Shown here piece after piece: positions 1 to 62,953 of a stretch of DNA of 62,953 nucleotides (position 1 is the stretch's first letter; each line of letters starts with the position of its first letter). This stretch comes from an uncultured Hyphomicrobiales bacterium (GTDB lineage: Bacteria; Pseudomonadota; Alphaproteobacteria; Rhizobiales; Beijerinckiaceae). Location of the stretch: contig CAIKAR010000093.1 in the NCBI GenBank assembly GCA_903825465.1, positions 1 to 62,953 of the forward strand. The letters run 5' to 3'. Under the pieces are notes generated by a model. That model did no database searches. It was not told the origin of the DNA and was given only the letters and a program-made list of their open reading frames with translations. The position numbers were made by a program, and so were the translations under genes.

Positions 1-1180
1 AATTCACGTTCGCGCCAGTGCCGCATCATCTTCGGCAGCGGAATGCGCACCGGGCACACTTCTTCGCAGCGCCCGCAAAACGTCGAGGCGTTCGGCAGGT
101 TGCCGCCCTTGTCGACGCCGACGAGCGAAGGCGTCAGCACCGCGCCCATCGGGCCGGGATAGACCGAGCCGTAAGCGTGTCCGCCGACCGCGTGATAGAC
201 GGGGCAATGGTTCATGCAGGCGGCGCAGCGGATGCAGCGGAGCATGTCCTGGAACTCGCCGCCGAGCATCGACGAGCGGCCGTTGTCGACGAGCACGACG
301 TGGTATTCCTCCGGCCCGTCTGGGTCGCCTTCGCGCCGCGGTCCCGTCGACACCGTCGTGTAAACGCTCATGTCCTGGCCGGTCGCCGAGCGCGCCAGCA
401 CGCGCAGGATTTGCGCGGCGTCCTCGAGCGTCGGCACGATCTTCTCCAACGACGCGACGACGATATGCGCGCGCCCCAGCGTCTGCGAGAGATCGCCGTT
501 GCCCTCGTTGGTGACGATGATCGACGAGCCGGTTTCCGCGACCAGGAAGTTCGCGCCGGTGATTCCAACGTCGGCGGCCAGAAATTTTTCGCGCAAAACC
601 GCGCGCGCCTCGGCCAGCAGGCTCTCCGGCGCGTCGAGATCCCTGTCTTTCGGCAGACCCGTGTGAGCGCGGCGGAAGTCCGCCTCCACCTGATCCTTGT
701 TGAGATGCACCGCGGGCGCGATGATGTGCGAGGGAGTCTCGCCGCGCAACTGAATGATGTATTCGCCGAGGTCGGTCTCGACCGCCCTCATGCCGGCGGC
801 CTCGATGGCCTCGTTGAGGCCGATCTCCTCCGACACCATCGACTTGCCTTTGGCGATTGTCCGCGCGCCAAGCGCCGCGCAGAGATCGACGACGATCGCG
901 CGGGCCTCGGAGGAATCGCGGGCGAAGTGAACGTGGCCGCCGGATTCCACCACCTTCTTTTCGTAGGCTTCGAGATAAAGGTCGAGGTGCGCGAGCGTGT
1001 GGTTCTTGATGTCGCGCGCGCTGTCGCGCAACGCCTCGAACTCGGGCAGGCGCGCCGCGGCCGCCGCGCGGCGTTCGACGAAATTGACGCGCACGTTGCC
1101 CAGAGCGCGCTGCAATTGCGCGTCGGCCATGGCCTCGCGGGCGTTCTGTTTGAACCGCGGCGTGGTGTTGTGAACGCTCA
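1..1180 (-). CDS. lutB: LutB-type iron-sulfur lactate utilisation protein (partial, C-terminus beyond left edge)
   Basis: The reading frame starts with ATG at 1180 and stays open to the left edge, giving 393 codons of what is usually a protein of about 470 residues. The early part (about residues 50-300) has the LutB/YkgF-type domain, and near the edge there are two ferredoxin-like cysteine clusters, CIRCAACMNHCPVY and CGRCEEVCPVRIP, typical of 2x[4Fe-4S] LutB proteins. LutB is the electron-transfer part of the LutABC complex that oxidises L-lactate to pyruvate in the cytoplasm. Its ATG overlaps the lutA stop codon (ATGA), so the two are translationally coupled. A lutC gene would be expected just outside the window. 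Confidence 0.9.
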
Positions 1181-1945
1181 TTTCGCGGGCTCGCCAATCG
1201 GCGGCTCGGATGTCATGCCAGCCAGCACTTCGGCGACGTGGCGGACTTCGATCGCGGCGCCGCGCCGCGACAGCTTGCCGGCCATGTTGAGCAGGCATCC
1301 CAAGTCGCCCGCGAGCAGGCAGTCCGCGCCCGACGCCTCGATGTTCTCGCACTTCTTGGCGACGATGGAGTCAGAGATCTCGCTGTATTTGACCGCGAAG
1401 GTTCCGCCGAATCCGCAGCAAGTGTCGTTCTCGCGCAGGGGCAGGGCTCGCAACCCCTCGACGCTCGCCAAAAGTTTGCGCGGCTGCGATTGAACCCCGA
1501 GCTCCCGCAGGCCCGAACAGGAATCGTGGTAGGCGGTTGTTTTCGCGAACACCGCCGCGACTTTTTCGATCTTCATGACGTCGACGAGGAAACTTGTGAG
1601 TTCGTGGCACTTGTCCGCGAACGTCCGCGCGCGCGCCGCGAGCTCCGGCTCGCCGGCGAACAATTCGGGATAGTGCGCGCGAAGCATGCCGGCGCAGGAG
1701 CCCGACGGCGCGACGATGTAATCGCAGCCTGAAAACGCGTCCATGGTTTTCAGCGCGATGTCGCGGGTCGTGGCGCGGTCGCCGGAGTTGAAGGCCGGCT
1801 GTCCGCAGCATGTCTGCGCGGGCACGATAACGTCGCAGCCGGCGTCGTCGAGCAATTTGGCCGCGGCGAAGCCGACGCTTGGCCGCACGAGATCGACGAG
1901 GCAGGTGACGAAAAGTCCGACGCGCGGACGCGATGCTGCGGGCAA
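1178..1945 (-). CDS. lutA: LutA-type (Fe-S)-binding protein with two CCG domains
   Basis: This encodes a heterodisulfide-reductase-subunit-like protein with two cysteine-rich CCG motifs, TCCGQPAFNSG and DTCCGFGGTF, the hallmark of LutA/GlpC-type Fe-S oxidoreductases. It is expected to work with LutB in L-lactate oxidation. The start is uncertain. An ATG at 2056 adds about 37 low-complexity residues, whereas a TTG at 1945 has a GAGGT ribosome site seven bases upstream and begins just before the conserved PRVGLFVTCLVD, giving the family's usual length of about 255 residues; I prefer the TTG. The stop overlaps the lutB start by four bases. The divergent LysR-type gene is a natural candidate regulator. 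Confidence 0.85.
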   Translation of the reverse strand: MPAASRPRVGLFVTCLVDLVRPSVGFAAAKLLDDAGCDVIVPAQTCCGQPAFNSGDRATTRDIALKTMDAFSGCDYIVAPSGSCAGMLRAHYPELFAGEPELAARARTFADKCHELTSFLVDVMKIEKVAAVFAKTTAYHDSCSGLRELGVQSQPRKLLASVEGLRALPLRENDTCCGFGGTFAVKYSEISDSIVAKKCENIEASGADCLLAGDLGCLLNMAGKLSRRGAAIEVRHVAEVLAGMTSEPPIGEPAK

Positions 1946-2109
1946 AACTGGACCTCGGGGCGCTCCGGCGCGCGCCGGACATTGCACGACGGGCGCGCCC
2001 GTTTCAAGAACGCCCGTCCCCGCCGTCCCCGCGCCGATTTGCGCCGAACGGGACATCGCCAATATTGTGATCCGCCGCCGCCAGGCGCCGAATCGTCCGA
2101 GTGCCGCCC

Positions 2110-3044
2110 ATGCCCGCAATGCCGACGCTCAGGGATTTGAACAAGCTCAACTCGTTCGTGCGCGTGGCGGAGAGGCTGAGCTTCACCAAGGCGGCGGAGG
2201 ATTTGCGCACGCGGCCCTCGGCGCTCAGCAAGCACATGACCGAGCTTGAGGAGGCGCTGGGCTTTTCCGTTTTGAACCGCTCGACGCACGGCGTTGTCCT
2301 CACGGAGGCCGGCGAGGGGCTCTTCAAGCGGTGCCTGCAATTGCTCGCCAATCTGGACGAATACATCGTCGAAACCCGCAACGAACAATCCGGGCCTTAC
2401 GGGGTTCTGCGCGTCCACGCCGCCAGCGGCCCCGCGCGGTGGTTTCTGGCGCCGCTGGTCGCCGATTTCGCGCGCCGCCATCCCACGATCCGCATCCAGG
2501 TTTCCACCGACGCCGAGACGTTTGGAGGGGATGGCGAGGGTTTCGATGTGATCCTCGCCGACAAGAAGCCGCAGGCTCCGGGGATGATCGAGGCCGACAT
2601 CGGCGGCGTCGATCATGTGATATGCGCGTCGCCCGCCTATTTTCGCGGCCATGGGCGGCCAAAACGCCGGCCGATCTGCGCGACCACAATTGCTTCGCCA
2701 ACAATTTCGCGGCGCCGAGGGGCTGGTGGTTCGAGACCAGCGGCCGGAAGACCTTGATCGAAGTGAAGGGCGCGTTGATTTCCAACAGCGCCGCGGTGCT
2801 CAAGCAAGCGGCGCTCGAGGGGTTGGGAATCGCGCGGCTCCCCCGCCACAGCGTCGAGGTGGAGATCGCCGACAAGACGTTGCTCGTCCTCTTCGAGGGC
2901 GAGGCCCGTTCTCCCGAGCGCCTGCGCGCCTATTTCACCCAGGCGAAGCGTCCGCCGGCGAAAATCGCGCTGTTCGTGGATTTTCTGCGGGAGGCCGCGA
3001 AGTCCGCCCGGCGCGGCCCTATTTCATCATATCCGCCACTTTGA
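2110..3044 (+). pseudogene. LysR-family transcriptional regulator with a single-base frameshift
   Basis: The first part (2110 to about 2660) encodes a LysR winged helix (FVRVAERLSFTKAAEDL, SALSKHMTELEEALG) and the first half of the effector domain. The frame is lost at the AAAA run 2661-2664. The rest of the effector domain (TPADLRDHNCFANN, ISNSAAVLKQAALEGLGIARLP) continues in the next frame to a stop at 3044. One extra A in the run would restore an ordinary LysR of about 310 residues. Either this is a real inactivating frameshift or a homopolymer sequencing error. Placement suggests control of the divergent lutAB genes. GTG 2101 and ATG 2119 are alternative starts. The 3' end overlaps the convergent Bug gene by 26 bases. 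Confidence 0.8.
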
Positions 3045-4044
3045 GCAGGATATCCTTGGGCATTTTCAGCGTGTCGGCGACGATCGCGTCCATTTCCTCG
3101 CCGGTTCCCCCGTCGATCATCAGACCGCGCGTCTTGCAGGCCGCCACGAACTCCGGGTCGGCCAGCATGGCCTGAAACGCGTCGCGCAGCGCCTTCAGCC
3201 TGTCCGGCGGCGTGCCGGGGCCGGCAATGATGGAGCGGCCGATTTCCGCTGTGCTCGCCGTGGCGCGCAGGATGTCCTTGCCCTCTGGCGTGATCCCGAG
3301 TTCGGGAAGCGTCGGCACATTGGGCAGCAGCGGATGGCGCTTCAGCGCGGCCTGGTAGAGGATCACGGCCTCGCCCTTGTCGATCCAGCCGGGATGGTTG
3401 ATGAGAATGCCGGGCAGCCCGTAGGCGCCGACGATATCGACCTCGCCCTTCTCCATCGCCAACGCGATTTCGGTTGAGCCGGGGTAGCCGCGGATGATCT
3501 TGAATTTCGCGCCGGCGTAGGTGTTCAGCGCGGTCGGAAACACCATGGTCGTCGAGCCGCCGCCCGAGGCGCCGACGGTGTATTCCTTGTTTCGAACGTC
3601 GTCGAACGACTTGATGCCGCTCTTCGGCAGCGCGACGCCGGTGTCGATGTTCGTGACCATCCGCCCGAGGTAATGGAATTTCGAAACGTCGATGTTGGCG
3701 GTGTTGCCCACAATGCTGTCGAGCGCCAGCGTTTGCGCGAGGCTGCCGAACATCGTGCCGTCCTTCGGCGCCACGTCCGCCAGGTATTTCGCCGCGACAA
3801 AACTGCCGCCGCCCGGCATGTTTTGCGTGATGATCGTGGGAGCGCCGGGAATGTGCTTGGGGAGAAACTCCGCCACGAGCCGGCCGTAGATGTCGTAGCC
3901 GCCGCCAGACCCGTAGCCGATGATCATGCGCAGGGTCTTGCCGTGGTAGAAATCCGCGACCGATTGCGCGCGCGCCTGCGTGGCGACGCCGACGACAATC
4001 ATCGCAAGCGCCGCGATCCGCCCCGCCCATTTTCCTTTTCGCAT
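3019..4044 (-). CDS. Tripartite tricarboxylate transporter (Bug family) substrate-binding protein
   Basis: A periplasmic receptor of about 341 residues. ATG at 4044 begins a clear signal peptide (MRKGKWAGRIAALAMIVVGVATQARA); a longer frame from 4110 has no signal at its front. The mature part starts VADFYHGKTLRMIIGYGSGGGYD, with PGGGSFVAAKYL and the PRLxxLRDAF-like C-terminal helix, all typical of the Bug/TctC family that binds carboxylates. No tctA or tctB membrane genes are nearby. It lies 114 bases downstream of the polysaccharide-deacetylase-like gene on the same strand, so the receptor may serve that pathway. The ligand cannot be read from the sequence. Confidence 0.88.
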   Translation of the reverse strand: MRKGKWAGRIAALAMIVVGVATQARAQSVADFYHGKTLRMIIGYGSGGGYDIYGRLVAEFLPKHIPGAPTIITQNMPGGGSFVAAKYLADVAPKDGTMFGSLAQTLALDSIVGNTANIDVSKFHYLGRMVTNIDTGVALPKSGIKSFDDVRNKEYTVGASGGGSTTMVFPTALNTYAGAKFKIIRGYPGSTEIALAMEKGEVDIVGAYGLPGILINHPGWIDKGEAVILYQAALKRHPLLPNVPTLPELGITPEGKDILRATASTAEIGRSIIAGPGTPPDRLKALRDAFQAMLADPEFVAACKTRGLMIDGGTGEEMDAIVADTLKMPKDILLKVADMMK

Positions 4045-4158
4045 CGTTCCCGCCGATTCCGATTTTGCGCCAATGGTTCCAGCCCGCTGTCGACGCGGAA
4101 CTGGAACCAAGGCTGATTAAGCGTCATCGCGGACCATTAGCGGCTGGGCCGTCCGATG

Positions 4159-5031
4159 TCACTCGGCCGCGATGATCGAACCCGGGTAGGCGCGGTTGTC
4201 GCTTTCGGCCTTGAAAAGATCCATGCACCAGTTCGCGAGTTCGATGCCGGTGGGGAACCAGACGCTGTTCGTCTTTTTCATGTGCTGGATAATGCCCCGC
4301 AACGCCAGCGTGCGGCCCGGCCGCCCGATGATGTAGGGGTGCAGCGTGAACGGGATGTAGCCCGGCTGCTCGGCGGTCTCGGAATAGAGCTCGTCGAAAT
4401 AGGCCTTCCATGTCTCCAGTCCGTGGTGTGGATTGCCGTATTCGCCGTGCCGGTGGGCGAACAACGTGCCGTCGCCGAAGGGCTGGCGCGGCAGCTCGAT
4501 CATCGCCTTGCCGTTGTTTTCCCACAAGAAGGGACGCTCGGCGTGGAAGCAGTTGGTGTTGAAGGCGAAGCCGTTCTCGATCAGGAGCTCGATGGTGTTC
4601 ACGCTCTGCGTGCAGGAGCGCCAGCCGAGCGGGCGGCGGCCCGCGCGCTGCTTGTGCATGGCGATGGTTTTCTTCATGATCGCGTCTTCCTGGTCGCGCG
4701 GCAGGTAGCGGGCGATTTCGTGATTGTAGCCATGGCCCTCGACGACGTGGCCGTCGGCGATGATCGCCTCTATGGCCTCGGGGAAACGCTCGGCGATGGC
4801 GCCGCAGGTCATGAAAGTGGACTTGATCCCCTCTTCCTTCAAAATGCGCAGCAGGCGGTAGATCGCGTGGTGCGGGCCGTATTCGCCCTGGCTCCAGCTT
4901 TCGTAGTTGAGGACGCCGTTCTTGTCCGGCTTCACGTCCTCGCCGCCCTGGAAGTCGAATGTGAAGAAGACGGCGGCCCGCTCTTTTTTGGGCCAACGAA
5001 GGAGGTGGTCGTAGTGATATTCCTTGAGCAT
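4159..5031 (-). CDS. Polysaccharide deacetylase family protein, PuuE/allantoinase-like
   Basis: A 290-residue NodB-fold protein. The metal-site motifs are of the PuuE type rather than the classic chitin-deacetylase type: FFTFDFQGGED near residue 25 where TFDDG is usual, and VEGHGYNHE near residue 97 for the second motif. Such proteins include metal-dependent or cofactor-free allantoinases and other amidohydrolases acting on C-N bonds, as well as peptidoglycan deacetylases. There is no signal peptide, so a cytoplasmic small-molecule amidohydrolase is more likely than a wall enzyme. Its neighbours, a Bug receptor downstream and a divergent bicupin, also suggest catabolism of a small compound. 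The substrate is unknown. Confidence 0.8.
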   Translation of the reverse strand: MLKEYHYDHLLRWPKKERAAVFFTFDFQGGEDVKPDKNGVLNYESWSQGEYGPHHAIYRLLRILKEEGIKSTFMTCGAIAERFPEAIEAIIADGHVVEGHGYNHEIARYLPRDQEDAIMKKTIAMHKQRAGRRPLGWRSCTQSVNTIELLIENGFAFNTNCFHAERPFLWENNGKAMIELPRQPFGDGTLFAHRHGEYGNPHHGLETWKAYFDELYSETAEQPGYIPFTLHPYIIGRPGRTLALRGIIQHMKKTNSVWFPTGIELANWCMDLFKAESDNRAYPGSIIAAE

Positions 5032-5252
5032 CGGGCGCCTCTCTCGGCAATTGAAATGGTTTTGGCCCGGCCTTGGCCAGACACAGGCATGTTAAACGAT
5101 GCGCGCGCCAATGGTAGCCCGCGTTTTGGAACAACTGTTGTGCCGCCCGGCCCACCGCCCGGGTAGCCCAGGTTTGGCGCCATCGCGGCCTCTGCTTGTC
5201 AACCATCGCCGCGTTTGAAATGGTGCCCCCACACGTTTTATGGAGGAAACCC

Positions 5253-6395
5253 TTGTCCGAAGAAGCCCGCAAGAAAGCCTGGGACGAACTCGTCGCCAAG
5301 TTCGCCAGCGAAAAGGCCAAGCCCTACGAGGAATGGGTGCGGGCCGAGGGCCTCGACATTCTCGACGCGCAATATGTGCGCAACCTGCGGAAGGTGCCGC
5401 TCAAGCCCTGGACGCGGCGCGGCGGCAACGCGGCTTTCCTCAACCACGACGCCTCGCGGCACAGCAACGACTGCTACATCATGGAAATACCGGCTGGCGG
5501 CAAGCTCAACCCGCACCGGCAGATGTACGAGGAAATGGTTTTCGTGCTGGACGGCCGCGGCTCCACCAAGGTCTGGAACAACGCCGGCAAAAGCCTGACC
5601 TTCGAGTGGAAGGCGGGCGCGATCTTCGGCGTTCCGATGAACTGCTGGCATCAGCATTTCAACGGCTCCGGATCGGCGCCGGTCCGCTACGTCGCGGTCA
5701 CCAACGCGCCGCCGGTCATCAACCTTTATAAAAACCTCGATTTCGTTTTCAACAATCCGTTCGAGTTCACCGACCGCTTCAACGGCGAGCCCGACTATTT
5801 CGCGGCGAAGAACGACCGCGACATGTGGACGATCCGCACGAACTTCATCCCCGACGCCGTCAATATTCCGCTCGCCATCGCGCATGAGCGCGGCGCCGGC
5901 GGCCAGCATCTGCGCTTCACTCTCGCGAATTCCTCGCAGCAGGGCCACCTCTCGCAATTCCCGATCCAGACCTACAAGAAGGCGCACGCGCACGGGCCCG
6001 GCGCGCATGTCGTCATTCTTTCGGGCGAGGGCTATTCGCTGTGTTGGAACGACGGGCTCGAAAATCCGCCGGACCGCTTCGACTGGGAGGTCGGCACGCT
6101 GATTGTGCCGCGCGACAACGTCTATCACCAGCATTTCAACACCGGGCCCGAGCCGGCCCGCTATCTCGCGTTCCGCACGGGGTCCAGCGGCGTGAAGAAT
6201 TCGCAGGGCGTCGTCAAGTGCTTCTATTCGAAGCGCATCGGCGGCCATCAACTCGACTACGCCGACGAATCCCCGACGTTCCGCCGCATGTTCGAGGAGG
6301 CGTTGACGCGTCACAACCTCGCGCCGGCGATGGACGCCGCCTATGAGAAGGAAAAGGAAACGCTGCCGCCGGTCGGCGCTGAAATTCCGCGGTGA
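5253..6395 (+). CDS. Bicupin protein (gentisate 1,2-dioxygenase-like fold)
   Basis: A protein of about 380 residues with two cupin barrels. The first has NPHRQMYEEMVFVLDGRG and a second half with NCWHQHF; the second has AHAHGPGAHVVILSGEG and VYHQHF. The duplicated His-rich motifs resemble gentisate and 1-hydroxy-2-naphthoate dioxygenases, but the first motif has only one of its two usual histidines, so ring-cleavage activity is an inference. The start is decided by a strong GGAGG at 5242-5246 placed six bases before TTG 5253; an upstream ATG at 5220 and GTG/ATG-type starts from 5196 have no such site. The gene is divergent from the deacetylase-like gene with about 220 bases between them. Confidence 0.78.
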   Translation: MSEEARKKAWDELVAKFASEKAKPYEEWVRAEGLDILDAQYVRNLRKVPLKPWTRRGGNAAFLNHDASRHSNDCYIMEIPAGGKLNPHRQMYEEMVFVLDGRGSTKVWNNAGKSLTFEWKAGAIFGVPMNCWHQHFNGSGSAPVRYVAVTNAPPVINLYKNLDFVFNNPFEFTDRFNGEPDYFAAKNDRDMWTIRTNFIPDAVNIPLAIAHERGAGGQHLRFTLANSSQQGHLSQFPIQTYKKAHAHGPGAHVVILSGEGYSLCWNDGLENPPDRFDWEVGTLIVPRDNVYHQHFNTGPEPARYLAFRTGSSGVKNSQGVVKCFYSKRIGGHQLDYADESPTFRRMFEEALTRHNLAPAMDAAYEKEKETLPPVGAEIPR

Positions 6396-6400
6396 TTTTC

Positions 6401-6436
6401 GCGCTCCTTCCTTTCCCAAAGGAACGGAGGGAGCGC
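6401..6436. terminator. Stem-loop between convergent genes
   Basis: An interrupted inverted repeat (TTCCTTT/AAAGGAA around a CCC loop, extended by GCGCTCC/GGAGCGC after a five-base bulge) lies between the bicupin stop and the end of the convergent solute-binding gene. There is no T-run on either strand, so intrinsic termination is only possible, but the position suits a shared transcription end. Confidence 0.4.
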
Positions 6437-6465
6437 CCCGGCGCCGGCGTCGCTTTAAGTAGGCG

Positions 6466-7461
6466 TCACTTGTAAATCGCCGCGGCCAGCGCCATCATTT
6501 TCTCCTGCGATTCATAGGTGCCGCCGCCGAGCAGTTTTGTCCGCAAAAACGGCCGGGCGTCGTCGTTGGCCTTCTCCACCACTCCCTTGGTCACGGGGAT
6601 CAGTCCCGCGTTGGCGAAGGCCAATTGCGATTCCGGCTCGAGCATGAATTGCGTTAGCAGCCGCGCGGCGTTCGGGTGCGGCGCGCCGGTCAGCAACGCG
6701 AAATGCGCGCTGGCGTAGACCCATCCCTCTTTGGGGGCGATCATGCGGATAGGCAGGCCTTTCAGCGCCAGCGCGTAGGGCAGTTGCTGGGGGAAATAGA
6801 CCGCGTATTCGCCGCGGGCCACTTGCCGCTCGGCCTCCCGGTTGTTGCGCGTGACGACATAGTCCTGTTCGGCCAGCGCCTCGTGGTATTCGCGCCCGAA
6901 GGCCTTGTATGTCGCCTCGAACATCGCCGCTCCCGCGCCCGACAGGCGCAGGTCGTCGCCGGTCATCTTGCCCTTCCATTTCGGGTTGAGCAGGTCGCTC
7001 CAGCTTGTGATTTCGCCATCGGCCACTAGCCGGGCGTTCGTCAAAATCCCGTAGGGTGGAGACCAAACCGGCACGCCGTTTGGGTCGCGCTCGATGTCGT
7101 CGCTCAAATTGGCGGCGTTCGGCACGCTCATCGCGGGCTGGAGTTCTCCGGCTTTCGCGTGGCCGGGCAGCGTCGCGGGAGAGGCGATATAGATGTCGCC
7201 GATGTAGCGCCGCGCCGCCTGCTCGATGCGGATGCGCTCGGTCACTTCGCTGGCGCGGGCGATCAAATGATCGACGCGAACGCCGTATTGAGCCTCGAAC
7301 GCCTTCATTCGCGCGACCGCCGGCGGCCCGCTCAGAGCGGAATAGACGACGACACTGCCCTCCTTTTTCGCGGCGGCCACAACATTGTCCCAGGACGCGT
7401 CCTGCGCGCGGGCGGGGAAAACCGCGAAAACCGCCGCTATCGCGATGAAAAAACGCCGCAT
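6466..7461 (-). CDS. ABC-type extracellular solute-binding protein (iron/thiamine/opine-type family)
   Basis: A protein of about 331 residues with a signal peptide (MRRFFIAIAAVFAVFPARA, cut before QDASWDN). Motifs of the AfuA/FbpA/PotD-like solute-binding group include VAAAKKEGSVVVYSALSG, ERIRIEQAARRYIGDIYIAS, and SWSDLLNPKWKGKMTGDD, a typical segment in which the family discusses two-lobe closure. The frame stays open far upstream inside aroA, but the ATG at 7461 beginning the signal peptide is clearly the start. It lies five bases after the aroA stop on the same strand, so the two may be co-transcribed, although no permease or ATPase accompanies it here. The ligand is unknown; ferric iron is one possibility. 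Confidence 0.82.
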   Translation of the reverse strand: MRRFFIAIAAVFAVFPARAQDASWDNVVAAAKKEGSVVVYSALSGPPAVARMKAFEAQYGVRVDHLIARASEVTERIRIEQAARRYIGDIYIASPATLPGHAKAGELQPAMSVPNAANLSDDIERDPNGVPVWSPPYGILTNARLVADGEITSWSDLLNPKWKGKMTGDDLRLSGAGAAMFEATYKAFGREYHEALAEQDYVVTRNNREAERQVARGEYAVYFPQQLPYALALKGLPIRMIAPKEGWVYASAHFALLTGAPHPNAARLLTQFMLEPESQLAFANAGLIPVTKGVVEKANDDARPFLRTKLLGGGTYESQEKMMALAAAIYK

Positions 7462-7466
7462 GGAGA

Positions 7467-8744
7467 TCACCCTCGACTTGAGACCCGCCCAACATATTCG
7501 ACGCCGACCGCCGCTAAATCGTCCCAGTAGCCGGGATAGGTTTTCGCCACGCAGCCGGGATCCAGGATCGTGACGCCGCCAATCCTCAAGCCCGCCAGCG
7601 CGAAGCTCATGGCGATGCGGTGGTCGCGATAGGTTTCGATTCGCGCGGACAATGTTTGGCCGGCGAGCGCGGGGTCGGAGGCCACGATCAAATCGTCGCC
7701 GTCTTCGCGCGCGAGCCCGGGGCGGATGCGCGATAGCTCGGTCGCCAGGGCGTTGATCCTGTCGCATTCCTTCACGCGCAAATTCGCGATGCCGACGAAG
7801 CGCACAGGAGCGTTGTTGAAAGCGGCGAGCACGGCGAGCGTCGGCACCGCGTCCTGCGTTTGCGAGGCTTCGATCACGGCGGGCATGTTCGGGAACGAGG
7901 CGATCAGGTCGTAGGCGCGCGCGTCGGGCTGGGTGAAGGCGGACGGCGAAACGCCGAGATCGATGGCCCCGCCGGTCAGCGCGTTCGCCGCCCACAAATA
8001 TGTCGCCGCGGAGGCGTCTGGCTCGACAACATAGTCGCGCGCGGCGTAGCCGGTCGGCGCGACGCGCCACAAGGAAGGATCGACTTGTTCGACGCGCGCG
8101 CCAACCGCGCGCATCGCCGCGATCGTCAAATCGACATAGCCGCGCGCGCCGATGTCGCCGCCTTTCAAAGCGACCTCCACCGGCCCGCGGCCCAGGGGCG
8201 CGGCGATCAGCAGCGCCGACACGTATTGGCTCGACAAGCCGCCGTCGATTTCGACGCGGCCCTGGCCGAAGTCTCCCCGGCCGCGAATCGTCACGGGCGG
8301 GCAGCCTGTGGGCGCTTCGATATCAACGCCCAGCGAGCGCAGGGCGGTCACCAGCGGCGCGATCGGGCGCTTGCGCATATGAGCGTCGCCATCGACAACC
8401 ACGCGCCCGTCGACGGTCGCCGCCGCCGCGGTCAAAAACCGCGTCGCGGTGCCGGCGTTGCCGAGAAAGAGGGGCGCGGCGGGCGCTCGCAAGCGCCCGT
8501 CGCCGGAAATGTGAAAACTTGTTTCGTCCGGTTCCGAAATATCGACGCCCATGGCGCGCAAGGCCGCCGCCATGTGCCGGGTGTCGTCGCTTTTCAGCGC
8601 GCCGGTCAGGCGGCTCGCGCCTTTCGCCAGCGCCGCGAGCAACAGCGCGCGGTTGGTGATGGACTTCGATCCGGGTGGCGTCGCGCGTCCGCGCAGCGGC
8701 GAGGCCGGAGGGATGATCGTCAATTCGTCGGGATAGTTCGTCAC
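7467..8744 (-). CDS. aroA: 3-phosphoshikimate 1-carboxyvinyltransferase (EPSP synthase)
   Basis: A full-length 425-residue EPSP synthase of the shikimate pathway, joining shikimate-3-phosphate and phosphoenolpyruvate on the way to chorismate. Recognisable parts are PPGSKSITNRALLLAALAKG near the start, SGDGRLR and LFLGNAGTATRFLTAA around residue 100, GGLSSQYVSALLIAAPLG around 170, and the RVKECDRINALATEL and YRDHRIAMSFALAGL segments near the end. In many alphaproteobacteria aroA is followed by cmk and rpsA; here it is followed directly by a solute-binding protein gene, so the usual neighbourhood is rearranged. Confidence 0.96.
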   Translation of the reverse strand: MTNYPDELTIIPPASPLRGRATPPGSKSITNRALLLAALAKGASRLTGALKSDDTRHMAAALRAMGVDISEPDETSFHISGDGRLRAPAAPLFLGNAGTATRFLTAAAATVDGRVVVDGDAHMRKRPIAPLVTALRSLGVDIEAPTGCPPVTIRGRGDFGQGRVEIDGGLSSQYVSALLIAAPLGRGPVEVALKGGDIGARGYVDLTIAAMRAVGARVEQVDPSLWRVAPTGYAARDYVVEPDASAATYLWAANALTGGAIDLGVSPSAFTQPDARAYDLIASFPNMPAVIEASQTQDAVPTLAVLAAFNNAPVRFVGIANLRVKECDRINALATELSRIRPGLAREDGDDLIVASDPALAGQTLSARIETYRDHRIAMSFALAGLRIGGVTILDPGCVAKTYPGYWDDLAAVGVEYVGRVSSRG

Positions 8745-8792
8745 GTCGCGCCATCCATTGTGGATGGCGCAGCCTTAGCGCGGAGCCGCGCC

Positions 8793-10289
8793 TTACGCCA
8801 CCTTGCGCGGCGTCATTCGCTCGCTCTTGAGCGCCTCGATCTCGCCGGAAGTCCCGCCCTCGTGGTATTCGGCGTCCTCGTTGACGTCCCAGATGTCGTA
8901 GATTTCGCCGCCCGCCAGGATGTTGCGGACCGTCAGCATGGCGGTCATCATCGCGTGGTCCTGGTTGTTGTATTTGTGCATTCCGTTGCGGCCGACGAGA
9001 TGCAGGCCGGGGAAGGTCAGCGCGATGTCGCGGCGCACGGTCTCGACGTTGTCGCGATAGCTGTCGTCGTAGACCGGATAGGCCTTGGCCTGGCGCACGA
9101 CGCAGGCGTCCACCACCTCGTCGGCGCGAAGCAGGCCGATCTTGTCGATTTCCTGTTTCGCCAACGCCACCAGCTCGGAGTCCGACGCGTTCCACAGGCC
9201 GTCGCCCTCGAAGCAGAAATATTCGAGGCCGAGGCAGGTCATGCCCTCTTGCGGAACGAGGTCCGGCGACCACGAGCGGAAGTTCTGCACGCGGCCGACC
9301 TTCACCGAGGGATCGTGAATGTAGACCCAGTTGTCCGGGAAGTGGCGCGACGATTTCGCGATCAGCGCCACGGTGAGGAAGTCCCGGTATTTCAATGCGC
9401 GCGCGTTGAACAGGCTGATGGGCGTCGGCGACAGCGCGTTCATCAGTTCGACGATGGGCGCGGACGAAATCACGCGCGCGCCGGTGAAGTGGCTCTCGAC
9501 GCCCTTCGCGTCGATGGCCGTGACCGTCCACACGCCCGTCGCGTCGTCGCGCGTCAACCGCTGGAGCTTTTGACCCATGCGGATTTCGCCGCCGCCCGAC
9601 TGGATTTTCCGCGCGCAGGCCTCCCACAACATGCCGGGGCCCTTGCGCGGATAGCGGAAGGATTCGATCAGCGTCTTGATGACGGGGCCGCCTGTTTTCG
9701 GCTTGCCGCGGAACGAGCGCGTGAGCGCGTTGAAGACCGCCGAGCCAAGGCTCAGCCCCTTGATGCGCTGCGCCGCCCAGTCGGCCGAAATCTCGTCGCA
9801 GGACATGCCCCACACCTTCTCGGTGTAGGTCTTGAAAAAGATCGAAAAAAGCCGTTCGCCAAACTGGTTGCGCACCCATTGGTGGAAGGTTTTGGGGTCG
9901 GGGATTGGCCGGACCTTCGCCCAGCCGTAGGACAGCATGCAGAGCGCGCTCTCGACGATTCCAAGGTTGCGCAGCGCCTCGAAGCCGTTGAGCGGGTAGG
10001 AATAAAACTTGTCGCCGTAGAAGATGCGCGACAGGCGGGGGCGCTCGATGAAATCGTCGGGCAGAATTTCGTCCCAAAGGTCGACGACCTCTTTCGACTT
10101 CGAGAAAAAGCGGTGGCCGCCGATGTCGAACAGGAATTCCTTGTAATTCGCGGTGCGGCTGATCCCCCCCACGAACACCGGGTCTTGCTCGATTGTCAGC
10201 GTCGAGCGTCCGGCCTTGCCCAACTGATAGGCCGCGGTGAGGCCGGCGGGGCCAGCGCCGATGATGATCGTGTCGAAGTCGGGCGTCAT
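8793..10289 (-). CDS. FAD-dependent oxidoreductase (protoporphyrinogen oxidase / UDP-galactopyranose mutase-like)
   Basis: A 498-residue flavoprotein with an N-terminal dinucleotide-binding site IIIGAGPAGLTAAYQLGKAG and the following FVGGISRT, FDIGGHRFFSKS and YGDKFYSYPLNGFEAL segments common to bacterial amine-oxidase-like proteins used in glycan or lipid-glycan synthesis. The middle has FFKTYTEKVWGMSCDEISADWAAQRIKGL, found in UDP-galactopyranose-mutase relatives. It is transcribed with the GtrA-family membrane gene, whose stop overlaps this gene's ATG by four bases. That pairing supports a role in modifying a lipid-linked sugar rather than haem synthesis. The exact reaction is not known. 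Confidence 0.78.
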   Translation of the reverse strand: MTPDFDTIIIGAGPAGLTAAYQLGKAGRSTLTIEQDPVFVGGISRTANYKEFLFDIGGHRFFSKSKEVVDLWDEILPDDFIERPRLSRIFYGDKFYSYPLNGFEALRNLGIVESALCMLSYGWAKVRPIPDPKTFHQWVRNQFGERLFSIFFKTYTEKVWGMSCDEISADWAAQRIKGLSLGSAVFNALTRSFRGKPKTGGPVIKTLIESFRYPRKGPGMLWEACARKIQSGGGEIRMGQKLQRLTRDDATGVWTVTAIDAKGVESHFTGARVISSAPIVELMNALSPTPISLFNARALKYRDFLTVALIAKSSRHFPDNWVYIHDPSVKVGRVQNFRSWSPDLVPQEGMTCLGLEYFCFEGDGLWNASDSELVALAKQEIDKIGLLRADEVVDACVVRQAKAYPVYDDSYRDNVETVRRDIALTFPGLHLVGRNGMHKYNNQDHAMMTAMLTVRNILAGGEIYDIWDVNEDAEYHEGGTSGEIEALKSERMTPRKVA

Positions 10290-10804
10290 GCGGCGGTCCT
10301 TGTGGCGGGCGCTCGGGCGAAGGCGAACACGCTTTGTCCGGTGAAGGAAAACACCGTTGTCAAAGCGGCGGCGGCGAACAGGCAGGGGTAGGGATGTGTT
10401 TCGCCCGTGGCGTAGTGCAGAAAAAGGAACACGCCGTAATTAAAACCCTGAGCGACGGCGGCGACGCCCGCGTAGCGCGCGAATTCAACCAACGGCGGGC
10501 GGCCGCTGGCGGCGAAGGTGACGCGCCTGTTGAGCCACCAGGTGACAAGCGTGGCTACGGCCAGCGAGGCGGCGCGGGCGACAGGCGCGCCCGCGCCGTT
10601 GTGGAAAAGAAGCGCGAAGACGGAGGTGTCCACCGCCAATCCAACGACGCCGACCGTCAGGAAACGGGCCAGGCGAAACAGCGCGGGCAAACGCGGCGCG
10701 AGGAACGGCGCGCGCCGACCGAGCCAAGCTTCGAGTTCCGGCGAAAAAAACGGGTCGAACGGGGCGGCCTGCCCGCATTCGACGATGTTCCGCTGCAGCC
10801 CCAT
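10286..10804 (-). CDS. GtrA-family membrane protein
   Basis: A 172-residue membrane protein with four hydrophobic segments: FLTVGVVGLAVDTSVFALLF, ARAASLAVATLVTWWLNRRVTF, a third around residues 109-130, and CLFAAAALTTVFSFTGQSVFAF. The W-N-R-x-x-T-F element after the second helix is typical of GtrA, a family implicated in moving polyprenyl-linked sugars across the inner membrane. The soluble N-terminal stretch of about 40 residues is somewhat longer than usual. It is the first gene of a two-gene unit with the FAD oxidoreductase (ATGA overlap), which points to surface glycan or membrane sugar metabolism. Confidence 0.85.
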   Translation of the reverse strand: MGLQRNIVECGQAAPFDPFFSPELEAWLGRRAPFLAPRLPALFRLARFLTVGVVGLAVDTSVFALLFHNGAGAPVARAASLAVATLVTWWLNRRVTFAASGRPPLVEFARYAGVAAVAQGFNYGVFLFLHYATGETHPYPCLFAAAALTTVFSFTGQSVFAFARAPATRTAA

Positions 10805-10990
10805 CCACCGATCCCCGCCGCGCGCGTGAAAGCGCGGCGATTCCGGATCGCTGACCGCGCGGCGCCGCCATCAAAGCCCGCCAGTGCTTAATTTCAGGTA
10901 ACCGGCGGTCGCCGCCGTTCACTATTCGTGGATTATCGACGCCGGCGCCGGACGGTCGACTTGACGCCGCCGCCATGCTAGGCGCCCGGC

Positions 10991-11944
10991 ATGTCGATGC
11001 ACGAGGGATTGCTCCCCAACAACGCCGCCCACGTGATGCGGTTGACCTGCGACGCGGCGTCCGCCCGGGCCATCGCGGACATCGTCGTCGAGAGCTTCGA
11101 TTCGGCCGAAACCGCCGCTGGCGCCTTCGAAATCGAGGACGCGGCGCCGAGTTGGGACGAGGCGCGAAGGTGGATTGTCGAAGTCTTTTTCGCCGACGAG
11201 CCGGACGAGGATTTTGTCCGCTCGCTGATCGAAGCCGTCGCCGGCGCGGATAACGCCCGCGCGGCGACATTCGACCGGGTCGAGCAGCGCGACTGGGTCG
11301 CCTCGTCGCTCGAAGGGCTGAAGCCGGTGCGCGCCGGGCGCTTTCTGGTGCATGGCTCGCACAGCCGCGAAGCCGTCCGGGCCAACGACATAGGCCTCGA
11401 GATCGAGGCGGCGCTGGCTTTTGGCACGGGCCACCACGGCACCACGCTGGGCTGCCTGAGGATGCTCGACCGCGTGTTGAAACAGCGCCGTCCCCGCCGT
11501 ATTCTCGATGTCGGCACGGGGACGGGCGTTCTGGCGCTCGCCGCGGCGCGTTATCTCCATATCGCGGTGGCGGCCGGCGACATCGATCCTGTGGCGGTCG
11601 AGGCGGCGCGGGCCAACGCCCGACTCAACCGGGCGAGCCCGTGGATGCGCCCGCTCACGGCGCGCGGACTGGAACATCCCGGCCTGCGCGCGGGTGGGCC
11701 CTACGACCTTATCTTCGCGAATATATTGGCGAAACCGCTGCGGCTGCTCGCGCCCTCGATCTGCGCCAGCGCGGCGCGCGGCGCGGATGTCGTGCTGTCG
11801 GGCCTGTTGTCGGGCGATGTACCGGGTGTGTTGACGGCCTATGCCGCGGGTGGTTTCGCGCTGGCGGCGCGCGGCGACATCGAAGGCTGGGCTTGCCTCC
11901 TGCTGCGTCGCGGCGGCGCGGGACGAAGGCCGGCGTGGGATTGA
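10991..11944 (+). CDS. prmA: Ribosomal protein L11 methyltransferase
   Basis: A 317-residue PrmA: an N-terminal substrate domain (about residues 1-110) followed by a class I SAM-binding domain. Diagnostic segments are GLEIEAALAFGTGHHGTTLGCLRML, then ILDVGTGTGVLALAAAR for SAM binding, GDIDPVAVEAARANA, and DLIFANILAKPLRLLAP, which carries the family's N-P/N-I-L element. It trimethylates ribosomal protein L11. ATG at 10997 is a near alternative start. It is monocistronic, divergent from the GtrA unit and convergent with the PadR regulator. Confidence 0.95.
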   Translation: MSMHEGLLPNNAAHVMRLTCDAASARAIADIVVESFDSAETAAGAFEIEDAAPSWDEARRWIVEVFFADEPDEDFVRSLIEAVAGADNARAATFDRVEQRDWVASSLEGLKPVRAGRFLVHGSHSREAVRANDIGLEIEAALAFGTGHHGTTLGCLRMLDRVLKQRRPRRILDVGTGTGVLALAAARYLHIAVAAGDIDPVAVEAARANARLNRASPWMRPLTARGLEHPGLRAGGPYDLIFANILAKPLRLLAPSICASAARGADVVLSGLLSGDVPGVLTAYAAGGFALAARGDIEGWACLLLRRGGAGRRPAWD

Positions 11945-12094
11945 AGTGGCCTCGCGCGCGGATTTGATGCGCTACCAGCCGATATTGACGCCAAAACGAC
12001 AGGTGGAGGTTCAACGCGGGCGTCACTCTCACCACCACGTCGAAGCCGGACGTGGGCGTCACGGGGGGCGCGGCCTAACCTGTTCAATCAAAGG

Positions 12095-12122
12095 GGGACG
12101 GGCGCGCGAGCGCGTCCGTCCC
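12095..12122. terminator. GC-rich stem-loop between prmA and the PadR gene
   Basis: GGGACGG ... CCGTCCC pairs around an inner CGCGC/GCGCG stem with a two-base turn, allowing one G-U pair. It sits between two convergent genes, just beyond the PadR stop. On the minus strand it is followed by only a short CCTTTG, so it is a plausible but weak terminator. Confidence 0.4.
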
Positions 12123-12132
12123 GACTCAAAGC

Positions 12133-12813
12133 TCAGGGCAGGCGTTCGATTTTCCTGGCGGCGTCGTCGATGATGTCGGCGGCGTCGAACAGGGCCTGTT
12201 TGCCGGTTTCGGTGGCGAGCCTCTGGCCAAGCGCGGCCCTGAGATTGGCCATCGCGCGCCAAATCGGGCCCGATTCCGTCCGGCCGCTTTGCGCGCCGAG
12301 GGCCTCAAGGCGCCGGAGCGCGTTCTCGGCCTCCACCCTATGCTCGTTCAGGTGCGTCTTGCCGGCCTCCGCGAGAGAATACGCGCGTTTGGAACCGGCC
12401 GACGCGGCGGCTTCGATCAATTCCTGTTCTTCCAGGAGTGTCAGCGTGGGATAGACCACGCCGGGACTTGGCGCGTAGGCCCCGCCGGTCCGCGATTCAA
12501 TCTCCCGGATCAGGTCGTAGCCATGGCGAGGTTGGTCTTCCAACAGGCGCAACAAGACCAGACGGAGCTCGCCCGCCTCGAACATCCGACGGCTCGGGCC
12601 GCCTCTGCCGTCGCGGGGTCCGCGTCCGTGGCCGTGTTCGCGCGGGCCCATGCCCGGATGGCCGCCGCGCATGGCGCGGATGGCTTCACGGAAGTGGCCG
12701 CCAAATCTCGGGTGGTCAGGGCCGGGGCCGTCGTTGGGTTCCGCTCCGCGCCATCCGCGTGCGCCCATTCCATGGTGGGTGTGCTTGGTATGCATAAATT
12801 TATGTTTCTCCAT
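12133..12813 (-). CDS. PadR-family regulator with His-rich N-terminus, YqjI-like metal sensor
   Basis: A 226-residue PadR winged-helix protein (about residues 78-150: AGELRLVLLRLLEDQPRHGYDLIREIESRTGG in two parts, then APSPGVVYPTLTLLEEQELIE). The first 65 residues are rich in glycine and hold ten histidines (KHTHHGMG, HPRFGGH, REHGHGRG). This matches the plan of Escherichia coli YqjI, a nickel-responsive repressor of a ferric reductase gene, though YqjI also has cysteines and this one has none. Its own promoter carries a perfect palindrome (12857-12868), suggesting autorepression. ATG 12795 with GGAGA upstream is an alternative start. No ferric reductase gene of YqjH type lies next to it. Confidence 0.85.
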   Translation of the reverse strand: MEKHKFMHTKHTHHGMGARGWRGAEPNDGPGPDHPRFGGHFREAIRAMRGGHPGMGPREHGHGRGPRDGRGGPSRRMFEAGELRLVLLRLLEDQPRHGYDLIREIESRTGGAYAPSPGVVYPTLTLLEEQELIEAAASAGSKRAYSLAEAGKTHLNEHRVEAENALRRLEALGAQSGRTESGPIWRAMANLRAALGQRLATETGKQALFDAADIIDDAARKIERLP

Positions 12814-12856
12814 CGAAACTGCTCAAGATCGAACATTATCGTGTTTCGATGTCACT

Positions 12857-12884
12857 AAGATATATCTTTTAATATCGTTGTCAA
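12857..12884 (-). promoter_or_regulatory. Promoter of the PadR gene with palindromic operator
   Basis: On the minus strand TTGACA (12879-12884) is followed after 16 bases by TATCTT (12857-12862), a good sigma-70-type promoter about 45 bases upstream of the PadR start. The -10 box lies inside the perfect 12-base palindrome AAGATATATCTT (12857-12868). The stretch is strikingly AT-rich against its surroundings. A repressor bound here would block the promoter, so it is the likely operator of the PadR protein. Confidence 0.65.
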
Positions 12885-13411
12885 CTCTTTTTCTCCGGAC
12901 CCCGTTCGGGGCATCCAGGCTATTGAGCGTCGCCCGCACGGCTTCGGCGAATCCTCCGCCGCCGGTTCGGCCTTCGACCACCTGAAGTCCGCCCGGCGCG
13001 GCGATAACAAGGGTCATATCCGTCACCCGATCGACCCGGGAAAACCGCGCGCGAGCGCTCGCTCCGGCGTTGAGGGCCGCGATGCCCGCGGGCGAGAGAG
13101 ACCAGACGGCGCTCCAGCCGATTCGCAACCCGTGGCGCACGCGAAGTCGGCGTCGATCTCGACCTGTGATTTCCGAATTGTGCGACTGACGCTCGACGCG
13201 CCCTATACGGCGATGTCGACGTGGAACAGGCCCAACCGGCTAAACGCGTATGGGCCGGCGGGACGGGGCGACAAGCCCCCCGCGCCGCGCATGGAGAGCC
13301 GTCGCGCGCGCCCCTTGACCCCGCGCCATCGATCAATGCAAAAGTCGCGTCTTGCGCGCGCGGACACCGCCGCGCATCGCCGCGATGTCCGCGGTCCGGG
13401 AACGCGTGCGT
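12885..13411. other. Long gap between the PadR promoter and ribBX; no convincing gene
   Basis: This stretch of more than 500 bases has no gene I can support. One frame on the minus strand (GTG 13140, about 90 codons to about 12890) has fairly coding-like codon use (TDMTLVIAAPGGLQVVEGR, GGGGFAEAVRATLNSLD), but it runs on through the PadR promoter, matches no family I know and may be a relic. A hairpin (GGGGC-GACAA-GCCCC with outer GCGGG/CCCGC pairing, 13257-13286) lies upstream of ribBX. I looked for the conserved FMN riboswitch blocks expected before some rib genes and did not see them. Confidence 0.5.
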
Positions 13412-14566
13412 ATGCCTGATTCAACCAGCGGTATCCTGTCGTCCATCGAAGACATCATCGAGGACGCCCGCGCCGGCCGAATGTTCATTCTGGTGGATGA
13501 CGAGGGCCGCGAAAACGAGGGCGACCTCGTCGTTCCCGCCGGCATGGCGACCGCCGACGTCGTCAATTTCATGGCCAAGCACGGCCGCGGGCTCATATGC
13601 CTGTCGCTGACCCGGGAACGCGCCGATTTCCTGGGCTTGCAGCCCATGGCCGCCAAGAACCGGGCGCAACACCAGACCGCTTTCACCGTGTCGATCGAGG
13701 CGCGCGAAGGCGTGACAACCGGCATTTCCGCGGCCGACCGCGCCCACACCATCGCCGTCGCCATTGGCCACAACCGCGGCCGCGACGACCTTGTGTCGCC
13801 GGGCCATGTGTTTCCGCTTGTCGCGCAAGACGGCGGCGTCATGGTGCGCGCCGGCCACACCGAGGCCGCGGTCGACGTGGCGCGGCTCGCCGGCCTCGAT
13901 CCCTCCGGCGTCATCTGCGAAATCATGAAGGACGACGGCAGCATGGCGCGGCTGCCGGATCTTGTTGAATTCGCCAAGATCCACGGGCTCAAGATCGCCA
14001 CCATCGCCGACCTGATCGCGTATCGACGGCGCACCGAGCGGCATGTCGAAGTGATCGCCGAAACGACGATCAACAGCCGCTACGGCGGCGAGTTCAAGGT
14101 GCGGGTCTACGCCAACAAGATCGCCTACTCCGAACACGTCGCGCTGATCCTCGGCGACCTCTCGGGGCCGGAGCCGGCGCTGGTGCGCGTGCATCAGCAC
14201 AACCTGTTCGCCGACAGCCTTGGCGACATGACGCCGGGGGAATTTTTCCGCGGCGAGGCGCGCCCGCGCGACCGGGACCTGCAAAACTCGATGCTCGCCA
14301 TCGCCAAGGCGGGGCGCGGTGCCATCGTGTTGATCCGCGAACCGACGACGACCACGCTTGGGCGCATGATCAAGGAGCGCGAGGGCGTGCGCATGAGCAA
14401 ATCGATGGACGAACTGCGTCAGTATGGCATCGGCGCGCAGATGCTCATGGATATCGGCGTGCGCGAGATGATCCTCCTCACGAACTCCATTCACCGGATG
14501 ATCGGCATCGAGGGCTACGGCATCAATATCGTCGAGCAGCGGCCAATCCCGGACTTCGGGGACTGA
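13412..14566 (+). CDS. ribB: 3,4-dihydroxy-2-butanone-4-phosphate synthase fused to degenerate GTP cyclohydrolase II domain (RibBX)
   Basis: A protein of about 384 residues. The first 205 residues are a RibB domain (FILVDDEGRENEGDL, RAGHTEAAVDVARLAGL, HGLKIATIADLIAYR) that makes dihydroxybutanone phosphate from ribulose 5-phosphate for riboflavin synthesis. The rest resembles GTP cyclohydrolase II, but the zinc-binding cysteine motif that normally follows LVRVH is replaced by a cysteine-free stretch (QHNLFADSLGDM), so that half should not be active. This arrangement is known in rhizobia as RibBX. ATG 13385 and an earlier start at 13352 are in frame; 13412 begins the conserved part and has GGGAA upstream. 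Confidence 0.92.
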   Translation: MPDSTSGILSSIEDIIEDARAGRMFILVDDEGRENEGDLVVPAGMATADVVNFMAKHGRGLICLSLTRERADFLGLQPMAAKNRAQHQTAFTVSIEAREGVTTGISAADRAHTIAVAIGHNRGRDDLVSPGHVFPLVAQDGGVMVRAGHTEAAVDVARLAGLDPSGVICEIMKDDGSMARLPDLVEFAKIHGLKIATIADLIAYRRRTERHVEVIAETTINSRYGGEFKVRVYANKIAYSEHVALILGDLSGPEPALVRVHQHNLFADSLGDMTPGEFFRGEARPRDRDLQNSMLAIAKAGRGAIVLIREPTTTTLGRMIKEREGVRMSKSMDELRQYGIGAQMLMDIGVREMILLTNSIHRMIGIEGYGINIVEQRPIPDFGD

Positions 14567-14585
14567 GGGTTTTCGAGGCGGTTCG

Positions 14586-15170
14586 ATGCCCATCCATATC
14601 GCCCTGCTGCGCGCGGTCAACGTCGGCGGCACCGCGAAGCTGCCGATGAGCGGGTTGCGCGCGGCGTGCGAAGCCGCGGGGCTGAGGAATGTCGAAACCT
14701 ACATCGCCTCGGGCAATCTCGTCTTCGAAAGCGCGCTCGACGCGGCCGGGGCGGAACACGTCGTCGCGGGAGTGTTGCGCGACGCCTTCGGACTGACGAA
14801 AAACCACGCTTTGGTTCGAACGGCGGACGAGGTCGCCGCGGCCATGTCCGGCAATCCGTTCGAGGACGCGGCGCGAGAGCGGCCAAACTGGTTGTCGCTC
14901 TACTTCCTTTCCGGCGCCGCGCATGAAAACGCCGCCCGGATTGTCGCGGAATACGGCGGCCCCGAACGCCTGTCCCTCGCCGGCCAAGTCTCTCTCGCTG
15001 GCCATGTCTCTCTCGCTGGCCAAGTCCTCTACGTTGATTTTGTCAATGGCGCCGGGCGCTCGAAAATCACGCCGGCCTTCCTCGACAAAACGCTTGGGAC
15101 GCCCGCGACCGCGCGCAACTGGAACACCTGCGGCAAGCTCGTCGCCATGGCGCGGGCGCGCGGGGGCTGA
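14586..15170 (+). CDS. DUF1697 family protein with an internal 18-bp tandem repeat
   Basis: A 194-residue DUF1697 protein, of unknown function, with the family's opening IALLRAVNVGGTAKLPM, the TYIASGNLVFES segment and the closing GRSKITPAFLDKTLGTPATARNWNT. Just before LYVDFVNGAGRSK the protein repeats a six-residue unit three times (LSLAGQ, VSLAGH, VSLAGQ), encoded by three near-identical 18-base units at 14970-15023. The family normally has one such turn, so two units look inserted in frame. It starts 19 bases after ribBX and could be co-transcribed. Confidence 0.88.
   Translation: MPIHIALLRAVNVGGTAKLPMSGLRAACEAAGLRNVETYIASGNLVFESALDAAGAEHVVAGVLRDAFGLTKNHALVRTADEVAAAMSGNPFEDAARERPNWLSLYFLSGAAHENAARIVAEYGGPERLSLAGQVSLAGHVSLAGQVLYVDFVNGAGRSKITPAFLDKTLGTPATARNWNTCGKLVAMARARGG
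14970..15023 (+). repeat. Three in-frame 18-bp tandem units inside the DUF1697 gene
   Basis: The second and third units (14988-15005, 15006-15023) differ at one base, and the first (14970-14987) differs at a few more. Each encodes (L/V)SLAG(Q/H). The pattern suits recent slipped-strand expansion that preserved the frame. Confidence 0.9.
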
Positions 15171-15224
15171 GCCCTGGGCAACGCAACCATGCTATAAAAG
15201 CGCCGGACTGGATTCCCGGCGGCC

Positions 15225-16208
15225 ATGAACATTTCGGTTTCAACCCATTTTCCCGTCGAGGTCGGCCTCACCGCCGCCATCGCGACCGTGCGCGGGGAAG
15301 ACCCGCTGATCCTCGTCGCCGAGGCGGCGCGGGGCGACCGCGAGGCGGCCCTGCCTTCCGGACCCTTCGATCCTCTCGCGCATCGCACGTTCGAAATCGG
15401 CCTGCGCGAATGGGTCGCGGAACAGACAGGCGCGCCGCTGGGCTATGTCGAGCAGCTCTACACATTCGGGGACCGCGGCCGGCAGGCGCGCGCCGACGAC
15501 CGCGAGCCGCACGTGGTTTCAATCGGCTACCTCGCCTTGACCCGCGCGCCAGCGGAGACTGAAGACCTCGCCTCCGGGGCCGCCTTTCGTCCCTGGTACG
15601 CGTTTTTTCCCTGGGAAGACTGGCGCGCCGCGCGGCCCGCGGTCATCGACGCCAAAATTCTGCCGGCGCTGCGCAAATGGGCAGCGCGCGACCCGGACCG
15701 GCCGAACGCCTACGGACTCTCCCGCCGCGAGCGGGTGCGGTTGTTGTTCGACGCCGACAACAATCGCCGGGACGACGAAAACGTCCTGGACAGATACCAA
15801 ATTCTCTACGAGGCCGGACTTGTCGAGGAGGCGCGCAGGGATGGCCGCGCCAGTCCGCTGATCGACGAAGCGGGCCCCCTTGGGGCGCCCATGCGCCACG
15901 ACCACAGGCGCATCCTCGCGACGGCGATCGGCCGGTTGCGCTCGAAGATGAAATACCGGCCCGTCATTTTCGAGTTGATGCCCGAGGCCTTCACTCTGTC
16001 GAAGCTGCAACGCGTCGCCGAGGCGTTGCAGGGGCGGCGCCTGCACACGCAGAATTTCCGCCGCCTCGTCGAGGCGTCCGCGGTTGTGGAGGCGACGGGC
16101 GACATGTCCCGCGCCACGGGTGGCCGCCCCGCCGCGCGGTTCCGCTTTCGCCGCGAGGTCGTGCAGGAGAGGCCCGCGCCGGGGCTGCGGATCGGCGCGC
16201 GAAGCTGA
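15225..16208 (+). CDS. NadQ/NrtR-like Nudix-related transcriptional regulator
   Basis: A 327-residue protein with an N-terminal Nudix-like domain and a C-terminal winged-helix segment (YRPVIFELMPEAFTLSKLQRVAEALQG, FRRLVEASAVVEATG). The region PSGPFDPLAHRTFEIGLREWVAEQTG and the following YVEQLYTFGDRGR are typical of an alphaproteobacterial group annotated as NAD regulator (NadQ). The Nudix box is not canonical: the REXXEE spacing is altered, so hydrolase activity is unlikely and a ligand-sensing role fits better. NadQ proteins are thought to control NAD synthesis genes such as nadABC; none is next to this gene. Confidence 0.8.
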   Translation: MNISVSTHFPVEVGLTAAIATVRGEDPLILVAEAARGDREAALPSGPFDPLAHRTFEIGLREWVAEQTGAPLGYVEQLYTFGDRGRQARADDREPHVVSIGYLALTRAPAETEDLASGAAFRPWYAFFPWEDWRAARPAVIDAKILPALRKWAARDPDRPNAYGLSRRERVRLLFDADNNRRDDENVLDRYQILYEAGLVEEARRDGRASPLIDEAGPLGAPMRHDHRRILATAIGRLRSKMKYRPVIFELMPEAFTLSKLQRVAEALQGRRLHTQNFRRLVEASAVVEATGDMSRATGGRPAARFRFRREVVQERPAPGLRIGARS

Positions 16209-16272
16209 AGCCGCCGCAACCAAATGGGATAGCCGCCGTTTAACGGCGACACTTCGACAACAGGAGATTTCA

Positions 16273-16704
16273 ATGTATCGACCCCATGCCATCGCCGCCG
16301 CCGCGGTTTTCGCGGCGCTTGTCTCGGGCGCGCCAGCGCGGGCCGAGATGATCACGTACGGCACCGACCTGAAGGGCGCGATGGAAGTTCCGCCCAACGC
16401 CACGAAAGGCGTCGGCGACGTCGAAGCCACGCTCGACACAGCGACGCGGAAATTCACGTACACCATCAACTACTCGGGCATCACGGGCCCCGCGACCGCG
16501 GCGCATTTTCACGGCCCCGCGGCGCCTGGCGTGAACGCGCCGCCGATCGTGCCTATCAACGGCGACCTCAAGAGTCCGATAAAAGGCGAAGCGACGCTGA
16601 CCGAGGCGCAGGTCAAGGACATGCAGGACGGGAAAGTCTATTTCAACGTCCACACCGCCGACAACAAGGGCGGCGAGATCCGCGGCCAACTCATTAAAAA
16701 ATGA
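16273..16704 (+). CDS. Secreted CHRD-domain protein
   Basis: A 143-residue protein with a signal peptide (MYRPHAIAAAAVFAALVSGAPARA, cut before EM) followed by a single CHRD domain: DLKGAMEVPPNATKGVGD, FTYTINYSGITGPATAAHFHGPA, and the C-terminal VYFNVHTADNKGGEIRGQL. CHRD domains occur in chordin and in many bacterial exported proteins; their bacterial role is unknown. The start is fixed by AGGAG at 16262-16266, six bases upstream of the ATG; the frame is open further upstream but without a signal sequence. It is transcribed alone, convergent with the peroxiredoxin gene. Confidence 0.88.
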   Translation: MYRPHAIAAAAVFAALVSGAPARAEMITYGTDLKGAMEVPPNATKGVGDVEATLDTATRKFTYTINYSGITGPATAAHFHGPAAPGVNAPPIVPINGDLKSPIKGEATLTEAQVKDMQDGKVYFNVHTADNKGGEIRGQLIKK

Positions 16705-16722
16705 CGGCTTTTCACAGTCGAT

Positions 16723-16757
16723 AAAAAAGGGCGCGGCGATTGATCGCCGCGCCCCGA
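16723..16757 (-). terminator. Rho-independent terminator of the peroxiredoxin gene
   Basis: On the minus strand GGGCGCGGCGAT pairs with ATCGCCGCGCCC across a very short turn and is followed by six T residues, directly after the peroxiredoxin stop. The near-perfect stem could also stop the convergent CHRD transcript. Confidence 0.85.
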
Positions 16758-16776
16758 TCTAGGCGCTTGGTTGAAA

Positions 16777-17256
16777 TCAAACCTGCGTCAGCATCTTCTC
16801 CACGCCGGACTCGGCGGTGCCTTGCGCCTCTTCGATGTTCAGCGTCTTCACAACACCGTCCTTGACGAGCATGGAGTAGCGCTTGGAGCGAACGCCCATG
16901 CCGCGCTCGGTGAGGTCGAGCACGAGGCCGATGGCTTTGGCGAAGGCGGCGCTGCCGTCCGCCAGAAACTCCACCTTGCCGTCGCTGCCGCTGGCGTCGC
17001 GCCACGCGCCCATGACAAACACATCGTTGACAGAGGTGACGGCGATTGTCTCGACGCCCTTCGCCTTCAGGGCCGCGGCCTGATCGCGATAGCCCGGCAG
17101 GTGGTTCTTGTGGCACGTCGGCGTGAACGCGCCCGGCAGGCCGAACAGCACGACTGTCTTGCCCTTGAAGACATCGTCCGTCGTCTTCGGCTTCGGACCT
17201 TCCGGCGTCATCACGGTGAATGTCGCGCTGGGCAGCTTGTCGCCAACTTTGATCAT
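16777..17256 (-). CDS. Peroxiredoxin, Prx5 type
   Basis: A 159-residue thiol peroxidase. The peroxidatic cysteine is C48 in LFGLPGAFTPTCHKNHLPGY, the Prx5/AhpE-type active-site pattern PxxxTxxC, and the later WRDASGSDGKVEFLADGSAAFAKA and RSKRYSMLVKDGVVK are typical of the atypical two-Cys or one-Cys Prx5 group. It reduces peroxides with a thiol partner, probably glutathione or glutaredoxin, in the cytoplasm. ATG 17256 has AAGGA eight bases upstream; an upstream ATG at 17304 adds 16 unlike residues. It ends at a strong terminator. Confidence 0.94.
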   Translation of the reverse strand: MIKVGDKLPSATFTVMTPEGPKPKTTDDVFKGKTVVLFGLPGAFTPTCHKNHLPGYRDQAAALKAKGVETIAVTSVNDVFVMGAWRDASGSDGKVEFLADGSAAFAKAIGLVLDLTERGMGVRSKRYSMLVKDGVVKTLNIEEAQGTAESGVEKMLTQV

Positions 17257-17306
17257 GGTGAAATCCTTCGCGGAGTGCAACGGGATGGTTTGTTCCCGAC
17301 GCACTT

Positions 17307-18119
17307 CTAGGGCTTCGATCCGCCCACGTCGAGGCTCACCGTCGTTTCGAGCGCGCGCGCGTCGTCCGCGACGACGAGTGTGATATCGACGGACGAAGGA
17401 GCGCCGTCCGGCTTTTGTTCGAGCGTGAGATCGAATCCTCCACCGCTGTTGCGCTTCGTGCCGAAGAACCAGCCTTCCGCCGCGTCCGAAAAAAGGTCGG
17501 CGGCGGCGTCAAGCGGCGGCTCGAACCGAACGGTCCATGTGGGTTTCGCCGAACCGGTCGTTGGCTTGATTTCGACGCGCGGGCCGTCCGCGCCGATTGG
17601 CTTCGGCAAGGCGGCGAGCGCGCTCGTCAGCGCGGGGTCGGCCGTCGTCGCGCCCGGTGGCAGACGCAGCGCCAGCTTCGCCTCGACGGGAACGCAGATG
17701 CGGTCGCAGGCGGCGTAGCGCAGGTCGAGGGCGAGATCGACGGGCTGGGCGGGGTCGCGCGGCGCGACATCGATGGGCAGCACAACGTCGCCTACATAGG
17801 CGAAGACCTCGAGGCCATCCTCGGAGACGCGGCGAGGCGCGGGGAAGCGGGGCGTCGCGGAAGCGAGGTTTTTGGAGGCGCTGAAATCGAAAACCGGCGG
17901 CGCGCCGGAATCGCCGGGGTTGCGCCAATAGGTGTGCGCCGCGCCTTTCAGCGAGATTTCGACGCCCGCCGACCGGGCGCCGCCGGCGATCAGCCGCGCG
18001 GCCGACAGTTTGCCCTCGCTCCACGCGCCCGCAGCCGGCGCCGCGTCCTGCGCGGCCGCCGCCACAGGCGCGAGCGCCGAAAAGGCGGCGACAATCAACG
18101 AAATTGGCCAGAGTTCCAT
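17307..18119 (-). CDS. Secreted DsbD-alpha-domain-like protein
   Basis: A protein of about 270 residues with a signal peptide (MELWPISLIVAAFSALAPVAAAA). The mature part resembles the N-terminal thiol domain of DsbD: HTYWRNPGDSGAPP near residue 62, then the conserved DLRYAACDRICVPVEAKL with two cysteines (C138, C142). There are no other membrane segments, so it is a stand-alone periplasmic thiol-exchange or metal-handling protein, common in alphaproteobacteria. An upstream in-frame start at 18134 is possible. It is 50 bases upstream of the peroxiredoxin on the same strand, so the two redox genes may be linked. Confidence 0.85.
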   Translation of the reverse strand: MELWPISLIVAAFSALAPVAAAAQDAAPAAGAWSEGKLSAARLIAGGARSAGVEISLKGAAHTYWRNPGDSGAPPVFDFSASKNLASATPRFPAPRRVSEDGLEVFAYVGDVVLPIDVAPRDPAQPVDLALDLRYAACDRICVPVEAKLALRLPPGATTADPALTSALAALPKPIGADGPRVEIKPTTGSAKPTWTVRFEPPLDAAADLFSDAAEGWFFGTKRNSGGGFDLTLEQKPDGAPSSVDITLVVADDARALETTVSLDVGGSKP

Positions 18120-18220
18120 GACACCGGATACCAAAGCCCGGCCCAGGCCGCCACAAAAGTTCGCGTGATCGCGTCCTTGTCCCGCTTGGCGCCCGCGCGG
18201 GGAGTGATTAAGTTGGGCCT

Positions 18221-18835
18221 ATGTCCCCACAACGCAAAGGCCGCGCCTCCGCCGGCGATAAATTCCTCGAAGGCCAGCTTCTTTTGGCGATGCCCGGTAT
18301 GCCCGACCCCCGCTTCGCCCGCGCCGTGATCTACATGTGCGCTCACTCGGACGAGGGCGCGATGGGCATCATCGTCAACAAGCGCGCCCGCAAAACATCG
18401 TTTCCGGACCTGTTGCGACAGCTCGACATCGCGCCCGGCGAGACGCGCCCGCGGCCCGACGAACGCGTCGCCGCGGTGCGGGTGCTGAACGGCGGACCCG
18501 TGGACGTTCAACGCGGTTTCGTGCTGCATTCGGCCGACTATCATTCCAGCGACAACACGCTGGCCGTGGACGACGAGGTGTCCTTGACCGCCACCGTCGA
18601 TATTCTGAAGGCCATCGTCAACGGCGACGGCCCCAGCCGCGCGATCGTCGCGCTGGGCTACGCGGGTTGGCAAGCCGGCCAGCTCGAAGACGAGATCCAG
18701 AACAATGGCTGGCTGACCTGTCCAGCCGACGCGGACATCGTGTTCGACGACAATTTCGAAACAAAATACGTCCGCGCCCTAGGCAAACTGGGCGTCGATC
18801 CCGCGATGCTGGTGAGCGACGCGGGACACGGCTAG
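18221..18835 (+). CDS. YqgE/AlgH family protein
   Basis: A 204-residue protein of the UPF0301 (YqgE/AlgH) family. It has FLEGQLLLAMPGMPDPRFARAV at the start, then AVIYMCAHSDEGAMGIIVNK, RVLNGGPVDVQRGFVLHS and RAIVALGYAGWQAGQLEDEIQNNGWL, the last being the strongest family signature. The biochemical role is not settled. It is divergent from the DsbD-alpha-like gene and sits 50 bases before a Bug receptor gene on the same strand. Confidence 0.93.
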   Translation: MSPQRKGRASAGDKFLEGQLLLAMPGMPDPRFARAVIYMCAHSDEGAMGIIVNKRARKTSFPDLLRQLDIAPGETRPRPDERVAAVRVLNGGPVDVQRGFVLHSADYHSSDNTLAVDDEVSLTATVDILKAIVNGDGPSRAIVALGYAGWQAGQLEDEIQNNGWLTCPADADIVFDDNFETKYVRALGKLGVDPAMLVSDAGHG

Positions 18836-18885
18836 AGCCTTCGAGGCGCAACGAGCCGCGGCTAACGCGGCGTTGGGGGGAGCGC

Positions 18886-19932
18886 ATGGCGCGCGACACG
18901 GGTTTTTCAGGCTTGGCGGCCGCGTGCGCCGCGCTGTGCCTTTTGGCCGCGCCGGCGCGCGCGCAGGAGGGTGTCGCGAATTTCTATCGCGGCAAGCAGT
19001 TGCAGTTGCGCGTCGGAACGCCAGCGGGCTCGGGTTACGACATTGTGGCGAGGTTGATCGCCACGCGTTTCAGCCGCCACATGCCGGGCAACCCCGCCGT
19101 GATCGTGCAAAATGTTCCCGGCGCCGGCAGTCTGACGCTCGCCAACCAGATCGCCACGACCGCGCCGCGCGACGGCACGGTGATCGGCATTGTCACCAAC
19201 GGCGTGCCGACCGCGCCGATGCTGACGCCGGAGACCGCGCGCTTCGACATCTCGCGCTTCGGCTGGATTGGCAGCCCGTCGGCGGAAACGATGATGGTGA
19301 TGCTTTGGCACGACGCGCCGATCCGCGACATCGCGGATCTCTACACAAAGGAAACGCTTGTCGGCGCGGCGCAACTCGGCACGGCGACAATGGACAATCC
19401 GCTCGTCGCCAACGCCGCGCTCGGCACGAAGTTCAAGATCATCCCCGGCTACGACGGCACCAACGCCATCGACCTCGCGATGGAGCGCGGCGAAATCATG
19501 GGCCACGCGGGGATTGGATGGGTGACCGCGAAGGCGCGCAACCAGCAGTGGATGAAGGAAGGCAAGGTGCGCGTCGTCGCGCAATACGGGTTCACGAAAA
19601 ACCCGGAAATGCCCGATGTGCCGCTGTTCGAATTGCCCGCCGACCCGGTGAAGCGGGACATGATCTCGGTCATGTTCGCGCGGCAGGATTTCGGCCGGCC
19701 GTTGATCGCGCCGCCGGACACGCCCGCGGACCGGTTGAACGCGCTGCGGCGAGCCTACGACGAGACGATGCGCGATCCCGATTTTCTGCGCGAGGCCGCG
19801 CAGGCGTCGATGGATATCAATCCGATCACGGGAGAAGCGCTGGAAAAGCTCGCGGCGGGCGTCAAGGCGACAAGCCCGGAAGCGGTCGCGCGCCTGCGCG
19901 ACGTGCTCGATCCCAACCGCATGGCGAAATAG
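18886..19932 (+). CDS. Tripartite tricarboxylate transporter (Bug family) substrate-binding protein
   Basis: A protein of about 348 residues. ATG 18886, preceded by GGGGGGAG, begins a signal peptide (LAAACAALCLLAAPARA). The mature protein has NFYRGKQLQLRVGTPAGSGYD, NPAVIVQNVPGAGSLTLANQIA and IIPGYDGTNAIDLAMERGE, the Bug signature regions. The frame is open upstream through yqgE but that part is a shadow. There are no transporter membrane genes nearby. It converges with the Gfo/Idh/MocA gene of the phthalate-like cluster, so a link to aromatic acid uptake is possible but unproven. Confidence 0.88.
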   Translation: MARDTGFSGLAAACAALCLLAAPARAQEGVANFYRGKQLQLRVGTPAGSGYDIVARLIATRFSRHMPGNPAVIVQNVPGAGSLTLANQIATTAPRDGTVIGIVTNGVPTAPMLTPETARFDISRFGWIGSPSAETMMVMLWHDAPIRDIADLYTKETLVGAAQLGTATMDNPLVANAALGTKFKIIPGYDGTNAIDLAMERGEIMGHAGIGWVTAKARNQQWMKEGKVRVVAQYGFTKNPEMPDVPLFELPADPVKRDMISVMFARQDFGRPLIAPPDTPADRLNALRRAYDETMRDPDFLREAAQASMDINPITGEALEKLAAGVKATSPEAVARLRDVLDPNRMAK

Positions 19933-19947
19933 GCCGCGGCCTGGCGC

Positions 19948-21180
19948 TCACGCGCCGGGGGCCGGCATGTCGGCGTCGTATTCCGCGGGGACGGGCACCT
20001 GGTGGCGCAGCATGATCTCGCGCCGCTCGCGCGCCGATCGCATCATCGCCAGACAGGCTTCGAGCGTCGCCATGCCCCAGCGCCCGTCGTGCCAAAGCGG
20101 CTTGCCGTCGACGACGGCGGCGTAAAGCTCTTCGAGTTCGGCGCGGCGCTGCGCGATGGCGGTTTCGGCGCCGCCCGGCAGCGGGACATCGCGCTTGCCG
20201 TCGTCGTCGTGGATGAAAAGGCCAGTTTGCGACTGCCTGACGTCGGCGCGGTCGAGGCTGGCGATGGCGAGCCCCATGTCCTCGGGCGCCCAGGCCGGCG
20301 TCGAGACCTCGCGGAAATATTCCTGTTCGCGCGCGCCGCCGATGCGTATCGCCTGTTTCTCGGACGCTTCGTCGCGCGCGCCCGCGCGCATCGACTTGCG
20401 AAAGGCGACGCGCTGATCGACAGTGTAAATAGATTTGTCCTCGCCCCAGGGCACCAGTTCGGCGCCGGAGAAATAGCCGTGCCCATTGTGAACGATTGTC
20501 GCGGGCACGCCGTTCTCGAATTCGAGAAAGGCGCTGTAATAGCCGGGAATCGGGCGCTCCGTCATCCACTGTCCGACCTGCGCGCGCAGGCTGCGCAGCA
20601 TGCCGCCGCCGAGCAGGCGCACGGTGTCGATTTGATGCGGCCCCTGTCGAAAGGGCACGCCGCCGCCCTGCGAGATATCCAGTTCGTCCGGTGTCCGCGG
20701 CCGCAGCATCCAGTCGGAGTAGGCCCAGATGTTGAGCGCGCGAAGTCCGCCGTGGCGGCCCGACGCGATCAAGCGGCGCATGGCGCGGATCGGCGTTGTG
20801 AAGGCGCGCGTGTGGCCGGCCAGCATCTTGACTCCATGCCGCTCGGCCGCCTCGACCATGCGCGCGGCGTCTTCGAGCGTTGTCGCCATGGGCTTCTCGA
20901 CGACGATGTGTTTGCCGCGTTCCGCGGCGAGTACCGCGTGTTCGGCGTGGAAACGGTTGGGACTTGAAATCCAAACGGCCTCGACGTTCTTGTCGTCGCA
21001 AAGCTCCCTCGCCGACGGGTGTGTCTTCGCCGCGGGATAGCGTTCGCGGAAGCGGTCGAGCGTTGTCGGAACAACGTCGGCGCCAGCCACGAGGTCGATG
21101 CCCTCCATCGCCTCCATGGCGGGCAGTATTTCCGCTCCGCCGACGCCGATTCCGATCATGCCGACGCGGAGCTTGCGCAT
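19948..21180 (-). CDS. Gfo/Idh/MocA-family dehydrogenase, phthalate 4,5-cis-dihydrodiol dehydrogenase-like
   Basis: A 410-residue NAD(P)-dependent oxidoreductase: Rossmann start KLRVGMIGIGVGGAEILPAM, then HIVVEKPMATTLEDAARMVEA with the family's EKP lysine, and a C-terminal beta-sheet domain containing GGGVPFRQGPHQIDTVRLLGGG. This subgroup includes the dehydrogenase (Pht4 type) that rearomatises phthalate cis-dihydrodiol. The next genes on the strand upstream are a Bug receptor and a Rieske oxygenase of the phthalate 4,5-dioxygenase type, which supports the assignment, although sugar or inositol dehydrogenases share the fold. Confidence 0.8.
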   Translation of the reverse strand: MRKLRVGMIGIGVGGAEILPAMEAMEGIDLVAGADVVPTTLDRFRERYPAAKTHPSARELCDDKNVEAVWISSPNRFHAEHAVLAAERGKHIVVEKPMATTLEDAARMVEAAERHGVKMLAGHTRAFTTPIRAMRRLIASGRHGGLRALNIWAYSDWMLRPRTPDELDISQGGGVPFRQGPHQIDTVRLLGGGMLRSLRAQVGQWMTERPIPGYYSAFLEFENGVPATIVHNGHGYFSGAELVPWGEDKSIYTVDQRVAFRKSMRAGARDEASEKQAIRIGGAREQEYFREVSTPAWAPEDMGLAIASLDRADVRQSQTGLFIHDDDGKRDVPLPGGAETAIAQRRAELEELYAAVVDGKPLWHDGRWGMATLEACLAMMRSARERREIMLRHQVPVPAEYDADMPAPGA

Positions 21181-21190
21181 GGTCCGCGTC

Positions 21191-22186
21191 CTATTTCGCG
21201 CTTTCCATGGCGCGGCGGGTGATCGGCCACCACAGCTCGGCTTCGGACTTCTGGAACTTTCCCAGCGCTTCCGGCGTCAGCATGTCGGCGGGCGGCATGT
21301 CGAGGCCCATCGCGTTCATGCGCTGGTGGAAGACGCTGTCGGCGAGCGCTTTGCGGCCAGCCTCCGCGATCTTTTCGATGATGGGCTTCGGCGTGCCCTT
21401 CGGCGCCCAAAGCCCGTTCCAGACGCCGACATGGAAGCCCGGCAGTCCCGCTTCGTCCACGGTGGGAATGTCGGGCGCCGACGCCATGCGCGTTTTCGCC
21501 GTCACGGCGTAGGCCCTGATCTGACCCGCCTGGACAAGCGGCAAAAAGCTGCCCGTGGCGGTGCACATGAAATCGTAGCGGCCGCCGATGAGGTCCTGCA
21601 TCGCCGGCGCGCCGCCGCGGTACGGCACGAACGACCATGTCGCGCCGATTTCCTGTTGCAGCCTCAGCCCGCAAAGGTGCTGGGCGGCGCCGACGCCGCC
21701 GACGGTGCCCTGCAGCGCCTTGCCGTCGTCGGCTTTCAGCCAGGCGATCAGCTCCTTCAGGTTTTTAACCGGCAGTTCGTTCTTCGACGCCAACAGGAAA
21801 GGATAGGACGGCATCAGCAAAACGGGATCGAAACCGGCTATGACGTCGAAGTTCAGTTGCTGCGAGATCGCGTCGGTGACGTTGGTTTCGAGATTGCCGA
21901 ACAGGATCGTGTGTCCGTCCGGCGCCGCGCGGACGGCGCGGTTGAGCCCGAGCACGCCTTGGCCGCCGCCATCGTTCTCGATGATAACGGTGCGCCCAAG
22001 CGCGTCCTGCAGTCTCTCGCCAAGCAGCCGCGCCATTGTGTCGGTGACGCCGCCGGCGGGGTAGGGGACGATCATCGTGACGGGGCGGTCCTGCAGGTCT
22101 TGCGCCCGCGCGACGCCCGCGAAAGCGGCCGCCGCCACGATGACGAGCGACACCAAGCGCGCGGCGCGTCGCGATAGCTCAGACAT
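21191..22186 (-). CDS. Tripartite tricarboxylate transporter (Bug family) substrate-binding protein
   Basis: A 331-residue receptor with signal peptide (RLVSLVIVAAAAFAGVARA). The mature part opens RPVTMIVPYPAGGVTDTMARLLGERLQ, then VIIENDGGGQGVLGLNRAVRA, VPYRGGAPAMQDLIGGRYDFM and IPTVDEAGLPGFHVGVWNGLWAPKGTP. These are the classical Bug motifs; this copy is much closer to the canonical family than the other five receptors here. It lies between the Rieske oxygenase and the Gfo/Idh/MocA gene with 10-25 base gaps, so it probably captures the aromatic acid that those enzymes degrade. Confidence 0.92.
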   Translation of the reverse strand: MSELSRRAARLVSLVIVAAAAFAGVARAQDLQDRPVTMIVPYPAGGVTDTMARLLGERLQDALGRTVIIENDGGGQGVLGLNRAVRAAPDGHTILFGNLETNVTDAISQQLNFDVIAGFDPVLLMPSYPFLLASKNELPVKNLKELIAWLKADDGKALQGTVGGVGAAQHLCGLRLQQEIGATWSFVPYRGGAPAMQDLIGGRYDFMCTATGSFLPLVQAGQIRAYAVTAKTRMASAPDIPTVDEAGLPGFHVGVWNGLWAPKGTPKPIIEKIAEAGRKALADSVFHQRMNAMGLDMPPADMLTPEALGKFQKSEAELWWPITRRAMESAK

Positions 22187-22210
22187 GGTTTTCCTTCCCG
22201 GTTCGCGGAT

Positions 22211-23410
22211 TTATTCCGCCGCGTCTTTTTCGAGGTCGTCCCAACCGTGGTCGGGCGAGGCTTGCACGCCTGAAAGATCGTAATCGACGTGGCGCTCCAG
22301 CGGAAGCTTGATGAACGGCTCATTCAGCGCGGGGTCGCGCACGACGCCCATCGGATCCTCGCCACGCTCGATTCGTTCCAGTTGCTCGTGCAGGCAGCGC
22401 CGGTAGAGCGCGACGCCCCGGTCGGACTGGCCGAGGTTTTCGGTGCTCCGGTCGGAGATGTCGCCCTGCGTGTACATGACCATCAGGTCTTGACCGTTCA
22501 GATTGTCGGTCAGGTATTGGCCGCGCGTGTCGCGCAGCGGGTTTTCCCAGACGCGGATACGCTTGGCGGGGGCCGCGCCGGCCTTTCGCGGTCGCGCGTT
22601 GTACCAGTAGATCAGCGTGTTGGTGTCATCGACAGGCACGCGGATCTGCGACTGTATCCAGCCGCCGGGGTAGGTGATGACCGCGTGGCCCGGCCAAATC
22701 TGGGGATGGCCGATCTTCCACTCGTCGGAATCCTCGCTATCGCCCACCCATAGCCGGCGCTTGATGATGCCGTGCTCGAACACCTCGTAGTCCACCTTGG
22801 CGTGCTTGCGCGCCTTGATCAAAGGCTTGCCGAGCTTGGCGTGGATGTAGTTCGTGTAGCGGAAATGCAGATGTTCGACGTGGTAGGGGTCCATGTTGTT
22901 TTCGGCGATCTGCAGCCAGTTGCACGGCATGACGGATATGCCGACATCGCGGTCGAACTCCTCGCCGACGAGGTATTCGTAGCGCGGCAGCAGCGGCGCG
23001 GGCAGTTCGCCGAGATAGGCCCAGATCAATCCGCCAAGCTCTTGCACCGGATAGGAGGCGATCTTGATCCGCTCCTTCAGCTTGCTGTCGGCGGGTTCGG
23101 CGGGCGTGTCGACGCACTGGCCGGTCAAGTCGAATTTCCAGCCGTGATAGGCGCAGACCAGTCCATCTTTCTCGACCATCCCGCAGGCGAGCGACGCGCC
23201 GCGGTGGGGGCAACGCTCCGGCACAAGGCCGAGCTTGCCGCCGGTTTCGCGATAGAGCACGAGGTCTTCGCCCAGCAGGCGCACGCGCATCGGTTCGTCG
23301 CGGAGATTCACATCCGGCGTGATCGCGTGCCAGAAAAAGCGCATGTATTTGCCCATGGGCGTGCCTTTGCCCACGCGGGTCAGAACGGCGTTTCGATCGT
23401 TGGCGGCCAC
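22211..23410 (-). CDS. Rieske aromatic-ring-hydroxylating oxygenase, phthalate 4,5-dioxygenase alpha-subunit-like
   Basis: A protein of about 399 residues. The Rieske [2Fe-2S] ligands are C67, H69, C86 and H89 (ERCPHRGASLACG, CAYHGWKFD). The catalytic iron ligands follow in IAENNMDPYHVEHLHFRY (D174, H177, H180 region). The N-terminus ANDRNAVLTRVGKGTPMGKYMRFFWHA matches phthalate 4,5-dioxygenase relatives. GTG 23410 is preceded by GGAGGAG at four bases; ATG 23455 is in frame but less likely. The reductase is not in the window. With the Bug receptor and dehydrogenase it forms a three-gene unit for an aromatic acid. Confidence 0.88.
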   Translation of the reverse strand: MAANDRNAVLTRVGKGTPMGKYMRFFWHAITPDVNLRDEPMRVRLLGEDLVLYRETGGKLGLVPERCPHRGASLACGMVEKDGLVCAYHGWKFDLTGQCVDTPAEPADSKLKERIKIASYPVQELGGLIWAYLGELPAPLLPRYEYLVGEEFDRDVGISVMPCNWLQIAENNMDPYHVEHLHFRYTNYIHAKLGKPLIKARKHAKVDYEVFEHGIIKRRLWVGDSEDSDEWKIGHPQIWPGHAVITYPGGWIQSQIRVPVDDTNTLIYWYNARPRKAGAAPAKRIRVWENPLRDTRGQYLTDNLNGQDLMVMYTQGDISDRSTENLGQSDRGVALYRRCLHEQLERIERGEDPMGVVRDPALNEPFIKLPLERHVDYDLSGVQASPDHGWDDLEKDAAE

Positions 23411-23600
23411 GCGCTCCTCCCATTGTCGGCCCTGACGGGCTCTGGCGAAAATCATAAAACCCCCGCCACGCGAAGACAAGCACGCGAAGATGAGGGGATG
23501 GGCTCCCGCTCGCCGGAGGCTGTCGGAATTCGCGCGGAATTGTTGTAAGGGGCTCGGGTTCGCGGGTTTGAACGACCCGCCGCATCGGATTTCCGCCGGA

Positions 23601-24614
23601 ATGACAGTCGCAAACGAAAGCATCGACGACCGGACCAGCCCATGGCGCTTCTCCATCGCGCCGATGATGGACTGGACAGATATCCACTGCCGCTATTTGC
23701 ACCGGCTGACGACGCGGCGCGCGCGGCTCTACACCGAAATGGTGACATCGGCCGCGATCGTTTTCGGCGACCGCGGCCGTCTTCTCGGTCACGACGAATT
23801 CGAACATCCACTGGCGGTTCAACTCGGTGGTTCCGATCCGGCCCAACTCGCGGCGGCGGCGCGGATTTGCGCCGATTTCGGCTACGATGAAATCAACCTG
23901 AACTGTGGTTGCCCCAGCGACCGTGTGCAAAGCGGAGCGTTTGGCGCCTGCCTGATGCGCGAACCAGGCCTGGTGGGCGATTGCGTCGCCGCGATGAAGG
24001 CCGTCTTCGATGGGCCAGTCACCGTCAAATGCCGCATTGGCGTCGACGATCAGGAACCCGCCGAGGCGTTGTGGGCGATGGCGGGGGCCATCGCCGCCGC
24101 CGGCGCGGACGCGCTGGTCGTGCACGCGCGGAAGGCTTGGTTGGCGGGCCTCAGCCCGAAGGAGAACCGGGACGTTCCGCCGCTGGATTACCCGCTGGTT
24201 TACAGCCTTAAACGCGATTTTCCCACGCTGCCGATCGCGCTCAACGGCGGCCTGCGCGGCATCGACGACGCGCTCGCGGCGCTCGCGCATGTCGATGGCG
24301 CGATGCTCGGCCGCGCCGCCTATCAGGAACCGGGGTCGCTGCTGTCGGTTGATCCAGCGATTTTCGGCGCGGAGGCGCCTTTCGGATCGCAATTCGACAT
24401 TATCGAGGCCTACGTTCCGTATATCGAGAAGCGGTTGGCGGGAGGCGCGCGCCTCGCCGACATGACGCGGCACATGCTGGGGTTTTTCACCGGCATGCCG
24501 GGCGCGCGCGCCTATCGCCGCCATCTCGCGACCGAAGCCGTCAAACGCGGCGCTGGCGTCGATGTATTGCGCGCGGCCGTGGCGCATGTGACGCGCGGCG
24601 CGCTGGCGGCTTGA
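23601..24614 (+). CDS. dusA: tRNA-dihydrouridine synthase A
   Basis: A 337-residue FMN enzyme that reduces uridines in the D-loop of tRNA. Diagnostic segments are SIAPMMDWTDIHCRYLHRL, LYTEMVTSAAIVFGD, HPLAVQLGGSDPAQLA, and NLNCGCPSDRVQSGAFGACLM holding the active cysteine; later HARKAWLAGLSPKENRDVPPL is specific to DusA. The start ATG 23601 has a CCGGA-type site; a longer frame upstream lacks family similarity. It is divergent from the Rieske oxygenase and stands alone. Confidence 0.95.
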   Translation: MTVANESIDDRTSPWRFSIAPMMDWTDIHCRYLHRLTTRRARLYTEMVTSAAIVFGDRGRLLGHDEFEHPLAVQLGGSDPAQLAAAARICADFGYDEINLNCGCPSDRVQSGAFGACLMREPGLVGDCVAAMKAVFDGPVTVKCRIGVDDQEPAEALWAMAGAIAAAGADALVVHARKAWLAGLSPKENRDVPPLDYPLVYSLKRDFPTLPIALNGGLRGIDDALAALAHVDGAMLGRAAYQEPGSLLSVDPAIFGAEAPFGSQFDIIEAYVPYIEKRLAGGARLADMTRHMLGFFTGMPGARAYRRHLATEAVKRGAGVDVLRAAVAHVTRGALAA

Positions 24615-24755
24615 CGCTTCCTGTGCGCGAGCGCACGGACCAACACATTGGGGCGGAACTCGGGCTTGCCGACGGCGTTTCCATGGTCAATAAGCGGCGG
24701 CGTCGCGGCAAAACATGCGACGAGAGCCCGATTTGACATCCGAAAGGCCACTCCC

Positions 24756-25361
24756 ATGCGTCGCTTTCCCTTGGCGCTTTTGCTCGCCGCCACCGCGCTC
24801 GTCGCCGCCCACGTCCCCGCCGGCGCCTTTGTCACCGATATGGTCGATCCATCCACCCATCTTCCACTGACTCCGCATCCCGAGGCGCTCGGCCAGGGCG
24901 CGGAACAGCCCCGCCAGAACGCGATTCCGCGCGAAACCGTCGCCTATACCGGCGCCTACGCGCCCGGAACGATCCTGATTTCGACAACCGAACGGCGACT
25001 TTATTTCGTCCTTCCGGGCGGGCAGGCGATCAGATACGGCGTTGGCGTCGGTCGTCCGGGCTTCGAGTGGTCGGGCGCGAAGACGATCACCCGCAAAGCC
25101 GAGTGGCCGGACTGGACCCCGCCGGCGCAAATGCTGCGCCGCCGCCCCGACCTGCCGCGCCACATGGCAGGCGGCATTGAAAATCCGCTTGGCGCGCGCG
25201 CGATGTATCTGGGCTCCACGCTTTACCGCATCCACGGCTCGAACGAACCAGACACCATTGGCCAGGCGGTTTCCTCCGGTTGCATCCGGATGACGAACGA
25301 AGATGTGACCGATCTTTACGAACACGCGAAGGTCGGAACGAAGGTTGTCGTGCTGCGCTGA
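24756..25361 (+). CDS. Exported L,D-transpeptidase (YkuD domain)
   Basis: A 201-residue protein with a signal peptide (MRRFPLALLLAATALVAAHVPAGA) and a YkuD catalytic domain: ILISTTERRLYFVLPGGQAIRYGVGVG, EWPDWTPPAQM, and the active-site region YRIHGSNEPDTIGQAVSSGCIRM with H160 and C176. It should crosslink peptidoglycan (3-3 bonds) or attach proteins to the wall in the periplasm. The usual GVGRPGFEW(S/A)G segment is present. A good intrinsic terminator follows the stop. Confidence 0.93.
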   Translation: MRRFPLALLLAATALVAAHVPAGAFVTDMVDPSTHLPLTPHPEALGQGAEQPRQNAIPRETVAYTGAYAPGTILISTTERRLYFVLPGGQAIRYGVGVGRPGFEWSGAKTITRKAEWPDWTPPAQMLRRRPDLPRHMAGGIENPLGARAMYLGSTLYRIHGSNEPDTIGQAVSSGCIRMTNEDVTDLYEHAKVGTKVVVLR

Positions 25362-25385
25362 GCGGCGAACCATCGATTTTGAAAA

Positions 25386-25410
25386 GCGCCTCCCTCGGGG
25401 GGCGTTTTTT
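25386..25410 (+). terminator. Rho-independent terminator after the L,D-transpeptidase gene
   Basis: GCGCCTCCC pairs with GGGGGGCG across a TC turn and is followed by six T residues, 25 bases beyond the stop codon. Confidence 0.85.
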
Positions 25411-25490
25411 GTTGAGCTGGATAGCCCCCGTTTTCACAATGCGCCGGCTTCGGTAAGATCGCGTCGAAACAAGCGCGCGGGACACAGCGA

Positions 25491-26507
25491 ATGCACGCGA
25501 AATATTTTCCGCCTCTGGGAGCGGGGCTCTTCACGACGGCGCTTGCCATCGCCCCGGCGAGCGCCGACGATTTTTACCGTGGCAAGACGATCAACATCGT
25601 CGTCGGCCTGTCCTCTGGCGGCGGCTACGATCTGTTCGCGCGGACCATCGCGAGGCGTCTTGGCGCGCACACGCCGGGCGAGCCGCGGGTTATCGTCACC
25701 AATATGCCCGGCGCGGGCAGCCTAACGTCGGTTTTATGGGTGGCGAGCGGCGCCGCGCCGCGCGACGGGACGACGATCGTCACATTCAATCACGGCCTGG
25801 TTGGCGATTCCGTCATGACGCCGGAACGCATCCGCGTCGATTTCCGCAAGTTCGCCTGGATCGGCAGCGCGGCGGAAGACCTGTCAGCCTGCTACATGTG
25901 GCACAAATCCGGCCTCAAAACGATCGCGGACATCAAGGCGCACGGCGCGATCAACTTCGGACAGACCGCGGCCGGCAGTTCCAGCGACACCTTGCAGCAT
26001 ATTTTGCGCAACATCGTTGGCCTGACCATCAACACGGCCAATGGCTATCCCGGCAGCGCCGAAGTGCGCCTCGCGGTGGAACGCGGCGAACTCGACGGCG
26101 ACTGCGGCGCCTGGGCCGTCAATCCGCCGGATTGGGTGGAGAACGGGAAGATTTATCCGTTCATCAAGAACGCGCCCGCCCAGACGCCCGATATGCCGCC
26201 GGGAGTTCCCTACGCGGTTGACGCCGCGCCTACAGAGCGCGGAAAAGCGATCGTGCGTCAGCTCATCGCCTCTACGCAAATCGGACGCCCGTTTGTGACG
26301 AGTCCGGAGACGCCGCCGGAACGCCTCGCGATTTTGCGGAAGGCGTTCGATGAGACGATGCGGGACCCCGCGTTCATCGACGACCTGAAGAAGCAGAATT
26401 TGCCATGGTCGCCGCGCGACGCCGACGCGGCGCTGGCGGTGATCAAAGGCATCGTCGACGCGCCGCCGGACATTGTCGAAGCCGCGCGCAAGACAATGAA
26501 CGAGTAG
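25491..26507 (+). CDS. Tripartite tricarboxylate transporter (Bug family) substrate-binding protein
   Basis: A 338-residue receptor with signal peptide (LGAGLFTTALAIAPASA). Mature N-terminus DDFYRGKTINIVVGLSSGGGYDLFARTIAR, then RVIVTNMPGAGSLTSVLWVA, ERGELDGDCGAWAV and the C-terminal TPPERLAILRKAFDETMRDPAF. This is the DFYRGKT subtype of Bug also seen in four of the other copies in the window. The gene is alone, between a terminator and the convergent TonB-like gene. A 17-base direct duplication covers its stop codon. Confidence 0.88.
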   Translation: MHAKYFPPLGAGLFTTALAIAPASADDFYRGKTINIVVGLSSGGGYDLFARTIARRLGAHTPGEPRVIVTNMPGAGSLTSVLWVASGAAPRDGTTIVTFNHGLVGDSVMTPERIRVDFRKFAWIGSAAEDLSACYMWHKSGLKTIADIKAHGAINFGQTAAGSSSDTLQHILRNIVGLTINTANGYPGSAEVRLAVERGELDGDCGAWAVNPPDWVENGKIYPFIKNAPAQTPDMPPGVPYAVDAAPTERGKAIVRQLIASTQIGRPFVTSPETPPERLAILRKAFDETMRDPAFIDDLKKQNLPWSPRDADAALAVIKGIVDAPPDIVEAARKTMNE

Positions 26508-26530
26508 GGCTTTGGAACGAGTAGGGCTTG
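26498..26530. repeat. 17-bp tandem duplication at the end of a Bug gene
   Basis: GAACGAGTAGGGCTTTG (26498-26514) is followed at once by a nearly identical copy (26515-26530). The first copy contains the stop codon of the receptor gene, so the duplication does not change the protein. Confidence 0.8.
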
Positions 26531-26549
26531 CGACGCTTCGCCAAGCGGC

Positions 26550-27536
26550 TCATTTGCCGTCGTATGTGAATGTGACGCCCAACGGCATGCCGAAGGGGGG
26601 CGGGGCGTAGGGCGACCCGGCGGCGATGGCGTTCAGCGCCGCCATGTCCAGCGTCGCGATGCCGCTCGATTTGCCAAGTTCGCGACGAATAACCCGGCCG
26701 GACGAATCGAGCATGAAGTTGACGACAACCTGCGGCGTCATCAACCCTCCCGCGACGCCTGGCGGCAGGTGCATATGCGACATGATGATGCCGTACATGA
26801 TCGACAGGTAGGTCGTTTTGGCGTTGCCGCCGCTGATCGGCGTTTTCCTCGCCGCCGAGCCGAATTGCACGTCGGGCAAAGGCTCCAGCGCGGCGATCTG
26901 CTCGCCGATGGTCGAGGGCTTCGCCTTCTCGGTTTGCGGCTTCTGGCTGGCGGTGGATTTCTCCGGTTGCCGCTGGTCCTGTTTTGTCTCCAGGGGGCGG
27001 ACGATTTCGGCGTCCGGCTTGTTCTCCGCGGGCTCTTCCGACGCGGGATCGATGGCGGCGCGCGCCTCGTCGAAAGAGGGCTGGGGCGCTGTCTTTGGCG
27101 CGCTGGCCGCGACTTCGGATGGCTTTCCAACAACCGGGGCCGCGGTTTTGTCGCGGGCGTGGTCGCGCTCGGTCTTCTCGTCGTTGGCGGCCCGCGGCGC
27201 GTCGGTGGCTATAGTGTCTTCCAGGGTTCGCGGCGGTGGAGGCGTGGGTTGCTTCTCCTCGGGCGGCGCCACGGGCTGCGCGGCGGGCGGCGGTTCGGTC
27301 AGGATTTCGATGGGTGTCTCATCGGCCGCCGCCGGTGTGACATCGACGGGATCGAAGTTGACGAACAACAGGATGAACAAAACGGCGTGGACCGAAAGGC
27401 TGACGACAAACGACACCGCCAGCCAAAATCGCCGCGCTGGCGCGACGCTGGGCAAAAAGGGCCGTTCCGAAGCGTCCGCGACGAAAGGGGCCGTTTCCGC
27501 GGCGTCGCCGCTTTCGCTCATCGCAGCCGAAACCAT
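26550..27536 (-). CDS. TonB-like energy-transducing protein
   Basis: A protein of about 328 residues: short cytoplasmic start, one membrane anchor (RFWLAVSFVVSLSVHAVLFILLFVNF) with the S-x-x-x-H pattern of TonB anchors, a long proline/lysine/glutamate-rich spacer (about residues 80-230), and a C-terminal TonB/TolA-like beta domain (PQVVVNFMLDSSGRVIRRELGKSSGIATLD). It would link the inner-membrane proton motive force to outer-membrane receptors, but no exbB, exbD or TonB-dependent receptor is near. Starts at 27536 (with GGAAGGA upstream) and 27521 are both possible. Confidence 0.75.
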   Translation of the reverse strand: MVSAAMSESGDAAETAPFVADASERPFLPSVAPARRFWLAVSFVVSLSVHAVLFILLFVNFDPVDVTPAAADETPIEILTEPPPAAQPVAPPEEKQPTPPPPRTLEDTIATDAPRAANDEKTERDHARDKTAAPVVGKPSEVAASAPKTAPQPSFDEARAAIDPASEEPAENKPDAEIVRPLETKQDQRQPEKSTASQKPQTEKAKPSTIGEQIAALEPLPDVQFGSAARKTPISGGNAKTTYLSIMYGIIMSHMHLPPGVAGGLMTPQVVVNFMLDSSGRVIRRELGKSSGIATLDMAALNAIAAGSPYAPPPFGMPLGVTFTYDGK

Positions 27537-27718
27537 TGTCCTTCCATGAACCACGCGCCGATCTGGCGGCCAGTCCATTGGTCTCCGTGACCGCCCGCCG
27601 GCGGCGTTTGTAGGGCAGCCGACGTTGGGTCACAAGCGGAACCGAAGCCCTCTTGCCGCCCCATTCGACGAACAGATAGAGATGACCGACGACTTCGGGG
27701 CCAATCAGGGACATCGGA

Positions 27719-28306
27719 ATGCAATTGACCGGCGCTGGCCTATTCACCCTTGGCGCGCTCGCTTTCTGCGGCTTTGCCCGCGCGGCCGAAGCGCCCACCG
27801 ATCCGCTACCGACCTTCGCCCGCGCGCCCGACGCGGCGACGGACGCCGCTTCGCCCTGGAACGGCATGTATATCGGATCGGAAATTTCCGCGTCCATCGG
27901 GCGGGGGTCGCGCGGCCACGTCGGAGGCGGCGGCTACCTCGGCTACAACAGGGAATTCGACAACAAGCTTGTGCTTGGCGTCGAGGCGGGCGCGGGTTTT
28001 TCGCCGGCGGCTTTTCAGCGCGGACCCTATGGCGGCTACGACTACGCGAAGGCCAATGTCAAACTGGGCTACGACATGGGGCGCTGGATGCCCTTCGTCA
28101 CCGCGGGCGTCGGCCTCGCCAAATCCACCGCGTTCAGCGGAACATTCGCGTCGACGGGAGATTCAATCAATAACCTGTTCGGCCCGTCGTCGAACACCAA
28201 AACCTTCACGTCGCTGGGCGCCGGCGTCGATTACAAGCTCACCGACAAGTTGACCATCGGCGTGGCTGTATCAGCCTCGCAAGGACCCGGCCTCGTCGCG
28301 CCGTAA
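27719..28306 (+). CDS. Omp25-like outer-membrane beta-barrel protein
   Basis: A 195-residue exported protein with signal peptide (GAGLFTLGALAFCGFARAAEA). The mature part has alternating glycine/aromatic strands such as GGGGYLGYNREFDNKLVLGVEAGAG, YDYAKANVKLGYDMGRWMPFVTAGVGLA and KTFTSLGAGVDYKLTDKLTIGVAV, typical of small eight-stranded barrels of rhizobia. Unusually the sequence ends in GPGLVAP, without the terminal aromatic residue needed by most barrels for assembly, so the last strand may be missing or altered. It is divergent from the TonB-like gene. Confidence 0.7.
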   Translation: MQLTGAGLFTLGALAFCGFARAAEAPTDPLPTFARAPDAATDAASPWNGMYIGSEISASIGRGSRGHVGGGGYLGYNREFDNKLVLGVEAGAGFSPAAFQRGPYGGYDYAKANVKLGYDMGRWMPFVTAGVGLAKSTAFSGTFASTGDSINNLFGPSSNTKTFTSLGAGVDYKLTDKLTIGVAVSASQGPGLVAP

Positions 28307-28313
28307 CGGGCGT

Positions 28314-28712
28314 TCACCGCCCCAAACGCTGCTCCGACATCAGGAAGACGAAGACGCCTAGATCAAACAGAATGGCCGTCGCCGCCGTCGCCGCGGTCAG
28401 CAATTGTTGCGTTGTGTTCTCCGACGCCATCGCTTTTCCGAAGCTGTCCGCGATCCCATCGCCGCCCGCCGACATGGCGACCGCGGCGAGCGCGGCGCCA
28501 AAGCCGACGAGGCCGATCGCCATCAACGTCAGGCCGCGGGCGATGCGCGGTCCCCTGTAGACAATGGAATTTTCCTTGAGGGAGGCGTTCTGAAATATCA
28601 ATTCCACGCGCGAGATGACCAGCGCCAGAACGCAAACGCCAGTGGCGCCGAACATCAGGTTCCACAGGCCGCCATGGGCCGCCGCGATAATGGAATTGTA
28701 GTCGATTTCCAT
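28314..28712 (-). CDS. Small three-helix membrane protein of unknown function
   Basis: A 132-residue protein with three hydrophobic segments: LWNLMFGATGVCVLALVIS, ARGLTLMAIGLVGFGAALAAVAMSAG and LLTAATAATAILFDLGVFVFLM. No motif I recognise. ATG 28712 follows a strong GGAGGAAA and is the clear start; an upstream ATG at 28736 is weaker. It ends seven bases from the convergent Omp-like gene and is divergent from the ClC channel. Confidence 0.65.
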   Translation of the reverse strand: MEIDYNSIIAAAHGGLWNLMFGATGVCVLALVISRVELIFQNASLKENSIVYRGPRIARGLTLMAIGLVGFGAALAAVAMSAGGDGIADSFGKAMASENTTQQLLTAATAATAILFDLGVFVFLMSEQRLGR

Positions 28713-28947
28713 GTTTCCTCCGAACTCTTCTTGCAATTGTCGATGGATCCACGGATCCGCTCGCGCGTTCTTTCTCCTTCGCAGGCCGAAGGGCTCATTG
28801 CAATATTAATTGCCTGTAATGTTGTCCTCGCGCCCGCGCCCGCGCCGGAGTCTCGGGGCACGCCCGAAAAGCGCTTGCAATGCCCAGCGTAATGGTGTGG
28901 TACCGGCATTGCTCCAAGCTTCCGTATTCCGCCCGCGCGCGAATTTC

Positions 28948-30714
28948 ATGACCGATCAACTCCACGTGGGCCTGCTGAAACGCCCTTTTCCCCCTTCGCT
29001 CCGCGCTTTTGTCCGCGCGAGTCCGGTTGGAGTCGTGGGCGCGGCGCTGCTGATTGGCGTCGCCAGCGCGTTTCTCGTGGTGGCGCTCAACCTCGCCGCC
29101 CAACGGGCGCATGAATTCCTGTTCGCTCTTCCCAGGGGCGAGCATCTCTCCGCGACCACGCGTCTGGATTGGCGGCTGGCGCTGCTGGCTTTGCCCTTGG
29201 GCGGCGCGGCGCTCGCCGTGTTGAGCCTGTGGGTGGGAAAGCGCTTCGAAGGCCGGCTCGCCGACGCGATCGAGGCCAACGCGCTGCATGGCGGCCGGCT
29301 GTCGACGGGTGGCAGCGTCTACATCGTGCTGCAAACGCTGATCTCGAACGGCTGCGGCGCGTCCGTCGGGTTGGAAGCGGCCTACACCCAGATCAGCGCC
29401 GCCTTCGCGTCGTGGCTGAGCCAGGGCCTGTCGACACGCCGCGTTGATAGCCGGCTTTTGGTGGGTTGCGGGGCAGCCGGCGCCATCGCGGCGGCGTTCA
29501 ACGCGCCGTTGGCGGGGGCGTTCTACGGCTTCGAAGTCGTTCTTGGCTCCTACAACGCGGCGTCGCTGGCGCCCGTCGTGACGAGCGCCGTGTCGGCTGG
29601 GTTGATTTCAGGGTGGATGAGCGGACAGGGAACCTTGGAGATCGCGATCGGAATATCGCATCCGGTGGTCTCGACGTTGGGCCTTGTGACAATTCTCGCG
29701 GCTATCTCGGCCGCGCTTGGGATCGCCGTCATGAAAGGCGTGGCGGCGATTGAAATCGCGCTGGGGCGTGTCCGCGTCCATCCGCTCGCACGGCCCGTTG
29801 TCGGCGGCTTCGCCATGGCGGGGCTGGCGATGATTTCGCCCGAAGTGATGGGCTCCGGCCATGGGGCGTTGCAGGAAAGCCAGTTGCAATCGCGGCCGCT
29901 GCAGGCGTTGGCGCTGCTTGTCGCATTGAAATGCGTGGCTTCCGCCGTGTCGCTTGGGTCGGGATTCCGGGGCGGACTGTTTTTCGCCTCGTTGTTGATC
30001 GGCGGAACGCTGGGGCGTTTCTACGCCGACGCGATCAATCTCCACACCACGCTCAACATGGATTCCGGCACCGCGGCGGTCGCCGGTCTGGCGGCTTTCG
30101 GCGCCGGTGTTCTCGGCGCGCCCATGACTATGACGGTTCTCGCGCTGGAGATGACCGGCGACTTTTACGTCGCCATCGCGGCGCTTGTCGCGGCGACCGT
30201 GTCTATGTTCCTTGTGCGCGAACTCTTCGGATATTCCTTCGCGACATGGCGCTTCCATCTGCGCGGCGAATCCATCCGCGGACCCGCCGACATCGGCTGG
30301 CTGCGCGAGCTCACCGTGGGGCGATTGATGCGCAAATCCGCGCCCACGGCGCCGAGCGCGCTGACGATTGGGGCGGCGCGGGCGCAATTTCCGCCGGGCG
30401 CGGAAAAGCAAATCTTTCTGGTCGACGCCGCCGGCCGGTTCGACGGCGTTGTGCTGACCGGCGACCTGCACGCGAGCGAGGCGCCGCCCGATTCGCCCAT
30501 TTCCGCCCTCGCGCGCGCGAAAGAGGGCGCTTTGACGCCGGAAATCGGCGCGCGCGAGGCGCTGGCCGCGTTCGAAGACTATGAATGCGACGTGCTCGCT
30601 GTGATCGATTCCAAGGCGACGCGGCACGTTATCGGCCTGTTGACGGAAGCGCACGCGCTCAAGCGCTACGGCGAGGTGCTCGAACGCCATCATCGCTCGA
30701 TCATCGACCGGTAG
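28948..30714 (+). CDS. ClC-family chloride channel/antiporter with C-terminal CBS-like region
   Basis: A 588-residue membrane protein of the ClC family. The selectivity-filter regions can be followed: SNGCGASVGLEAAYTQ (the GxEGP region, here with GLEAA), VGCGAAGAIAAAFNAPLAGAFYGFEVV, and GSGFRGGLFFASLLIGGTLG. Around ten hydrophobic helices precede a soluble tail (about residues 440-588: GPADIGWLRELTVGRLMRKSAPT, DGVVLTGDLHASEAP, DVLAVIDSKATRHVIGLLTEAHAL) with the look of paired CBS domains. The normal GREGP glutamate is present as E in GLEAA. It probably moves chloride or another anion across the inner membrane. Confidence 0.88.
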   Translation: MTDQLHVGLLKRPFPPSLRAFVRASPVGVVGAALLIGVASAFLVVALNLAAQRAHEFLFALPRGEHLSATTRLDWRLALLALPLGGAALAVLSLWVGKRFEGRLADAIEANALHGGRLSTGGSVYIVLQTLISNGCGASVGLEAAYTQISAAFASWLSQGLSTRRVDSRLLVGCGAAGAIAAAFNAPLAGAFYGFEVVLGSYNAASLAPVVTSAVSAGLISGWMSGQGTLEIAIGISHPVVSTLGLVTILAAISAALGIAVMKGVAAIEIALGRVRVHPLARPVVGGFAMAGLAMISPEVMGSGHGALQESQLQSRPLQALALLVALKCVASAVSLGSGFRGGLFFASLLIGGTLGRFYADAINLHTTLNMDSGTAAVAGLAAFGAGVLGAPMTMTVLALEMTGDFYVAIAALVAATVSMFLVRELFGYSFATWRFHLRGESIRGPADIGWLRELTVGRLMRKSAPTAPSALTIGAARAQFPPGAEKQIFLVDAAGRFDGVVLTGDLHASEAPPDSPISALARAKEGALTPEIGAREALAAFEDYECDVLAVIDSKATRHVIGLLTEAHALKRYGEVLERHHRSIIDR

Positions 30715-30734
30715 GCCGTTTTCGGGCGGATGCT

Positions 30735-32156
30735 CTAGGCGCGCTCGTTCGCGACGCGGCGGCGCGCGATCATCGGCATGCCGCCCTTTGGCCGCGTGGT
30801 GATGCGCTGCACCGGCTCGACCTTGTGCCCCGGCGCGGGATCAAACCGGTGGCCGCGCAATATGGAGGCCAGCAGGATGATTGCCTCGCGCATCGCGAAC
30901 CCCATGCCGATGCACACCCGAGGTCCCGCGCCGAATGGGATGTAGGCGTAGCGGTCGATTTTTTCGCGCTCCCCGGGCATGAAGCGCTCCGGAAGGAACT
31001 CGTCGGGCCGCTCCCACAACAGCTTGTGGCGCTGCACCACCCAGGGCGACACAATCACAGTGTCGCCGGCGCGGATCGCGCGGTCGCCGATCGTGTCGGG
31101 ACCGATCGCCTCGCGAGACAATGTCGCGGCTGGCGGATAAAGCCGCAGGGCTTCCTCGAACGTGGCCTGCGTTTTCGTCAGCTTGTCCACGGGCACGGGC
31201 GAGCGCAGCCCCTCCCTGAGAACGTCGTCGACTTCAACCTCGACCTCGCGCCGCCATTCCGGACGCTGGCTCAGAAGGTACAGCGACCATGTGAGCGCGG
31301 CCGCGGTGGTCTCGTGCCCGGCGCCGATGAACGTCAGGATGTTCGCGTTTATTTCGTGTTCGCCGAGGCCTTCGCCGGTTTGTGGATCGCGCGCGGCGAG
31401 CAACATGCCCAGGAGATCGCGCGTTGGCGCCGCGCCCTCCCGCGCCATCGAGGCGCGGCGCTCGCCGACGATCGCGGCGATCGCTTCGGCGAAAAAGGCG
31501 AGCTCGCGCTTGGTGTCGCGCTTGCCGATCCGCGGCGTCCAGGCGGGAAGTCCCATGGCGTCGAAGGGATGGATTTGACCGATGCTGTCGAAATAGCGCG
31601 ACATCGCGCGCGCGAAATCGGCGGGGTCGCGCTTCAAGCCGGCGGGGAAGATCGTGCGTTGCAGCACTTCGAGCGTGACCCGGGACATCTCGGCCGAAAC
31701 GTCAAGCCGCCGCCCGTCGCGCAACGGCGCCCAGCGCTCGTCGAGCCACGTCGCGCATTCGACCATCGCCGGCTCGAATGAATCGACGAGCCGCGGCGTG
31801 AACAACGGCGCCAGCGCGCGCCGCTGCGCCTTCCATTCGTCGCCTTCCGCGGTAAGCAGGCCGTGGCCTAGCCCGGGCTGCAGCACGCGCAGTTGCAGCG
31901 CGTCCTTCCGATAGTTCGCGACGTTGTCGACGAGCACGCGCTTGATCGCGGCGGGCTCGTTGAGGACGGCGACGCGGCCCATCACGCCCTCGGCTTGGAT
32001 GAACGGCAGCTCGAAACTCTGGCGCGACCAGGTCGACAGGGGATTGCGCCACATGCCGTAGAGAAACGCCAACGGACCAAGCGGACCCTCCGGGCGCGGC
32101 GGCGAGGGAGGGCGGAAAATCCGCGGAGGCGGAGTTTCGATGGGGCTCGCCGGCAT
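30735..32156 (-). CDS. Cytochrome P450
   Basis: A 473-residue P450 with all hallmarks: I-helix AGHETTAAALTW, K-helix EALRLYPPA (ExxR), PERF, and the haem loop FGAGPRVCIGMGFAM with the ligand cysteine near residue 415. No reductase is fused. The frame is open further upstream to 32243, but ATG 32156 begins the natural N-terminus. It is 100 bases downstream of the ABC permease gene on the same strand and may be the last gene of the large minus-strand operon, or have its own promoter. The substrate is unknown; similar bacterial P450s oxidise fatty acids, alkanes or xenobiotics. Confidence 0.92.
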   Translation of the reverse strand: MPASPIETPPPRIFRPPSPPRPEGPLGPLAFLYGMWRNPLSTWSRQSFELPFIQAEGVMGRVAVLNEPAAIKRVLVDNVANYRKDALQLRVLQPGLGHGLLTAEGDEWKAQRRALAPLFTPRLVDSFEPAMVECATWLDERWAPLRDGRRLDVSAEMSRVTLEVLQRTIFPAGLKRDPADFARAMSRYFDSIGQIHPFDAMGLPAWTPRIGKRDTKRELAFFAEAIAAIVGERRASMAREGAAPTRDLLGMLLAARDPQTGEGLGEHEINANILTFIGAGHETTAAALTWSLYLLSQRPEWRREVEVEVDDVLREGLRSPVPVDKLTKTQATFEEALRLYPPAATLSREAIGPDTIGDRAIRAGDTVIVSPWVVQRHKLLWERPDEFLPERFMPGEREKIDRYAYIPFGAGPRVCIGMGFAMREAIILLASILRGHRFDPAPGHKVEPVQRITTRPKGGMPMIARRRVANERA

Positions 32157-32258
32157 GATCGCTCCGATGGCGCGTCGCCGCCCGCCGCGGGAAGCGCCAA
32201 GGATGATACCGCTTTCGCGGCTTCCGCGCGATGTTTTCGTCAAGCGCGCAAGCGCTGT

Positions 32259-33014
32259 TTATGCCCGCCACCGCAGCAACCGCGCCTCCAGCAATCCGCT
32301 CGCCTGATTGATCGCGACGCCCAAAACCACCAGCGTGATCAACGGCACAAACACGTCGGCGGTTTTCAACTGCGCGGCGTAGCGGGTGATGGAGTAGCCG
32401 AGCCCGTCGTTCGAGCCGAACATTTCGCCGAGCACGACGCCATGCAGCGCGCGGCCCAGGCCGATGCGCGCGCCGGCGAGAATATGCGGAACCGACGCGG
32501 GCAACACCACCTTGAAAACCAGATCGCGCTTGCCGCCGCCAAACGCCAGCACGGCCCGCATGTGGCTGGGGTCGACGGCGTGAACGCCCGCCAGCGTGTT
32601 GACCGCGATGGAAACGAACGACAGCAGGAACGCCACCGTCACGACCGTCGCGAAACCGAAGCCGAGCCAGACGATCAGCAGCGGATAGAACGCGATCAGC
32701 GGCGAGGCGTAAACGAACCAGACGAACGGATCGACGGCGTATTCCACGAATCTGTTGAGCCCCATGGCGAGGCCGATGGCGACGCCGGCGACCATGGCCG
32801 CGCCGAAACCGACGGCGAATTCGACCGCGCTTGTCGCGAGGTCGGTCGCCAAATCGCCGCTCGCCCATTGCCGCGCGAAGGCCGCGGCGATGCGCGACGG
32901 GCTCGACACGACGACCGGGTTGACGAGGCCGTTCCGCGCGCAAATTTCCCACGCGGCGATCAGCAGCGCGAAGCCGAGGACGCCGAGAACGAGGCTTTGC
33001 GCGCGCTCGCTCAT
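32259..33014 (-). CDS. ABC transporter permease (NitT/SsuC type)
   Basis: A 251-residue inner-membrane protein with about six helices, for example LVLGVLGFALLIAAWEI, FAVGFGAAMVAGVAIGLAMG and the conserved EAA-type loop VLPASVPHILAGARIGLGRALHGVVLGEM that contacts the ATPase. ATG 33014 overlaps the stop of the other permease (ATGA). It belongs to the nitrate/sulfonate/taurine/pyrimidine-precursor importer group. It is the last transport gene of the minus-strand operon. Confidence 0.92.
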   Translation of the reverse strand: MSERAQSLVLGVLGFALLIAAWEICARNGLVNPVVVSSPSRIAAAFARQWASGDLATDLATSAVEFAVGFGAAMVAGVAIGLAMGLNRFVEYAVDPFVWFVYASPLIAFYPLLIVWLGFGFATVVTVAFLLSFVSIAVNTLAGVHAVDPSHMRAVLAFGGGKRDLVFKVVLPASVPHILAGARIGLGRALHGVVLGEMFGSNDGLGYSITRYAAQLKTADVFVPLITLVVLGVAINQASGLLEARLLRWRA

Positions 33015-33775
33015 GCGCGCGCGCGCCACGGGGCGAGCCGGTTTTCCAACACGCGCAGCAGGCCGACGCAAACGAAGCCGAAGCCCGCCACGACGCCCAC
33101 GAGGACGAAGATTTCCGCCGCGCGGCCCGCCGTGCTGTAGGTTTGAATCAAGCGTCCGACGCCAAGCGTCGACACGTACATTTCCGCCGCCACGACGCCG
33201 ACGATGGCGCGGCCCACGGCGAGCCGAAGCCCCGCCATGACGACTGGCAGCGCTCCCGGCAATATCGCCTTGGCGACGATCTGCGCGCGCGTCGCGCCGA
33301 AGGCCCGGCAGGCGCGTATCCAGGACTCCTGGGTTTCACGCACGCCGGTCGTCGTGTTGATGGCGATGGGCACGACGGCGGCGAGAAACGTCGTCACCGA
33401 CTTCGACGTCGAGCCGACGCCGAACCAGACCACCAGCAGCGGCACGAAGGCGATGAGCGGCGCCGTGTACATCGCCACGAAGAGGGGTTCGAAGAGATTG
33501 CGGACGATTTTGCTCAGCGCGAAGCCAAGGCCGAGAAGAACGCCGACGACTATCGCGGGCGCGAATCCCTCGGCGAATTCGCGCAGCGTGGCGAGGGCGT
33601 TGGCGCCGAGTTCGCCCGAGGCCGCGAGTTCGCGTGCGGACGCCGCGATTTCCGTTGGATAGGACACAAGATCGGAGCGGATGATTTCGTTCGCGCCGAC
33701 GATCTGCCAGACAACGAGAAACGCCGCGACGGCGGCGGAGCCGACAAGCCAGCGCGGATTGACGAACGCGCCCAT
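33011..33775 (-). CDS. ABC transporter permease (NitT/SsuC type)
   Basis: A 254-residue permease with similar layout to its neighbour: five to six helices (VGSAAVAAFLVVWQIVG, FAPAIVVGVLLGLGFALS, FVPLLVVWFGVG) and the coupling loop AILPGALPVVMAGLRLAVGRAIVGVVAAEM. It begins one base after the ATPase stop (TGA-C-ATG). Two distinct permease subunits rather than a homodimer make this a heteromeric importer. Confidence 0.92.
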   Translation of the reverse strand: MGAFVNPRWLVGSAAVAAFLVVWQIVGANEIIRSDLVSYPTEIAASARELAASGELGANALATLREFAEGFAPAIVVGVLLGLGFALSKIVRNLFEPLFVAMYTAPLIAFVPLLVVWFGVGSTSKSVTTFLAAVVPIAINTTTGVRETQESWIRACRAFGATRAQIVAKAILPGALPVVMAGLRLAVGRAIVGVVAAEMYVSTLGVGRLIQTYSTAGRAAEIFVLVGVVAGFGFVCVGLLRVLENRLAPWRARA

Positions 33776-33776
33776 G

Positions 33777-34580
33777 TCACGCGCCTCCTTCGCCGCGCGC
33801 CCAGGAGCCCGATTGCCTCACCTGCTCTTCGAGCAGGTTCCACAAGGTCTCGCGGTATTCGTTGAATTTCGCGGATGTGCGGATGGAAAGCCCGCGCGGG
33901 CGCGGCAAATCAACCTTGATTTGCTGGACGACCCGCCCGGGCGACGCGCTCATCACCACAATGCGGTCGGCGAGATAAATCGCCTCGTCGATGTCGTGCG
34001 TGACGAAAAGGATGGTCTTCCGGTCGCGCTCCCAGATGTGCAGCAACTCCGAGCCCATGACTTGCCTGATTTGCGCGTCGAGCGCGCCGAAGGGCTCGTC
34101 CATCAGCAAAACCTCGGGATCGACGCTGAGCGCGCGCGCGATGCCAACGCGCTGCCTCATGCCGCCCGAGAGTTGATGCGGGTAATGCCTTTCGAAGGCG
34201 CGCAAGCCCACCATGTCGATGTTTTTACGCGCGATGTCGGTCCGCTTCGCCGCGGCCACGCCCTGCATTTCGAGGCCCAACTCGACGTTCTTGAGCACGT
34301 TGCGCCACGGCAGCAGCGCGAAATCCTGAAACACCAGCGCGCGGTCGGGGCCGGGCGCCGCGACCGGCTGGCCGTTGAGCGACACGGCGCCGCGCGTCGG
34401 GCGCAACAGCGCGGCGATCAACATCAGCATGGTGCTTTTGCCGCAGCCGCTGGGGCCGACGATGGTGACGAACTCGCCCTTTTCAACCGCGAGATCCACG
34501 TCGCTCAGCGCGAGGAAAGGCGCGCCGCCCCGGGCGGCCGGATATTCGAGGCGAAGGCCCTGGACGACGAGCTGCGTCAC
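33777..34580 (-). CDS. ABC transporter ATPase (NitT/SsuB type)
   Basis: A protein of about 267 residues with Walker A GPSGCGKST, Q-loop VFQDFALLPW, signature LSGGMRQRVGIARAL, Walker B VLLMDEPFGALD and switch histidine in LFVTHDIDEA. GTG 34580 overlaps the substrate-binding gene's stop (GTGA) and is the natural start; the frame is open further upstream only as a shadow. It powers import through the two permeases that follow. Confidence 0.94.
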   Translation of the reverse strand: MTQLVVQGLRLEYPAARGGAPFLALSDVDLAVEKGEFVTIVGPSGCGKSTMLMLIAALLRPTRGAVSLNGQPVAAPGPDRALVFQDFALLPWRNVLKNVELGLEMQGVAAAKRTDIARKNIDMVGLRAFERHYPHQLSGGMRQRVGIARALSVDPEVLLMDEPFGALDAQIRQVMGSELLHIWERDRKTILFVTHDIDEAIYLADRIVVMSASPGRVVQQIKVDLPRPRGLSIRTSAKFNEYRETLWNLLEEQVRQSGSWARGEGGA

Positions 34581-35569
34581 GCCGACCACCCGTCGAAGGT
34601 CTTTATGAAGCGGTCGTCGATCAATTTGTCGTTTGGCATGGCCGATGTCGCGGCGCCGCCGGCGATCATGATCTTCCAGTAGACATCCATGGCGGCGGAG
34701 GGCAGTTCGCCGCGCTCGTTGTAGCCGCCGATGACTTCGCGATAGGCCCTGTCGGCGTACTTGTCGGGGAACTTGAGCGCCTTCGACAACAACCGCGCCG
34801 TCTCCTCCGGGTTGGCGCGCGCGTAGCGGATCGCCTGCACGTGCGCGCGCAACAGCGTCTTCAAGGCGTTGGGATTGGCGTCGATGTATTTCCGCGACGC
34901 GAGAAACGCGTGCTTCGGCCATTCGCGCGCGACGTCGTCGGCCTGCGTCCCCAGCATGCGCAGCCCGGCGTCCTCCGCCACCCATTTGTCGGGAGGCGAC
35001 ATGATCGCGCAATCAAGCCGGCCGGACTTCAACGCCTGCATGCGCCCGGGCGACGGGCCGGACTGAATGATTTTCACATCCTTCGCGGGATCGAGGCCGT
35101 TTTTGACGAGCGCGTAGCGCGTGAGCTCGTCGGTGAGCGAGCCAAAGGTCGACACGCCCAGAAGCTTGCCCTTCAAATCGGCCCACGATTTTATCGAGGG
35201 CTGCGCGGCCCAGGCGAAGTCCGCCTGATAAAAGCCGGCGTAGAAGCCGATGACGGGCTGCTCCGCGGCGATCAGGTTCAGCAAGCCGTCGAGCGACTGG
35301 CACGACACGTCCACGGAGCCCGCGGCGAGCGCTTGCGCCACCTCCGCGTCGCCGCGGAACGCGACCATTTCAATGTCGAGCCCGTTCGCCTTCCAGGTCT
35401 TTTCGGCGGCCACGTAGATGGGCAGGAAGCTCGAACCAGGCACCGGCAGGCCCAAGCGGATCTTGTTTGTTTCGAGCGGGCCGATCGCGGCGCGCGCGCG
35501 CGCGCTCACAAGCGAGGCGCTCGCGCCCGCGATGGCCGAACGGCGGGTGACGCGGCCGGCCGCCGTCAT
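34577..35569 (-). CDS. ABC transporter substrate-binding protein (NMT1/THI5-like, SsuA type)
   Basis: A 330-residue receptor. The N-terminus TRRSAIAGASASLVSARARA looks like a twin-arginine signal. Mature motifs of the group: KIRLGLPVPGSSFLPIYVAAEKTWKANGLDIEMV, AGSVDVSCQSLDGLLNLIA, LKGKLLGVSTFGSLTDELTRYAL and a C-terminal YREVIGGYNERGELPSAAMDVYWKI. Members bind nitrate, sulfonates, taurine, pyrimidine precursors or aromatic acids. It is translated just before its ATPase (GTGA overlap), and follows two M24-type genes, so the importer is probably dedicated to the compound broken down by this operon. Confidence 0.92.
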   Translation of the reverse strand: MTAAGRVTRRSAIAGASASLVSARARAAIGPLETNKIRLGLPVPGSSFLPIYVAAEKTWKANGLDIEMVAFRGDAEVAQALAAGSVDVSCQSLDGLLNLIAAEQPVIGFYAGFYQADFAWAAQPSIKSWADLKGKLLGVSTFGSLTDELTRYALVKNGLDPAKDVKIIQSGPSPGRMQALKSGRLDCAIMSPPDKWVAEDAGLRMLGTQADDVAREWPKHAFLASRKYIDANPNALKTLLRAHVQAIRYARANPEETARLLSKALKFPDKYADRAYREVIGGYNERGELPSAAMDVYWKIMIAGGAATSAMPNDKLIDDRFIKTFDGWSA

Positions 35570-35597
35570 GGAAAGGCGCTCGCGATTCGATTCCGAT

Positions 35598-36767
35598 TTA
35601 CAGGCATTCGATCAGTCCCGGGGCGCCGGTGAGGCTTTCGACGCTTGCCCCGCGCACAAGCAGCGTTTCGGCGAGCGCGACGCCGAGACCGCCTTCGTGG
35701 CCAAGCGCGCGCAGCGCCACCGCGGCGCTGTCCGCTAGGGTTTCGGCGCTTCCCGCCGCGATCAGCGGGTATTCGTTCTCGTCGAGGCCGACGCCGTTGC
35801 CGAAGCCATAGCCCGCGGCGCTCGCGGCGAGAGCGCCGCCACCAAGCGCCGATTGCGCGGCCAAAGCGATCCCGCCGCCCGTCGCGCCGGCGCGCGTCGC
35901 CGCGCGCATCGCGTTCGTCGCGCGTTCGCCGCGCGCGAAAAGCCAGCGCACTTCGTCGGAGGCGCGCCCAACCACGAACGTCCGCGCGCCCTCCGCCCAA
36001 TAACGTTGCGCTTCAACAGCGAGATAAACGAGCGCGGAGTCGCCGCTCTTCAACACGCGGTCGTCGGCCGGCCGCAGCGACTGGCCCGCTTGTTCGCCGC
36101 TCGCGGCCATGACGCGCACGTCCTCGGCGGCGCGGACGCGGCAAGCGCGGTCGAGTTCCGCCGTGACTTCCCGCATCGTTCGGCCCGGCTTTATCGAGGC
36201 CGCGCATTCTTCGAACGCCTTGCGAACGATGGCGCCCGTCGCTCGGATCGCGGCGATTTCGCATTCGTCCTTGCGGGCGCGCATCGCGTTCAATTCGCCG
36301 GTTCGCGACCGCGTCCGCAAGCCGGGCAGCGCGGCGGCGATTTCGCTCCAGGCCTTCATCGGCAGCAATTCCTCGACGCCCGCGAGTCCGACGCGCGCCG
36401 CGGTTAGTCCGCGCTCCTCGATCAGCGCGGCCAGCGATTTCGGCAGGTTGCCATATGGCCTGACATCGTCCACCCAGGTGAGTGTTTTCGCCGCGGGCAC
36501 GTCGCGCAGGCCCACCGCGAGCAGTAGCGTCGGCTCGCCCTCGCGCGGAACCAAAGCGAGCGCGGCGCGCGTGCGCGGCAGAAAATTGCTGAACCACGCG
36601 ACCGCGCCGTAGCGCTCGACATCTCCGTAAAAGAGCCAGGCGTCGTCGCCCGCCGCCGCGATGGCCTTTTGAACGCGCGCGAATCGCTCGCGGTAGTTGG
36701 CCGGCGGCAGCAGGTCGCGGTCCCAATAAAGTCCGCCGCGCTTGAGAACGGGGTGCATGGTGCGCAT
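35598..36767 (-). CDS. M24-fold (creatinase/aminopeptidase) protein lacking metal ligands, copy 1
   Basis: A 389-residue pita-bread-fold protein with an N-terminal creatinase domain (YRERFARVQKAIAAAGDDAWLFYGD) and a C-terminal M24 domain. In M24 peptidases the first metal aspartates lie in (I/V)D-x-G and SD-x-T-R-T-F; here they read SALVYLAVEA and AEGARTF (residues 244-264). The usual G-H-G is GYGFGNGVG (319-327). The metal site is therefore missing, as in metal-free creatinase, or the protein is not catalytic. It follows copy 2 after one base and precedes the ABC substrate-binding gene. Confidence 0.82.
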   Translation of the reverse strand: MRTMHPVLKRGGLYWDRDLLPPANYRERFARVQKAIAAAGDDAWLFYGDVERYGAVAWFSNFLPRTRAALALVPREGEPTLLLAVGLRDVPAAKTLTWVDDVRPYGNLPKSLAALIEERGLTAARVGLAGVEELLPMKAWSEIAAALPGLRTRSRTGELNAMRARKDECEIAAIRATGAIVRKAFEECAASIKPGRTMREVTAELDRACRVRAAEDVRVMAASGEQAGQSLRPADDRVLKSGDSALVYLAVEAQRYWAEGARTFVVGRASDEVRWLFARGERATNAMRAATRAGATGGGIALAAQSALGGGALAASAAGYGFGNGVGLDENEYPLIAAGSAETLADSAAVALRALGHEGGLGVALAETLLVRGASVESLTGAPGLIECL

Positions 36768-36768
36768 G

Positions 36769-37911
36769 TCAGGCCGCCTTCCAGAACAGGCGCCGCGGCG
36801 TTTTCGTCAACACGCGCGGACCTGCGGCGGCGATGGCGACGGTGTCGCCCAGCATCATGTAGCCGGTCTCGGGGATATATTGGTTGGGGTGTATGATCAT
36901 GGTCATGTCGGCGGCGAGCGTCGGGCTCGCGCTCTCCGTCACGTCGTAGGGCACGACGCCGCCGAAGCCCAGTCCATGGCCGCGCGTGCGCATATAGGGC
37001 TGGCGGCAATATTCTCCGTAGCCTTGCGCCGAAATCACCTCGTTGACGGCCTTGGCGATGCCGCTGCTCGGCTGGCCAGCGCGCGCGGCGGCGAAGCCGG
37101 CGTCCTGCGCGGCGATCAGCATGTCGTATTTCGCGCGCTGCAAATCCGAGGGCTCGCCAAGGATGAACGTGCGGCAGAGCTGCGCGAAATAACCCCGGTA
37201 ACAGGGCGTGATTTCGCCGACGATGAGATCGCCGCGTTCGAGCCTGCGGTTGGTTGGGGCGCGGATCGCCCGATTGTGCGGCCCGGCGCCGATCAATCCG
37301 TAATTGTCGTCGGAGCCCAGCGATTGCATCGCCGCCTCGACTTCCGCCGCGAGTTCGTACTCCCACATGCCGACGGCGGCTTTTTCACACAACGCGGCGA
37401 AGCCCGCGTCCGCGATGGCGGCGGCGTGTTCAACGCGGGCGAGCTCGACCGGCGTGCGCGAAGCGGCGAGCGATGTCGCCAGTGTTTCCGCGTCGAGGGG
37501 TTCCCCGCCGAGCGCGTCGAAAAGCGCGCGCGCGAAAACAACGGTCATGTCCTCGCGGCCGATCAGAGCGAGCGGGCCGGATCCGGCTTTCGCGCGCGAA
37601 GCGATGGCCGCCGCGAATGCGGAAGGCGCCACGGCGACCATGTCGGCGACGCCGACGGCTTGCTCTTTGGCGCGCGGAAGATCCCATCGCGGCGTCACGA
37701 TCAGCGTCGGCGCGCCTTCGGCGGGCAACACCAGGGCGGCGGGGCCAAGCGCTTTGAAATCAGTCAGCCACATCAGCTGATTCATGCGCAGCATGTAGTG
37801 CTGGCCGCCGAAATAAACGACGAGCGTCCCGACGCCTTTGCCGCGCATCGCCGCTTGCGCGCGGGCGCGGCGTTCGGCGATGTCGGCTTCCACGTTCAAC
37901 GCCGGACTCAT
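36769..37911 (-). CDS. M24-fold creatinase-like protein, copy 2
   Basis: A 380-residue protein of the same fold. Around residues 208-250, GAGPHNRAIRAPTNRRLERGDLI followed by EITPCYRGYFAQLCRTF aligns well with the creatinase segment holding its catalytic histidine and differs from metal peptidases, which have D-x-G and SD-x-T-R-T-F there. The RGHGLGFGG (310-318) histidine is kept, but the later glutamates read HPNQY and GDTVA. A metal-free amidino- or amidohydrolase like creatinase is the best guess. Its ATG overlaps the hyuB stop (ATGA). Substrate unknown. Confidence 0.82.
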   Translation of the reverse strand: MSPALNVEADIAERRARAQAAMRGKGVGTLVVYFGGQHYMLRMNQLMWLTDFKALGPAALVLPAEGAPTLIVTPRWDLPRAKEQAVGVADMVAVAPSAFAAAIASRAKAGSGPLALIGREDMTVVFARALFDALGGEPLDAETLATSLAASRTPVELARVEHAAAIADAGFAALCEKAAVGMWEYELAAEVEAAMQSLGSDDNYGLIGAGPHNRAIRAPTNRRLERGDLIVGEITPCYRGYFAQLCRTFILGEPSDLQRAKYDMLIAAQDAGFAAARAGQPSSGIAKAVNEVISAQGYGEYCRQPYMRTRGHGLGFGGVVPYDVTESASPTLAADMTMIIHPNQYIPETGYMMLGDTVAIAAAGPRVLTKTPRRLFWKAA

Positions 37912-39671
37912 GCCTTCGCTCCCCTCGCCGCGCGCATTTTTCCGCGCAGCGATTCCGTCGCGGCGGCGTCGAGCGCGCCCGTGCGCGCGTCGATCGCGAC
38001 GCCATAGTCGGCGGCCGCGGATTCGATCGTAACCAATTCCTCCGCCACGTCGAGCGCGACCCATTCGGGGGGCCGTTCCAGCGGGTCTCCCCAGCCGCCG
38101 CCGCCCGCCGTCGCCACCATCACGCTCGTGCCGGGCGCGCATTGCGTCCGCACGGGGTCGAAGGGCTCGCGCCCGTCGTCGCCTGGCTTGCGAATGTAGT
38201 TGACCGAGGCTCGGCCGTCGCCCCCGCCGGCGATGCCCCATGGCGGGCACTGCCGCCGCCCGGCGTTGCTGAGGCTCCATTTGCCTTCGAGCAGGTTGGT
38301 CATCTCGGTCATGATTCCAAGGCCGCCGCGGAATTTTCCGGGACCGCCGGAGTTCTCCCGCAGCGCACGGCGGTCGACGCGCACCGGCGCCTTTAGTTCT
38401 ATGGTCTCGACGGGCGAGTTGCGCACGTCGCCCTGGCACACGGAAACGCAGGTGGAAACGCCGTCTTCATAGGGGCGCCCGCCCCAGCCGCCGCCTTCGA
38501 TGGTTTGCGACACGTAGGGTTTTCCGGTGGCGGAATCGACGCCGTAAAACGTCAGCGAGCCCCCGAGGTTGCCCATGTGGGCGGCGGGGATCGTGTTGGG
38601 CAACGCGGGGGCGAGCGCTTTCAAAATGGTGTCGACGACGGTGGGCAGGCCGCGGCTCCACGCGGCCATGGGCGCGGGGTAGCGCGCCATCATGAAGTTG
38701 CCTTCCTGTATCGCGACCTTCAACGCGCGAAAACTGCCTTCGTTGACGTTGTCGAGGGGGCCCGTGAGGCCCTTGTAGGCGATATAGGCGCCGGCCAGCG
38801 TCCGGCCGTTGATGCCGCTTTTGCGCTGCATCGAGCAGCCCGTGAGATCGATGGTCGTTTCGTCGCCATCTATGATCACCTTCACGCGAATGGGGATGAC
38901 ATCGTTCTTGTCGGCGCCGTCGGCGTCGAGGAAGGAGGCGGCTTCGTAGACGCCGTCGGGAATCGACTTCACGATTCGCCGGCATTTGCGCTCGGTCTCG
39001 TCGAAAATCCGCTCAATGGCGGCGTGGATGGTGTCGCTTCCGTAACGCGTGAACAATTCGTCGAAGCGCCGCGTCGCCATCTCGCAGGAGGCGATTTGCG
39101 AGCGCAGGTCGCCCATCGACGCCTCCTGAAAGCGGATATTGTCGCGGATGATGCCCAGCACCTTCTCGTCGGGAACGCCGGCTTCGACGATCTTGATCTG
39201 GTTGAGTTGCAAGCCTTCCATCCACGGGTCGCTGACAAGCCCCGGCGCGCTCGTGCCAGTGCTCATGCCGCCGATGTCGGCCCAATGCGCGCGCACGATG
39301 GCGAAGCCTTCGAGCGCGCCGTTGAAGAAGCAAGGAGTGTAAACGCAGACGTTGTTGAGATGCTGGCCCGCGACGCGCTGGTGGTTCATGATCAGCACGT
39401 CGCCGGGCCTGAAGCCGCCCTTGCCGTAGCGCGCGACCGCGTCCTTGACGACGACGCCGAGGTCGGCGACGAAATGCGAAACGCCGCCGATGTTCTGGCA
39501 GATCAGGCGTCCTTCGGCGTCGAGCAGGGCGCAGCAATAGTCCTGCACCTCGTAGATCATCATGTTGTAGGAAGTCCGCTGCAAGTCCGTCGCCATGTCG
39601 GCGGCGATCGCGGGCAGCGCGTTGCGCAGCACTTCGAGCGTGACGGGGTCGAGCTTGATGTCGGCGGTCAT
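37908..39671 (-). CDS. hyuB: Hydantoinase B / 5-oxoprolinase subunit B
   Basis: A 587-residue HyuB protein beginning LDPVTLEVLRNALPAIAADMATDLQRTSYN, with DAEGRLICQN, SHFVADLGVVVKDAV, PGDVLIMNHQRVAGQHLNNVCVYTP and a C-terminal glycine-rich stretch (TSVMVATAGGGGWGDPLERPPEWV). With HyuA it forms an ATP-dependent amidohydrolase that opens hydantoins, oxoproline or related lactams and amides. The ATG overlaps the hyuA stop (ATGA); the upstream open frame is a shadow. Confidence 0.94.
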   Translation of the reverse strand: MTADIKLDPVTLEVLRNALPAIAADMATDLQRTSYNMMIYEVQDYCCALLDAEGRLICQNIGGVSHFVADLGVVVKDAVARYGKGGFRPGDVLIMNHQRVAGQHLNNVCVYTPCFFNGALEGFAIVRAHWADIGGMSTGTSAPGLVSDPWMEGLQLNQIKIVEAGVPDEKVLGIIRDNIRFQEASMGDLRSQIASCEMATRRFDELFTRYGSDTIHAAIERIFDETERKCRRIVKSIPDGVYEAASFLDADGADKNDVIPIRVKVIIDGDETTIDLTGCSMQRKSGINGRTLAGAYIAYKGLTGPLDNVNEGSFRALKVAIQEGNFMMARYPAPMAAWSRGLPTVVDTILKALAPALPNTIPAAHMGNLGGSLTFYGVDSATGKPYVSQTIEGGGWGGRPYEDGVSTCVSVCQGDVRNSPVETIELKAPVRVDRRALRENSGGPGKFRGGLGIMTEMTNLLEGKWSLSNAGRRQCPPWGIAGGGDGRASVNYIRKPGDDGREPFDPVRTQCAPGTSVMVATAGGGGWGDPLERPPEWVALDVAEELVTIESAAADYGVAIDARTGALDAAATESLRGKMRAARGAKA

Positions 39672-41719
39672 GACGCGTTGATCCGGATGACCATGTCGCC
39701 GCTCGGCGCGACTTCGAGGCGGTCGCCGGGATACAGCACGGTGGTGGATGCGTATTCGGCGATCACCGCGGGGCCGTCGACGACCTGGCCGGCCCGCAGC
39801 GATTCCCGCTCGTAAACGGCGCAACGCGCGGGCTTCTCCGGATCGTCGAACACAACGTCCCGGTATTCCGAAGGCGAGCCAGGCGCGCCCGCGGCTATCG
39901 CGGGAAACGACGACCGCTCGCGCCGCCCCGTCGCGGTCAATCGCAGATTGACGATTTCGACGGGTTCGTCCACGGCCTGATGGCCGAACCGCTTTGAATG
40001 CGCGCCATCGAAGGCGGCGCGGATGAGGCCGCGGTCGCGCGCGGCGATCAACGCCGTTTCCACCGGCGTTTGAATGGGGAACTCCTGCCCGGCGTAGCGC
40101 ATGTCGAGATATGGTTGAAACGCCATTTGCCCGGGCGTCGCGCCCTCGCTTTCCAGCAGCGCGCGGGCTTCGCCGACCATTTCGTCGAACACGCGTTCGA
40201 TGTCCGAAAACTCCGCTTCCTCCAGCCGCTTGTAGTAGGTCCGGACATAGTCGTGGCGGTTGTCGGCGAGCAGCATGCCGAGCGCCGAATAATGGCCGGG
40301 CGCGCGCGGAACAATCAACCGCGGCACATGCAATTCGCGCGCGATTTCGGCCGCGTGAGCCGGACCCGCGCCGCCAAACGCGACCATGGCGAAATCGCGG
40401 GGATCGTGGCCGCGCCCGACCGAGACAGACCGCACCGCCAGCGACATTTCAGCGACGGCGATGCGCAGAACGCCGAGCGCCGCCTCGTTGACCGACATGC
40501 CAAGCGGCGCCGCGATCACGCGTTCGATGGCGGCGCGCGCGGCGTTCGCGTCGAGGCGCATTTCGCCGCCCAGAAAGCGCCCCGCGCCGATGCGCCCCAG
40601 CGCGACGTTGGCGTCGGTGACGGTGGGTTCGGTTCCGCCCTGTCCGTAGCACACGGGGCCGGGGTGCCCGCCGGCGCTGCGCGGCCCGACTTTCAGCGCG
40701 CCATCCTCGTCGAGCCAGGCGACGCTGCCGCCGCCCGCGCCGACTTCGACGATATCGACGACGGGCAACATCACGGGATGGCCGTGGCCAACGCCGCCGA
40801 CAAGATAGCCCTGCGCGATGTCGGGCTTGTTGTCGCGAACGAGGCTCACCTTCGCCGTTGTGCCGCCCATGTCGAAGGCGATCACGTCGGCGACGCCGAG
40901 CCCGCGCGCCGTTTCAGCCGCGGCGATGACGCCGCCGACGGGTCCGGATTCCATCGTCGCCACGGGGACGCGCCTCGCCATTTCCGGAGACATGCCGCCG
41001 CCGTTCGACTGCATGATGAGCAATTTTCCGCGGAAGCCGAAGCCCTTCAGCAGGGATTCGAGATCGCCGAGATACTTCGCGACTTTCGGTCCGACGTAGG
41101 CGTTCAGCACGGTCGTCGATGTGCGCTCGTATTCGCGGTATTCGCGCAGGATTTCGTGGCTGAGCGACACGCTTGTTTCAGGCGCGGCGCGGCGCAGAAT
41201 GTCGCCGACGCGCCGTTCGTGCTCCGGATTCGCCCACGAGTGAATGAAACAGACGGCGGTCGCCTCGATTCCCAGTTCGCGCAATTTCAACGCGACGCCC
41301 GCCGCGCCGGCTTCGTCGAGCGGCGTCACCACTTCGCCCGCGGCGTTCAGCCTTTCGAGAATTTCGAACGTGTGGCGCCGCGCCACATAGGGCTCTGGCC
41401 GCTTGAACAGGAAGTTATAGGACTCGGGCCGGCTGCCGCGGCCAATGGCGTAGACATCGCGCATGCCCGTCGTCGTCAGCAGCGCCACGCGCGCGCCGGT
41501 GCGCTCGATGGCCGTGTTGATGGCGACGGTGGAGCCGTGGATGAACGTGTCGGCGGCCGCGATGGCGAGCCCGCTTTTGACCAGCGTTTCGCGTATGCCG
41601 ACGGAGAGATCGTACGGCGTCGTGGAACTCTTCGCCTGCCGGATTTCGCCGGTCGCGAAATCGAAGGCGACCAGATCGGTGAAGGTCCCGCCGATATCCA
41701 GCGCGATGACCAGCGACAT
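39668..41719 (-). CDS. hyuA: Hydantoinase A / 5-oxoprolinase subunit A (ATPase)
   Basis: A 683-residue ASKHA-fold ATPase subunit. It begins ALDIGGTFTDLVAFD (phosphate loop), then STVAINTAIERTGARVALLTT, AVCFIHSWANPEHE, IMQSNGGGMSPEMARRVPVATMESGPVGGVIAA and a second phosphate site DVIAFDMGGTTAKVSLV. It hydrolyses ATP to drive opening of a cyclic amide together with HyuB. Relatives act on N-methylhydantoin, 5-oxoproline and, in divergent members, acetophenone carboxylation; the substrate cannot be told. The gene lies 81 bases downstream of a Bug receptor. Confidence 0.95.
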   Translation of the reverse strand: MSLVIALDIGGTFTDLVAFDFATGEIRQAKSSTTPYDLSVGIRETLVKSGLAIAAADTFIHGSTVAINTAIERTGARVALLTTTGMRDVYAIGRGSRPESYNFLFKRPEPYVARRHTFEILERLNAAGEVVTPLDEAGAAGVALKLRELGIEATAVCFIHSWANPEHERRVGDILRRAAPETSVSLSHEILREYREYERTSTTVLNAYVGPKVAKYLGDLESLLKGFGFRGKLLIMQSNGGGMSPEMARRVPVATMESGPVGGVIAAAETARGLGVADVIAFDMGGTTAKVSLVRDNKPDIAQGYLVGGVGHGHPVMLPVVDIVEVGAGGGSVAWLDEDGALKVGPRSAGGHPGPVCYGQGGTEPTVTDANVALGRIGAGRFLGGEMRLDANAARAAIERVIAAPLGMSVNEAALGVLRIAVAEMSLAVRSVSVGRGHDPRDFAMVAFGGAGPAHAAEIARELHVPRLIVPRAPGHYSALGMLLADNRHDYVRTYYKRLEEAEFSDIERVFDEMVGEARALLESEGATPGQMAFQPYLDMRYAGQEFPIQTPVETALIAARDRGLIRAAFDGAHSKRFGHQAVDEPVEIVNLRLTATGRRERSSFPAIAAGAPGSPSEYRDVVFDDPEKPARCAVYERESLRAGQVVDGPAVIAEYASTTVLYPGDRLEVAPSGDMVIRINAS

Positions 41720-41800
41720 TGACTTCCACCCATTGAATCGCGCCTAAACGCGGCGAAGCCTCCTCTAACCCGCGGCCGCCGGCGCTGGCAAGGCGCGGGA

Positions 41801-42820
41801 TCAACGGGTTTCCACCGCCGCGACGAGCGCCCGCACGCGGGCGAGGGTCTCCGGGCTCGCCGCGTAAATATCCCTCAACAAGTCGTCCATTCCGGCGCCG
41901 GCCATGGGCGAGGACTCCAACCGCGATTTCCCGGCGTCCACGAGGAAGGCGGGGTCGGCCGTCATGTCTGAAAAAGCCCGCCGCAAAGCCGCCAGGCGCT
42001 CCGCCGGGATGGATGGCGGAGCCGCGAAAGGACGCCCGGCGGCGACGGGCGCGAGCACGACCTTCAAGATCGCGCGCGCCTCCGCGTCGGGCGCGAGATC
42101 GCCGATGGTTGGCACGCCAGGCAGGTCGGGATTGGCGGCGAGGCCGACGTAGACGATAGGTTTGACGAAGCCGCTGGCGATCCAGTCGACGTGGGCGACG
42201 CGCATGCTCGAATAATTCTGGCATATCAACTCGACTTCGCCGCGTTCCAGCGCCAGCGCCACCTGGCTGCCGTCGGCGTAGCCGGAAACGAATTTCAGGT
42301 CCGCGCCCAGCAATCGGTTCAGCAACATGGGATAAAGATAGGTCGTCGTGCCGGGCGCCGTCGATCCCACGACGAGGCGCCTGCCGCGCAAATCGTTCCA
42401 CGAAGCCACGCCCGACGCGCGCGAGGCGGCGCAAACGACGTCTTCCCGGCTCATGCTGCCGATCCAGCCGAAGCGGCGCGCGTCGAATTTCGCCGTGCCG
42501 GCGCCGAACAGCGGCTCGGTCAACATGGCGTTGCTGAAGACGCCGAGGAATAATCCGTCCTTCGGCGCGACGTTGAAGAGCTGGTTCGCGGCGACGATGC
42601 CGCCGCCGCCCGGCGTGTTCACGACGACGACATTTGGATTGCCCGGAACAAAGCGGCCGAAGTGGCGCGCCAGAAGCCGCGCGCTCAGGTCGTAGCCGCC
42701 GCCCGGGCCGGTGCCGACGGAGATTTCGATGGTCTTGCCGCGGTAGAAATCCGACGCGTTTTGAGCGCGCGCGGACGGGGCGGCGAAAAAGCACAACGCT
42801 GCGAAAAAAGCGCGAAGCAT
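41801..42820 (-). CDS. Tripartite tricarboxylate transporter (Bug family) substrate-binding protein
   Basis: A 339-residue receptor with signal peptide (MLRAFFAALCFFAAPSARA) and mature start NASDFYRGKTIEISVGTGPGGGYDLSARLLAR, then NVVVVNTPGGGGIVAANQLF and FVSGYADGSQVALALERGE. Its ATG shares a base with the stop of the Pht5-like gene (TGATG). It is therefore a second periplasmic receptor in the same operon as a full ABC importer; the two may catch different forms of the substrate. No TctAB membrane genes are present. Confidence 0.9.
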   Translation of the reverse strand: MLRAFFAALCFFAAPSARAQNASDFYRGKTIEISVGTGPGGGYDLSARLLARHFGRFVPGNPNVVVVNTPGGGGIVAANQLFNVAPKDGLFLGVFSNAMLTEPLFGAGTAKFDARRFGWIGSMSREDVVCAASRASGVASWNDLRGRRLVVGSTAPGTTTYLYPMLLNRLLGADLKFVSGYADGSQVALALERGEVELICQNYSSMRVAHVDWIASGFVKPIVYVGLAANPDLPGVPTIGDLAPDAEARAILKVVLAPVAAGRPFAAPPSIPAERLAALRRAFSDMTADPAFLVDAGKSRLESSPMAGAGMDDLLRDIYAASPETLARVRALVAAVETR

Positions 42821-43818
42821 CAGGTGTATTTGACCATGGGCGCTCCGAAGGTGGGAGCGAACAGGTCTTCGATTTTCGGTTTGAAGCCGATCATGCCCTG
42901 TTCATGCAAATAGGTCACCGCGGCTTCGAGGCTGGGCCGGTTGGATTCGACGCCGTAGGGCCAGGGATCGCCGCCGAAAATCCGGTCGGCCTCTTCCGCG
43001 TGGTCGGGCAGCCACGGCAACATGCAGCGCAGCGCGCCGAGGCTGCGCATATGCTTCGCGGCGATTTCCTTGGCGCGGAACAGCCCATCGTAAAGGCTTG
43101 TGGCGACGAATGGATGGCGTTCGTGGAAGTCGCGGCGGATAGCCACGAGATGCATGATGGGAAAAAGCTTGGTGCGCTTGTAGTAGTCCTGCTCGACCTC
43201 CTTGTAGTTTGGAAACAGGCGGACGATGTCCGGGTTGGCGTGGAGCGAATCCGGCAGCAGTCCGCCGATCATCGCGTCGATGTCGCCGTCCTCCAACTGC
43301 TGGCTGAGCGACTTGTCGCGGCGGTTGACGATGTTCACCGGCTTCAACAGCGCGGGCACGCTCGGGTGGCCGTGGGAGCCGGCGGAATTCGCGGCGGCCT
43401 GCACCCATGTCACGCCCGACAAGTCGACGTTGTATTCGTGCTGTAGAAAGCCGCGAATCCACACCGCCGCGCTCATGGTGTAAAGCGGCACGCCGATCTT
43501 GCGGCCTTCCAGGTCCTTCGGCGCCTTGACGCCCGAGCGCTTGTTGACGACGATGAAGCCGTGGCGGAACACGCGGGACACGAAGACGGGAATCGCGACA
43601 AACGGCGAGTTCCCCTTGCAATGATTCATGATGACCTCGGCGCTCGACATTTCGCAGGCGTCGAACTCCAGCCCGCCCGCCATGCGGTCGAAAGTCTGCC
43701 GCTGGTCCTCCATGACGATGAAATTAAGGTCGATTCCATCGAGCCGGACCTCGCCGGTGAGCAAAGGCACGACGCGGTCGTAGGCGGCGCAGGCGAACGA
43801 CATTTTCAGTGGCGACAT
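42820..43818 (-). CDS. 4,5-dihydroxyphthalate decarboxylase-like / periplasmic-binding-fold protein
   Basis: A 332-residue protein without signal peptide. The segments FDACEMSSAEVIMNHCKG, PFVAIPVFVSRVFRHGFIVVNKRSG and VPLYTMSAAVWIRGFLQHEYNVDL match the group annotated as 4,5-dihydroxyphthalate decarboxylase (Pht5), which shares the type II periplasmic-binding fold. Lack of a signal peptide agrees with a cytoplasmic enzyme. If the annotation is right it removes a carboxyl group from an aromatic diol acid. The start is 14 bases after the racemase-like gene. Confidence 0.8.
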   Translation of the reverse strand: MSPLKMSFACAAYDRVVPLLTGEVRLDGIDLNFIVMEDQRQTFDRMAGGLEFDACEMSSAEVIMNHCKGNSPFVAIPVFVSRVFRHGFIVVNKRSGVKAPKDLEGRKIGVPLYTMSAAVWIRGFLQHEYNVDLSGVTWVQAAANSAGSHGHPSVPALLKPVNIVNRRDKSLSQQLEDGDIDAMIGGLLPDSLHANPDIVRLFPNYKEVEQDYYKRTKLFPIMHLVAIRRDFHERHPFVATSLYDGLFRAKEIAAKHMRSLGALRCMLPWLPDHAEEADRIFGGDPWPYGVESNRPSLEAAVTYLHEQGMIGFKPKIEDLFAPTFGAPMVKYT

Positions 43819-43832
43819 CGCGAAAAATCCGC

Positions 43833-44603
43833 TCAGAGCTTCTTGTTGAAATCGTCGAGCGACAGCGCCGCGCGGGGATAGGCGATCGCGCTTTGCGACA
43901 TCTTGTTGCGCACGCACATCTCCGCGAAGGCGATGGAAACCGCCTTGGTGTTGAGCACCTGCACCCCCGTCGCGGCCGCGAGGTCGTCGGGGTTGACCAC
44001 ATAGGGGATCAGCGCGCCGCCGAGCGGCAAGATGATTTCCGCGCCGCGCGACACCATGTCCTTGATAAGTTTCACGGTCGTCTCGAAAATCTCGTCTTTG
44101 CGTTTTGTCAGGTCGACATAAACGCCGATGGGCATCATGTCGCTGACGAATTGTTCGAGCCCGTGCGAGCGCAGGATGCGCCGCGTGTGGGGAATGTGCG
44201 AGGCAAGCGGCACCGTCACGCCGACCTTGTCGGCGAGCGTCAGCGCGGCGTGCATCGTTGTCCGCAGCGGGCCAATCACCGGGATTTTCACCGCGAGCCT
44301 GCCGCCGTCGACGCCGGGGTCGAAGGTGTTGCTGGAGATCGCGGCGTCGTAGCCGTTCTGTTCGGCCCAGAATATCTTGCGCACGATGGCGGGCGTTTCC
44401 ATCATATGGTGCAGTCCGTTCAGCACGCTCTGTCCGCCGATGGCGTTGTAAAGCGTCGCGCCCTCGAAGTTTTCGGGAAAGCCGATCTCGATCGTCGTGC
44501 CGGGCGAGGCGTAGGAGTTGAGCTGCGCGGTGATCTTGCCGACTTCGTAGGCGGGGCCGGACGTGTCCGTCCTCGGCGCGTGGTTGATGAACAATATGCG
44601 CAT
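43833..44603 (-). CDS. Asp/Glu (hydantoin) racemase-fold protein lacking both catalytic cysteines
   Basis: A 256-residue protein of the Asp/Glu/hydantoin racemase superfamily, opening MRILFINHAPRTDTSGPAYEVGKI. In true racemases one cysteine lies in the A-C-F-x-D-P-G region and another in L-G-C-A-G. Here these read AISSNTFDPG (residues 88-97) and ILPLGGAL (191-198), so both cysteines are absent. Related two-cysteine-less or one-cysteine enzymes exist (for example arylmalonate decarboxylase has one), so another chemistry or a binding role is possible. This is the first gene of the minus-strand operon. Confidence 0.8.
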   Translation of the reverse strand: MRILFINHAPRTDTSGPAYEVGKITAQLNSYASPGTTIEIGFPENFEGATLYNAIGGQSVLNGLHHMMETPAIVRKIFWAEQNGYDAAISSNTFDPGVDGGRLAVKIPVIGPLRTTMHAALTLADKVGVTVPLASHIPHTRRILRSHGLEQFVSDMMPIGVYVDLTKRKDEIFETTVKLIKDMVSRGAEIILPLGGALIPYVVNPDDLAAATGVQVLNTKAVSIAFAEMCVRNKMSQSAIAYPRAALSLDDFNKKL

Positions 44604-44741
44604 GGCGTTTCCCTAGTGGATTTGTTGGCGCCACGATTTCAGAAACGCGGGCCATGGGCAAGGCCGCGCGGAAATTGACAGGCGGCGGCCGCGCGATATG
44701 ACTTGCGGCGGTCGCGAATCCGCGGGTGGTGGGAGGCGGGC

Positions 44742-45758
44742 GTGAATATTCGGATGCTCGCCGCCGTCGCCTGTCTCGCCGCGCCGCCCGCCCTCGCCGA
44801 CGACGACTTCTTCAAGGGCAAGACGATCACCATCGTCAACAGCACCGGCAACGGCGGCAGCTATTTCAACATCGCGCAGGCCGTCGCGCGCCACATGCCG
44901 CGGTTCATTCCCGGCCATCCCGCGATGGCGGTCAAAAGCATGCCCGGCGGCGGCAACGTGCTGGCGACGAGCTTCATGTATCAAAACGCCCCGCGGGACG
45001 GCACGTACATCGCCACGATCAACAATTCGATTCCACTCAACCAGGCGATCGCTCCGCGCGGCGCGCGCTACGACGCGGACAAGTTCAACTGGCTGGGTTC
45101 GACGGGAACCTACAATTCCGTCGCCTACGTGTGGCGGACCGGGGGCGTGGCGTCGGTCGGCGACGTGTTTATGCGCGAGGTCGTGCTCGGCGGCACGGGC
45201 GTCGGGTCCAGCGTCGTGATCTACCCTTCGGTGATGAACAATCTGCTTGGCGCCAAATTCAAGATCGTGCTCGGCTACAACACCACCACGGAAATCGACC
45301 TCGCCATGGAGCGCGGCGAAGTGCAGGCGCGCACGGGCAGCTATTCCGGCCTGCTCGACGACCATCCCGACTGGGTGCGCGACGGGAAGGTGAACGTCGT
45401 GTTGCAAATCGGCGGCGCGCGGGATCCTGCGCTGAAGAATGTGCCATTGCTGACCGAGCTCGCGCGCAACGTGGAAGAGGAGCGCATTCTGCGGCTTGTG
45501 TCATCGCCGATAGCGCTGGGCCGGCCCTATCTGGCGCCGCCGGAAACGCCGCCCGAGCGCGTCGCCATCTTGCGCGAGGCCTTCGCGGCGACCATGCTGG
45601 ATCGGGAATTCCGCGCCGACATGGCGCGCATGGGCCACGAAATCCAGCCATCGAGCGCGGAGGAGGTGGCGCGCATCGTCGCCGACACGGTCAACGCGCC
45701 GGCGGACATTGTGGCGCGCGCCCGCGAGGCGATGGGCGGCGTCGCCGTCGGCCCATGA
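44742..45758 (+). CDS. Tripartite tricarboxylate transporter (Bug family) substrate-binding protein
   Basis: A 338-residue receptor. GTG 44742 has GGAGG five bases upstream and is the likely start; ATG 44754 is an alternative. A short signal (RMLAAVACLAAPPALA) is followed by DDDFFKGKTITIVNSTGNGGSYFNIAQAVAR, AMAVKSMPGGGNVLATSFMYQ and LGYNTTTEIDLAMERGEVQARTG. The opening NSTGNGGSYF differs from the usual G-x-G-G-x-Y-D, so ligand contacts may differ. It is divergent from the operon headed by the racemase-like gene (about 140 bases apart), so both could be co-regulated. Confidence 0.86.
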   Translation: MNIRMLAAVACLAAPPALADDDFFKGKTITIVNSTGNGGSYFNIAQAVARHMPRFIPGHPAMAVKSMPGGGNVLATSFMYQNAPRDGTYIATINNSIPLNQAIAPRGARYDADKFNWLGSTGTYNSVAYVWRTGGVASVGDVFMREVVLGGTGVGSSVVIYPSVMNNLLGAKFKIVLGYNTTTEIDLAMERGEVQARTGSYSGLLDDHPDWVRDGKVNVVLQIGGARDPALKNVPLLTELARNVEEERILRLVSSPIALGRPYLAPPETPPERVAILREAFAATMLDREFRADMARMGHEIQPSSAEEVARIVADTVNAPADIVARAREAMGGVAVGP

Positions 45759-45785
45759 AATCCGCGGCGGCCCGTGGCGCGGGAC

Positions 45786-46022
45786 TCAGCGTTCGATTTC
45801 GAAGAGCAGGCGCCGATCGGTTCTATCCTGCGAGAGCAGGCGCGCGCCCGCCTTCGCGACCGCGTGGGGGATGTCGATCGCGCTCATGGGGTCGGTGGCG
45901 AGAACGCGCAGCCGCGTTCCCTTCGGCGCGCGCTCAAGCGCGCGGGAAACCTTTATCGCGGGAAGCGGGCATTTCAGCCCGCGCAGGTCGAGTTCGACGG
46001 GATCGGCGGTCGCTTTGGCCAT
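45786..46022 (-). CDS. tusA: TusA-family sulfurtransferase
   Basis: A 78-residue SirA/TusA protein with the signature LDLRGLKCPLPAIKVSRAL and its sulfur-carrying C18. TusA relays persulfide sulfur for tRNA thiolation, molybdenum cofactor synthesis and sulfur metabolism. Length and fold order (beta-alpha-beta-alpha-beta-beta) match. It is convergent with the Bug gene and divergent from the acyl-CoA synthetase. Confidence 0.93.
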   Translation of the reverse strand: MAKATADPVELDLRGLKCPLPAIKVSRALERAPKGTRLRVLATDPMSAIDIPHAVAKAGARLLSQDRTDRRLLFEIER

Positions 46023-46200
46023 GACGCACGGCCATACGCCCGACCGTGGCCGCCGGGCAACACCGCGCTTCGGTCGCGCGGGCGCGACGCAACCGTGTTT
46101 GCGCGTAAACCATCGCTTGTCGAGGCATTTGACTAATACTCTCCGATCTCATTGAATCTCCGGCGCGGGCGGGGCGGGGCCGGCCGTCGGGAGGATCGGG

Positions 46201-48018
46201 GTGGACGTTCTTGAACGGCTGGCGAGCGAATTCGCTTACGCGCGCGGCGCCTGGCGGGCGTTGCGGCGCACATCCGGGATCGCCCGCCATCCCGACCACA
46301 CGACGCGCGACCTGATCGAGGAGTTGGCGGCTCTCCACGGACCCCGGCTCGCGCTTTTCAGCGACACCGAGGAATTGACCTACGCGGGCCTGAACGCGCG
46401 CGCCAACCAATACGCGCGCTGGGCGCGGGCGATGGGCTACGGCAAGGGCGACGTGATTGGCCTGCTGATGCCGAACCGGCCGGAATATGTCGCGATCTGG
46501 CTCGGCGTGATCAAGATCGGGGGCGTCGCGGCGCTGCTCAACACCAATCTGCCCGGCCCTTCGCTGGCCCATTGCCTCGCGACCGTGAACGCGCGCGCGG
46601 TGATTGTCGACGCGGCGCTGCTGCATCTCTACGAGGACGCGAAACCGCTGCTGGCGGCCGACGCGAAGGTCTTCGTCCACGGCGGGGTCCGCAGCGCCGA
46701 GGCGCCGGACGCGCCAACGCTGGCGTCCATCGTCGCGGGCTTTTCGGAAGGCGACATCCCGGCGGCGGAGCTGCCCCCGCTGACCATCAACGACCACTGC
46801 CTTTACATCTTCACGTCAGGCACGACGGGGCTGCCGAAGGCGGCCAACATGAACCATTACCGCGTTCAACTGGCCATGCTGGGCTTCGCCGGCGTGACGG
46901 GCGCGAAGCGCGACGACCGCATGTATATCGCGCTGCCGATGTACCACACCAACGGCGGACTCGGCGCCATCGGCGCCATGTTGACCGTCGGCGGATCCTG
47001 CTACATTCGCGAGAAATTTTCGGCGCGCGAGTTCTTCCCCGACATCGCGCGGCGGCAATGCACGATGTTCTTCTACATCGGCGAACTCTGCCGCTTCCTG
47101 CTGGCGACGCCGCCGGCGCCGGAGGACACGCGCCACCGCGTTCGGCTGTGCGTCGGCAACGGCCTGCGCCCCGATATTTTCGCGGCGTTCCGCGACAGGT
47201 TCGAATTGCCGAAAATCCTCGAATTCTACGCCTCGACCGAGGGCAACATCACGATCTTCAACTTCGATTCGCGGCCCGGCGCGGTGGGCCGCATTCCCAA
47301 GTGGATGGAAAGCAAGTTCATCGTCAAAATCGTCCGCTTCAACGTCGAGACCGAACAGCCGGTGCGCGGCGCCGATGGACGTTGCGTCGAGTGCGCGCCA
47401 AACGAGGTCGGCGAGACGCTCGGCCAGATCCTCGAGGACCCCTCGAAGCCCGCCGCGCGGTTCGAAGGCTATGTCGACAAGGCGGCGTCGGAATCGAAAA
47501 TACTGCGTGACGTGTTCGCGCCGGGCGACGCGTGGTTCCGCTCCGGCGACCTGATGCGCAAGGACGAACTCGGCTATTTCTTTTTCGCCGACCGGATTGG
47601 CGACACCTTCCGCTGGAAAGGCGAAAACGTCTCCACCAACGAGGTCGGCGAAGCGATTTCGGGCTATCCGGGCGTCAAGGAAGCGACCGTTTATGGCGTC
47701 GCCGTGCCGGGCATGGACGGCAGGGCCGGGATGGCGTCGCTTGTCGTCGATCAAGCCGGATCCTTCGATCTCGGCGGCTTGGCCGATTTCATCGCCGCCC
47801 GGTTGCCGGAATACGCGCGGCCGCTGTTTTTCCGGTTTCGCGACCATCTCGACATGACCGCGACGTTCAAGCAGCGCAAGGTCGATCTTGTGGCGGAGGG
47901 CTTCGATCCCGCCCGCATTCAGGATCCGCTGTTTTTCGCCGATCCGAAGACGCGGAAGCTGGCGCCTTTGGACAGCGGGCTTTGGCGGGAAATTTGCTCG
48001 GGCTCCATGCGCTTGTGA
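46201..48018 (+). CDS. FATP-type long/very-long-chain acyl-CoA synthetase
   Basis: A 605-residue AMP-forming ligase. The P-loop YIFTSGTTGLPKAANMNH lies at residues 202-219, ALPMYHTNGG and FYASTEGNITIFNFD follow, and DRIGDTFRWKGENVSTNEV marks the C-terminal hinge; these are the FATP/VLCS version (TTGLPKA, STEGN) rather than FadD. It activates fatty or other carboxylic acids to CoA thioesters at the membrane. The GTG start at 46201 is preceded by GGGAGGATC. It stands upstream of the CelD-like gene. Confidence 0.93.
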   Translation: MDVLERLASEFAYARGAWRALRRTSGIARHPDHTTRDLIEELAALHGPRLALFSDTEELTYAGLNARANQYARWARAMGYGKGDVIGLLMPNRPEYVAIWLGVIKIGGVAALLNTNLPGPSLAHCLATVNARAVIVDAALLHLYEDAKPLLAADAKVFVHGGVRSAEAPDAPTLASIVAGFSEGDIPAAELPPLTINDHCLYIFTSGTTGLPKAANMNHYRVQLAMLGFAGVTGAKRDDRMYIALPMYHTNGGLGAIGAMLTVGGSCYIREKFSAREFFPDIARRQCTMFFYIGELCRFLLATPPAPEDTRHRVRLCVGNGLRPDIFAAFRDRFELPKILEFYASTEGNITIFNFDSRPGAVGRIPKWMESKFIVKIVRFNVETEQPVRGADGRCVECAPNEVGETLGQILEDPSKPAARFEGYVDKAASESKILRDVFAPGDAWFRSGDLMRKDELGYFFFADRIGDTFRWKGENVSTNEVGEAISGYPGVKEATVYGVAVPGMDGRAGMASLVVDQAGSFDLGGLADFIAARLPEYARPLFFRFRDHLDMTATFKQRKVDLVAEGFDPARIQDPLFFADPKTRKLAPLDSGLWREICSGSMRL

Positions 48019-48135
48019 GCGCCGGCTTTCCGCGGCCGGCGCCGATCTTGAACCAGGGAACGCGGGGGCGTGGATCGCGGCGACATTCGTGCCATTTCGG
48101 CACGGAGGCGTCGTGGAAAGGCCCTGGAGCGCGTC

Positions 48136-49425
48136 ATGACGGACCAACTCATTCCGTTTCCGAACAAGCAGTCCCGCTCGCAGATGGGGCCGTGGATAAA
48201 CGAAAGCCTGGGCGTGCCGGACTTGGCGGGCGCGCGCCGCGGCCGCGGACCGGAGCTCCGGTCGATCAACAACGAGCGGCCTCTTCGCGCCCAGCTTCTG
48301 GATTGGCAGGAGGCGGCCGAATTGTCGGACGCCTGGACCGATCTGATGACGCGCTCGATGGAGCGCAACGTGTTTCTGGAGCCCGGCTTCGCCTTGACGG
48401 CCGCCCAGCATTTTCCGCCGGCCCGCCGTCCCTCCTTTCTCGTGGTTTCGGACGCCGACAAGGCGAACGCGCCGGAACGTTTGATAGGCGTCTGCGCGCT
48501 CGACGTTCCCGACGGGTTCAAGTCGCTTACGCATGGATGGCTGCCGAAGCAGGCGGCGCTCGGCACGCCGCTGCTCGACAAGACGCAAGGGGTCGAAGCG
48601 ATTGATCTCATGCTCGCCTGGATCGAGCGCGAGCAGCCGCAAACAGCCGGCTTGCTGCTGCCCTCGATAGCGGACAACGGCCCGACGGCGGCGCTGCTGC
48701 GCGAGCGCGCCGAGGCCCGCTCGCTCGAGTTGCGCTCCATCGACATGGGGGAACGCGCCATCCTCTATGGTGGCGTCGATGTCGAGCAAATGCTCCACAA
48801 GGCGATGTCCGCGAAGCACGTCAAGGAACTGAGGCGCCAGCGGCGGCGCCTTGAGGACATGGGGGAACTGACCTATTCCTCCGCCGCTTCGCCCGCCGAA
48901 ATCCGGCTGGCCGTGGAGGCTTTTTTGACTCTCGAGGCCGGCGGCTGGAAGGGTGGCCGCGGCACGGCGCTGCTGAGCGACCCCGCGACCGCGTCGTTTG
49001 TGCGAACGATGACCCGCCGACTGGCCCGCGAGGGAAAATGCCGCGTCGATTCCCTCGATCTTAACGGCGTTCCGATCGCGATGGGCATCGTTTTATCGAC
49101 TGGCGCGAACGCCTTTCTCTGGAAGATCGCCTACGACGAATCGAAGGCGAACCATTCGCCCGGCGTGCAGTTCACGCTCGAGTTCACGCGGCGGCAAGCG
49201 CCGAATTCGGGAGTCGAAGCCACGGACTCCTGCGCGATTCCGGACCATCCGATGATCGACCGCTTGTGGCCGGACAAGCTGCCGATGGCCGATATCGCCT
49301 TTTCAATCGCGCAAGGACGGGTCAAGTCTTTCGACCGCGTCTATCGGCGCGAGCTTCTGCGGCGGCGGCTGAGGCTGCTGGCGAAGCGCGCCTACTACGC
49401 GGCGACCGGCCGCAAGGCGAGTTGA
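48136..49425 (+). CDS. CelD/BcsL-type GNAT acyltransferase
   Basis: A 429-residue cytoplasmic protein. The C-terminal half has the CelD/FemAB-like acyltransferase core: KHVKELRRQRRRLEDMGELTYSSA, FLTLEAGGWKGGRGTALL, and the GNAT-like SLDLNGVPIAMGIVLSTGANAFLWKIAYDESKANHSPGVQF. Related proteins act in cellulose or other polysaccharide synthesis and in peptidoglycan or sugar acylation. Being followed by ParA-like and CDP-sugar genes, a role in a surface glycan is likely, but the acceptor is unknown. Confidence 0.8.
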   Translation: MTDQLIPFPNKQSRSQMGPWINESLGVPDLAGARRGRGPELRSINNERPLRAQLLDWQEAAELSDAWTDLMTRSMERNVFLEPGFALTAAQHFPPARRPSFLVVSDADKANAPERLIGVCALDVPDGFKSLTHGWLPKQAALGTPLLDKTQGVEAIDLMLAWIEREQPQTAGLLLPSIADNGPTAALLRERAEARSLELRSIDMGERAILYGGVDVEQMLHKAMSAKHVKELRRQRRRLEDMGELTYSSAASPAEIRLAVEAFLTLEAGGWKGGRGTALLSDPATASFVRTMTRRLAREGKCRVDSLDLNGVPIAMGIVLSTGANAFLWKIAYDESKANHSPGVQFTLEFTRRQAPNSGVEATDSCAIPDHPMIDRLWPDKLPMADIAFSIAQGRVKSFDRVYRRELLRRRLRLLAKRAYYAATGRKAS

Positions 49426-49462
49426 GCCGAGCGGCCGGACGGGCGCCTGGTAACCATGTTTC

Positions 49463-49478
49463 GTAACAAATTCTTAAC
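49463..49478 (+). promoter_or_regulatory. CtrA-like box upstream of the ParA-like gene
   Basis: GTAA-N7-TTAA (49463-49477), followed by C, differs by one base from the TTAA-N7-TTAA box bound by the alphaproteobacterial cell-cycle regulator CtrA. It is about 95 bases before the ParA-like start, in an AT-rich patch within GC-rich DNA, the usual promoter distance. One near match can arise by chance. Confidence 0.35.
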
Positions 49479-49569
49479 GCCCGTCGCCGTGGCGGAGCGT
49501 CGGTGGTAGGAATGCCCGGAACACATGGGCGCGGCGGGCCGCGCGCGGAGCGTGACGGGAGTTTGGTCC

Positions 49570-50307
49570 ATGAAGCCAGCCGTAATCCTCGTGGGCGCCG
49601 ACAAGGGAGGCGTCGGCAAAACGACCGTCTCCCGCGTCCTGCTCGACTATCTCGCCGCCAGCAACGTCGTCGCGCGCGCCTTCGACACCGAATCGCCGCG
49701 CGGCACGCTGAAGCGTTTCCATCCCGGGCTGACCGACATCGTCGACGTCACGCACACGCCCGACCAGATGAAAATCATCGACACGCTGAACAGCGCCGGC
49801 GCGAAGGTGTCCGTGATCGACGTGCGCGCGGGGCAGCTTGGCGCGACGCTGCGGGCGCTGAAGGAGATCGGCTTCCTCGACGCCGCGCGCGAGGGGCAGT
49901 TCACATTCGTGGTGTTCCACATTCTCGGGCCCTCGATCTCCTCGCTGGACGAGATCGCCGAGACGGCGCCCTATGTTTCGGACGCCAACTATTTCCTGGT
50001 GAAGAACTTCATCAACGACACGACGTTCTTCGAGTGGGATCCGGCGACCTACGCGTCCTATTTCAAAAAGATCAAGCACGCGGGCGATGTGACGATCCCA
50101 AAGCTCAACGAGATGGCTTACGAGCAGGTTGAGCTCGCGGGCGTGCCGTTTTCGACCTTCGTCGCGAACCAGACCGCCGAGGGCGACAGCGCCAAGTATT
50201 CGTTCGTGCTGCGCGGCTACGCGCGCACGTGGTTCCGCAACATCTCCGCCGAATTCGACCGCGTCGGACTGCTGGCGCTGCTTGGCGCCAAGCTAGTCAA
50301 GCGCTAG
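49570..50307 (+). CDS. ParA/MinD-like P-loop NTPase
   Basis: A 245-residue protein with the deviant Walker A GADKGGVGKTTVSRVLLDYL (K12, K17) at its start, and FDTESPRGTL and VIDVRAGQLGATLRAL further on, as in ParA/Mrp-like ATPases. ATG 49570 is preceded by CGGGAGTTTGG. There is no ParB partner. It is followed after 36 bases by a paralogue that has lost the Walker A lysine, and then by CDP-sugar genes, so it may position or regulate a glycan-export or synthesis complex. A CtrA-like box is upstream. Confidence 0.8.
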   Translation: MKPAVILVGADKGGVGKTTVSRVLLDYLAASNVVARAFDTESPRGTLKRFHPGLTDIVDVTHTPDQMKIIDTLNSAGAKVSVIDVRAGQLGATLRALKEIGFLDAAREGQFTFVVFHILGPSISSLDEIAETAPYVSDANYFLVKNFINDTTFFEWDPATYASYFKKIKHAGDVTIPKLNEMAYEQVELAGVPFSTFVANQTAEGDSAKYSFVLRGYARTWFRNISAEFDRVGLLALLGAKLVKR

Positions 50308-50343
50308 ACTATAAACCATCGCGGCGGCGGGACGGGGGTCGGC

Positions 50344-51042
50344 ATGCCGAACCGAACGCCAGCCTACATCGTCTGTTCGCCGCGCGGCCGCGCCGGAACG
50401 AGCACGATGGCGCGCCTGCTCGCGGACTATTTCCTGGCCCGGCGGCGGCCGTTTTTCGGCTTCGACACCGACCCGCACGAATCGCCTTTCGCCGTCCGCT
50501 TTCCCGGCTTGGTCGAGGTCGCCGACCTCGCGACGGTGAAAGGGCAGATCGCCCTGTTCGACCAGTTGCTGCGACGCGACGCGACGCCGAGGATCGTCGA
50601 CGTGTGGGCGCGCTCGTGGAGCGGCTTTCTCAAGATCACCCGCGAGACCGGCCTCGTCGAGGAGGCGCGGCGCCTCGACATCGAGCCGGTGTTCCTGCTG
50701 GTTGTGGACGACGCCGGCGCCTGGATCGACGCGGCGAACGGACTTTTGGCGCAATGGCCGGACCTGCGGCTTGTGCTGGCGCGCAACCATGGCTTGGCTG
50801 CTGGCGTCGACACGTCGGCGCATTTTCCGGGATTGCGCGACTTCGACATCGCCGGGCTGGATCCGATTGTCGCGCAGGCCATGGAGCGGCCCGAACTTTC
50901 GCTGTCGCGGTTTCTGGTCGCGCCGCCGGTTGAAATGTCGATTGTCGTGCGCACGGCGTTGCGGGCCTGGGTTCTGGGTGTGTTTACCCAGATTCAAGCC
51001 TATGAACTGCGTGTCGCGATGGATGAACGCGGCGGCAGGTGA
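50344..51042 (+). CDS. ParA-like paralogue with degenerate Walker A
   Basis: A 232-residue protein that follows the ParA-like gene and aligns with it throughout: FGFDTDPHESPFAVRFPGL versus AFDTESPRGTLKRFHPGL, and PRIVDVWARSWSGFLKI versus VSVIDVRAGQLGATLRA. The start SPRGRAGTSTMARLLADYF (residues 12-30) corresponds to the Walker A, but the two lysines are gone (G-R-A-G-T-S-T). It should bind nucleotide poorly, if at all, and may act as a partner or regulator of its neighbour. I know of no characterised homologue. Confidence 0.7.
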   Translation: MPNRTPAYIVCSPRGRAGTSTMARLLADYFLARRRPFFGFDTDPHESPFAVRFPGLVEVADLATVKGQIALFDQLLRRDATPRIVDVWARSWSGFLKITRETGLVEEARRLDIEPVFLLVVDDAGAWIDAANGLLAQWPDLRLVLARNHGLAAGVDTSAHFPGLRDFDIAGLDPIVAQAMERPELSLSRFLVAPPVEMSIVVRTALRAWVLGVFTQIQAYELRVAMDERGGR

Positions 51043-51051
51043 CAACAACCA

Positions 51052-51951
51052 ATGCGCGTTTTGTTGACGGGTGGCGGCGGATTTTTGGGGCGGCCCGCCC
51101 GCGCGGCGCTGCGGGCGCGCGGCTACGAGGTGATCGCGGCCGGGCGTTCCCCGCCCGCGGGGTCGGCGCCGCGGGACTGGCGCGCCTGCGATCTGCTGGC
51201 GGCGGGCGAAGCGGACAGAGTGGCGCGCGAATGCCGGCCCGATATGCTTGTGCATCTCGCCTGGACGTCCCAGCCCGGAAAATTCTGGACCGACCCTGTC
51301 AACGCCCAATGGGCCGAGGCCTCTCTGCGGCTGGTCCGGGCCTGCGCGGAGGTTGGCGCCCGGCGGATTTGCGTGGCTGGAACAAGCTATGAATACGACT
51401 GGCCCGCTGACGGCGACTGCGGGGAAGAGAATACGCCACTCGCTCGGCACACGCCCTACGACACCGCGAAAGCCGACCTGCGCGTCGCGCTTTCGTCCTT
51501 CGCCGGGGACGGAAAGATATCTTTGGCCTGGGCGCGCCTGTTTTACTCTTTCGGTCCCGACGAACATCCGGACCGGCTCGTGGCCAGCGTGGCGCGGGCG
51601 CTTGTCGCGGGCAAGCCGGCGCTCTGCTCCAGCGGGCGGGTCGTTCGCGACTTCATGGACAGCCGCGACGCCGGCGCCGCGTTGGCCGCGCTCGCCGCCA
51701 GCCACGTGGAAGGGCCAGTCAACATCGCCTCGGGGCGCGGCGTGTCCGTCGCGGATATCGCTGAAAAGCTCGGGCGAATCGCGGGGCGGTCCGAACTGGT
51801 GAAACTCGGCGCGCTGCCGGACCGGCCCGCCGAACCCGCGCGCATCGTCGCCGACATCGGGCGTTTGACCCGCGAGGTCGGTTTTGTCGCCGGCCACGGC
51901 CTTGACGAAGGCCTGGCGGACGCGGTGGATTTCTGGCGCCGCGGGGGCTAA
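51052..51951 (+). CDS. NAD-dependent epimerase/dehydratase (SDR, nucleotide-sugar type)
   Basis: A 299-residue extended SDR: MRVLLTGGGGFLGRPARAAL (GxxGxxG), LVHLAWTSQPGKF, CVAGTSYEYDW, and the active-site TPYDTAKADLRVAL with YxxxK. It probably changes a nucleotide sugar (reduction or epimerisation of a 4-keto intermediate) in the CDP-sugar pathway that follows. It begins ten bases after the ParA-like paralogue, suggesting one transcript. Confidence 0.9.
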   Translation: MRVLLTGGGGFLGRPARAALRARGYEVIAAGRSPPAGSAPRDWRACDLLAAGEADRVARECRPDMLVHLAWTSQPGKFWTDPVNAQWAEASLRLVRACAEVGARRICVAGTSYEYDWPADGDCGEENTPLARHTPYDTAKADLRVALSSFAGDGKISLAWARLFYSFGPDEHPDRLVASVARALVAGKPALCSSGRVVRDFMDSRDAGAALAALAASHVEGPVNIASGRGVSVADIAEKLGRIAGRSELVKLGALPDRPAEPARIVADIGRLTREVGFVAGHGLDEGLADAVDFWRRGG

Positions 51952-52009
51952 ACATCCGGCGTTCCACGCTCGGGCGCGCGATTCCCCGCGGCCTCAACGG
52001 AGATTCCTC

Positions 52010-52783
52010 ATGCAGGCCGTCATCCTCGCCGGCGGAATGGGAACGCGCATCTCCGAGGAATCGCATCTGCGGCCGAAGCCGATGATCGAGATCGGCGGCC
52101 GGCCGATCCTCTGGCACATCATGAAAATCTACGCCCAGCACGGCATCACCGACTTCGTCGTCTGCCTTGGCTACCGCGGCTACATGATCAAGGAATATTT
52201 CGCCAACTACTTCCTGCATCATTCCGACGTGACGATCGACGCGCGCGAAAACCGCGTGCAATACCACCAGACCAGCGCCGAGCCCTGGCGCGTGACGCTT
52301 GTCGACACCGGCGACAAGACCCAGACCGGCGGGCGCCTGAAGCGCGTGGCGAAATACCTGAATCCCGGCGAGAGCTTCTGTTTCACCTATGGCGACGGCG
52401 TCAGCGACGTCGATATTTCGGCGCTGACGGCGTTCCACAAGGCGCACGGCAAGCAGGCGACGTTGACCGCGGTGATTCCGCCCGCGCGCTATGGCGCATT
52501 GTCGCTGAAGGGCGACCGGGTCGAGAAATTCGTCGAAAAGCCGAAGGCTGGCGAGGGTCTCGTCAACGGGGGCTTCTTCGTGCTCCGGCCCGAAGCGATC
52601 GACCGGGTCGTCGACGACCAGACCTCGTGGGAATCCCATCCCGTGGAAGGCCTCGCGCGCGACGACGAACTGCGCGCGTTTCGCCACGCCGGCTTTTGGC
52701 AATCGATGGACACGTTGCGCGACAAGGTGATGCTCGAAGGGTTGTGGGAAACCGGCAACGCGCCGTGGAAGGTGTGGCCTTGA
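52010..52783 (+). CDS. rfbF: Glucose-1-phosphate cytidylyltransferase
   Basis: A 257-residue enzyme joining CTP and glucose 1-phosphate to CDP-glucose. It begins MQAVILAGGMGTRISEESHLRPKPMIEIGGRPILWHIM, the specific RfbF form of the nucleotidyltransferase start, followed by FCLGYRGYMIKEYF-like VVCLGYRGYMIKEYF, FCFTYGDGVSDVDI and FVEKPKAGEGLVNGGFFVL. ACGGAGA precedes the ATG. Its stop overlaps the start of rfbG (TTGA). Confidence 0.96.
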   Translation: MQAVILAGGMGTRISEESHLRPKPMIEIGGRPILWHIMKIYAQHGITDFVVCLGYRGYMIKEYFANYFLHHSDVTIDARENRVQYHQTSAEPWRVTLVDTGDKTQTGGRLKRVAKYLNPGESFCFTYGDGVSDVDISALTAFHKAHGKQATLTAVIPPARYGALSLKGDRVEKFVEKPKAGEGLVNGGFFVLRPEAIDRVVDDQTSWESHPVEGLARDDELRAFRHAGFWQSMDTLRDKVMLEGLWETGNAPWKVWP

Positions 52784-53835
52784 GGAAGCCCGACGCCGCC
52801 TTCTGGCGCGGCAGGCGTGTCTTGCTCACGGGGCACACCGGCTTCAAGGGCGGCTGGGCGGCGCTGTGGCTGCGCGAGCTTGGCGCCGAGGTTTTTGGAT
52901 TGGCGCTCGCGCCGGACACAGAGCCCAATCTTCACGCGCTGGCGCGGATCGGCGAGTTCATTCCAGGCGGGATCGGCGACATTCGCGATGCCTGCGCGGT
53001 GGACGCGGCGATCGCCGCCGCCCGTCCCCACATCGTGTTGCACATGGCCGCTCAGCCGCTGGTGCGGCGCTCGGTCCGCGAACCGGTCGACACTTTCGAC
53101 GTCAACGTGATGGGGACCGCGCGGCTGCTCGACGCGTTGCGCGGCGTGGATGGCGTCGAAGCGATTCTCGTTGTCACGACCGACAAGGTCTACGAGAACC
53201 CGGAGCGCGGCGAGAAATTCCGCGAGAGCGATCCGCTTGGCGGGCACGATCCCTATTCCGCGTCGAAGGCGGCCGCGGAAATCGTCGTTTCGTCGTACGC
53301 GCGCACCTATTTCAACGAGCGGGGGATTCCGCTCGCGACGGCGCGCGGCGGCAATGTGATCGGCGGCGGCGATTTTTCCGAAGACCGCCTTGTGCCGGAC
53401 ATTTACCGCGCCATGAAATCGGGCGAGGCGCTGGTGTTGCGCAATCCGGACGCCACCCGGCCCTGGCAGCATGTGCTCGACTGCCTGTGCGGCTATCTTG
53501 TTTACGCCGAGGCGCTGGCGAAGGGCGAGAATCCGCCGCGCGCCTTGAACTTCGGCCCAAGCGGCGACGCTGAAACACCTGTGTCCACATTGGCCGACGC
53601 GATGCGCGAGGCCTTGGGCTTGGCTGGGGGCTGGACGATCGCGAAAGGGCCGCAGCCGCGCGAAATGAAGCTGCTCTCGCTCGATTGCGCCGCGGCGAAA
53701 GCCGCGCTGGGGTTTTCCGACAACCTCGTAGGCCACGCCGCCGTGGAGGCGACGGCGCAATGGTATCTGGCGCTGGAGCGCGGCGCGGACATGCGCTCGG
53801 AAACGGCGCGCGCCATACGGGACTACATGGCGTGA
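52780..53835 (+). CDS. rfbG: CDP-glucose 4,6-dehydratase
   Basis: A 351-residue SDR dehydratase turning CDP-glucose into CDP-4-keto-6-deoxyglucose. It has VLLTGHTGFKGGWAALWL at the NAD site, HMAAQPLVRRSVREPVDTFDVNVMGTA, VVTTDKVYEN and PYSASKAAAEIVV with the active YxxxK, plus ARGGNVIGGGDFSEDRLVPDI. TTG 52780, six to seven bases after GGAAGG and overlapping the rfbF stop, is the best start; GTG 52774 is also in frame. It couples directly to the methyltransferase (GTGA). Confidence 0.95.
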   Translation: MRKPDAAFWRGRRVLLTGHTGFKGGWAALWLRELGAEVFGLALAPDTEPNLHALARIGEFIPGGIGDIRDACAVDAAIAAARPHIVLHMAAQPLVRRSVREPVDTFDVNVMGTARLLDALRGVDGVEAILVVTTDKVYENPERGEKFRESDPLGGHDPYSASKAAAEIVVSSYARTYFNERGIPLATARGGNVIGGGDFSEDRLVPDIYRAMKSGEALVLRNPDATRPWQHVLDCLCGYLVYAEALAKGENPPRALNFGPSGDAETPVSTLADAMREALGLAGGWTIAKGPQPREMKLLSLDCAAAKAALGFSDNLVGHAAVEATAQWYLALERGADMRSETARAIRDYMA

Positions 53836-55073
53836 GCGATGCGAAGCCGGCTTGCCGATTCTGCGGAACCCGCCTGAACCACGTGTTCGCGGACCTCGGG
53901 CTTTCGCCGCTTGCCAACCGCAACCTGCGGCCGGAGGAGATCGCCTCGGAGAAGAAATATCCGCTGATCGCGCGCGTCTGCCAGGCCTGCCTGCTGGTTC
54001 AGGTCGACGATTCGGCGCCGCCGGAGGAGATATTCTCCGACTACGACTATCTTTCGTCGGCGACATTTGGCTGGGTCGCGCACGCCGGCCGTTATTGCCG
54101 CGACATGGCGGCGCGCTTCGGCCTCGGCCGCGAGTCGTTTGTCGTCGAGATCGCCTCGAACGACGGCTATTTGCTGCGCCACTTCGTCGACATGGGCGTG
54201 CCCGTGCTCGGCGTCGAGCCAGCCGCGAATGTCGCGAAGCTCGCCATCGCCGCCGGTGTGCCGACGGAGGCCGCGTTCTTCGGTGCGAGGGCCGCCCGTG
54301 AAATCGCTTCGCGCGGGCGCAAGGCGGATCTGATGGTGGCCAACAACGTGCTCGCGCACGCGCCCGACACCCGCGATTTCGCCGCCGGTTTCGCGGAGCT
54401 GCTGGCGCCGGGGGGAGTCGCGACCTTCGAGTTTCCGCATGTGATGAATCTGATCGAGCGGATCCAGTTCGACACGATCTATCACGAGCATTTCTTTTAT
54501 CTTTCCCTCTTCGCCGTCGAAAACATCATGCGTTCGGCTGGCCTGCGTGTGTTCGACGGCCAAGAGCTGTCGACACACGGCGGTTCGCTGCGTTTGTTCG
54601 TTTGTCACGAAAAAGCCGCCCACACGGAGACAGCCGGGCTCGCCGCCCTGCGGCGGAAGGAGCGCGACCGGAAGCTCGACGCTCTCGATGGATACATGGG
54701 CTTCGACGCGCGCATCGAAGCGGTGAAGGTCTCGTTCCTCGCGTTTCTCGCGCGCGCTGAAAGCGAAGGCAAAAAGGTCGCGGGCTACGGCGCGGCGGCC
54801 AAGGGCAACACCTTCCTCAACTATTGCGAGGTGTCGTATCCCCGCCTGAGGGAAATCTACGATCGAAGCGAACGCAAACGGGGCAAGTTGACGCCCGGCA
54901 GCCACATTCCGATCGCGCCGCCGGACCGCGTCGCGGAAACGAAGCCCGACTACGTTGTGATCTTGCCCTGGAACATCGCGGACGAGGTGCGCGCCAATAT
55001 GGCGTTTGTCTCGCGATGGGGAGGACGCTTCGTCACCGCCGTTCCCGAAACCGTTGTTTACGACAAGGACTGA
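53832..55073 (+). CDS. TylC3-type sugar C-methyltransferase
   Basis: A 413-residue SAM-dependent enzyme. The N-terminal zinc site has C8, C11, C50 and C53 (ACRFCGTRL, RVCQACLLVQ), with the same spacing as TylC3. The SAM domain follows (FVVEIASNDGYLLRHFVDMGVPVLGVEPA), with the family's YHEHFFYLSLFAV and a C-terminal AGYGAAAKGNTFLNY domain. These enzymes add a C3 methyl branch to a 4-keto-deoxy sugar bound to a nucleotide. The GTG start overlaps the rfbG stop. It implies a branched sugar such as virenose- or mycarose-like products. Confidence 0.93.
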   Translation: MSDAKPACRFCGTRLNHVFADLGLSPLANRNLRPEEIASEKKYPLIARVCQACLLVQVDDSAPPEEIFSDYDYLSSATFGWVAHAGRYCRDMAARFGLGRESFVVEIASNDGYLLRHFVDMGVPVLGVEPAANVAKLAIAAGVPTEAAFFGARAAREIASRGRKADLMVANNVLAHAPDTRDFAAGFAELLAPGGVATFEFPHVMNLIERIQFDTIYHEHFFYLSLFAVENIMRSAGLRVFDGQELSTHGGSLRLFVCHEKAAHTETAGLAALRRKERDRKLDALDGYMGFDARIEAVKVSFLAFLARAESEGKKVAGYGAAAKGNTFLNYCEVSYPRLREIYDRSERKRGKLTPGSHIPIAPPDRVAETKPDYVVILPWNIADEVRANMAFVSRWGGRFVTAVPETVVYDKD

Positions 55074-55076
55074 CGC

Positions 55077-55607
55077 ATGCGCCTCGCGCCCACGGCCATC
55101 GACGGCGTGTTGATCGTCGAGCCGGAGCTTCAAACGGACGAGCGCGGTTTTTTCGCGCGGCTGAACTGCGTCGATGAATTCGCGTCGGCGGGCGTCGCTT
55201 TCGTGGCGCGGCAGACCTCGCTGTCGCGCAACGCGGCGCGCCACACGCTGCGCGGCATGCATTATTGCGTCGAGCCGGAAGCCAAGCTCGTTCGCTGCGC
55301 GCGGGGAAAAATCCTCGACGTGGTTTTCGACGCAAGGCCGGACAGTCCGACGTTCCGTCGCGCCTTCGGCGTCGAACTCGACCATGAGAGCGCCCGGGGA
55401 TTATATGTTCCCCCCGGCGTGGCGCATGGCTTTCTGACGCTCCGCGCCGACACGGACGTGCTCTACCAGATCGACCGCGCCTGGCGTCCGGGCTTCGACG
55501 CGGGGCTGCGCTGGAACGATCCCGCCTTCGCGTTCGAGTGGCCCGCGGCCCCCGCCGTGATTGGCGCGCGCGACGCCTCGTGGCCGGACTTTATTCGGAC
55601 GGCGTGA
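55077..55607 (+). CDS. rfbC: RmlC-like dTDP-4-dehydrorhamnose 3,5-epimerase family protein
   Basis: A 176-residue RmlC cupin: GVLIVEPELQTDERGFFARLN, QTSLSRNAARHTLRGMHYCVEP (the usual RGxHYQ, here RGMHYC), LDVVFDARPDSPTFRRAFGVEL, and LYVPPGVAHGFLTLRADTDVLYQID. It probably epimerises the 4-keto-6-deoxy CDP sugar at C3 or C5, upstream or downstream of the methyltransferase. It starts four bases after the methyltransferase stop and its end overlaps the convergent MFS gene by 17 bases. Confidence 0.9.
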   Translation: MRLAPTAIDGVLIVEPELQTDERGFFARLNCVDEFASAGVAFVARQTSLSRNAARHTLRGMHYCVEPEAKLVRCARGKILDVVFDARPDSPTFRRAFGVELDHESARGLYVPPGVAHGFLTLRADTDVLYQIDRAWRPGFDAGLRWNDPAFAFEWPAAPAVIGARDASWPDFIRTA

Positions 55608-56844
55608 CGGCGATGGCCGCTTCGGAACGTTGCGCCGCCTCGTGCCGCCGCGTGCGCAGCGCGACAAGGCACATGCCGAAGGCCAGCAGGGCGCCCGTGA
55701 GATAAAAACCTTGCGCCAGTCCAAACAGGCTTGAAATATAGCCCATTGTCACCGGCGTCGCCGCGGAGGCGACGCGGTTGGCGGTGGTGCGCACGGCGGC
55801 GCCACGCGACAGCGAATCCTTGCCCGACGCCTCGGCCAGCACCGAGAGCATCAGGGGTTGCGACACGCCCATCGCGCAGCCGCGCAGGCCGGCGACGGCG
55901 GCGAGCGGCCAGAACGAGGTGAACGTCGGCGTGATCGACACCAGGAAGATCGAGGCGAACGAACTCCAGATCAGCACCCACATTGGCGCCATGGCTTTTT
56001 CGACCCAGCCGACGCCGAGGCTCGACACCGCGCCGACGCTGCTCGACACCGTGATGAGCAGGCCGATTTGCGTGGCGGACAAATGGATCGAATGCAGCCA
56101 GATCGGGTAGAACGCGTCCTGGATGCTGCTCGCCGCGATGCGCATGACGGTGACCAGAAGCACGGCGCGCATCGCCGGCTCGCTCGCGAGATGCCACGCG
56201 TCGCGATAGTCGTCCCAGCGCGGCGTCATGTCGGCGAGCGTGATCTTGGCGTTCTTTTGCGCGCGCTCGTCGATGTCCTCGGGCACGAACCACGCGGCGA
56301 CGGCGACGCCGCACGACCACACCGCGAGCACGCCGAACGCTCCCCACACGCCTATGTGATCCCACGCGAACCCGGCGCACGGCGGTCCGATCAGGCTGCC
56401 CATCCGCGCGGCGAACGAGAACCGCCCGGCGTAGGTCGCGCTGTGCGCGAGCACGCGCCCGAAGCAGGACTGCGCGCCGATCCAGCCGATCGACGTGCCG
56501 TAGCCGTTGATCATCTGCAACAAGACCGCGGCGGGGATCCAGCTCGACGCCGGGAACAGCGGCATGACGACGGCGCTGGAAACGGCGCAGGCGATCATGA
56601 ATTTGCGCACGCCGACGCGGTCCATCAGCGCGCCGGCGTGAATCGAAAACAGAAAGGGCAGCAGATGGCGCGCGCCCACGACCATGCCGATCATGGCGGT
56701 GGAGGCGCCGAGCCCGGAAAGCCAAAGCGGCAGGACGACGGAGGCGACGTCGACCGAGCTGTTGGAGAAGAGACCGGCGGCGTAAATAGGCGCCTGCGAC
56801 CGCCAGGGCACCGCGCCCCGTCCCGTGGTTCTGAATGTCGCCAA
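55591..56844 (-). CDS. MFS transporter
   Basis: A 417-residue membrane protein with about twelve hydrophobic helices and the MFS loop motif between helices 2 and 3 in HAGALMDRVGVRKFMIACA (G-x-x-x-D-R-x-G-x-R-K). Others include LLPFLFSIHAG, VSSSVGAVSSLGVGWVEKA and GFYLTGALLAFGMCLVAL. The substrate is unknown. It is divergent from the flavin monooxygenase cluster (about 180 bases apart) and may serve it for uptake or efflux. Confidence 0.9.
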   Translation of the reverse strand: MATFRTTGRGAVPWRSQAPIYAAGLFSNSSVDVASVVLPLWLSGLGASTAMIGMVVGARHLLPFLFSIHAGALMDRVGVRKFMIACAVSSAVVMPLFPASSWIPAAVLLQMINGYGTSIGWIGAQSCFGRVLAHSATYAGRFSFAARMGSLIGPPCAGFAWDHIGVWGAFGVLAVWSCGVAVAAWFVPEDIDERAQKNAKITLADMTPRWDDYRDAWHLASEPAMRAVLLVTVMRIAASSIQDAFYPIWLHSIHLSATQIGLLITVSSSVGAVSSLGVGWVEKAMAPMWVLIWSSFASIFLVSITPTFTSFWPLAAVAGLRGCAMGVSQPLMLSVLAEASGKDSLSRGAAVRTTANRVASAATPVTMGYISSLFGLAQGFYLTGALLAFGMCLVALRTRRHEAAQRSEAAIAVTPSE

Positions 56845-57026
56845 GTCCTCGAACTTCCTCCCGGTGGATTTTGAATCGGATCAAGATAGCAGGTCGCGCG
56901 TCGGCGCCAAGTTTTCGGGCGGCGCGCGCGGTTGCGGCCCTCCCCGCCGCTCGTGTATGAGCAATTCACGAAACGCGGCGCGCGCGGGAACACATTGGCG
57001 CGACAAATCACACGGGCGGAGGCCTG

Positions 57027-58085
57027 ATGAAGTTCGGCATATTCGACCACATCGAGCGCGCCGACAGGCCGCTCGCCGTCACGTTCAAGGAGCGGCTGGC
57101 GTTCCTGCGCGCCGCTGACGCGGCGGGCTACTGGGGCTATCACGTCGCCGAGCACCACGCTTCGCCGCTCAACAGCGCGCCGGTTCCCGGCGTGTGGCTC
57201 GGCGCGGTGGCGCAAGTCACGAAGAACCTCCGTTTCGGCCCGCTCGTCTATCTGCTGCCGCTCTATTCGCCGCTGCGGCTCGCCGAGGAAATCTCGATGC
57301 TCGACCATTTGAGCGAAGGCCGTTTCGAAATCGGCGTCGGCCGCGGCGTGTCGCCGTTCGAGATGGGCTTCCACAACGTAGACCACGACAAGTCGCGCGA
57401 TATTTTCATGGAGGCCTACGACTGCCTCGCGAAGGCGCTGACGAGCGACACGCTCGATTTCAAGAGCGAGCGCTATCAATACACGGACGTGCCGGTGCCG
57501 CTGCGGCCGCTGCAACAGCCGTGTCCGGCGTTCTGGTACGCTTCCTCGAACACCGTCGGCTCGACGTGGGCGGGCGAGCAGGGCATGCACTTCGTCAGCA
57601 ACGGCCCGACGCCGCGCGCCAAGGTCAACATCGACGCGTACCGCGAGGCGCTGGCGAAGCGCGGCGGCGCGGCCCGGCCGAAGGCCGACTTCAAGGGCGG
57701 CGCCGCCATCGGCGTGTCGCGGCAGGTCGTCGTCGCCGACACCGAGGCGGAGGCGCGACGCGTCGCCGAGCCCAACAACAAGCGGCACCACGCCAATCTG
57801 ACATGGCTGATCCAGCGCGCCAAACAGCGGGGCGACAGCGCCGCGAACCTCGCCGCGCGGCTCAACGTCCCGCTCGCGGCGAGCTACGAGGACGCGCTGA
57901 TGGACGGAACGCTTATCGCGGGCACGCCGAGCCAGGTGCGCGAGGAGATCGAGCGGCAGGTCGACGCGCTGGGGATCAATTATTTGATCACTTATCCCTT
58001 CTTCGGCGACATGGCGTACAGCGACGCGATGAATTCGATGCGGATGTTCTCGACGGAGGTGATGCCGAAACTGCGCGGGCTGTGA
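57027..58085 (+). CDS. LLM-class flavin-dependent monooxygenase, copy 1
   Basis: A 352-residue luciferase-like protein: MKFGIFDHIERADRPL, WGYHVAEHHASPLNSAPVPGVWLGAVAQVTKN in part, LRLAEEISMLDHLSEGRFEIGVGRGVSPFEM, and PAFWYASSNTVGSTWAGEQGM. This is the alpha-chain type that uses FMNH2 supplied by a separate reductase. It is the first of four paralogues here. No flavin reductase gene is in the window. Substrates in the family include sulfonates, chelates, pyrimidines and fatty aldehydes. Confidence 0.93.
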   Translation: MKFGIFDHIERADRPLAVTFKERLAFLRAADAAGYWGYHVAEHHASPLNSAPVPGVWLGAVAQVTKNLRFGPLVYLLPLYSPLRLAEEISMLDHLSEGRFEIGVGRGVSPFEMGFHNVDHDKSRDIFMEAYDCLAKALTSDTLDFKSERYQYTDVPVPLRPLQQPCPAFWYASSNTVGSTWAGEQGMHFVSNGPTPRAKVNIDAYREALAKRGGAARPKADFKGGAAIGVSRQVVVADTEAEARRVAEPNNKRHHANLTWLIQRAKQRGDSAANLAARLNVPLAASYEDALMDGTLIAGTPSQVREEIERQVDALGINYLITYPFFGDMAYSDAMNSMRMFSTEVMPKLRGL

Positions 58086-58197
58086 ATTTTGACTCCCGCG
58101 GGTTGATCGGAAACAATCCGGTTTGGCGCGTGTTTCCCCCTCTCGCCGCGCTTCGCGGGAAGAGGGGGCCGAAAACGGAAAGTTTCGGGAGGAATTC

Positions 58198-59337
58198 ATG
58201 AATCTCGGCATGTTCCTGATGCCGCTCGCCATGCCGGGCCAGTCGCTCGGCGAGACGATGGACGAGCTGACGCGCAAGGCGTGTTTCCTCGAGGAGACGG
58301 GTTTCGATGAATTCTGGCTCGGCGAGCACTTCGCCGCCACAAGCGAGCCCGTTCCCTCGCCGCTGGCGTTCCTGTCCAGCCTCGTGCCGCAAACGAAGCG
58401 GCTGACCTTCGGCACCGGGGTCATCAGCCTGCCGAACCGCCATCCCGCCGTCATCGCCGCCGAAGTCGCGCAAATCGACCATCTCTCGAAGGGGCGCTTT
58501 CGCTTCGGCATCGGCACGGGCAGCCTGCCGCCGGACTGGGAACTCTTCAAGCTCGAGGACGAGGACACGCGCAAGCGCATGATGCTCGAGTCGATCGACA
58601 TGATCCAGAAAATCTGGCGCTCCGGCCCGCCGTATGAATTCAATGGCGAATTCTGGAAATTCGGCGTCGCGAAATCCGTGAACGCGGAATTGCGCATGGG
58701 CTTCATGCCGACGCCGCGCGAACCCGCTGGTCCGCCGATCCACGTCTCCATCGCGACGCCGATGTCGAGCACTTCGGCGCTGGCGGGCGAACGCGGCTGG
58801 GGTCCGCTGTCGAGCTCGCTGCTGATGACGGATGGAATCGCGCGACATTGGGCGGGCTATTCGAACGGCCTGGCGAAGGCGGGGCGCCCCGTCAACGGCG
58901 ACAACTGGCGCGTGGTGCGCGTCGCGCTCGTCGCGCCGAGCGACGCGGAGGCCGAACGGCGGCTTCACCACGCGGAAGGCGCGGTGGGCTTTTACTTCCG
59001 CTACATCCACAAGGTGTTGGCGAACGCGGGAAAGCTCGCGGCGATGAAGACCCGGCCGGACATGGCGGATTCCGAGGTCGATGTCGCCGCCGCGATGAAT
59101 GCGCGCGTGATCCGCGGCTCGGCGAAAAGCGTGCGCGACCAATTGATCGACCTCCGCGACAAGGCCGGCCCGTTCGAGCATCTGCTCATCGCCGGAATGC
59201 CGTGGAACGGCGTCAACGAGGAATGGGAGCGGGAGTCGCTGACGCTGCTCGCCAGGGAAGTCATGCCCGCCGTGCGCGCCCATTATTCGGCGCCGGCCAA
59301 ACACGCGGCGCAATGGGATCGGAGTCTTCGCCAATGA
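58198..59337 (+). CDS. LLM-class flavin-dependent monooxygenase, copy 2
   Basis: A 379-residue relative with MNLGMFLMPLAMPGQSLGETMDEL, FDEFWLGEHFAATSEPVPSPLAFLSSL, LTFGTGVISLPNRHPAVIAAEVAQIDHLSKGRFRFGIGTG, and IHVSIATPMSSTSALAGERGWGPLSS. GGGAGGAATTC sets ATG 58198 as the start; the open frame extends upstream. Its stop overlaps copy 3 (ATGA), so these two are translationally coupled and may form a two-component oxygenase. Confidence 0.93.
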   Translation: MNLGMFLMPLAMPGQSLGETMDELTRKACFLEETGFDEFWLGEHFAATSEPVPSPLAFLSSLVPQTKRLTFGTGVISLPNRHPAVIAAEVAQIDHLSKGRFRFGIGTGSLPPDWELFKLEDEDTRKRMMLESIDMIQKIWRSGPPYEFNGEFWKFGVAKSVNAELRMGFMPTPREPAGPPIHVSIATPMSSTSALAGERGWGPLSSSLLMTDGIARHWAGYSNGLAKAGRPVNGDNWRVVRVALVAPSDAEAERRLHHAEGAVGFYFRYIHKVLANAGKLAAMKTRPDMADSEVDVAAAMNARVIRGSAKSVRDQLIDLRDKAGPFEHLLIAGMPWNGVNEEWERESLTLLAREVMPAVRAHYSAPAKHAAQWDRSLRQ

Positions 59338-60422
59338 AGTTCGCGCATTTTTCGCATATCTGGACGAAGCCCGGCATGACGCCGCACCAGCGCTACGAGC
59401 AACTGTGGCGCGAGCTCGGCTTGTGCGACGAACTCGGCTTCGACTTCGGCTTTTGCGTCGAACATCATTGCCGCCCCGACGAAAGCTGGATGTCGTCGCC
59501 GTCGCTCTACTCGGTCGGCGCCGGCGCGCGCACCAAGAACATGCGCGTGGGACCGATGGGCTACATCGTGCCGCTGTATCCGGCGCTGCGGCTGGCGGAA
59601 GAAATCGCCATCGTCGATCAGATGCTCGGCGGACGCATGGAATGCGGGCTCGTGCCCGGCATTTCGCCCGAATATTTCAAGCCCTTCGGCCTCGGCTACG
59701 AATTCCGCAAATCGCCGACGCTCGAATTCGTCGACTACCTGCGCGCGGCGTACGGCGACAAGCAGCCTTTTTCCTATGACGGCGAGAACCACAAGACGCC
59801 TTCCGTCCAGTTGTCGGTGCAGCCCGCGCAAAAGCCGCACCCGCCGCTGTGGATGATGAGCCGCGATCCCGAGACGCTGACGTTCTGCGCGGAGAACGGC
59901 GTCAATTCCGGCTATTTCCTCGTCTATCCCCGCGCGGACGCCGCGCCGAGATACCGCGTCTTTCTCGACCAGTGGAAAAAGGCGGGTTGGCCGCGCAAGC
60001 CGAACCTTTCCTATTGCACGGTCGTCTACGTCGACGAGAGCGACGACAAGGCGATCGAAACCGCGCTGTTCCGCGCCAGCCGCGCCTATGAAGGCTTTCT
60101 GCCGCCGGCGCTGCCTGGCGAGACCTTCGAGGAGCGCGCGGCGAAACACGCCGAGAACTTCACCCGGCGCGGCGAAAGCGGCGCGACCAAGCACATGGCG
60201 AACCTGTTCAACCCCGACTACATCCTGAAGAACGAGCTTGTGTTCATCGGCTCGGCGAAGACTGTGGCGGAGAAGCTTCACAAGGCCGCGTCGGAAGGCG
60301 TGTTCAACACATTCATGGGCGAGTTCAATTTCTCCGACCTGCCCGAAGAAGACCTCATGCGCTCCATAAAATTGTTCGGCGAGAAGGTGATGCCGGAGCT
60401 GCGTGGTTTCGAGCCCTACTGA
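59334..60422 (+). CDS. LLM-class flavin-dependent monooxygenase, copy 3
   Basis: A 362-residue protein with MKFAHFSHIWTKPGMTPHQRYEQLW, LGFDFGFCVEHHCRPDESWMSSPSLYSVGAGARTK in part, LRLAEEIAIVDQMLGGRMECGLVPGISPEYFK and the PLWMMSRDPETLTFCAENGVNSGYF ending. Coupled to copy 2 by ATGA; fifteen bases separate it from the VOC gene. This copy resembles copy 1 in its core more than copy 2. Confidence 0.93.
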   Translation: MKFAHFSHIWTKPGMTPHQRYEQLWRELGLCDELGFDFGFCVEHHCRPDESWMSSPSLYSVGAGARTKNMRVGPMGYIVPLYPALRLAEEIAIVDQMLGGRMECGLVPGISPEYFKPFGLGYEFRKSPTLEFVDYLRAAYGDKQPFSYDGENHKTPSVQLSVQPAQKPHPPLWMMSRDPETLTFCAENGVNSGYFLVYPRADAAPRYRVFLDQWKKAGWPRKPNLSYCTVVYVDESDDKAIETALFRASRAYEGFLPPALPGETFEERAAKHAENFTRRGESGATKHMANLFNPDYILKNELVFIGSAKTVAEKLHKAASEGVFNTFMGEFNFSDLPEEDLMRSIKLFGEKVMPELRGFEPY

Positions 60423-60436
60423 AACAGGAGGCGACA

Positions 60437-61321
60437 ATGGCGGCCAACGCGTTCGACCGCGCGGCGGAAGACCTCGGAAACATGGTCAATCTCGGCCACG
60501 TCAATCATCGCGTGCCCGACCAGCGTCTCGCGACGATCTTCTACGTCGTGGGCCTTGGCCTGACCCGCGATCCCGCGATGATGACCGGCGTCGACAACAT
60601 GTGGGTCAACGTCGGCGTCAGCCAGTTTCATCTGCCAACGGGGCCGGCGGTCGTGGCGCCGGGCAATGTGACGGGACTGGTCATGCCCGATCTCGGGGCG
60701 CTGTCGGCGCGGCTGGCGCGCGCCCGCCCCATGCTGGCCGGCACGGAATTCGATTATCGCGAAGCGAACGGCGCCGTCGAGGCGACCTGCCCGTGGGGCA
60801 ACAAATTCCGCGTCCACGCGCCCGACGAGTCCCGCTTCGGGCGCGTCGGCCTGGGCATGGCTTACGTGTCGTTTGAAATTCCCCGCGGGCGCGCCGAAAA
60901 AATCGCGCGCTTCTATCGCGAGGTCATGGGCGCGCTCGCGTTTGTCGAGGCGGGAGATGGCGGCGAACGCGCGCGCGTCGTTTCCGGCGATCGCCAGTAT
61001 TTGTTTTTTCAAGAGCGCGCGGAGCCCGCCGACGCTTGCCCCGACCACCACATCCAAATTTATCTCGCGGATTTTTCGGGACCCTGGAAAGCGTTGGGAA
61101 AACTCGGCGCGGACGTCGAGGAATCCAACCGCTGGCAATACCGCTTCAAGACGATTCACGATGTCGAGACGCGGGAGGCGCTGTTTGTTCTCGACCACGA
61201 GGTGCGCGCGATGACGAGCCCGATGTTCGGCCGCGCGCTGGTCAACCGAAATCCCGCCCAAACCGCGCGCGACTATCGCGCCGGCGGAGATTTTCACGCG
61301 TGGCCCGGAAGCCAGAGCTAA
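60437..61321 (+). CDS. VOC-family (glyoxalase/extradiol dioxygenase fold) protein
   Basis: A 294-residue protein with two halves of the vicinal-oxygen-chelate fold: NLGHVNHRVPDQRLATIFYVVGLGLT near the start and GMAYVSFEIPRGRAEKIARFYREVMG with CPDHHIQIYLADF in the second half. VOC members include extradiol dioxygenases, glyoxalases and resistance proteins. AGGAGG lies before the ATG. It is the last plus-strand gene of the flavin monooxygenase cluster, so it may act on the oxidised product. Activity unproven. Confidence 0.8.
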   Translation: MAANAFDRAAEDLGNMVNLGHVNHRVPDQRLATIFYVVGLGLTRDPAMMTGVDNMWVNVGVSQFHLPTGPAVVAPGNVTGLVMPDLGALSARLARARPMLAGTEFDYREANGAVEATCPWGNKFRVHAPDESRFGRVGLGMAYVSFEIPRGRAEKIARFYREVMGALAFVEAGDGGERARVVSGDRQYLFFQERAEPADACPDHHIQIYLADFSGPWKALGKLGADVEESNRWQYRFKTIHDVETREALFVLDHEVRAMTSPMFGRALVNRNPAQTARDYRAGGDFHAWPGSQS

Positions 61322-61336
61322 CGCGCGCTGGCCGCG

Positions 61337-62533
61337 CTAGGCCGCGTGCTCCGGCACTGTTTTCACCTGGTGCTTTTGCAGGATCGGCAACACGTCCTTG
61401 CCAAAGCGCCGGACCTGCTCGCGGAACAGTTCCGCCGGCGGGGCGCCGAGGTTGAGGTTGAGCAACACCTTGTTCGCGCCCATATGCTCGGCCTTGGCGA
61501 TCAGCCGGTCCGCCACGTCCTTCGGCGACCCCCAGGCGAGCGCGCCTGTTTTCACGCGTTGCTCGACGTCCTTCGCCGTCGTCTGACGGATTTTGGCGCG
61601 GTCCATTTCGGCGTGCGGGCGGTTTTCCGGGCGGATGTAGTCGAACGAGGTCGAGGCGACGTAGCCGGCCTTGCCAAGCGCTTCCTTGGGCTGGTCGCTG
61701 CCGTGGTGCCAAAGGGTCTGCACGAAATAGAGGTAGTAATCCATGTATTCCCTGAGCGCGGCGTCGGCGCTCTCCGCCACATAGGCGTCGGTGAAGAGAC
61801 ACAGGTGGTCCGGCGTGATGGTGTGCCCGTTTTTGCGCGCGGTCTTGGCGTAGTAATCGACGATGTCGAGCGTCACGCCGGGGTGGCCGGCGCTCATGAC
61901 GGCGCTGAAGTTGTTCTTCGCCGCCAATTCCACGGTTTCGCGGCTGCCGGTGAAGGGAATCCAGATCGGCGGATGCGGTTGGCGGAAGGGACGCGGCCAG
62001 ATGCCGATGTCCTTGAACTTCCAAAACTTGCCGTCGTAGGAAAACGTCTCCCGCGTCCAGGCGAGGCGGATGATTTCCAGCGCCTCGTCGAAACGGGCGC
62101 GCGATTCCGACATCGGCACGTCGTAGACGCGGTATTCGCGTGGCACGCCGCGGGCGAAACCCGACAGGATGCGTCCGCGCGAAATGCAGTCGGCCGCCGC
62201 CAGTTCCTCGGCGATGCGGACGGGATTGTGCAACGGCAGCAGGTTGCCCAGCATCAAAAATTCAAGTTTTTTCGTCGTGCGCGCCGCCGCGGCTGCCATC
62301 ATGTTTGGCGACACCATGAGCCCGTGCGGCGTGGTGTGGTGCTCGTTCAGCCCGACGCCGTCGAAGCCGAGTTCGTCCATTTCGTTCCAGATGTCGAAAT
62401 GCTCGGCGTAAGTGCGCGCGCCGATTTCCGGGTCGAAATTCCCGCCGGATAGCGGGTAGGGCATGAAGCGGTCGGCCTTGAACGCGTCGAAATGCTTCCC
62501 ATAGGGAAGCAAATCCATCAGAAAGACTTTCAT
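61337..62533 (-). CDS. LLM-class flavin-dependent monooxygenase, copy 4
   Basis: A 398-residue luciferase-like protein: MKVFLMDLLPYGKHFDAFKADRFMPYPL, FDGVGLNEHHTTPHGLMVSPNMMAAAAA, NPVRIAEELAAADCISRGRILSGFARGVPREYRVY and PIWIPFTGSRETVELAAKNNFSAVM. GGAGCGGAA before ATG 62533 sets the start; an upstream start at 62587 is unlikely. It converges with the VOC gene and shares its end with the copy 1-3 cluster only by position. Confidence 0.93.
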   Translation of the reverse strand: MKVFLMDLLPYGKHFDAFKADRFMPYPLSGGNFDPEIGARTYAEHFDIWNEMDELGFDGVGLNEHHTTPHGLMVSPNMMAAAAARTTKKLEFLMLGNLLPLHNPVRIAEELAAADCISRGRILSGFARGVPREYRVYDVPMSESRARFDEALEIIRLAWTRETFSYDGKFWKFKDIGIWPRPFRQPHPPIWIPFTGSRETVELAAKNNFSAVMSAGHPGVTLDIVDYYAKTARKNGHTITPDHLCLFTDAYVAESADAALREYMDYYLYFVQTLWHHGSDQPKEALGKAGYVASTSFDYIRPENRPHAEMDRAKIRQTTAKDVEQRVKTGALAWGSPKDVADRLIAKAEHMGANKVLLNLNLGAPPAELFREQVRRFGKDVLPILQKHQVKTVPEHAA

Positions 62534-62659
62534 TTCCGCTCCGTGAGGCGATTTTAGAGGCTTTTGTCGCTCGTTTCGAACGAACAAACGCGCGCGTCGA
62601 GGGCTCTCATCCAGCCAAAGCGGCGCCGCGTCAAGCGTCGCGAAACGCCGAACCGCGGC

Positions 62660-62953
62660 TCACAAGGGCATCCGGTAGTCGCGGGCGACGCTCCACGCCG
62701 CGCGCGCGTCGGCGATTGTCAGAGGCGTCCCGCGGTCCTCGTTGGCGCGGGTCAAAGCGAAAGCGAGACGCGCGTTGTCGGGACCGATCGCGACAGCGTT
62801 TTCCGGCGGCCCGTCGAGCGCGGCGCCGACAGCGGCGAGTTCGCCGGCGGTGGCGCCCTGGTCCAGCGCCAGCATGAGGGCCAGCGCGGCGGGGTCGGCG
62901 GCGCGCCCCCGCGCCAGCCGGTAAAGCGTCACGTAGCGCGCGGCTCCGCGCGG
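62660..62953 (-). CDS. Unknown protein, C-terminal fragment cut by the right edge
   Basis: The last 97 codons of a minus-strand frame that is open to the right edge (PRGAARYVTLYRLARGRAADPAAL near its front, IADARAAWSVARDYRMPL at its end). Codon use is GC-rich at third positions, as for its neighbours. The visible part has alanine-rich helices and no motif I recognise. A GTG at 62932 could start a short 90-residue protein instead. Confidence 0.45.
   Translation of the reverse strand, partial: PRGAARYVTLYRLARGRAADPAALALMLALDQGATAGELAAVGAALDGPPENAVAIGPDNARLAFALTRANEDRGTPLTIADARAAWSVARDYRMPL

Follow-up and report, generated by a model that had tools for sequence, protein, structure and literature searches.

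A run of twelve genes lies within the 62,953-nucleotide stretch of DNA analysed here (the window; contig CAIKAR010000093.1, from an uncultured Hyphomicrobiales bacterium), and it raises the question of which of its products belong together and on what kind of compound they act. On balance, we lean slightly toward reading these genes as a unit that takes up and degrades a small ring compound containing nitrogen, with HyuA-HyuB-M24a-M24b as a core in which M24a and M24b would form a metal-free heterodimer, a reading drawn from sequence comparison. All twelve open reading frames were recovered on the minus strand between 44603 and 30735, where the initial annotation had placed them as a co-directional set, and family labels were assigned from Pfam and NCBIfam profiles and from matches to solved structures.

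Table 1. Genes of the putative operon in order of transcription, and the adjoining divergent gene.
Feature	Position	Strand	Evidence and remarks
Racemase-fold protein (RAC)	43833..44603	-	PF01177, Asp/Glu racemase; peripheral to core
Pht5-like protein (4,5-dihydroxyphthalate decarboxylase family)	42820..43818 (start may be 43803)	-	weak NMT1 match; 9jp7 match
TctC-like solute receptor	41801..42820	-	26.2 bits, below the Pfam gathering score of 27; TGATG overlap with preceding stop
HyuA, ATP-binding subunit, hydantoinase/oxoprolinase family	39668..41719	-	Hydantoinase_A; DIGGTFTD and DMGGT
HyuB, second subunit	37908..39671	-	Hydantoinase_B; ATGA overlap with hyuA
M24a, pita-bread protein	36769..37911	-	Peptidase_M24; ATGA overlap with hyuB
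M24b, M24-family partner	35598..36767	-	Peptidase_M24; all five M24 metal ligands lost
NMT1/SsuA-type ABC solute-binding protein	34577..35569	-	profile match
ABC ATPase	33777..34580	-	profile match; GTGA overlap with receptor gene
ABC permease 1	33011..33775	-	profile match
ABC permease 2	32259..33014	-	profile match; ATGA overlap
Cytochrome P450	30735..32156	-	profile match; not conserved with module
Divergent TctC-like receptor adjoining operon start	44703..45758	+	31.8 bits, above the Pfam gathering score

From RAC to the P450, the intergenic distances are 14, -1 (TGATG), 81, -4, -4, 1, 28, -4 (GTGA), 1, -4 and 102 bases, given that start codons are choices and that the gene caller favored a later start for the P450 (32072) and an earlier one for the ATPase (34589). 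The first eleven genes (44603 to 32259) are thus joined by spacings of -4 to 81 bases, and the P450 follows 102 bases downstream, in agreement with the overlaps, short gaps and final gap of about 100 bases initially described. Because a plus-strand run of 10 genes comes after the minus-strand run, twelve genes on one strand are not rare by themselves. A promoter and terminator scan yielded counts not above chance (1 promoter-like site against 1.6 expected, and 17 terminator-like sites against 14.3), and it therefore neither splits nor joins the operon. The real support for the predicted operon is the overlap of start and stop codons together with conservation of the arrangement elsewhere.

Conservation was assessed in 80 loci retrieved from public data by way of the M24a family. 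M24a and M24b stand in tandem in 76 of these, hyuA and hyuB are both present in 40, and in 29 M24a directly follows HyuB. Four genes, hyuA-hyuB-M24a-M24b, make up the conserved core, to which an importer is often added and a Pht5-like gene sometimes; the order and overlaps of the core are kept in distant bacteria, eleven of the twelve operon genes are kept in one related genome (G049), and copies of the module occur in Neorhizobium, Rhizobium and Chelativorans. With the HyuB count of its own genome as the linkage control, all four M24a matches in this genome lie near a hyuB, against 11 HyuB matches in 3.9 Mb. The initial annotation had held that its reading would fail if the neighborhood were not conserved; this does not apply to the core, which is seen again in different genomes and in further operons of this one. 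Since HyuAB, the M24 pair and the ABC importer keep recurring as a group, sometimes joined by the Pht5-like gene, the uptake and ATP-driven ring opening that had been proposed is a reasonable reading, but the idea of one fixed pathway was not supported, as the P450 was found in none of the 80 loci, the racemase-like gene in one, and TctC proved uninformative.

The genes outside the core bear on an alternative that we consider unlikely, namely that the grouping mainly reflects island build-up of catabolic and receptor genes in a receptor-rich genus and not one pathway. The genome holds 132 TctC matches in its 3.9 Mb, in addition to the HyuB matches, so that a TctC gene beside any catabolic gene means little, and TctC linkage was rejected as evidence. 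Neither RAC nor the P450 is conserved with the core, and both were rejected as parts of it. Close relatives of RAC (at least 49%) were confined, across the 51 genera searched, to a single one, apart from a more distant genome at 56%, and the single M24a locus with a racemase-like gene is that of the nearest relative. Island build-up would not readily account, however, for the retention of core order and overlaps in distant bacteria, or for the near-complete set in G049. A TctC-like receptor gene is likewise divergent in a sister operon (L039).

The association between HyuAB and the M24 pair is itself loose. Of the 80 M24a loci, 40 do not have HyuA and HyuB together. The available sequence is short in 27 of these, with less than 9 kb on one side or both, but the other 13 lack the pair in spite of long flanks. 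Aconitase-type, UbiD or acyl-ligase genes take the place of HyuAB in several, which implies that M24a and M24b do not have to work with HyuAB. Thirteen changes of the HyuAB label are required on the M24a tree, which likewise indicates loose linkage, and the loci are not independent, since seven rhizobial ones are near-copies. It is quite unlikely that HyuAB and the M24 pair constitute one joint enzyme and not separate ones. The ATGA overlaps of hyuA with hyuB and of hyuB with M24a, the single base between M24a and M24b, the direct HyuB-M24a adjacency noted above, and the presence of two fixed extra genes, unusual against the two-gene hydAB clusters in the excerpted description of hydantoinases (PMC5214803), would all suit a joint enzyme, but the M24 pair occurs in many loci without HyuAB, and the two pairs are separated by other genes or reordered in L160, L163, L178, L181 and the C34 operon of this same genome.

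In the open-licence literature, no title or abstract was found that describes HyuAB with an M24 pair. Two sources nevertheless hold the gene names, as far as their excerpted text goes: consecutively numbered haloarchaeal hyuA, hyuB and pepQ genes are raised under silver stress, in conditions that overlap but are not identical (PMC10694973), and N-methylhydantoinase B and Xaa-Pro dipeptidase genes of N. galegae are given by strain, without function and with locus tags that are not neighbors (PMC4417242). In the one haloarchaeal locus examined, on a Natrialba plasmid, no HyuAB was found within 7 kb of the M24 gene. In the N. galegae record, such proteins carry the annotation "aminopeptidase P family" or "M24 family metallopeptidase".

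Both M24 proteins match PF00557 (Peptidase_M24) over their catalytic half. The five M24 metal ligands (Asp, Asp, His, Glu, Glu) were located by alignment with Pyrococcus prolidase, in which we take them to be D209, D220, H284, E313 and E327. At these places M24a has E233, Q244, H312, H341 and G355, keeping one of five (H312), and M24b keeps none in the sequence alignment, so that both carry the M24 domain and its predicted fold without the five-ligand site. The initial description of two metal-free M24 proteins is thereby borne out for the loss of all ligands in M24b and the replacement of the site in M24a, with the reservation that M24a still has H312. Among 58 aligned members of the M24a family, E233, Q244, C246, H312, H341 and G355 are invariant, although Q244, C246 and positions 350-355 lie inside the family search patterns, which in part selected for this invariance; the patterns do not cover E233, H312, H341 and N343. 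A structural model of M24a (pLDDT 95.1) matched M24 structures, whereas its single-sequence fold (pLDDT 34.9) was useless. We think it quite improbable that the pair is an ordinary dipeptidase-type hydrolase cutting an amino-acid-like product of HyuAB: the domain coverage and the closest sequence matches, which are prolidases and aminopeptidases P, would fit, but the defining metal site is gone from both subunits and M24a has other invariant residues in its place.

The ATP-driven cyclic-amide opener proposed for this locus corresponds to HyuA and HyuB, whose Hydantoinase_A and Hydantoinase_B domains lie in adjoining genes and predict membership of the HyuAB family. Both phosphate-binding motifs described, in the part of the source seen, for the hydantoinase/oxoprolinase A subunit (PMC8453981), DxGGT..D and DxGGT, are present in HyuA. 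That HyuAB is instead a relative of ketone or aromatic carboxylases, and that carboxylation of an aromatic or keto compound is the first step of the pathway, is very improbable, for although both HyuA and HyuB also match subunits of acetophenone carboxylase in NCBIfam, and the Pht5-like, UbiD-like and amidohydrolase neighbors of related loci would fit, HyuA scores 513 bits as a caprolactamase against 334 as a carboxylase and 483 against 327 bits for the N-methylhydantoinase and carboxylase structures, and no small gamma-subunit gene was noticed in the operon.

The Pht5-like protein, also named initially, aligns over residues 1-323 of its 332 with the 4,5-dihydroxyphthalate decarboxylase structure 9jp7 (E 9.5e-61), and this homology over most of its length suggests membership of the Pht5 family. 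Judged by eye, its N-terminus does not resemble a signal peptide. The gene is recurrent beside M24a and HyuAB, and this genome has another operon where it directly precedes M24a.

For the uptake-and-catabolism unit favored here, we envisage that the importer takes up a small nitrogen-containing ring compound and that, by analogy with the HyuAB family, HyuA would spend ATP on phosphorylating a cyclic amide, imide or ureide at its lactim oxygen, after which HyuB would complete ring opening. M24a and M24b may pair as a heterodimer in which M24a bears the active site, with E233, Q244, C246, H312 and H341 replacing the two-metal site, and M24b gives structure or substrate contacts. M24a could then hydrolyze an amidine, ureido, guanidino or amide C-N bond with no need of the usual metals, a chemistry that creatinase and ectoine hydrolase perform on the M24 fold. 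The Pht5-like protein probably takes off a carboxylate, and RAC and the P450 would be lineage-specific additions. More tentatively, and with considerable doubt, we propose that M24a and M24b are an unrecognized obligate heterodimer of degenerate pita-bread peptidases, whose invariant Glu-Gln-Cys-His-His cluster stands in for the two-metal site and carries out metal-free, possibly Cys/His, chemistry, and which with ATP-dependent HyuAB makes up a machine of four proteins that opens nitrogen heterocycles in several bacterial phyla. If so, the pair would add a new example of peptidases converted to a different enzyme, here as a heterodimer encoded by two genes. The HyuAB family is large, and to our knowledge substrates have been assigned to few of its members; the fixed partner pair, the linked importers and the copies in the rhizobia and Chelativorans make this branch testable. 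The annotations used in the N. galegae record evidently also cover a family in which the standard M24 metal ligands are missing.

RAC shares the PF01177 fold with Asp/Glu, hydantoin and allantoin racemases and with arylmalonate decarboxylases, whose genes likewise lie near TTT, TRAP and ABC transporters in the excerpt of PMC4996985. Asp/Glu racemases have two catalytic cysteines, Cys79 and Cys184 in the allantoin racemase (PMC12661438, seen in part), whereas RAC has N92/T93 and G196 instead, as in all 30 distinct paralogues; the "cysteine-less" label given initially holds for these positions, but a single cysteine, C230, remains. For the Pht5-like protein, no phthalate genes were noticed in the operon. 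With the ATP-dependent hydantoinases, caprolactamases and 5-oxoprolinases (HyuAB, CapAB) the operon shares both subunits and the phosphate-binding motifs, but against the caprolactamase CapAB equivalogs of NCBIfam (1000 bits each) HyuA reaches about half (513.5 bits) and HyuB about a quarter (260.3 bits) of the cut-off, and in place of a two-gene hydantoinase cluster HyuAB is followed here by the tandem M24 pair. Prolidase and aminopeptidase P, the closest to that pair by sequence, have the metal ligands, of which four of five are lost in M24a and all five in M24b. Creatinase, a guanidine hydrolase with a catalytic His and a guanidine-binding Glu pair, shares the fold with M24a at about 20% identity, but it is a single-gene homodimer and M24a and M24b are two genes; with a creatinine-type pathway in mind, no creatinine deaminase or creatininase genes were noticed among the labels of the neighborhoods. 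Ectoine hydrolase (DoeA/EutD) opens a cyclic amidine on the M24 fold and gave the top VIA-align Z against M24a (38.3, tied with others), but M24a (49.3 bits) and M24b (38 bits) fall far below the cut-off of its equivalog TIGR02993 (613 bits), no ectoine genes were noticed near the operon, and the excerpted text of a paper on ectoine (PMC5924519) makes no mention of the M24 family.

The window corresponds to contig C93 in an assembly of 142 contigs totalling 3.9 Mb. Labelled by sequence searches against Pfam, NCBIfam and the PDB, the genes of the set run in this order as transcribed: RAC (a racemase-fold protein), a Pht5-like protein of the 4,5-dihydroxyphthalate decarboxylase family, a TctC-like receptor, HyuA, HyuB, M24a, M24b, an NMT1/SsuA-type receptor (SBP), an ABC ATPase, two permeases and a P450, which begins 102 bases past the second permease. 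Coordinates and spacing confirm, at the gene level, the co-directional, tightly packed set of twelve genes described in the initial annotation.

Coordinates of the features discussed
Feature	Sequence	Position	Strand
Twelve-gene set	window	30735-44603	-
RAC	window	43833-44603	-
M24a, most standard metal ligands lost	window	36769-37911	-
M24b, all standard metal ligands lost	window	35598-36767	-
Bicupin gene	window	5220-6395	+
HyuB and M24 genes (L198)	Neorhizobium galegae VafX2 plasmid	9913-13798	

A pattern scan of the genome_contigs collection, built on an M24a protein alignment, matched 225 stretches, 195 of them encoding a relative. Stop-to-stop frames around the best 80 of these 195 relatives, which include several near-copies, were searched with profiles of the window genes. 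In 76 of the 80 loci the gene immediately after M24a encodes an M24-type partner. The exceptions are L136, where a TctC gene intervenes, L145, and L151 and L188, whose sequence stops just 55 and 42 bases past M24a. Forty loci carry both HyuA and HyuB, and 29 have HyuB immediately ahead of M24a; ABC permeases occur in 24 and the Pht5-like gene in 8. Thirty-seven of the 40 loci lacking a complete HyuAB pair have neither gene, and 27 of these 40 have less than 9 kb of sequence on at least one side. The proposal that the entire set serves uptake and stepwise breakdown of a small compound such as a cyclic amide is therefore partly supported: HyuAB, the M24 pair, the Pht5-like gene and the ABC importer recur together, but RAC was found in one of the 80 loci and P450 in none. 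What merits reporting is a widespread core rather than the twelve-gene set: HyuA-HyuB together with the degenerate M24 pair, recurrently accompanied by the Pht5-like gene and an ABC importer. As far as our literature searches went, this core is undescribed.

In the own genome, all four M24a matches share strand and contig with a HyuB, and three adjoin it; given the 11 Hydantoinase_B matches in the 3.9 Mb, a random 21-kb stretch would be expected to overlap one about 6% of the time. The fourth copy lies on another contig, C34, in the run HyuA-HyuB-SBP-SBP-ATPase-permease-permease-Pht5-M24a-M24b. The M24a encoded there shares just 33% identity with that of the window but retains the site motifs, and the accompanying Pht5-like protein matches the decarboxylase structure 9jp7 (E 2e-45). 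Elsewhere, Pht5 directly precedes M24a in L160 and L181, follows M24b on the opposite strand in L197, and lies further from the pair in L161, L166, L173 and L194. Together with the C34 operon, these positions indicate that the Pht5-like gene is a recurrent partner, unlike RAC and P450. This genome also has 132 TctC receptor-family matches, a few of them below the cut-off, a strikingly large receptor set for 3.9 Mb.

Among relatives, the sister genome G049 keeps the window's genes from RAC through both permeases in unchanged order, with an extra bicupin gene after Pht5 and no P450 in the 20-kb stretch examined. Further kin keep HyuA-HyuB-M24a-M24b with bicupin and TctC genes, and in some cases an amidohydrolase. 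The window has its own bicupin gene far from the operon, homologous to the bicupin in or beside the sister-genome HyuAB-M24ab operons. At 46% identity or more, M24b relatives turned up in 7 other genomes of the genus among 150 searched, and in a class-wide sample of 385 genomes only in the own. In a set of 101 genomes made up of the own and its relatives, 18 hold RAC relatives (E <= 1e-20), all in one genus of 51 searched, and in a class-wide set of 289 genomes 2 do (E <= 1e-30), namely the own and a distant genome at 56%.

RAC itself is not a two-cysteine racemase: N92/T93 and G196 occupy the catalytic cysteine places in all 30 distinct paralogues. In the superfamily the catalytic pair normally consists of both cysteines, and a Thr/Cys variant is also known (PMC12661438). 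C230, outside the catalytic places, is invariant in the same 30. Same-genus genomes hold up to 8 RAC-type matches each (E <= 1e-20), some only ~30% identical, often beside TctC genes. In L028, L029 and L054 the racemase-like gene has as neighbours a bicupin gene and a quinolinate phosphoribosyltransferase gene, the latter identified by Pfam in L028, which may point to quinolinate-type metabolism.

The named hosts are Neorhizobium galegae, N. vignae, N. tomejilense, N. petrolearium, Rhizobium terrae, Rhizobium sp. CF080 and Chelativorans petroleitrophicus. All seven share the order LysR (minus strand), hyuA, hyuB, M24a, M24b, MmgE/PrpD, SBP, ATPase, permease, permease, amidohydrolase, and in five everything after LysR forms a single run with gaps below 160 bases. 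The annotation of one N. galegae plasmid (L198, strain VafX2) gives the same order, with 'hypothetical proteins' in the MmgE/PrpD place. On this plasmid the HyuB and M24 genes are apparently annotated in pieces, which appears to reflect sequencing error or operon decay in the strain.

For 28 loci with all four core genes in one run, distance-matrix correlations, which include shared ancestry, were 0.98 for HyuA-HyuB, 0.85 for M24a-M24b and 0.72-0.82 across the pairs. A quick tree built from 61 M24a proteins needed 13 changes of the HyuAB label, a figure inflated because short-flank loci were scored as lacking HyuAB. With midpoint rooting, HyuAB-linked loci fall on both sides, the rhizobial clade on one and the window, L133, L140 and L149 on the other. 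The label changes and this distribution imply that the M24ab-HyuAB link is widespread but loose.

Neighbour clusters, counted from 4.5 kb upstream to 6.5 kb downstream with one or two members each named by Pfam, included amidohydrolases (Amidohydro_2; 18 loci), MmgE/PrpD (16), aconitase-type genes (5), UbiD (3) and molybdenum-hydroxylase large subunits (3 plus 2). For 70 of the 87 unlabelled neighbours in the same run, Aconitase (8) and AMP-binding (5) were the most frequent Pfam families. These recurring, varied families suggest that several pathways make use of M24ab, which is evidence against a fixed M24ab-HyuAB reaction. Aconitase-type genes replace complete HyuAB in L150, L164, L175, L179 and L134 (the last with HyuB, without HyuA), suggesting a second pathway using the same M24 pair. 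The molybdenum-hydroxylase subunits near the M24 pair, of the xanthine dehydrogenase type (L128, L135, L158, L168 and L197), hint that the substrates could be hydroxylated nitrogen heterocycles.

Two-gene hydAB clusters are a described arrangement for hydantoinases of the HyuAB family (PMC5214803). Caprolactamase requires ATP and bicarbonate, and the proposed routes have the lactim form phosphorylated or carboxylated in CapA, then hydrolysed in CapB (PMC8453981). Window HyuA carries both phosphate motifs; it scores far below the caprolactamase cut-off, and its top-scoring solved structures are an N-methylhydantoinase and a 5-oxoprolinase.
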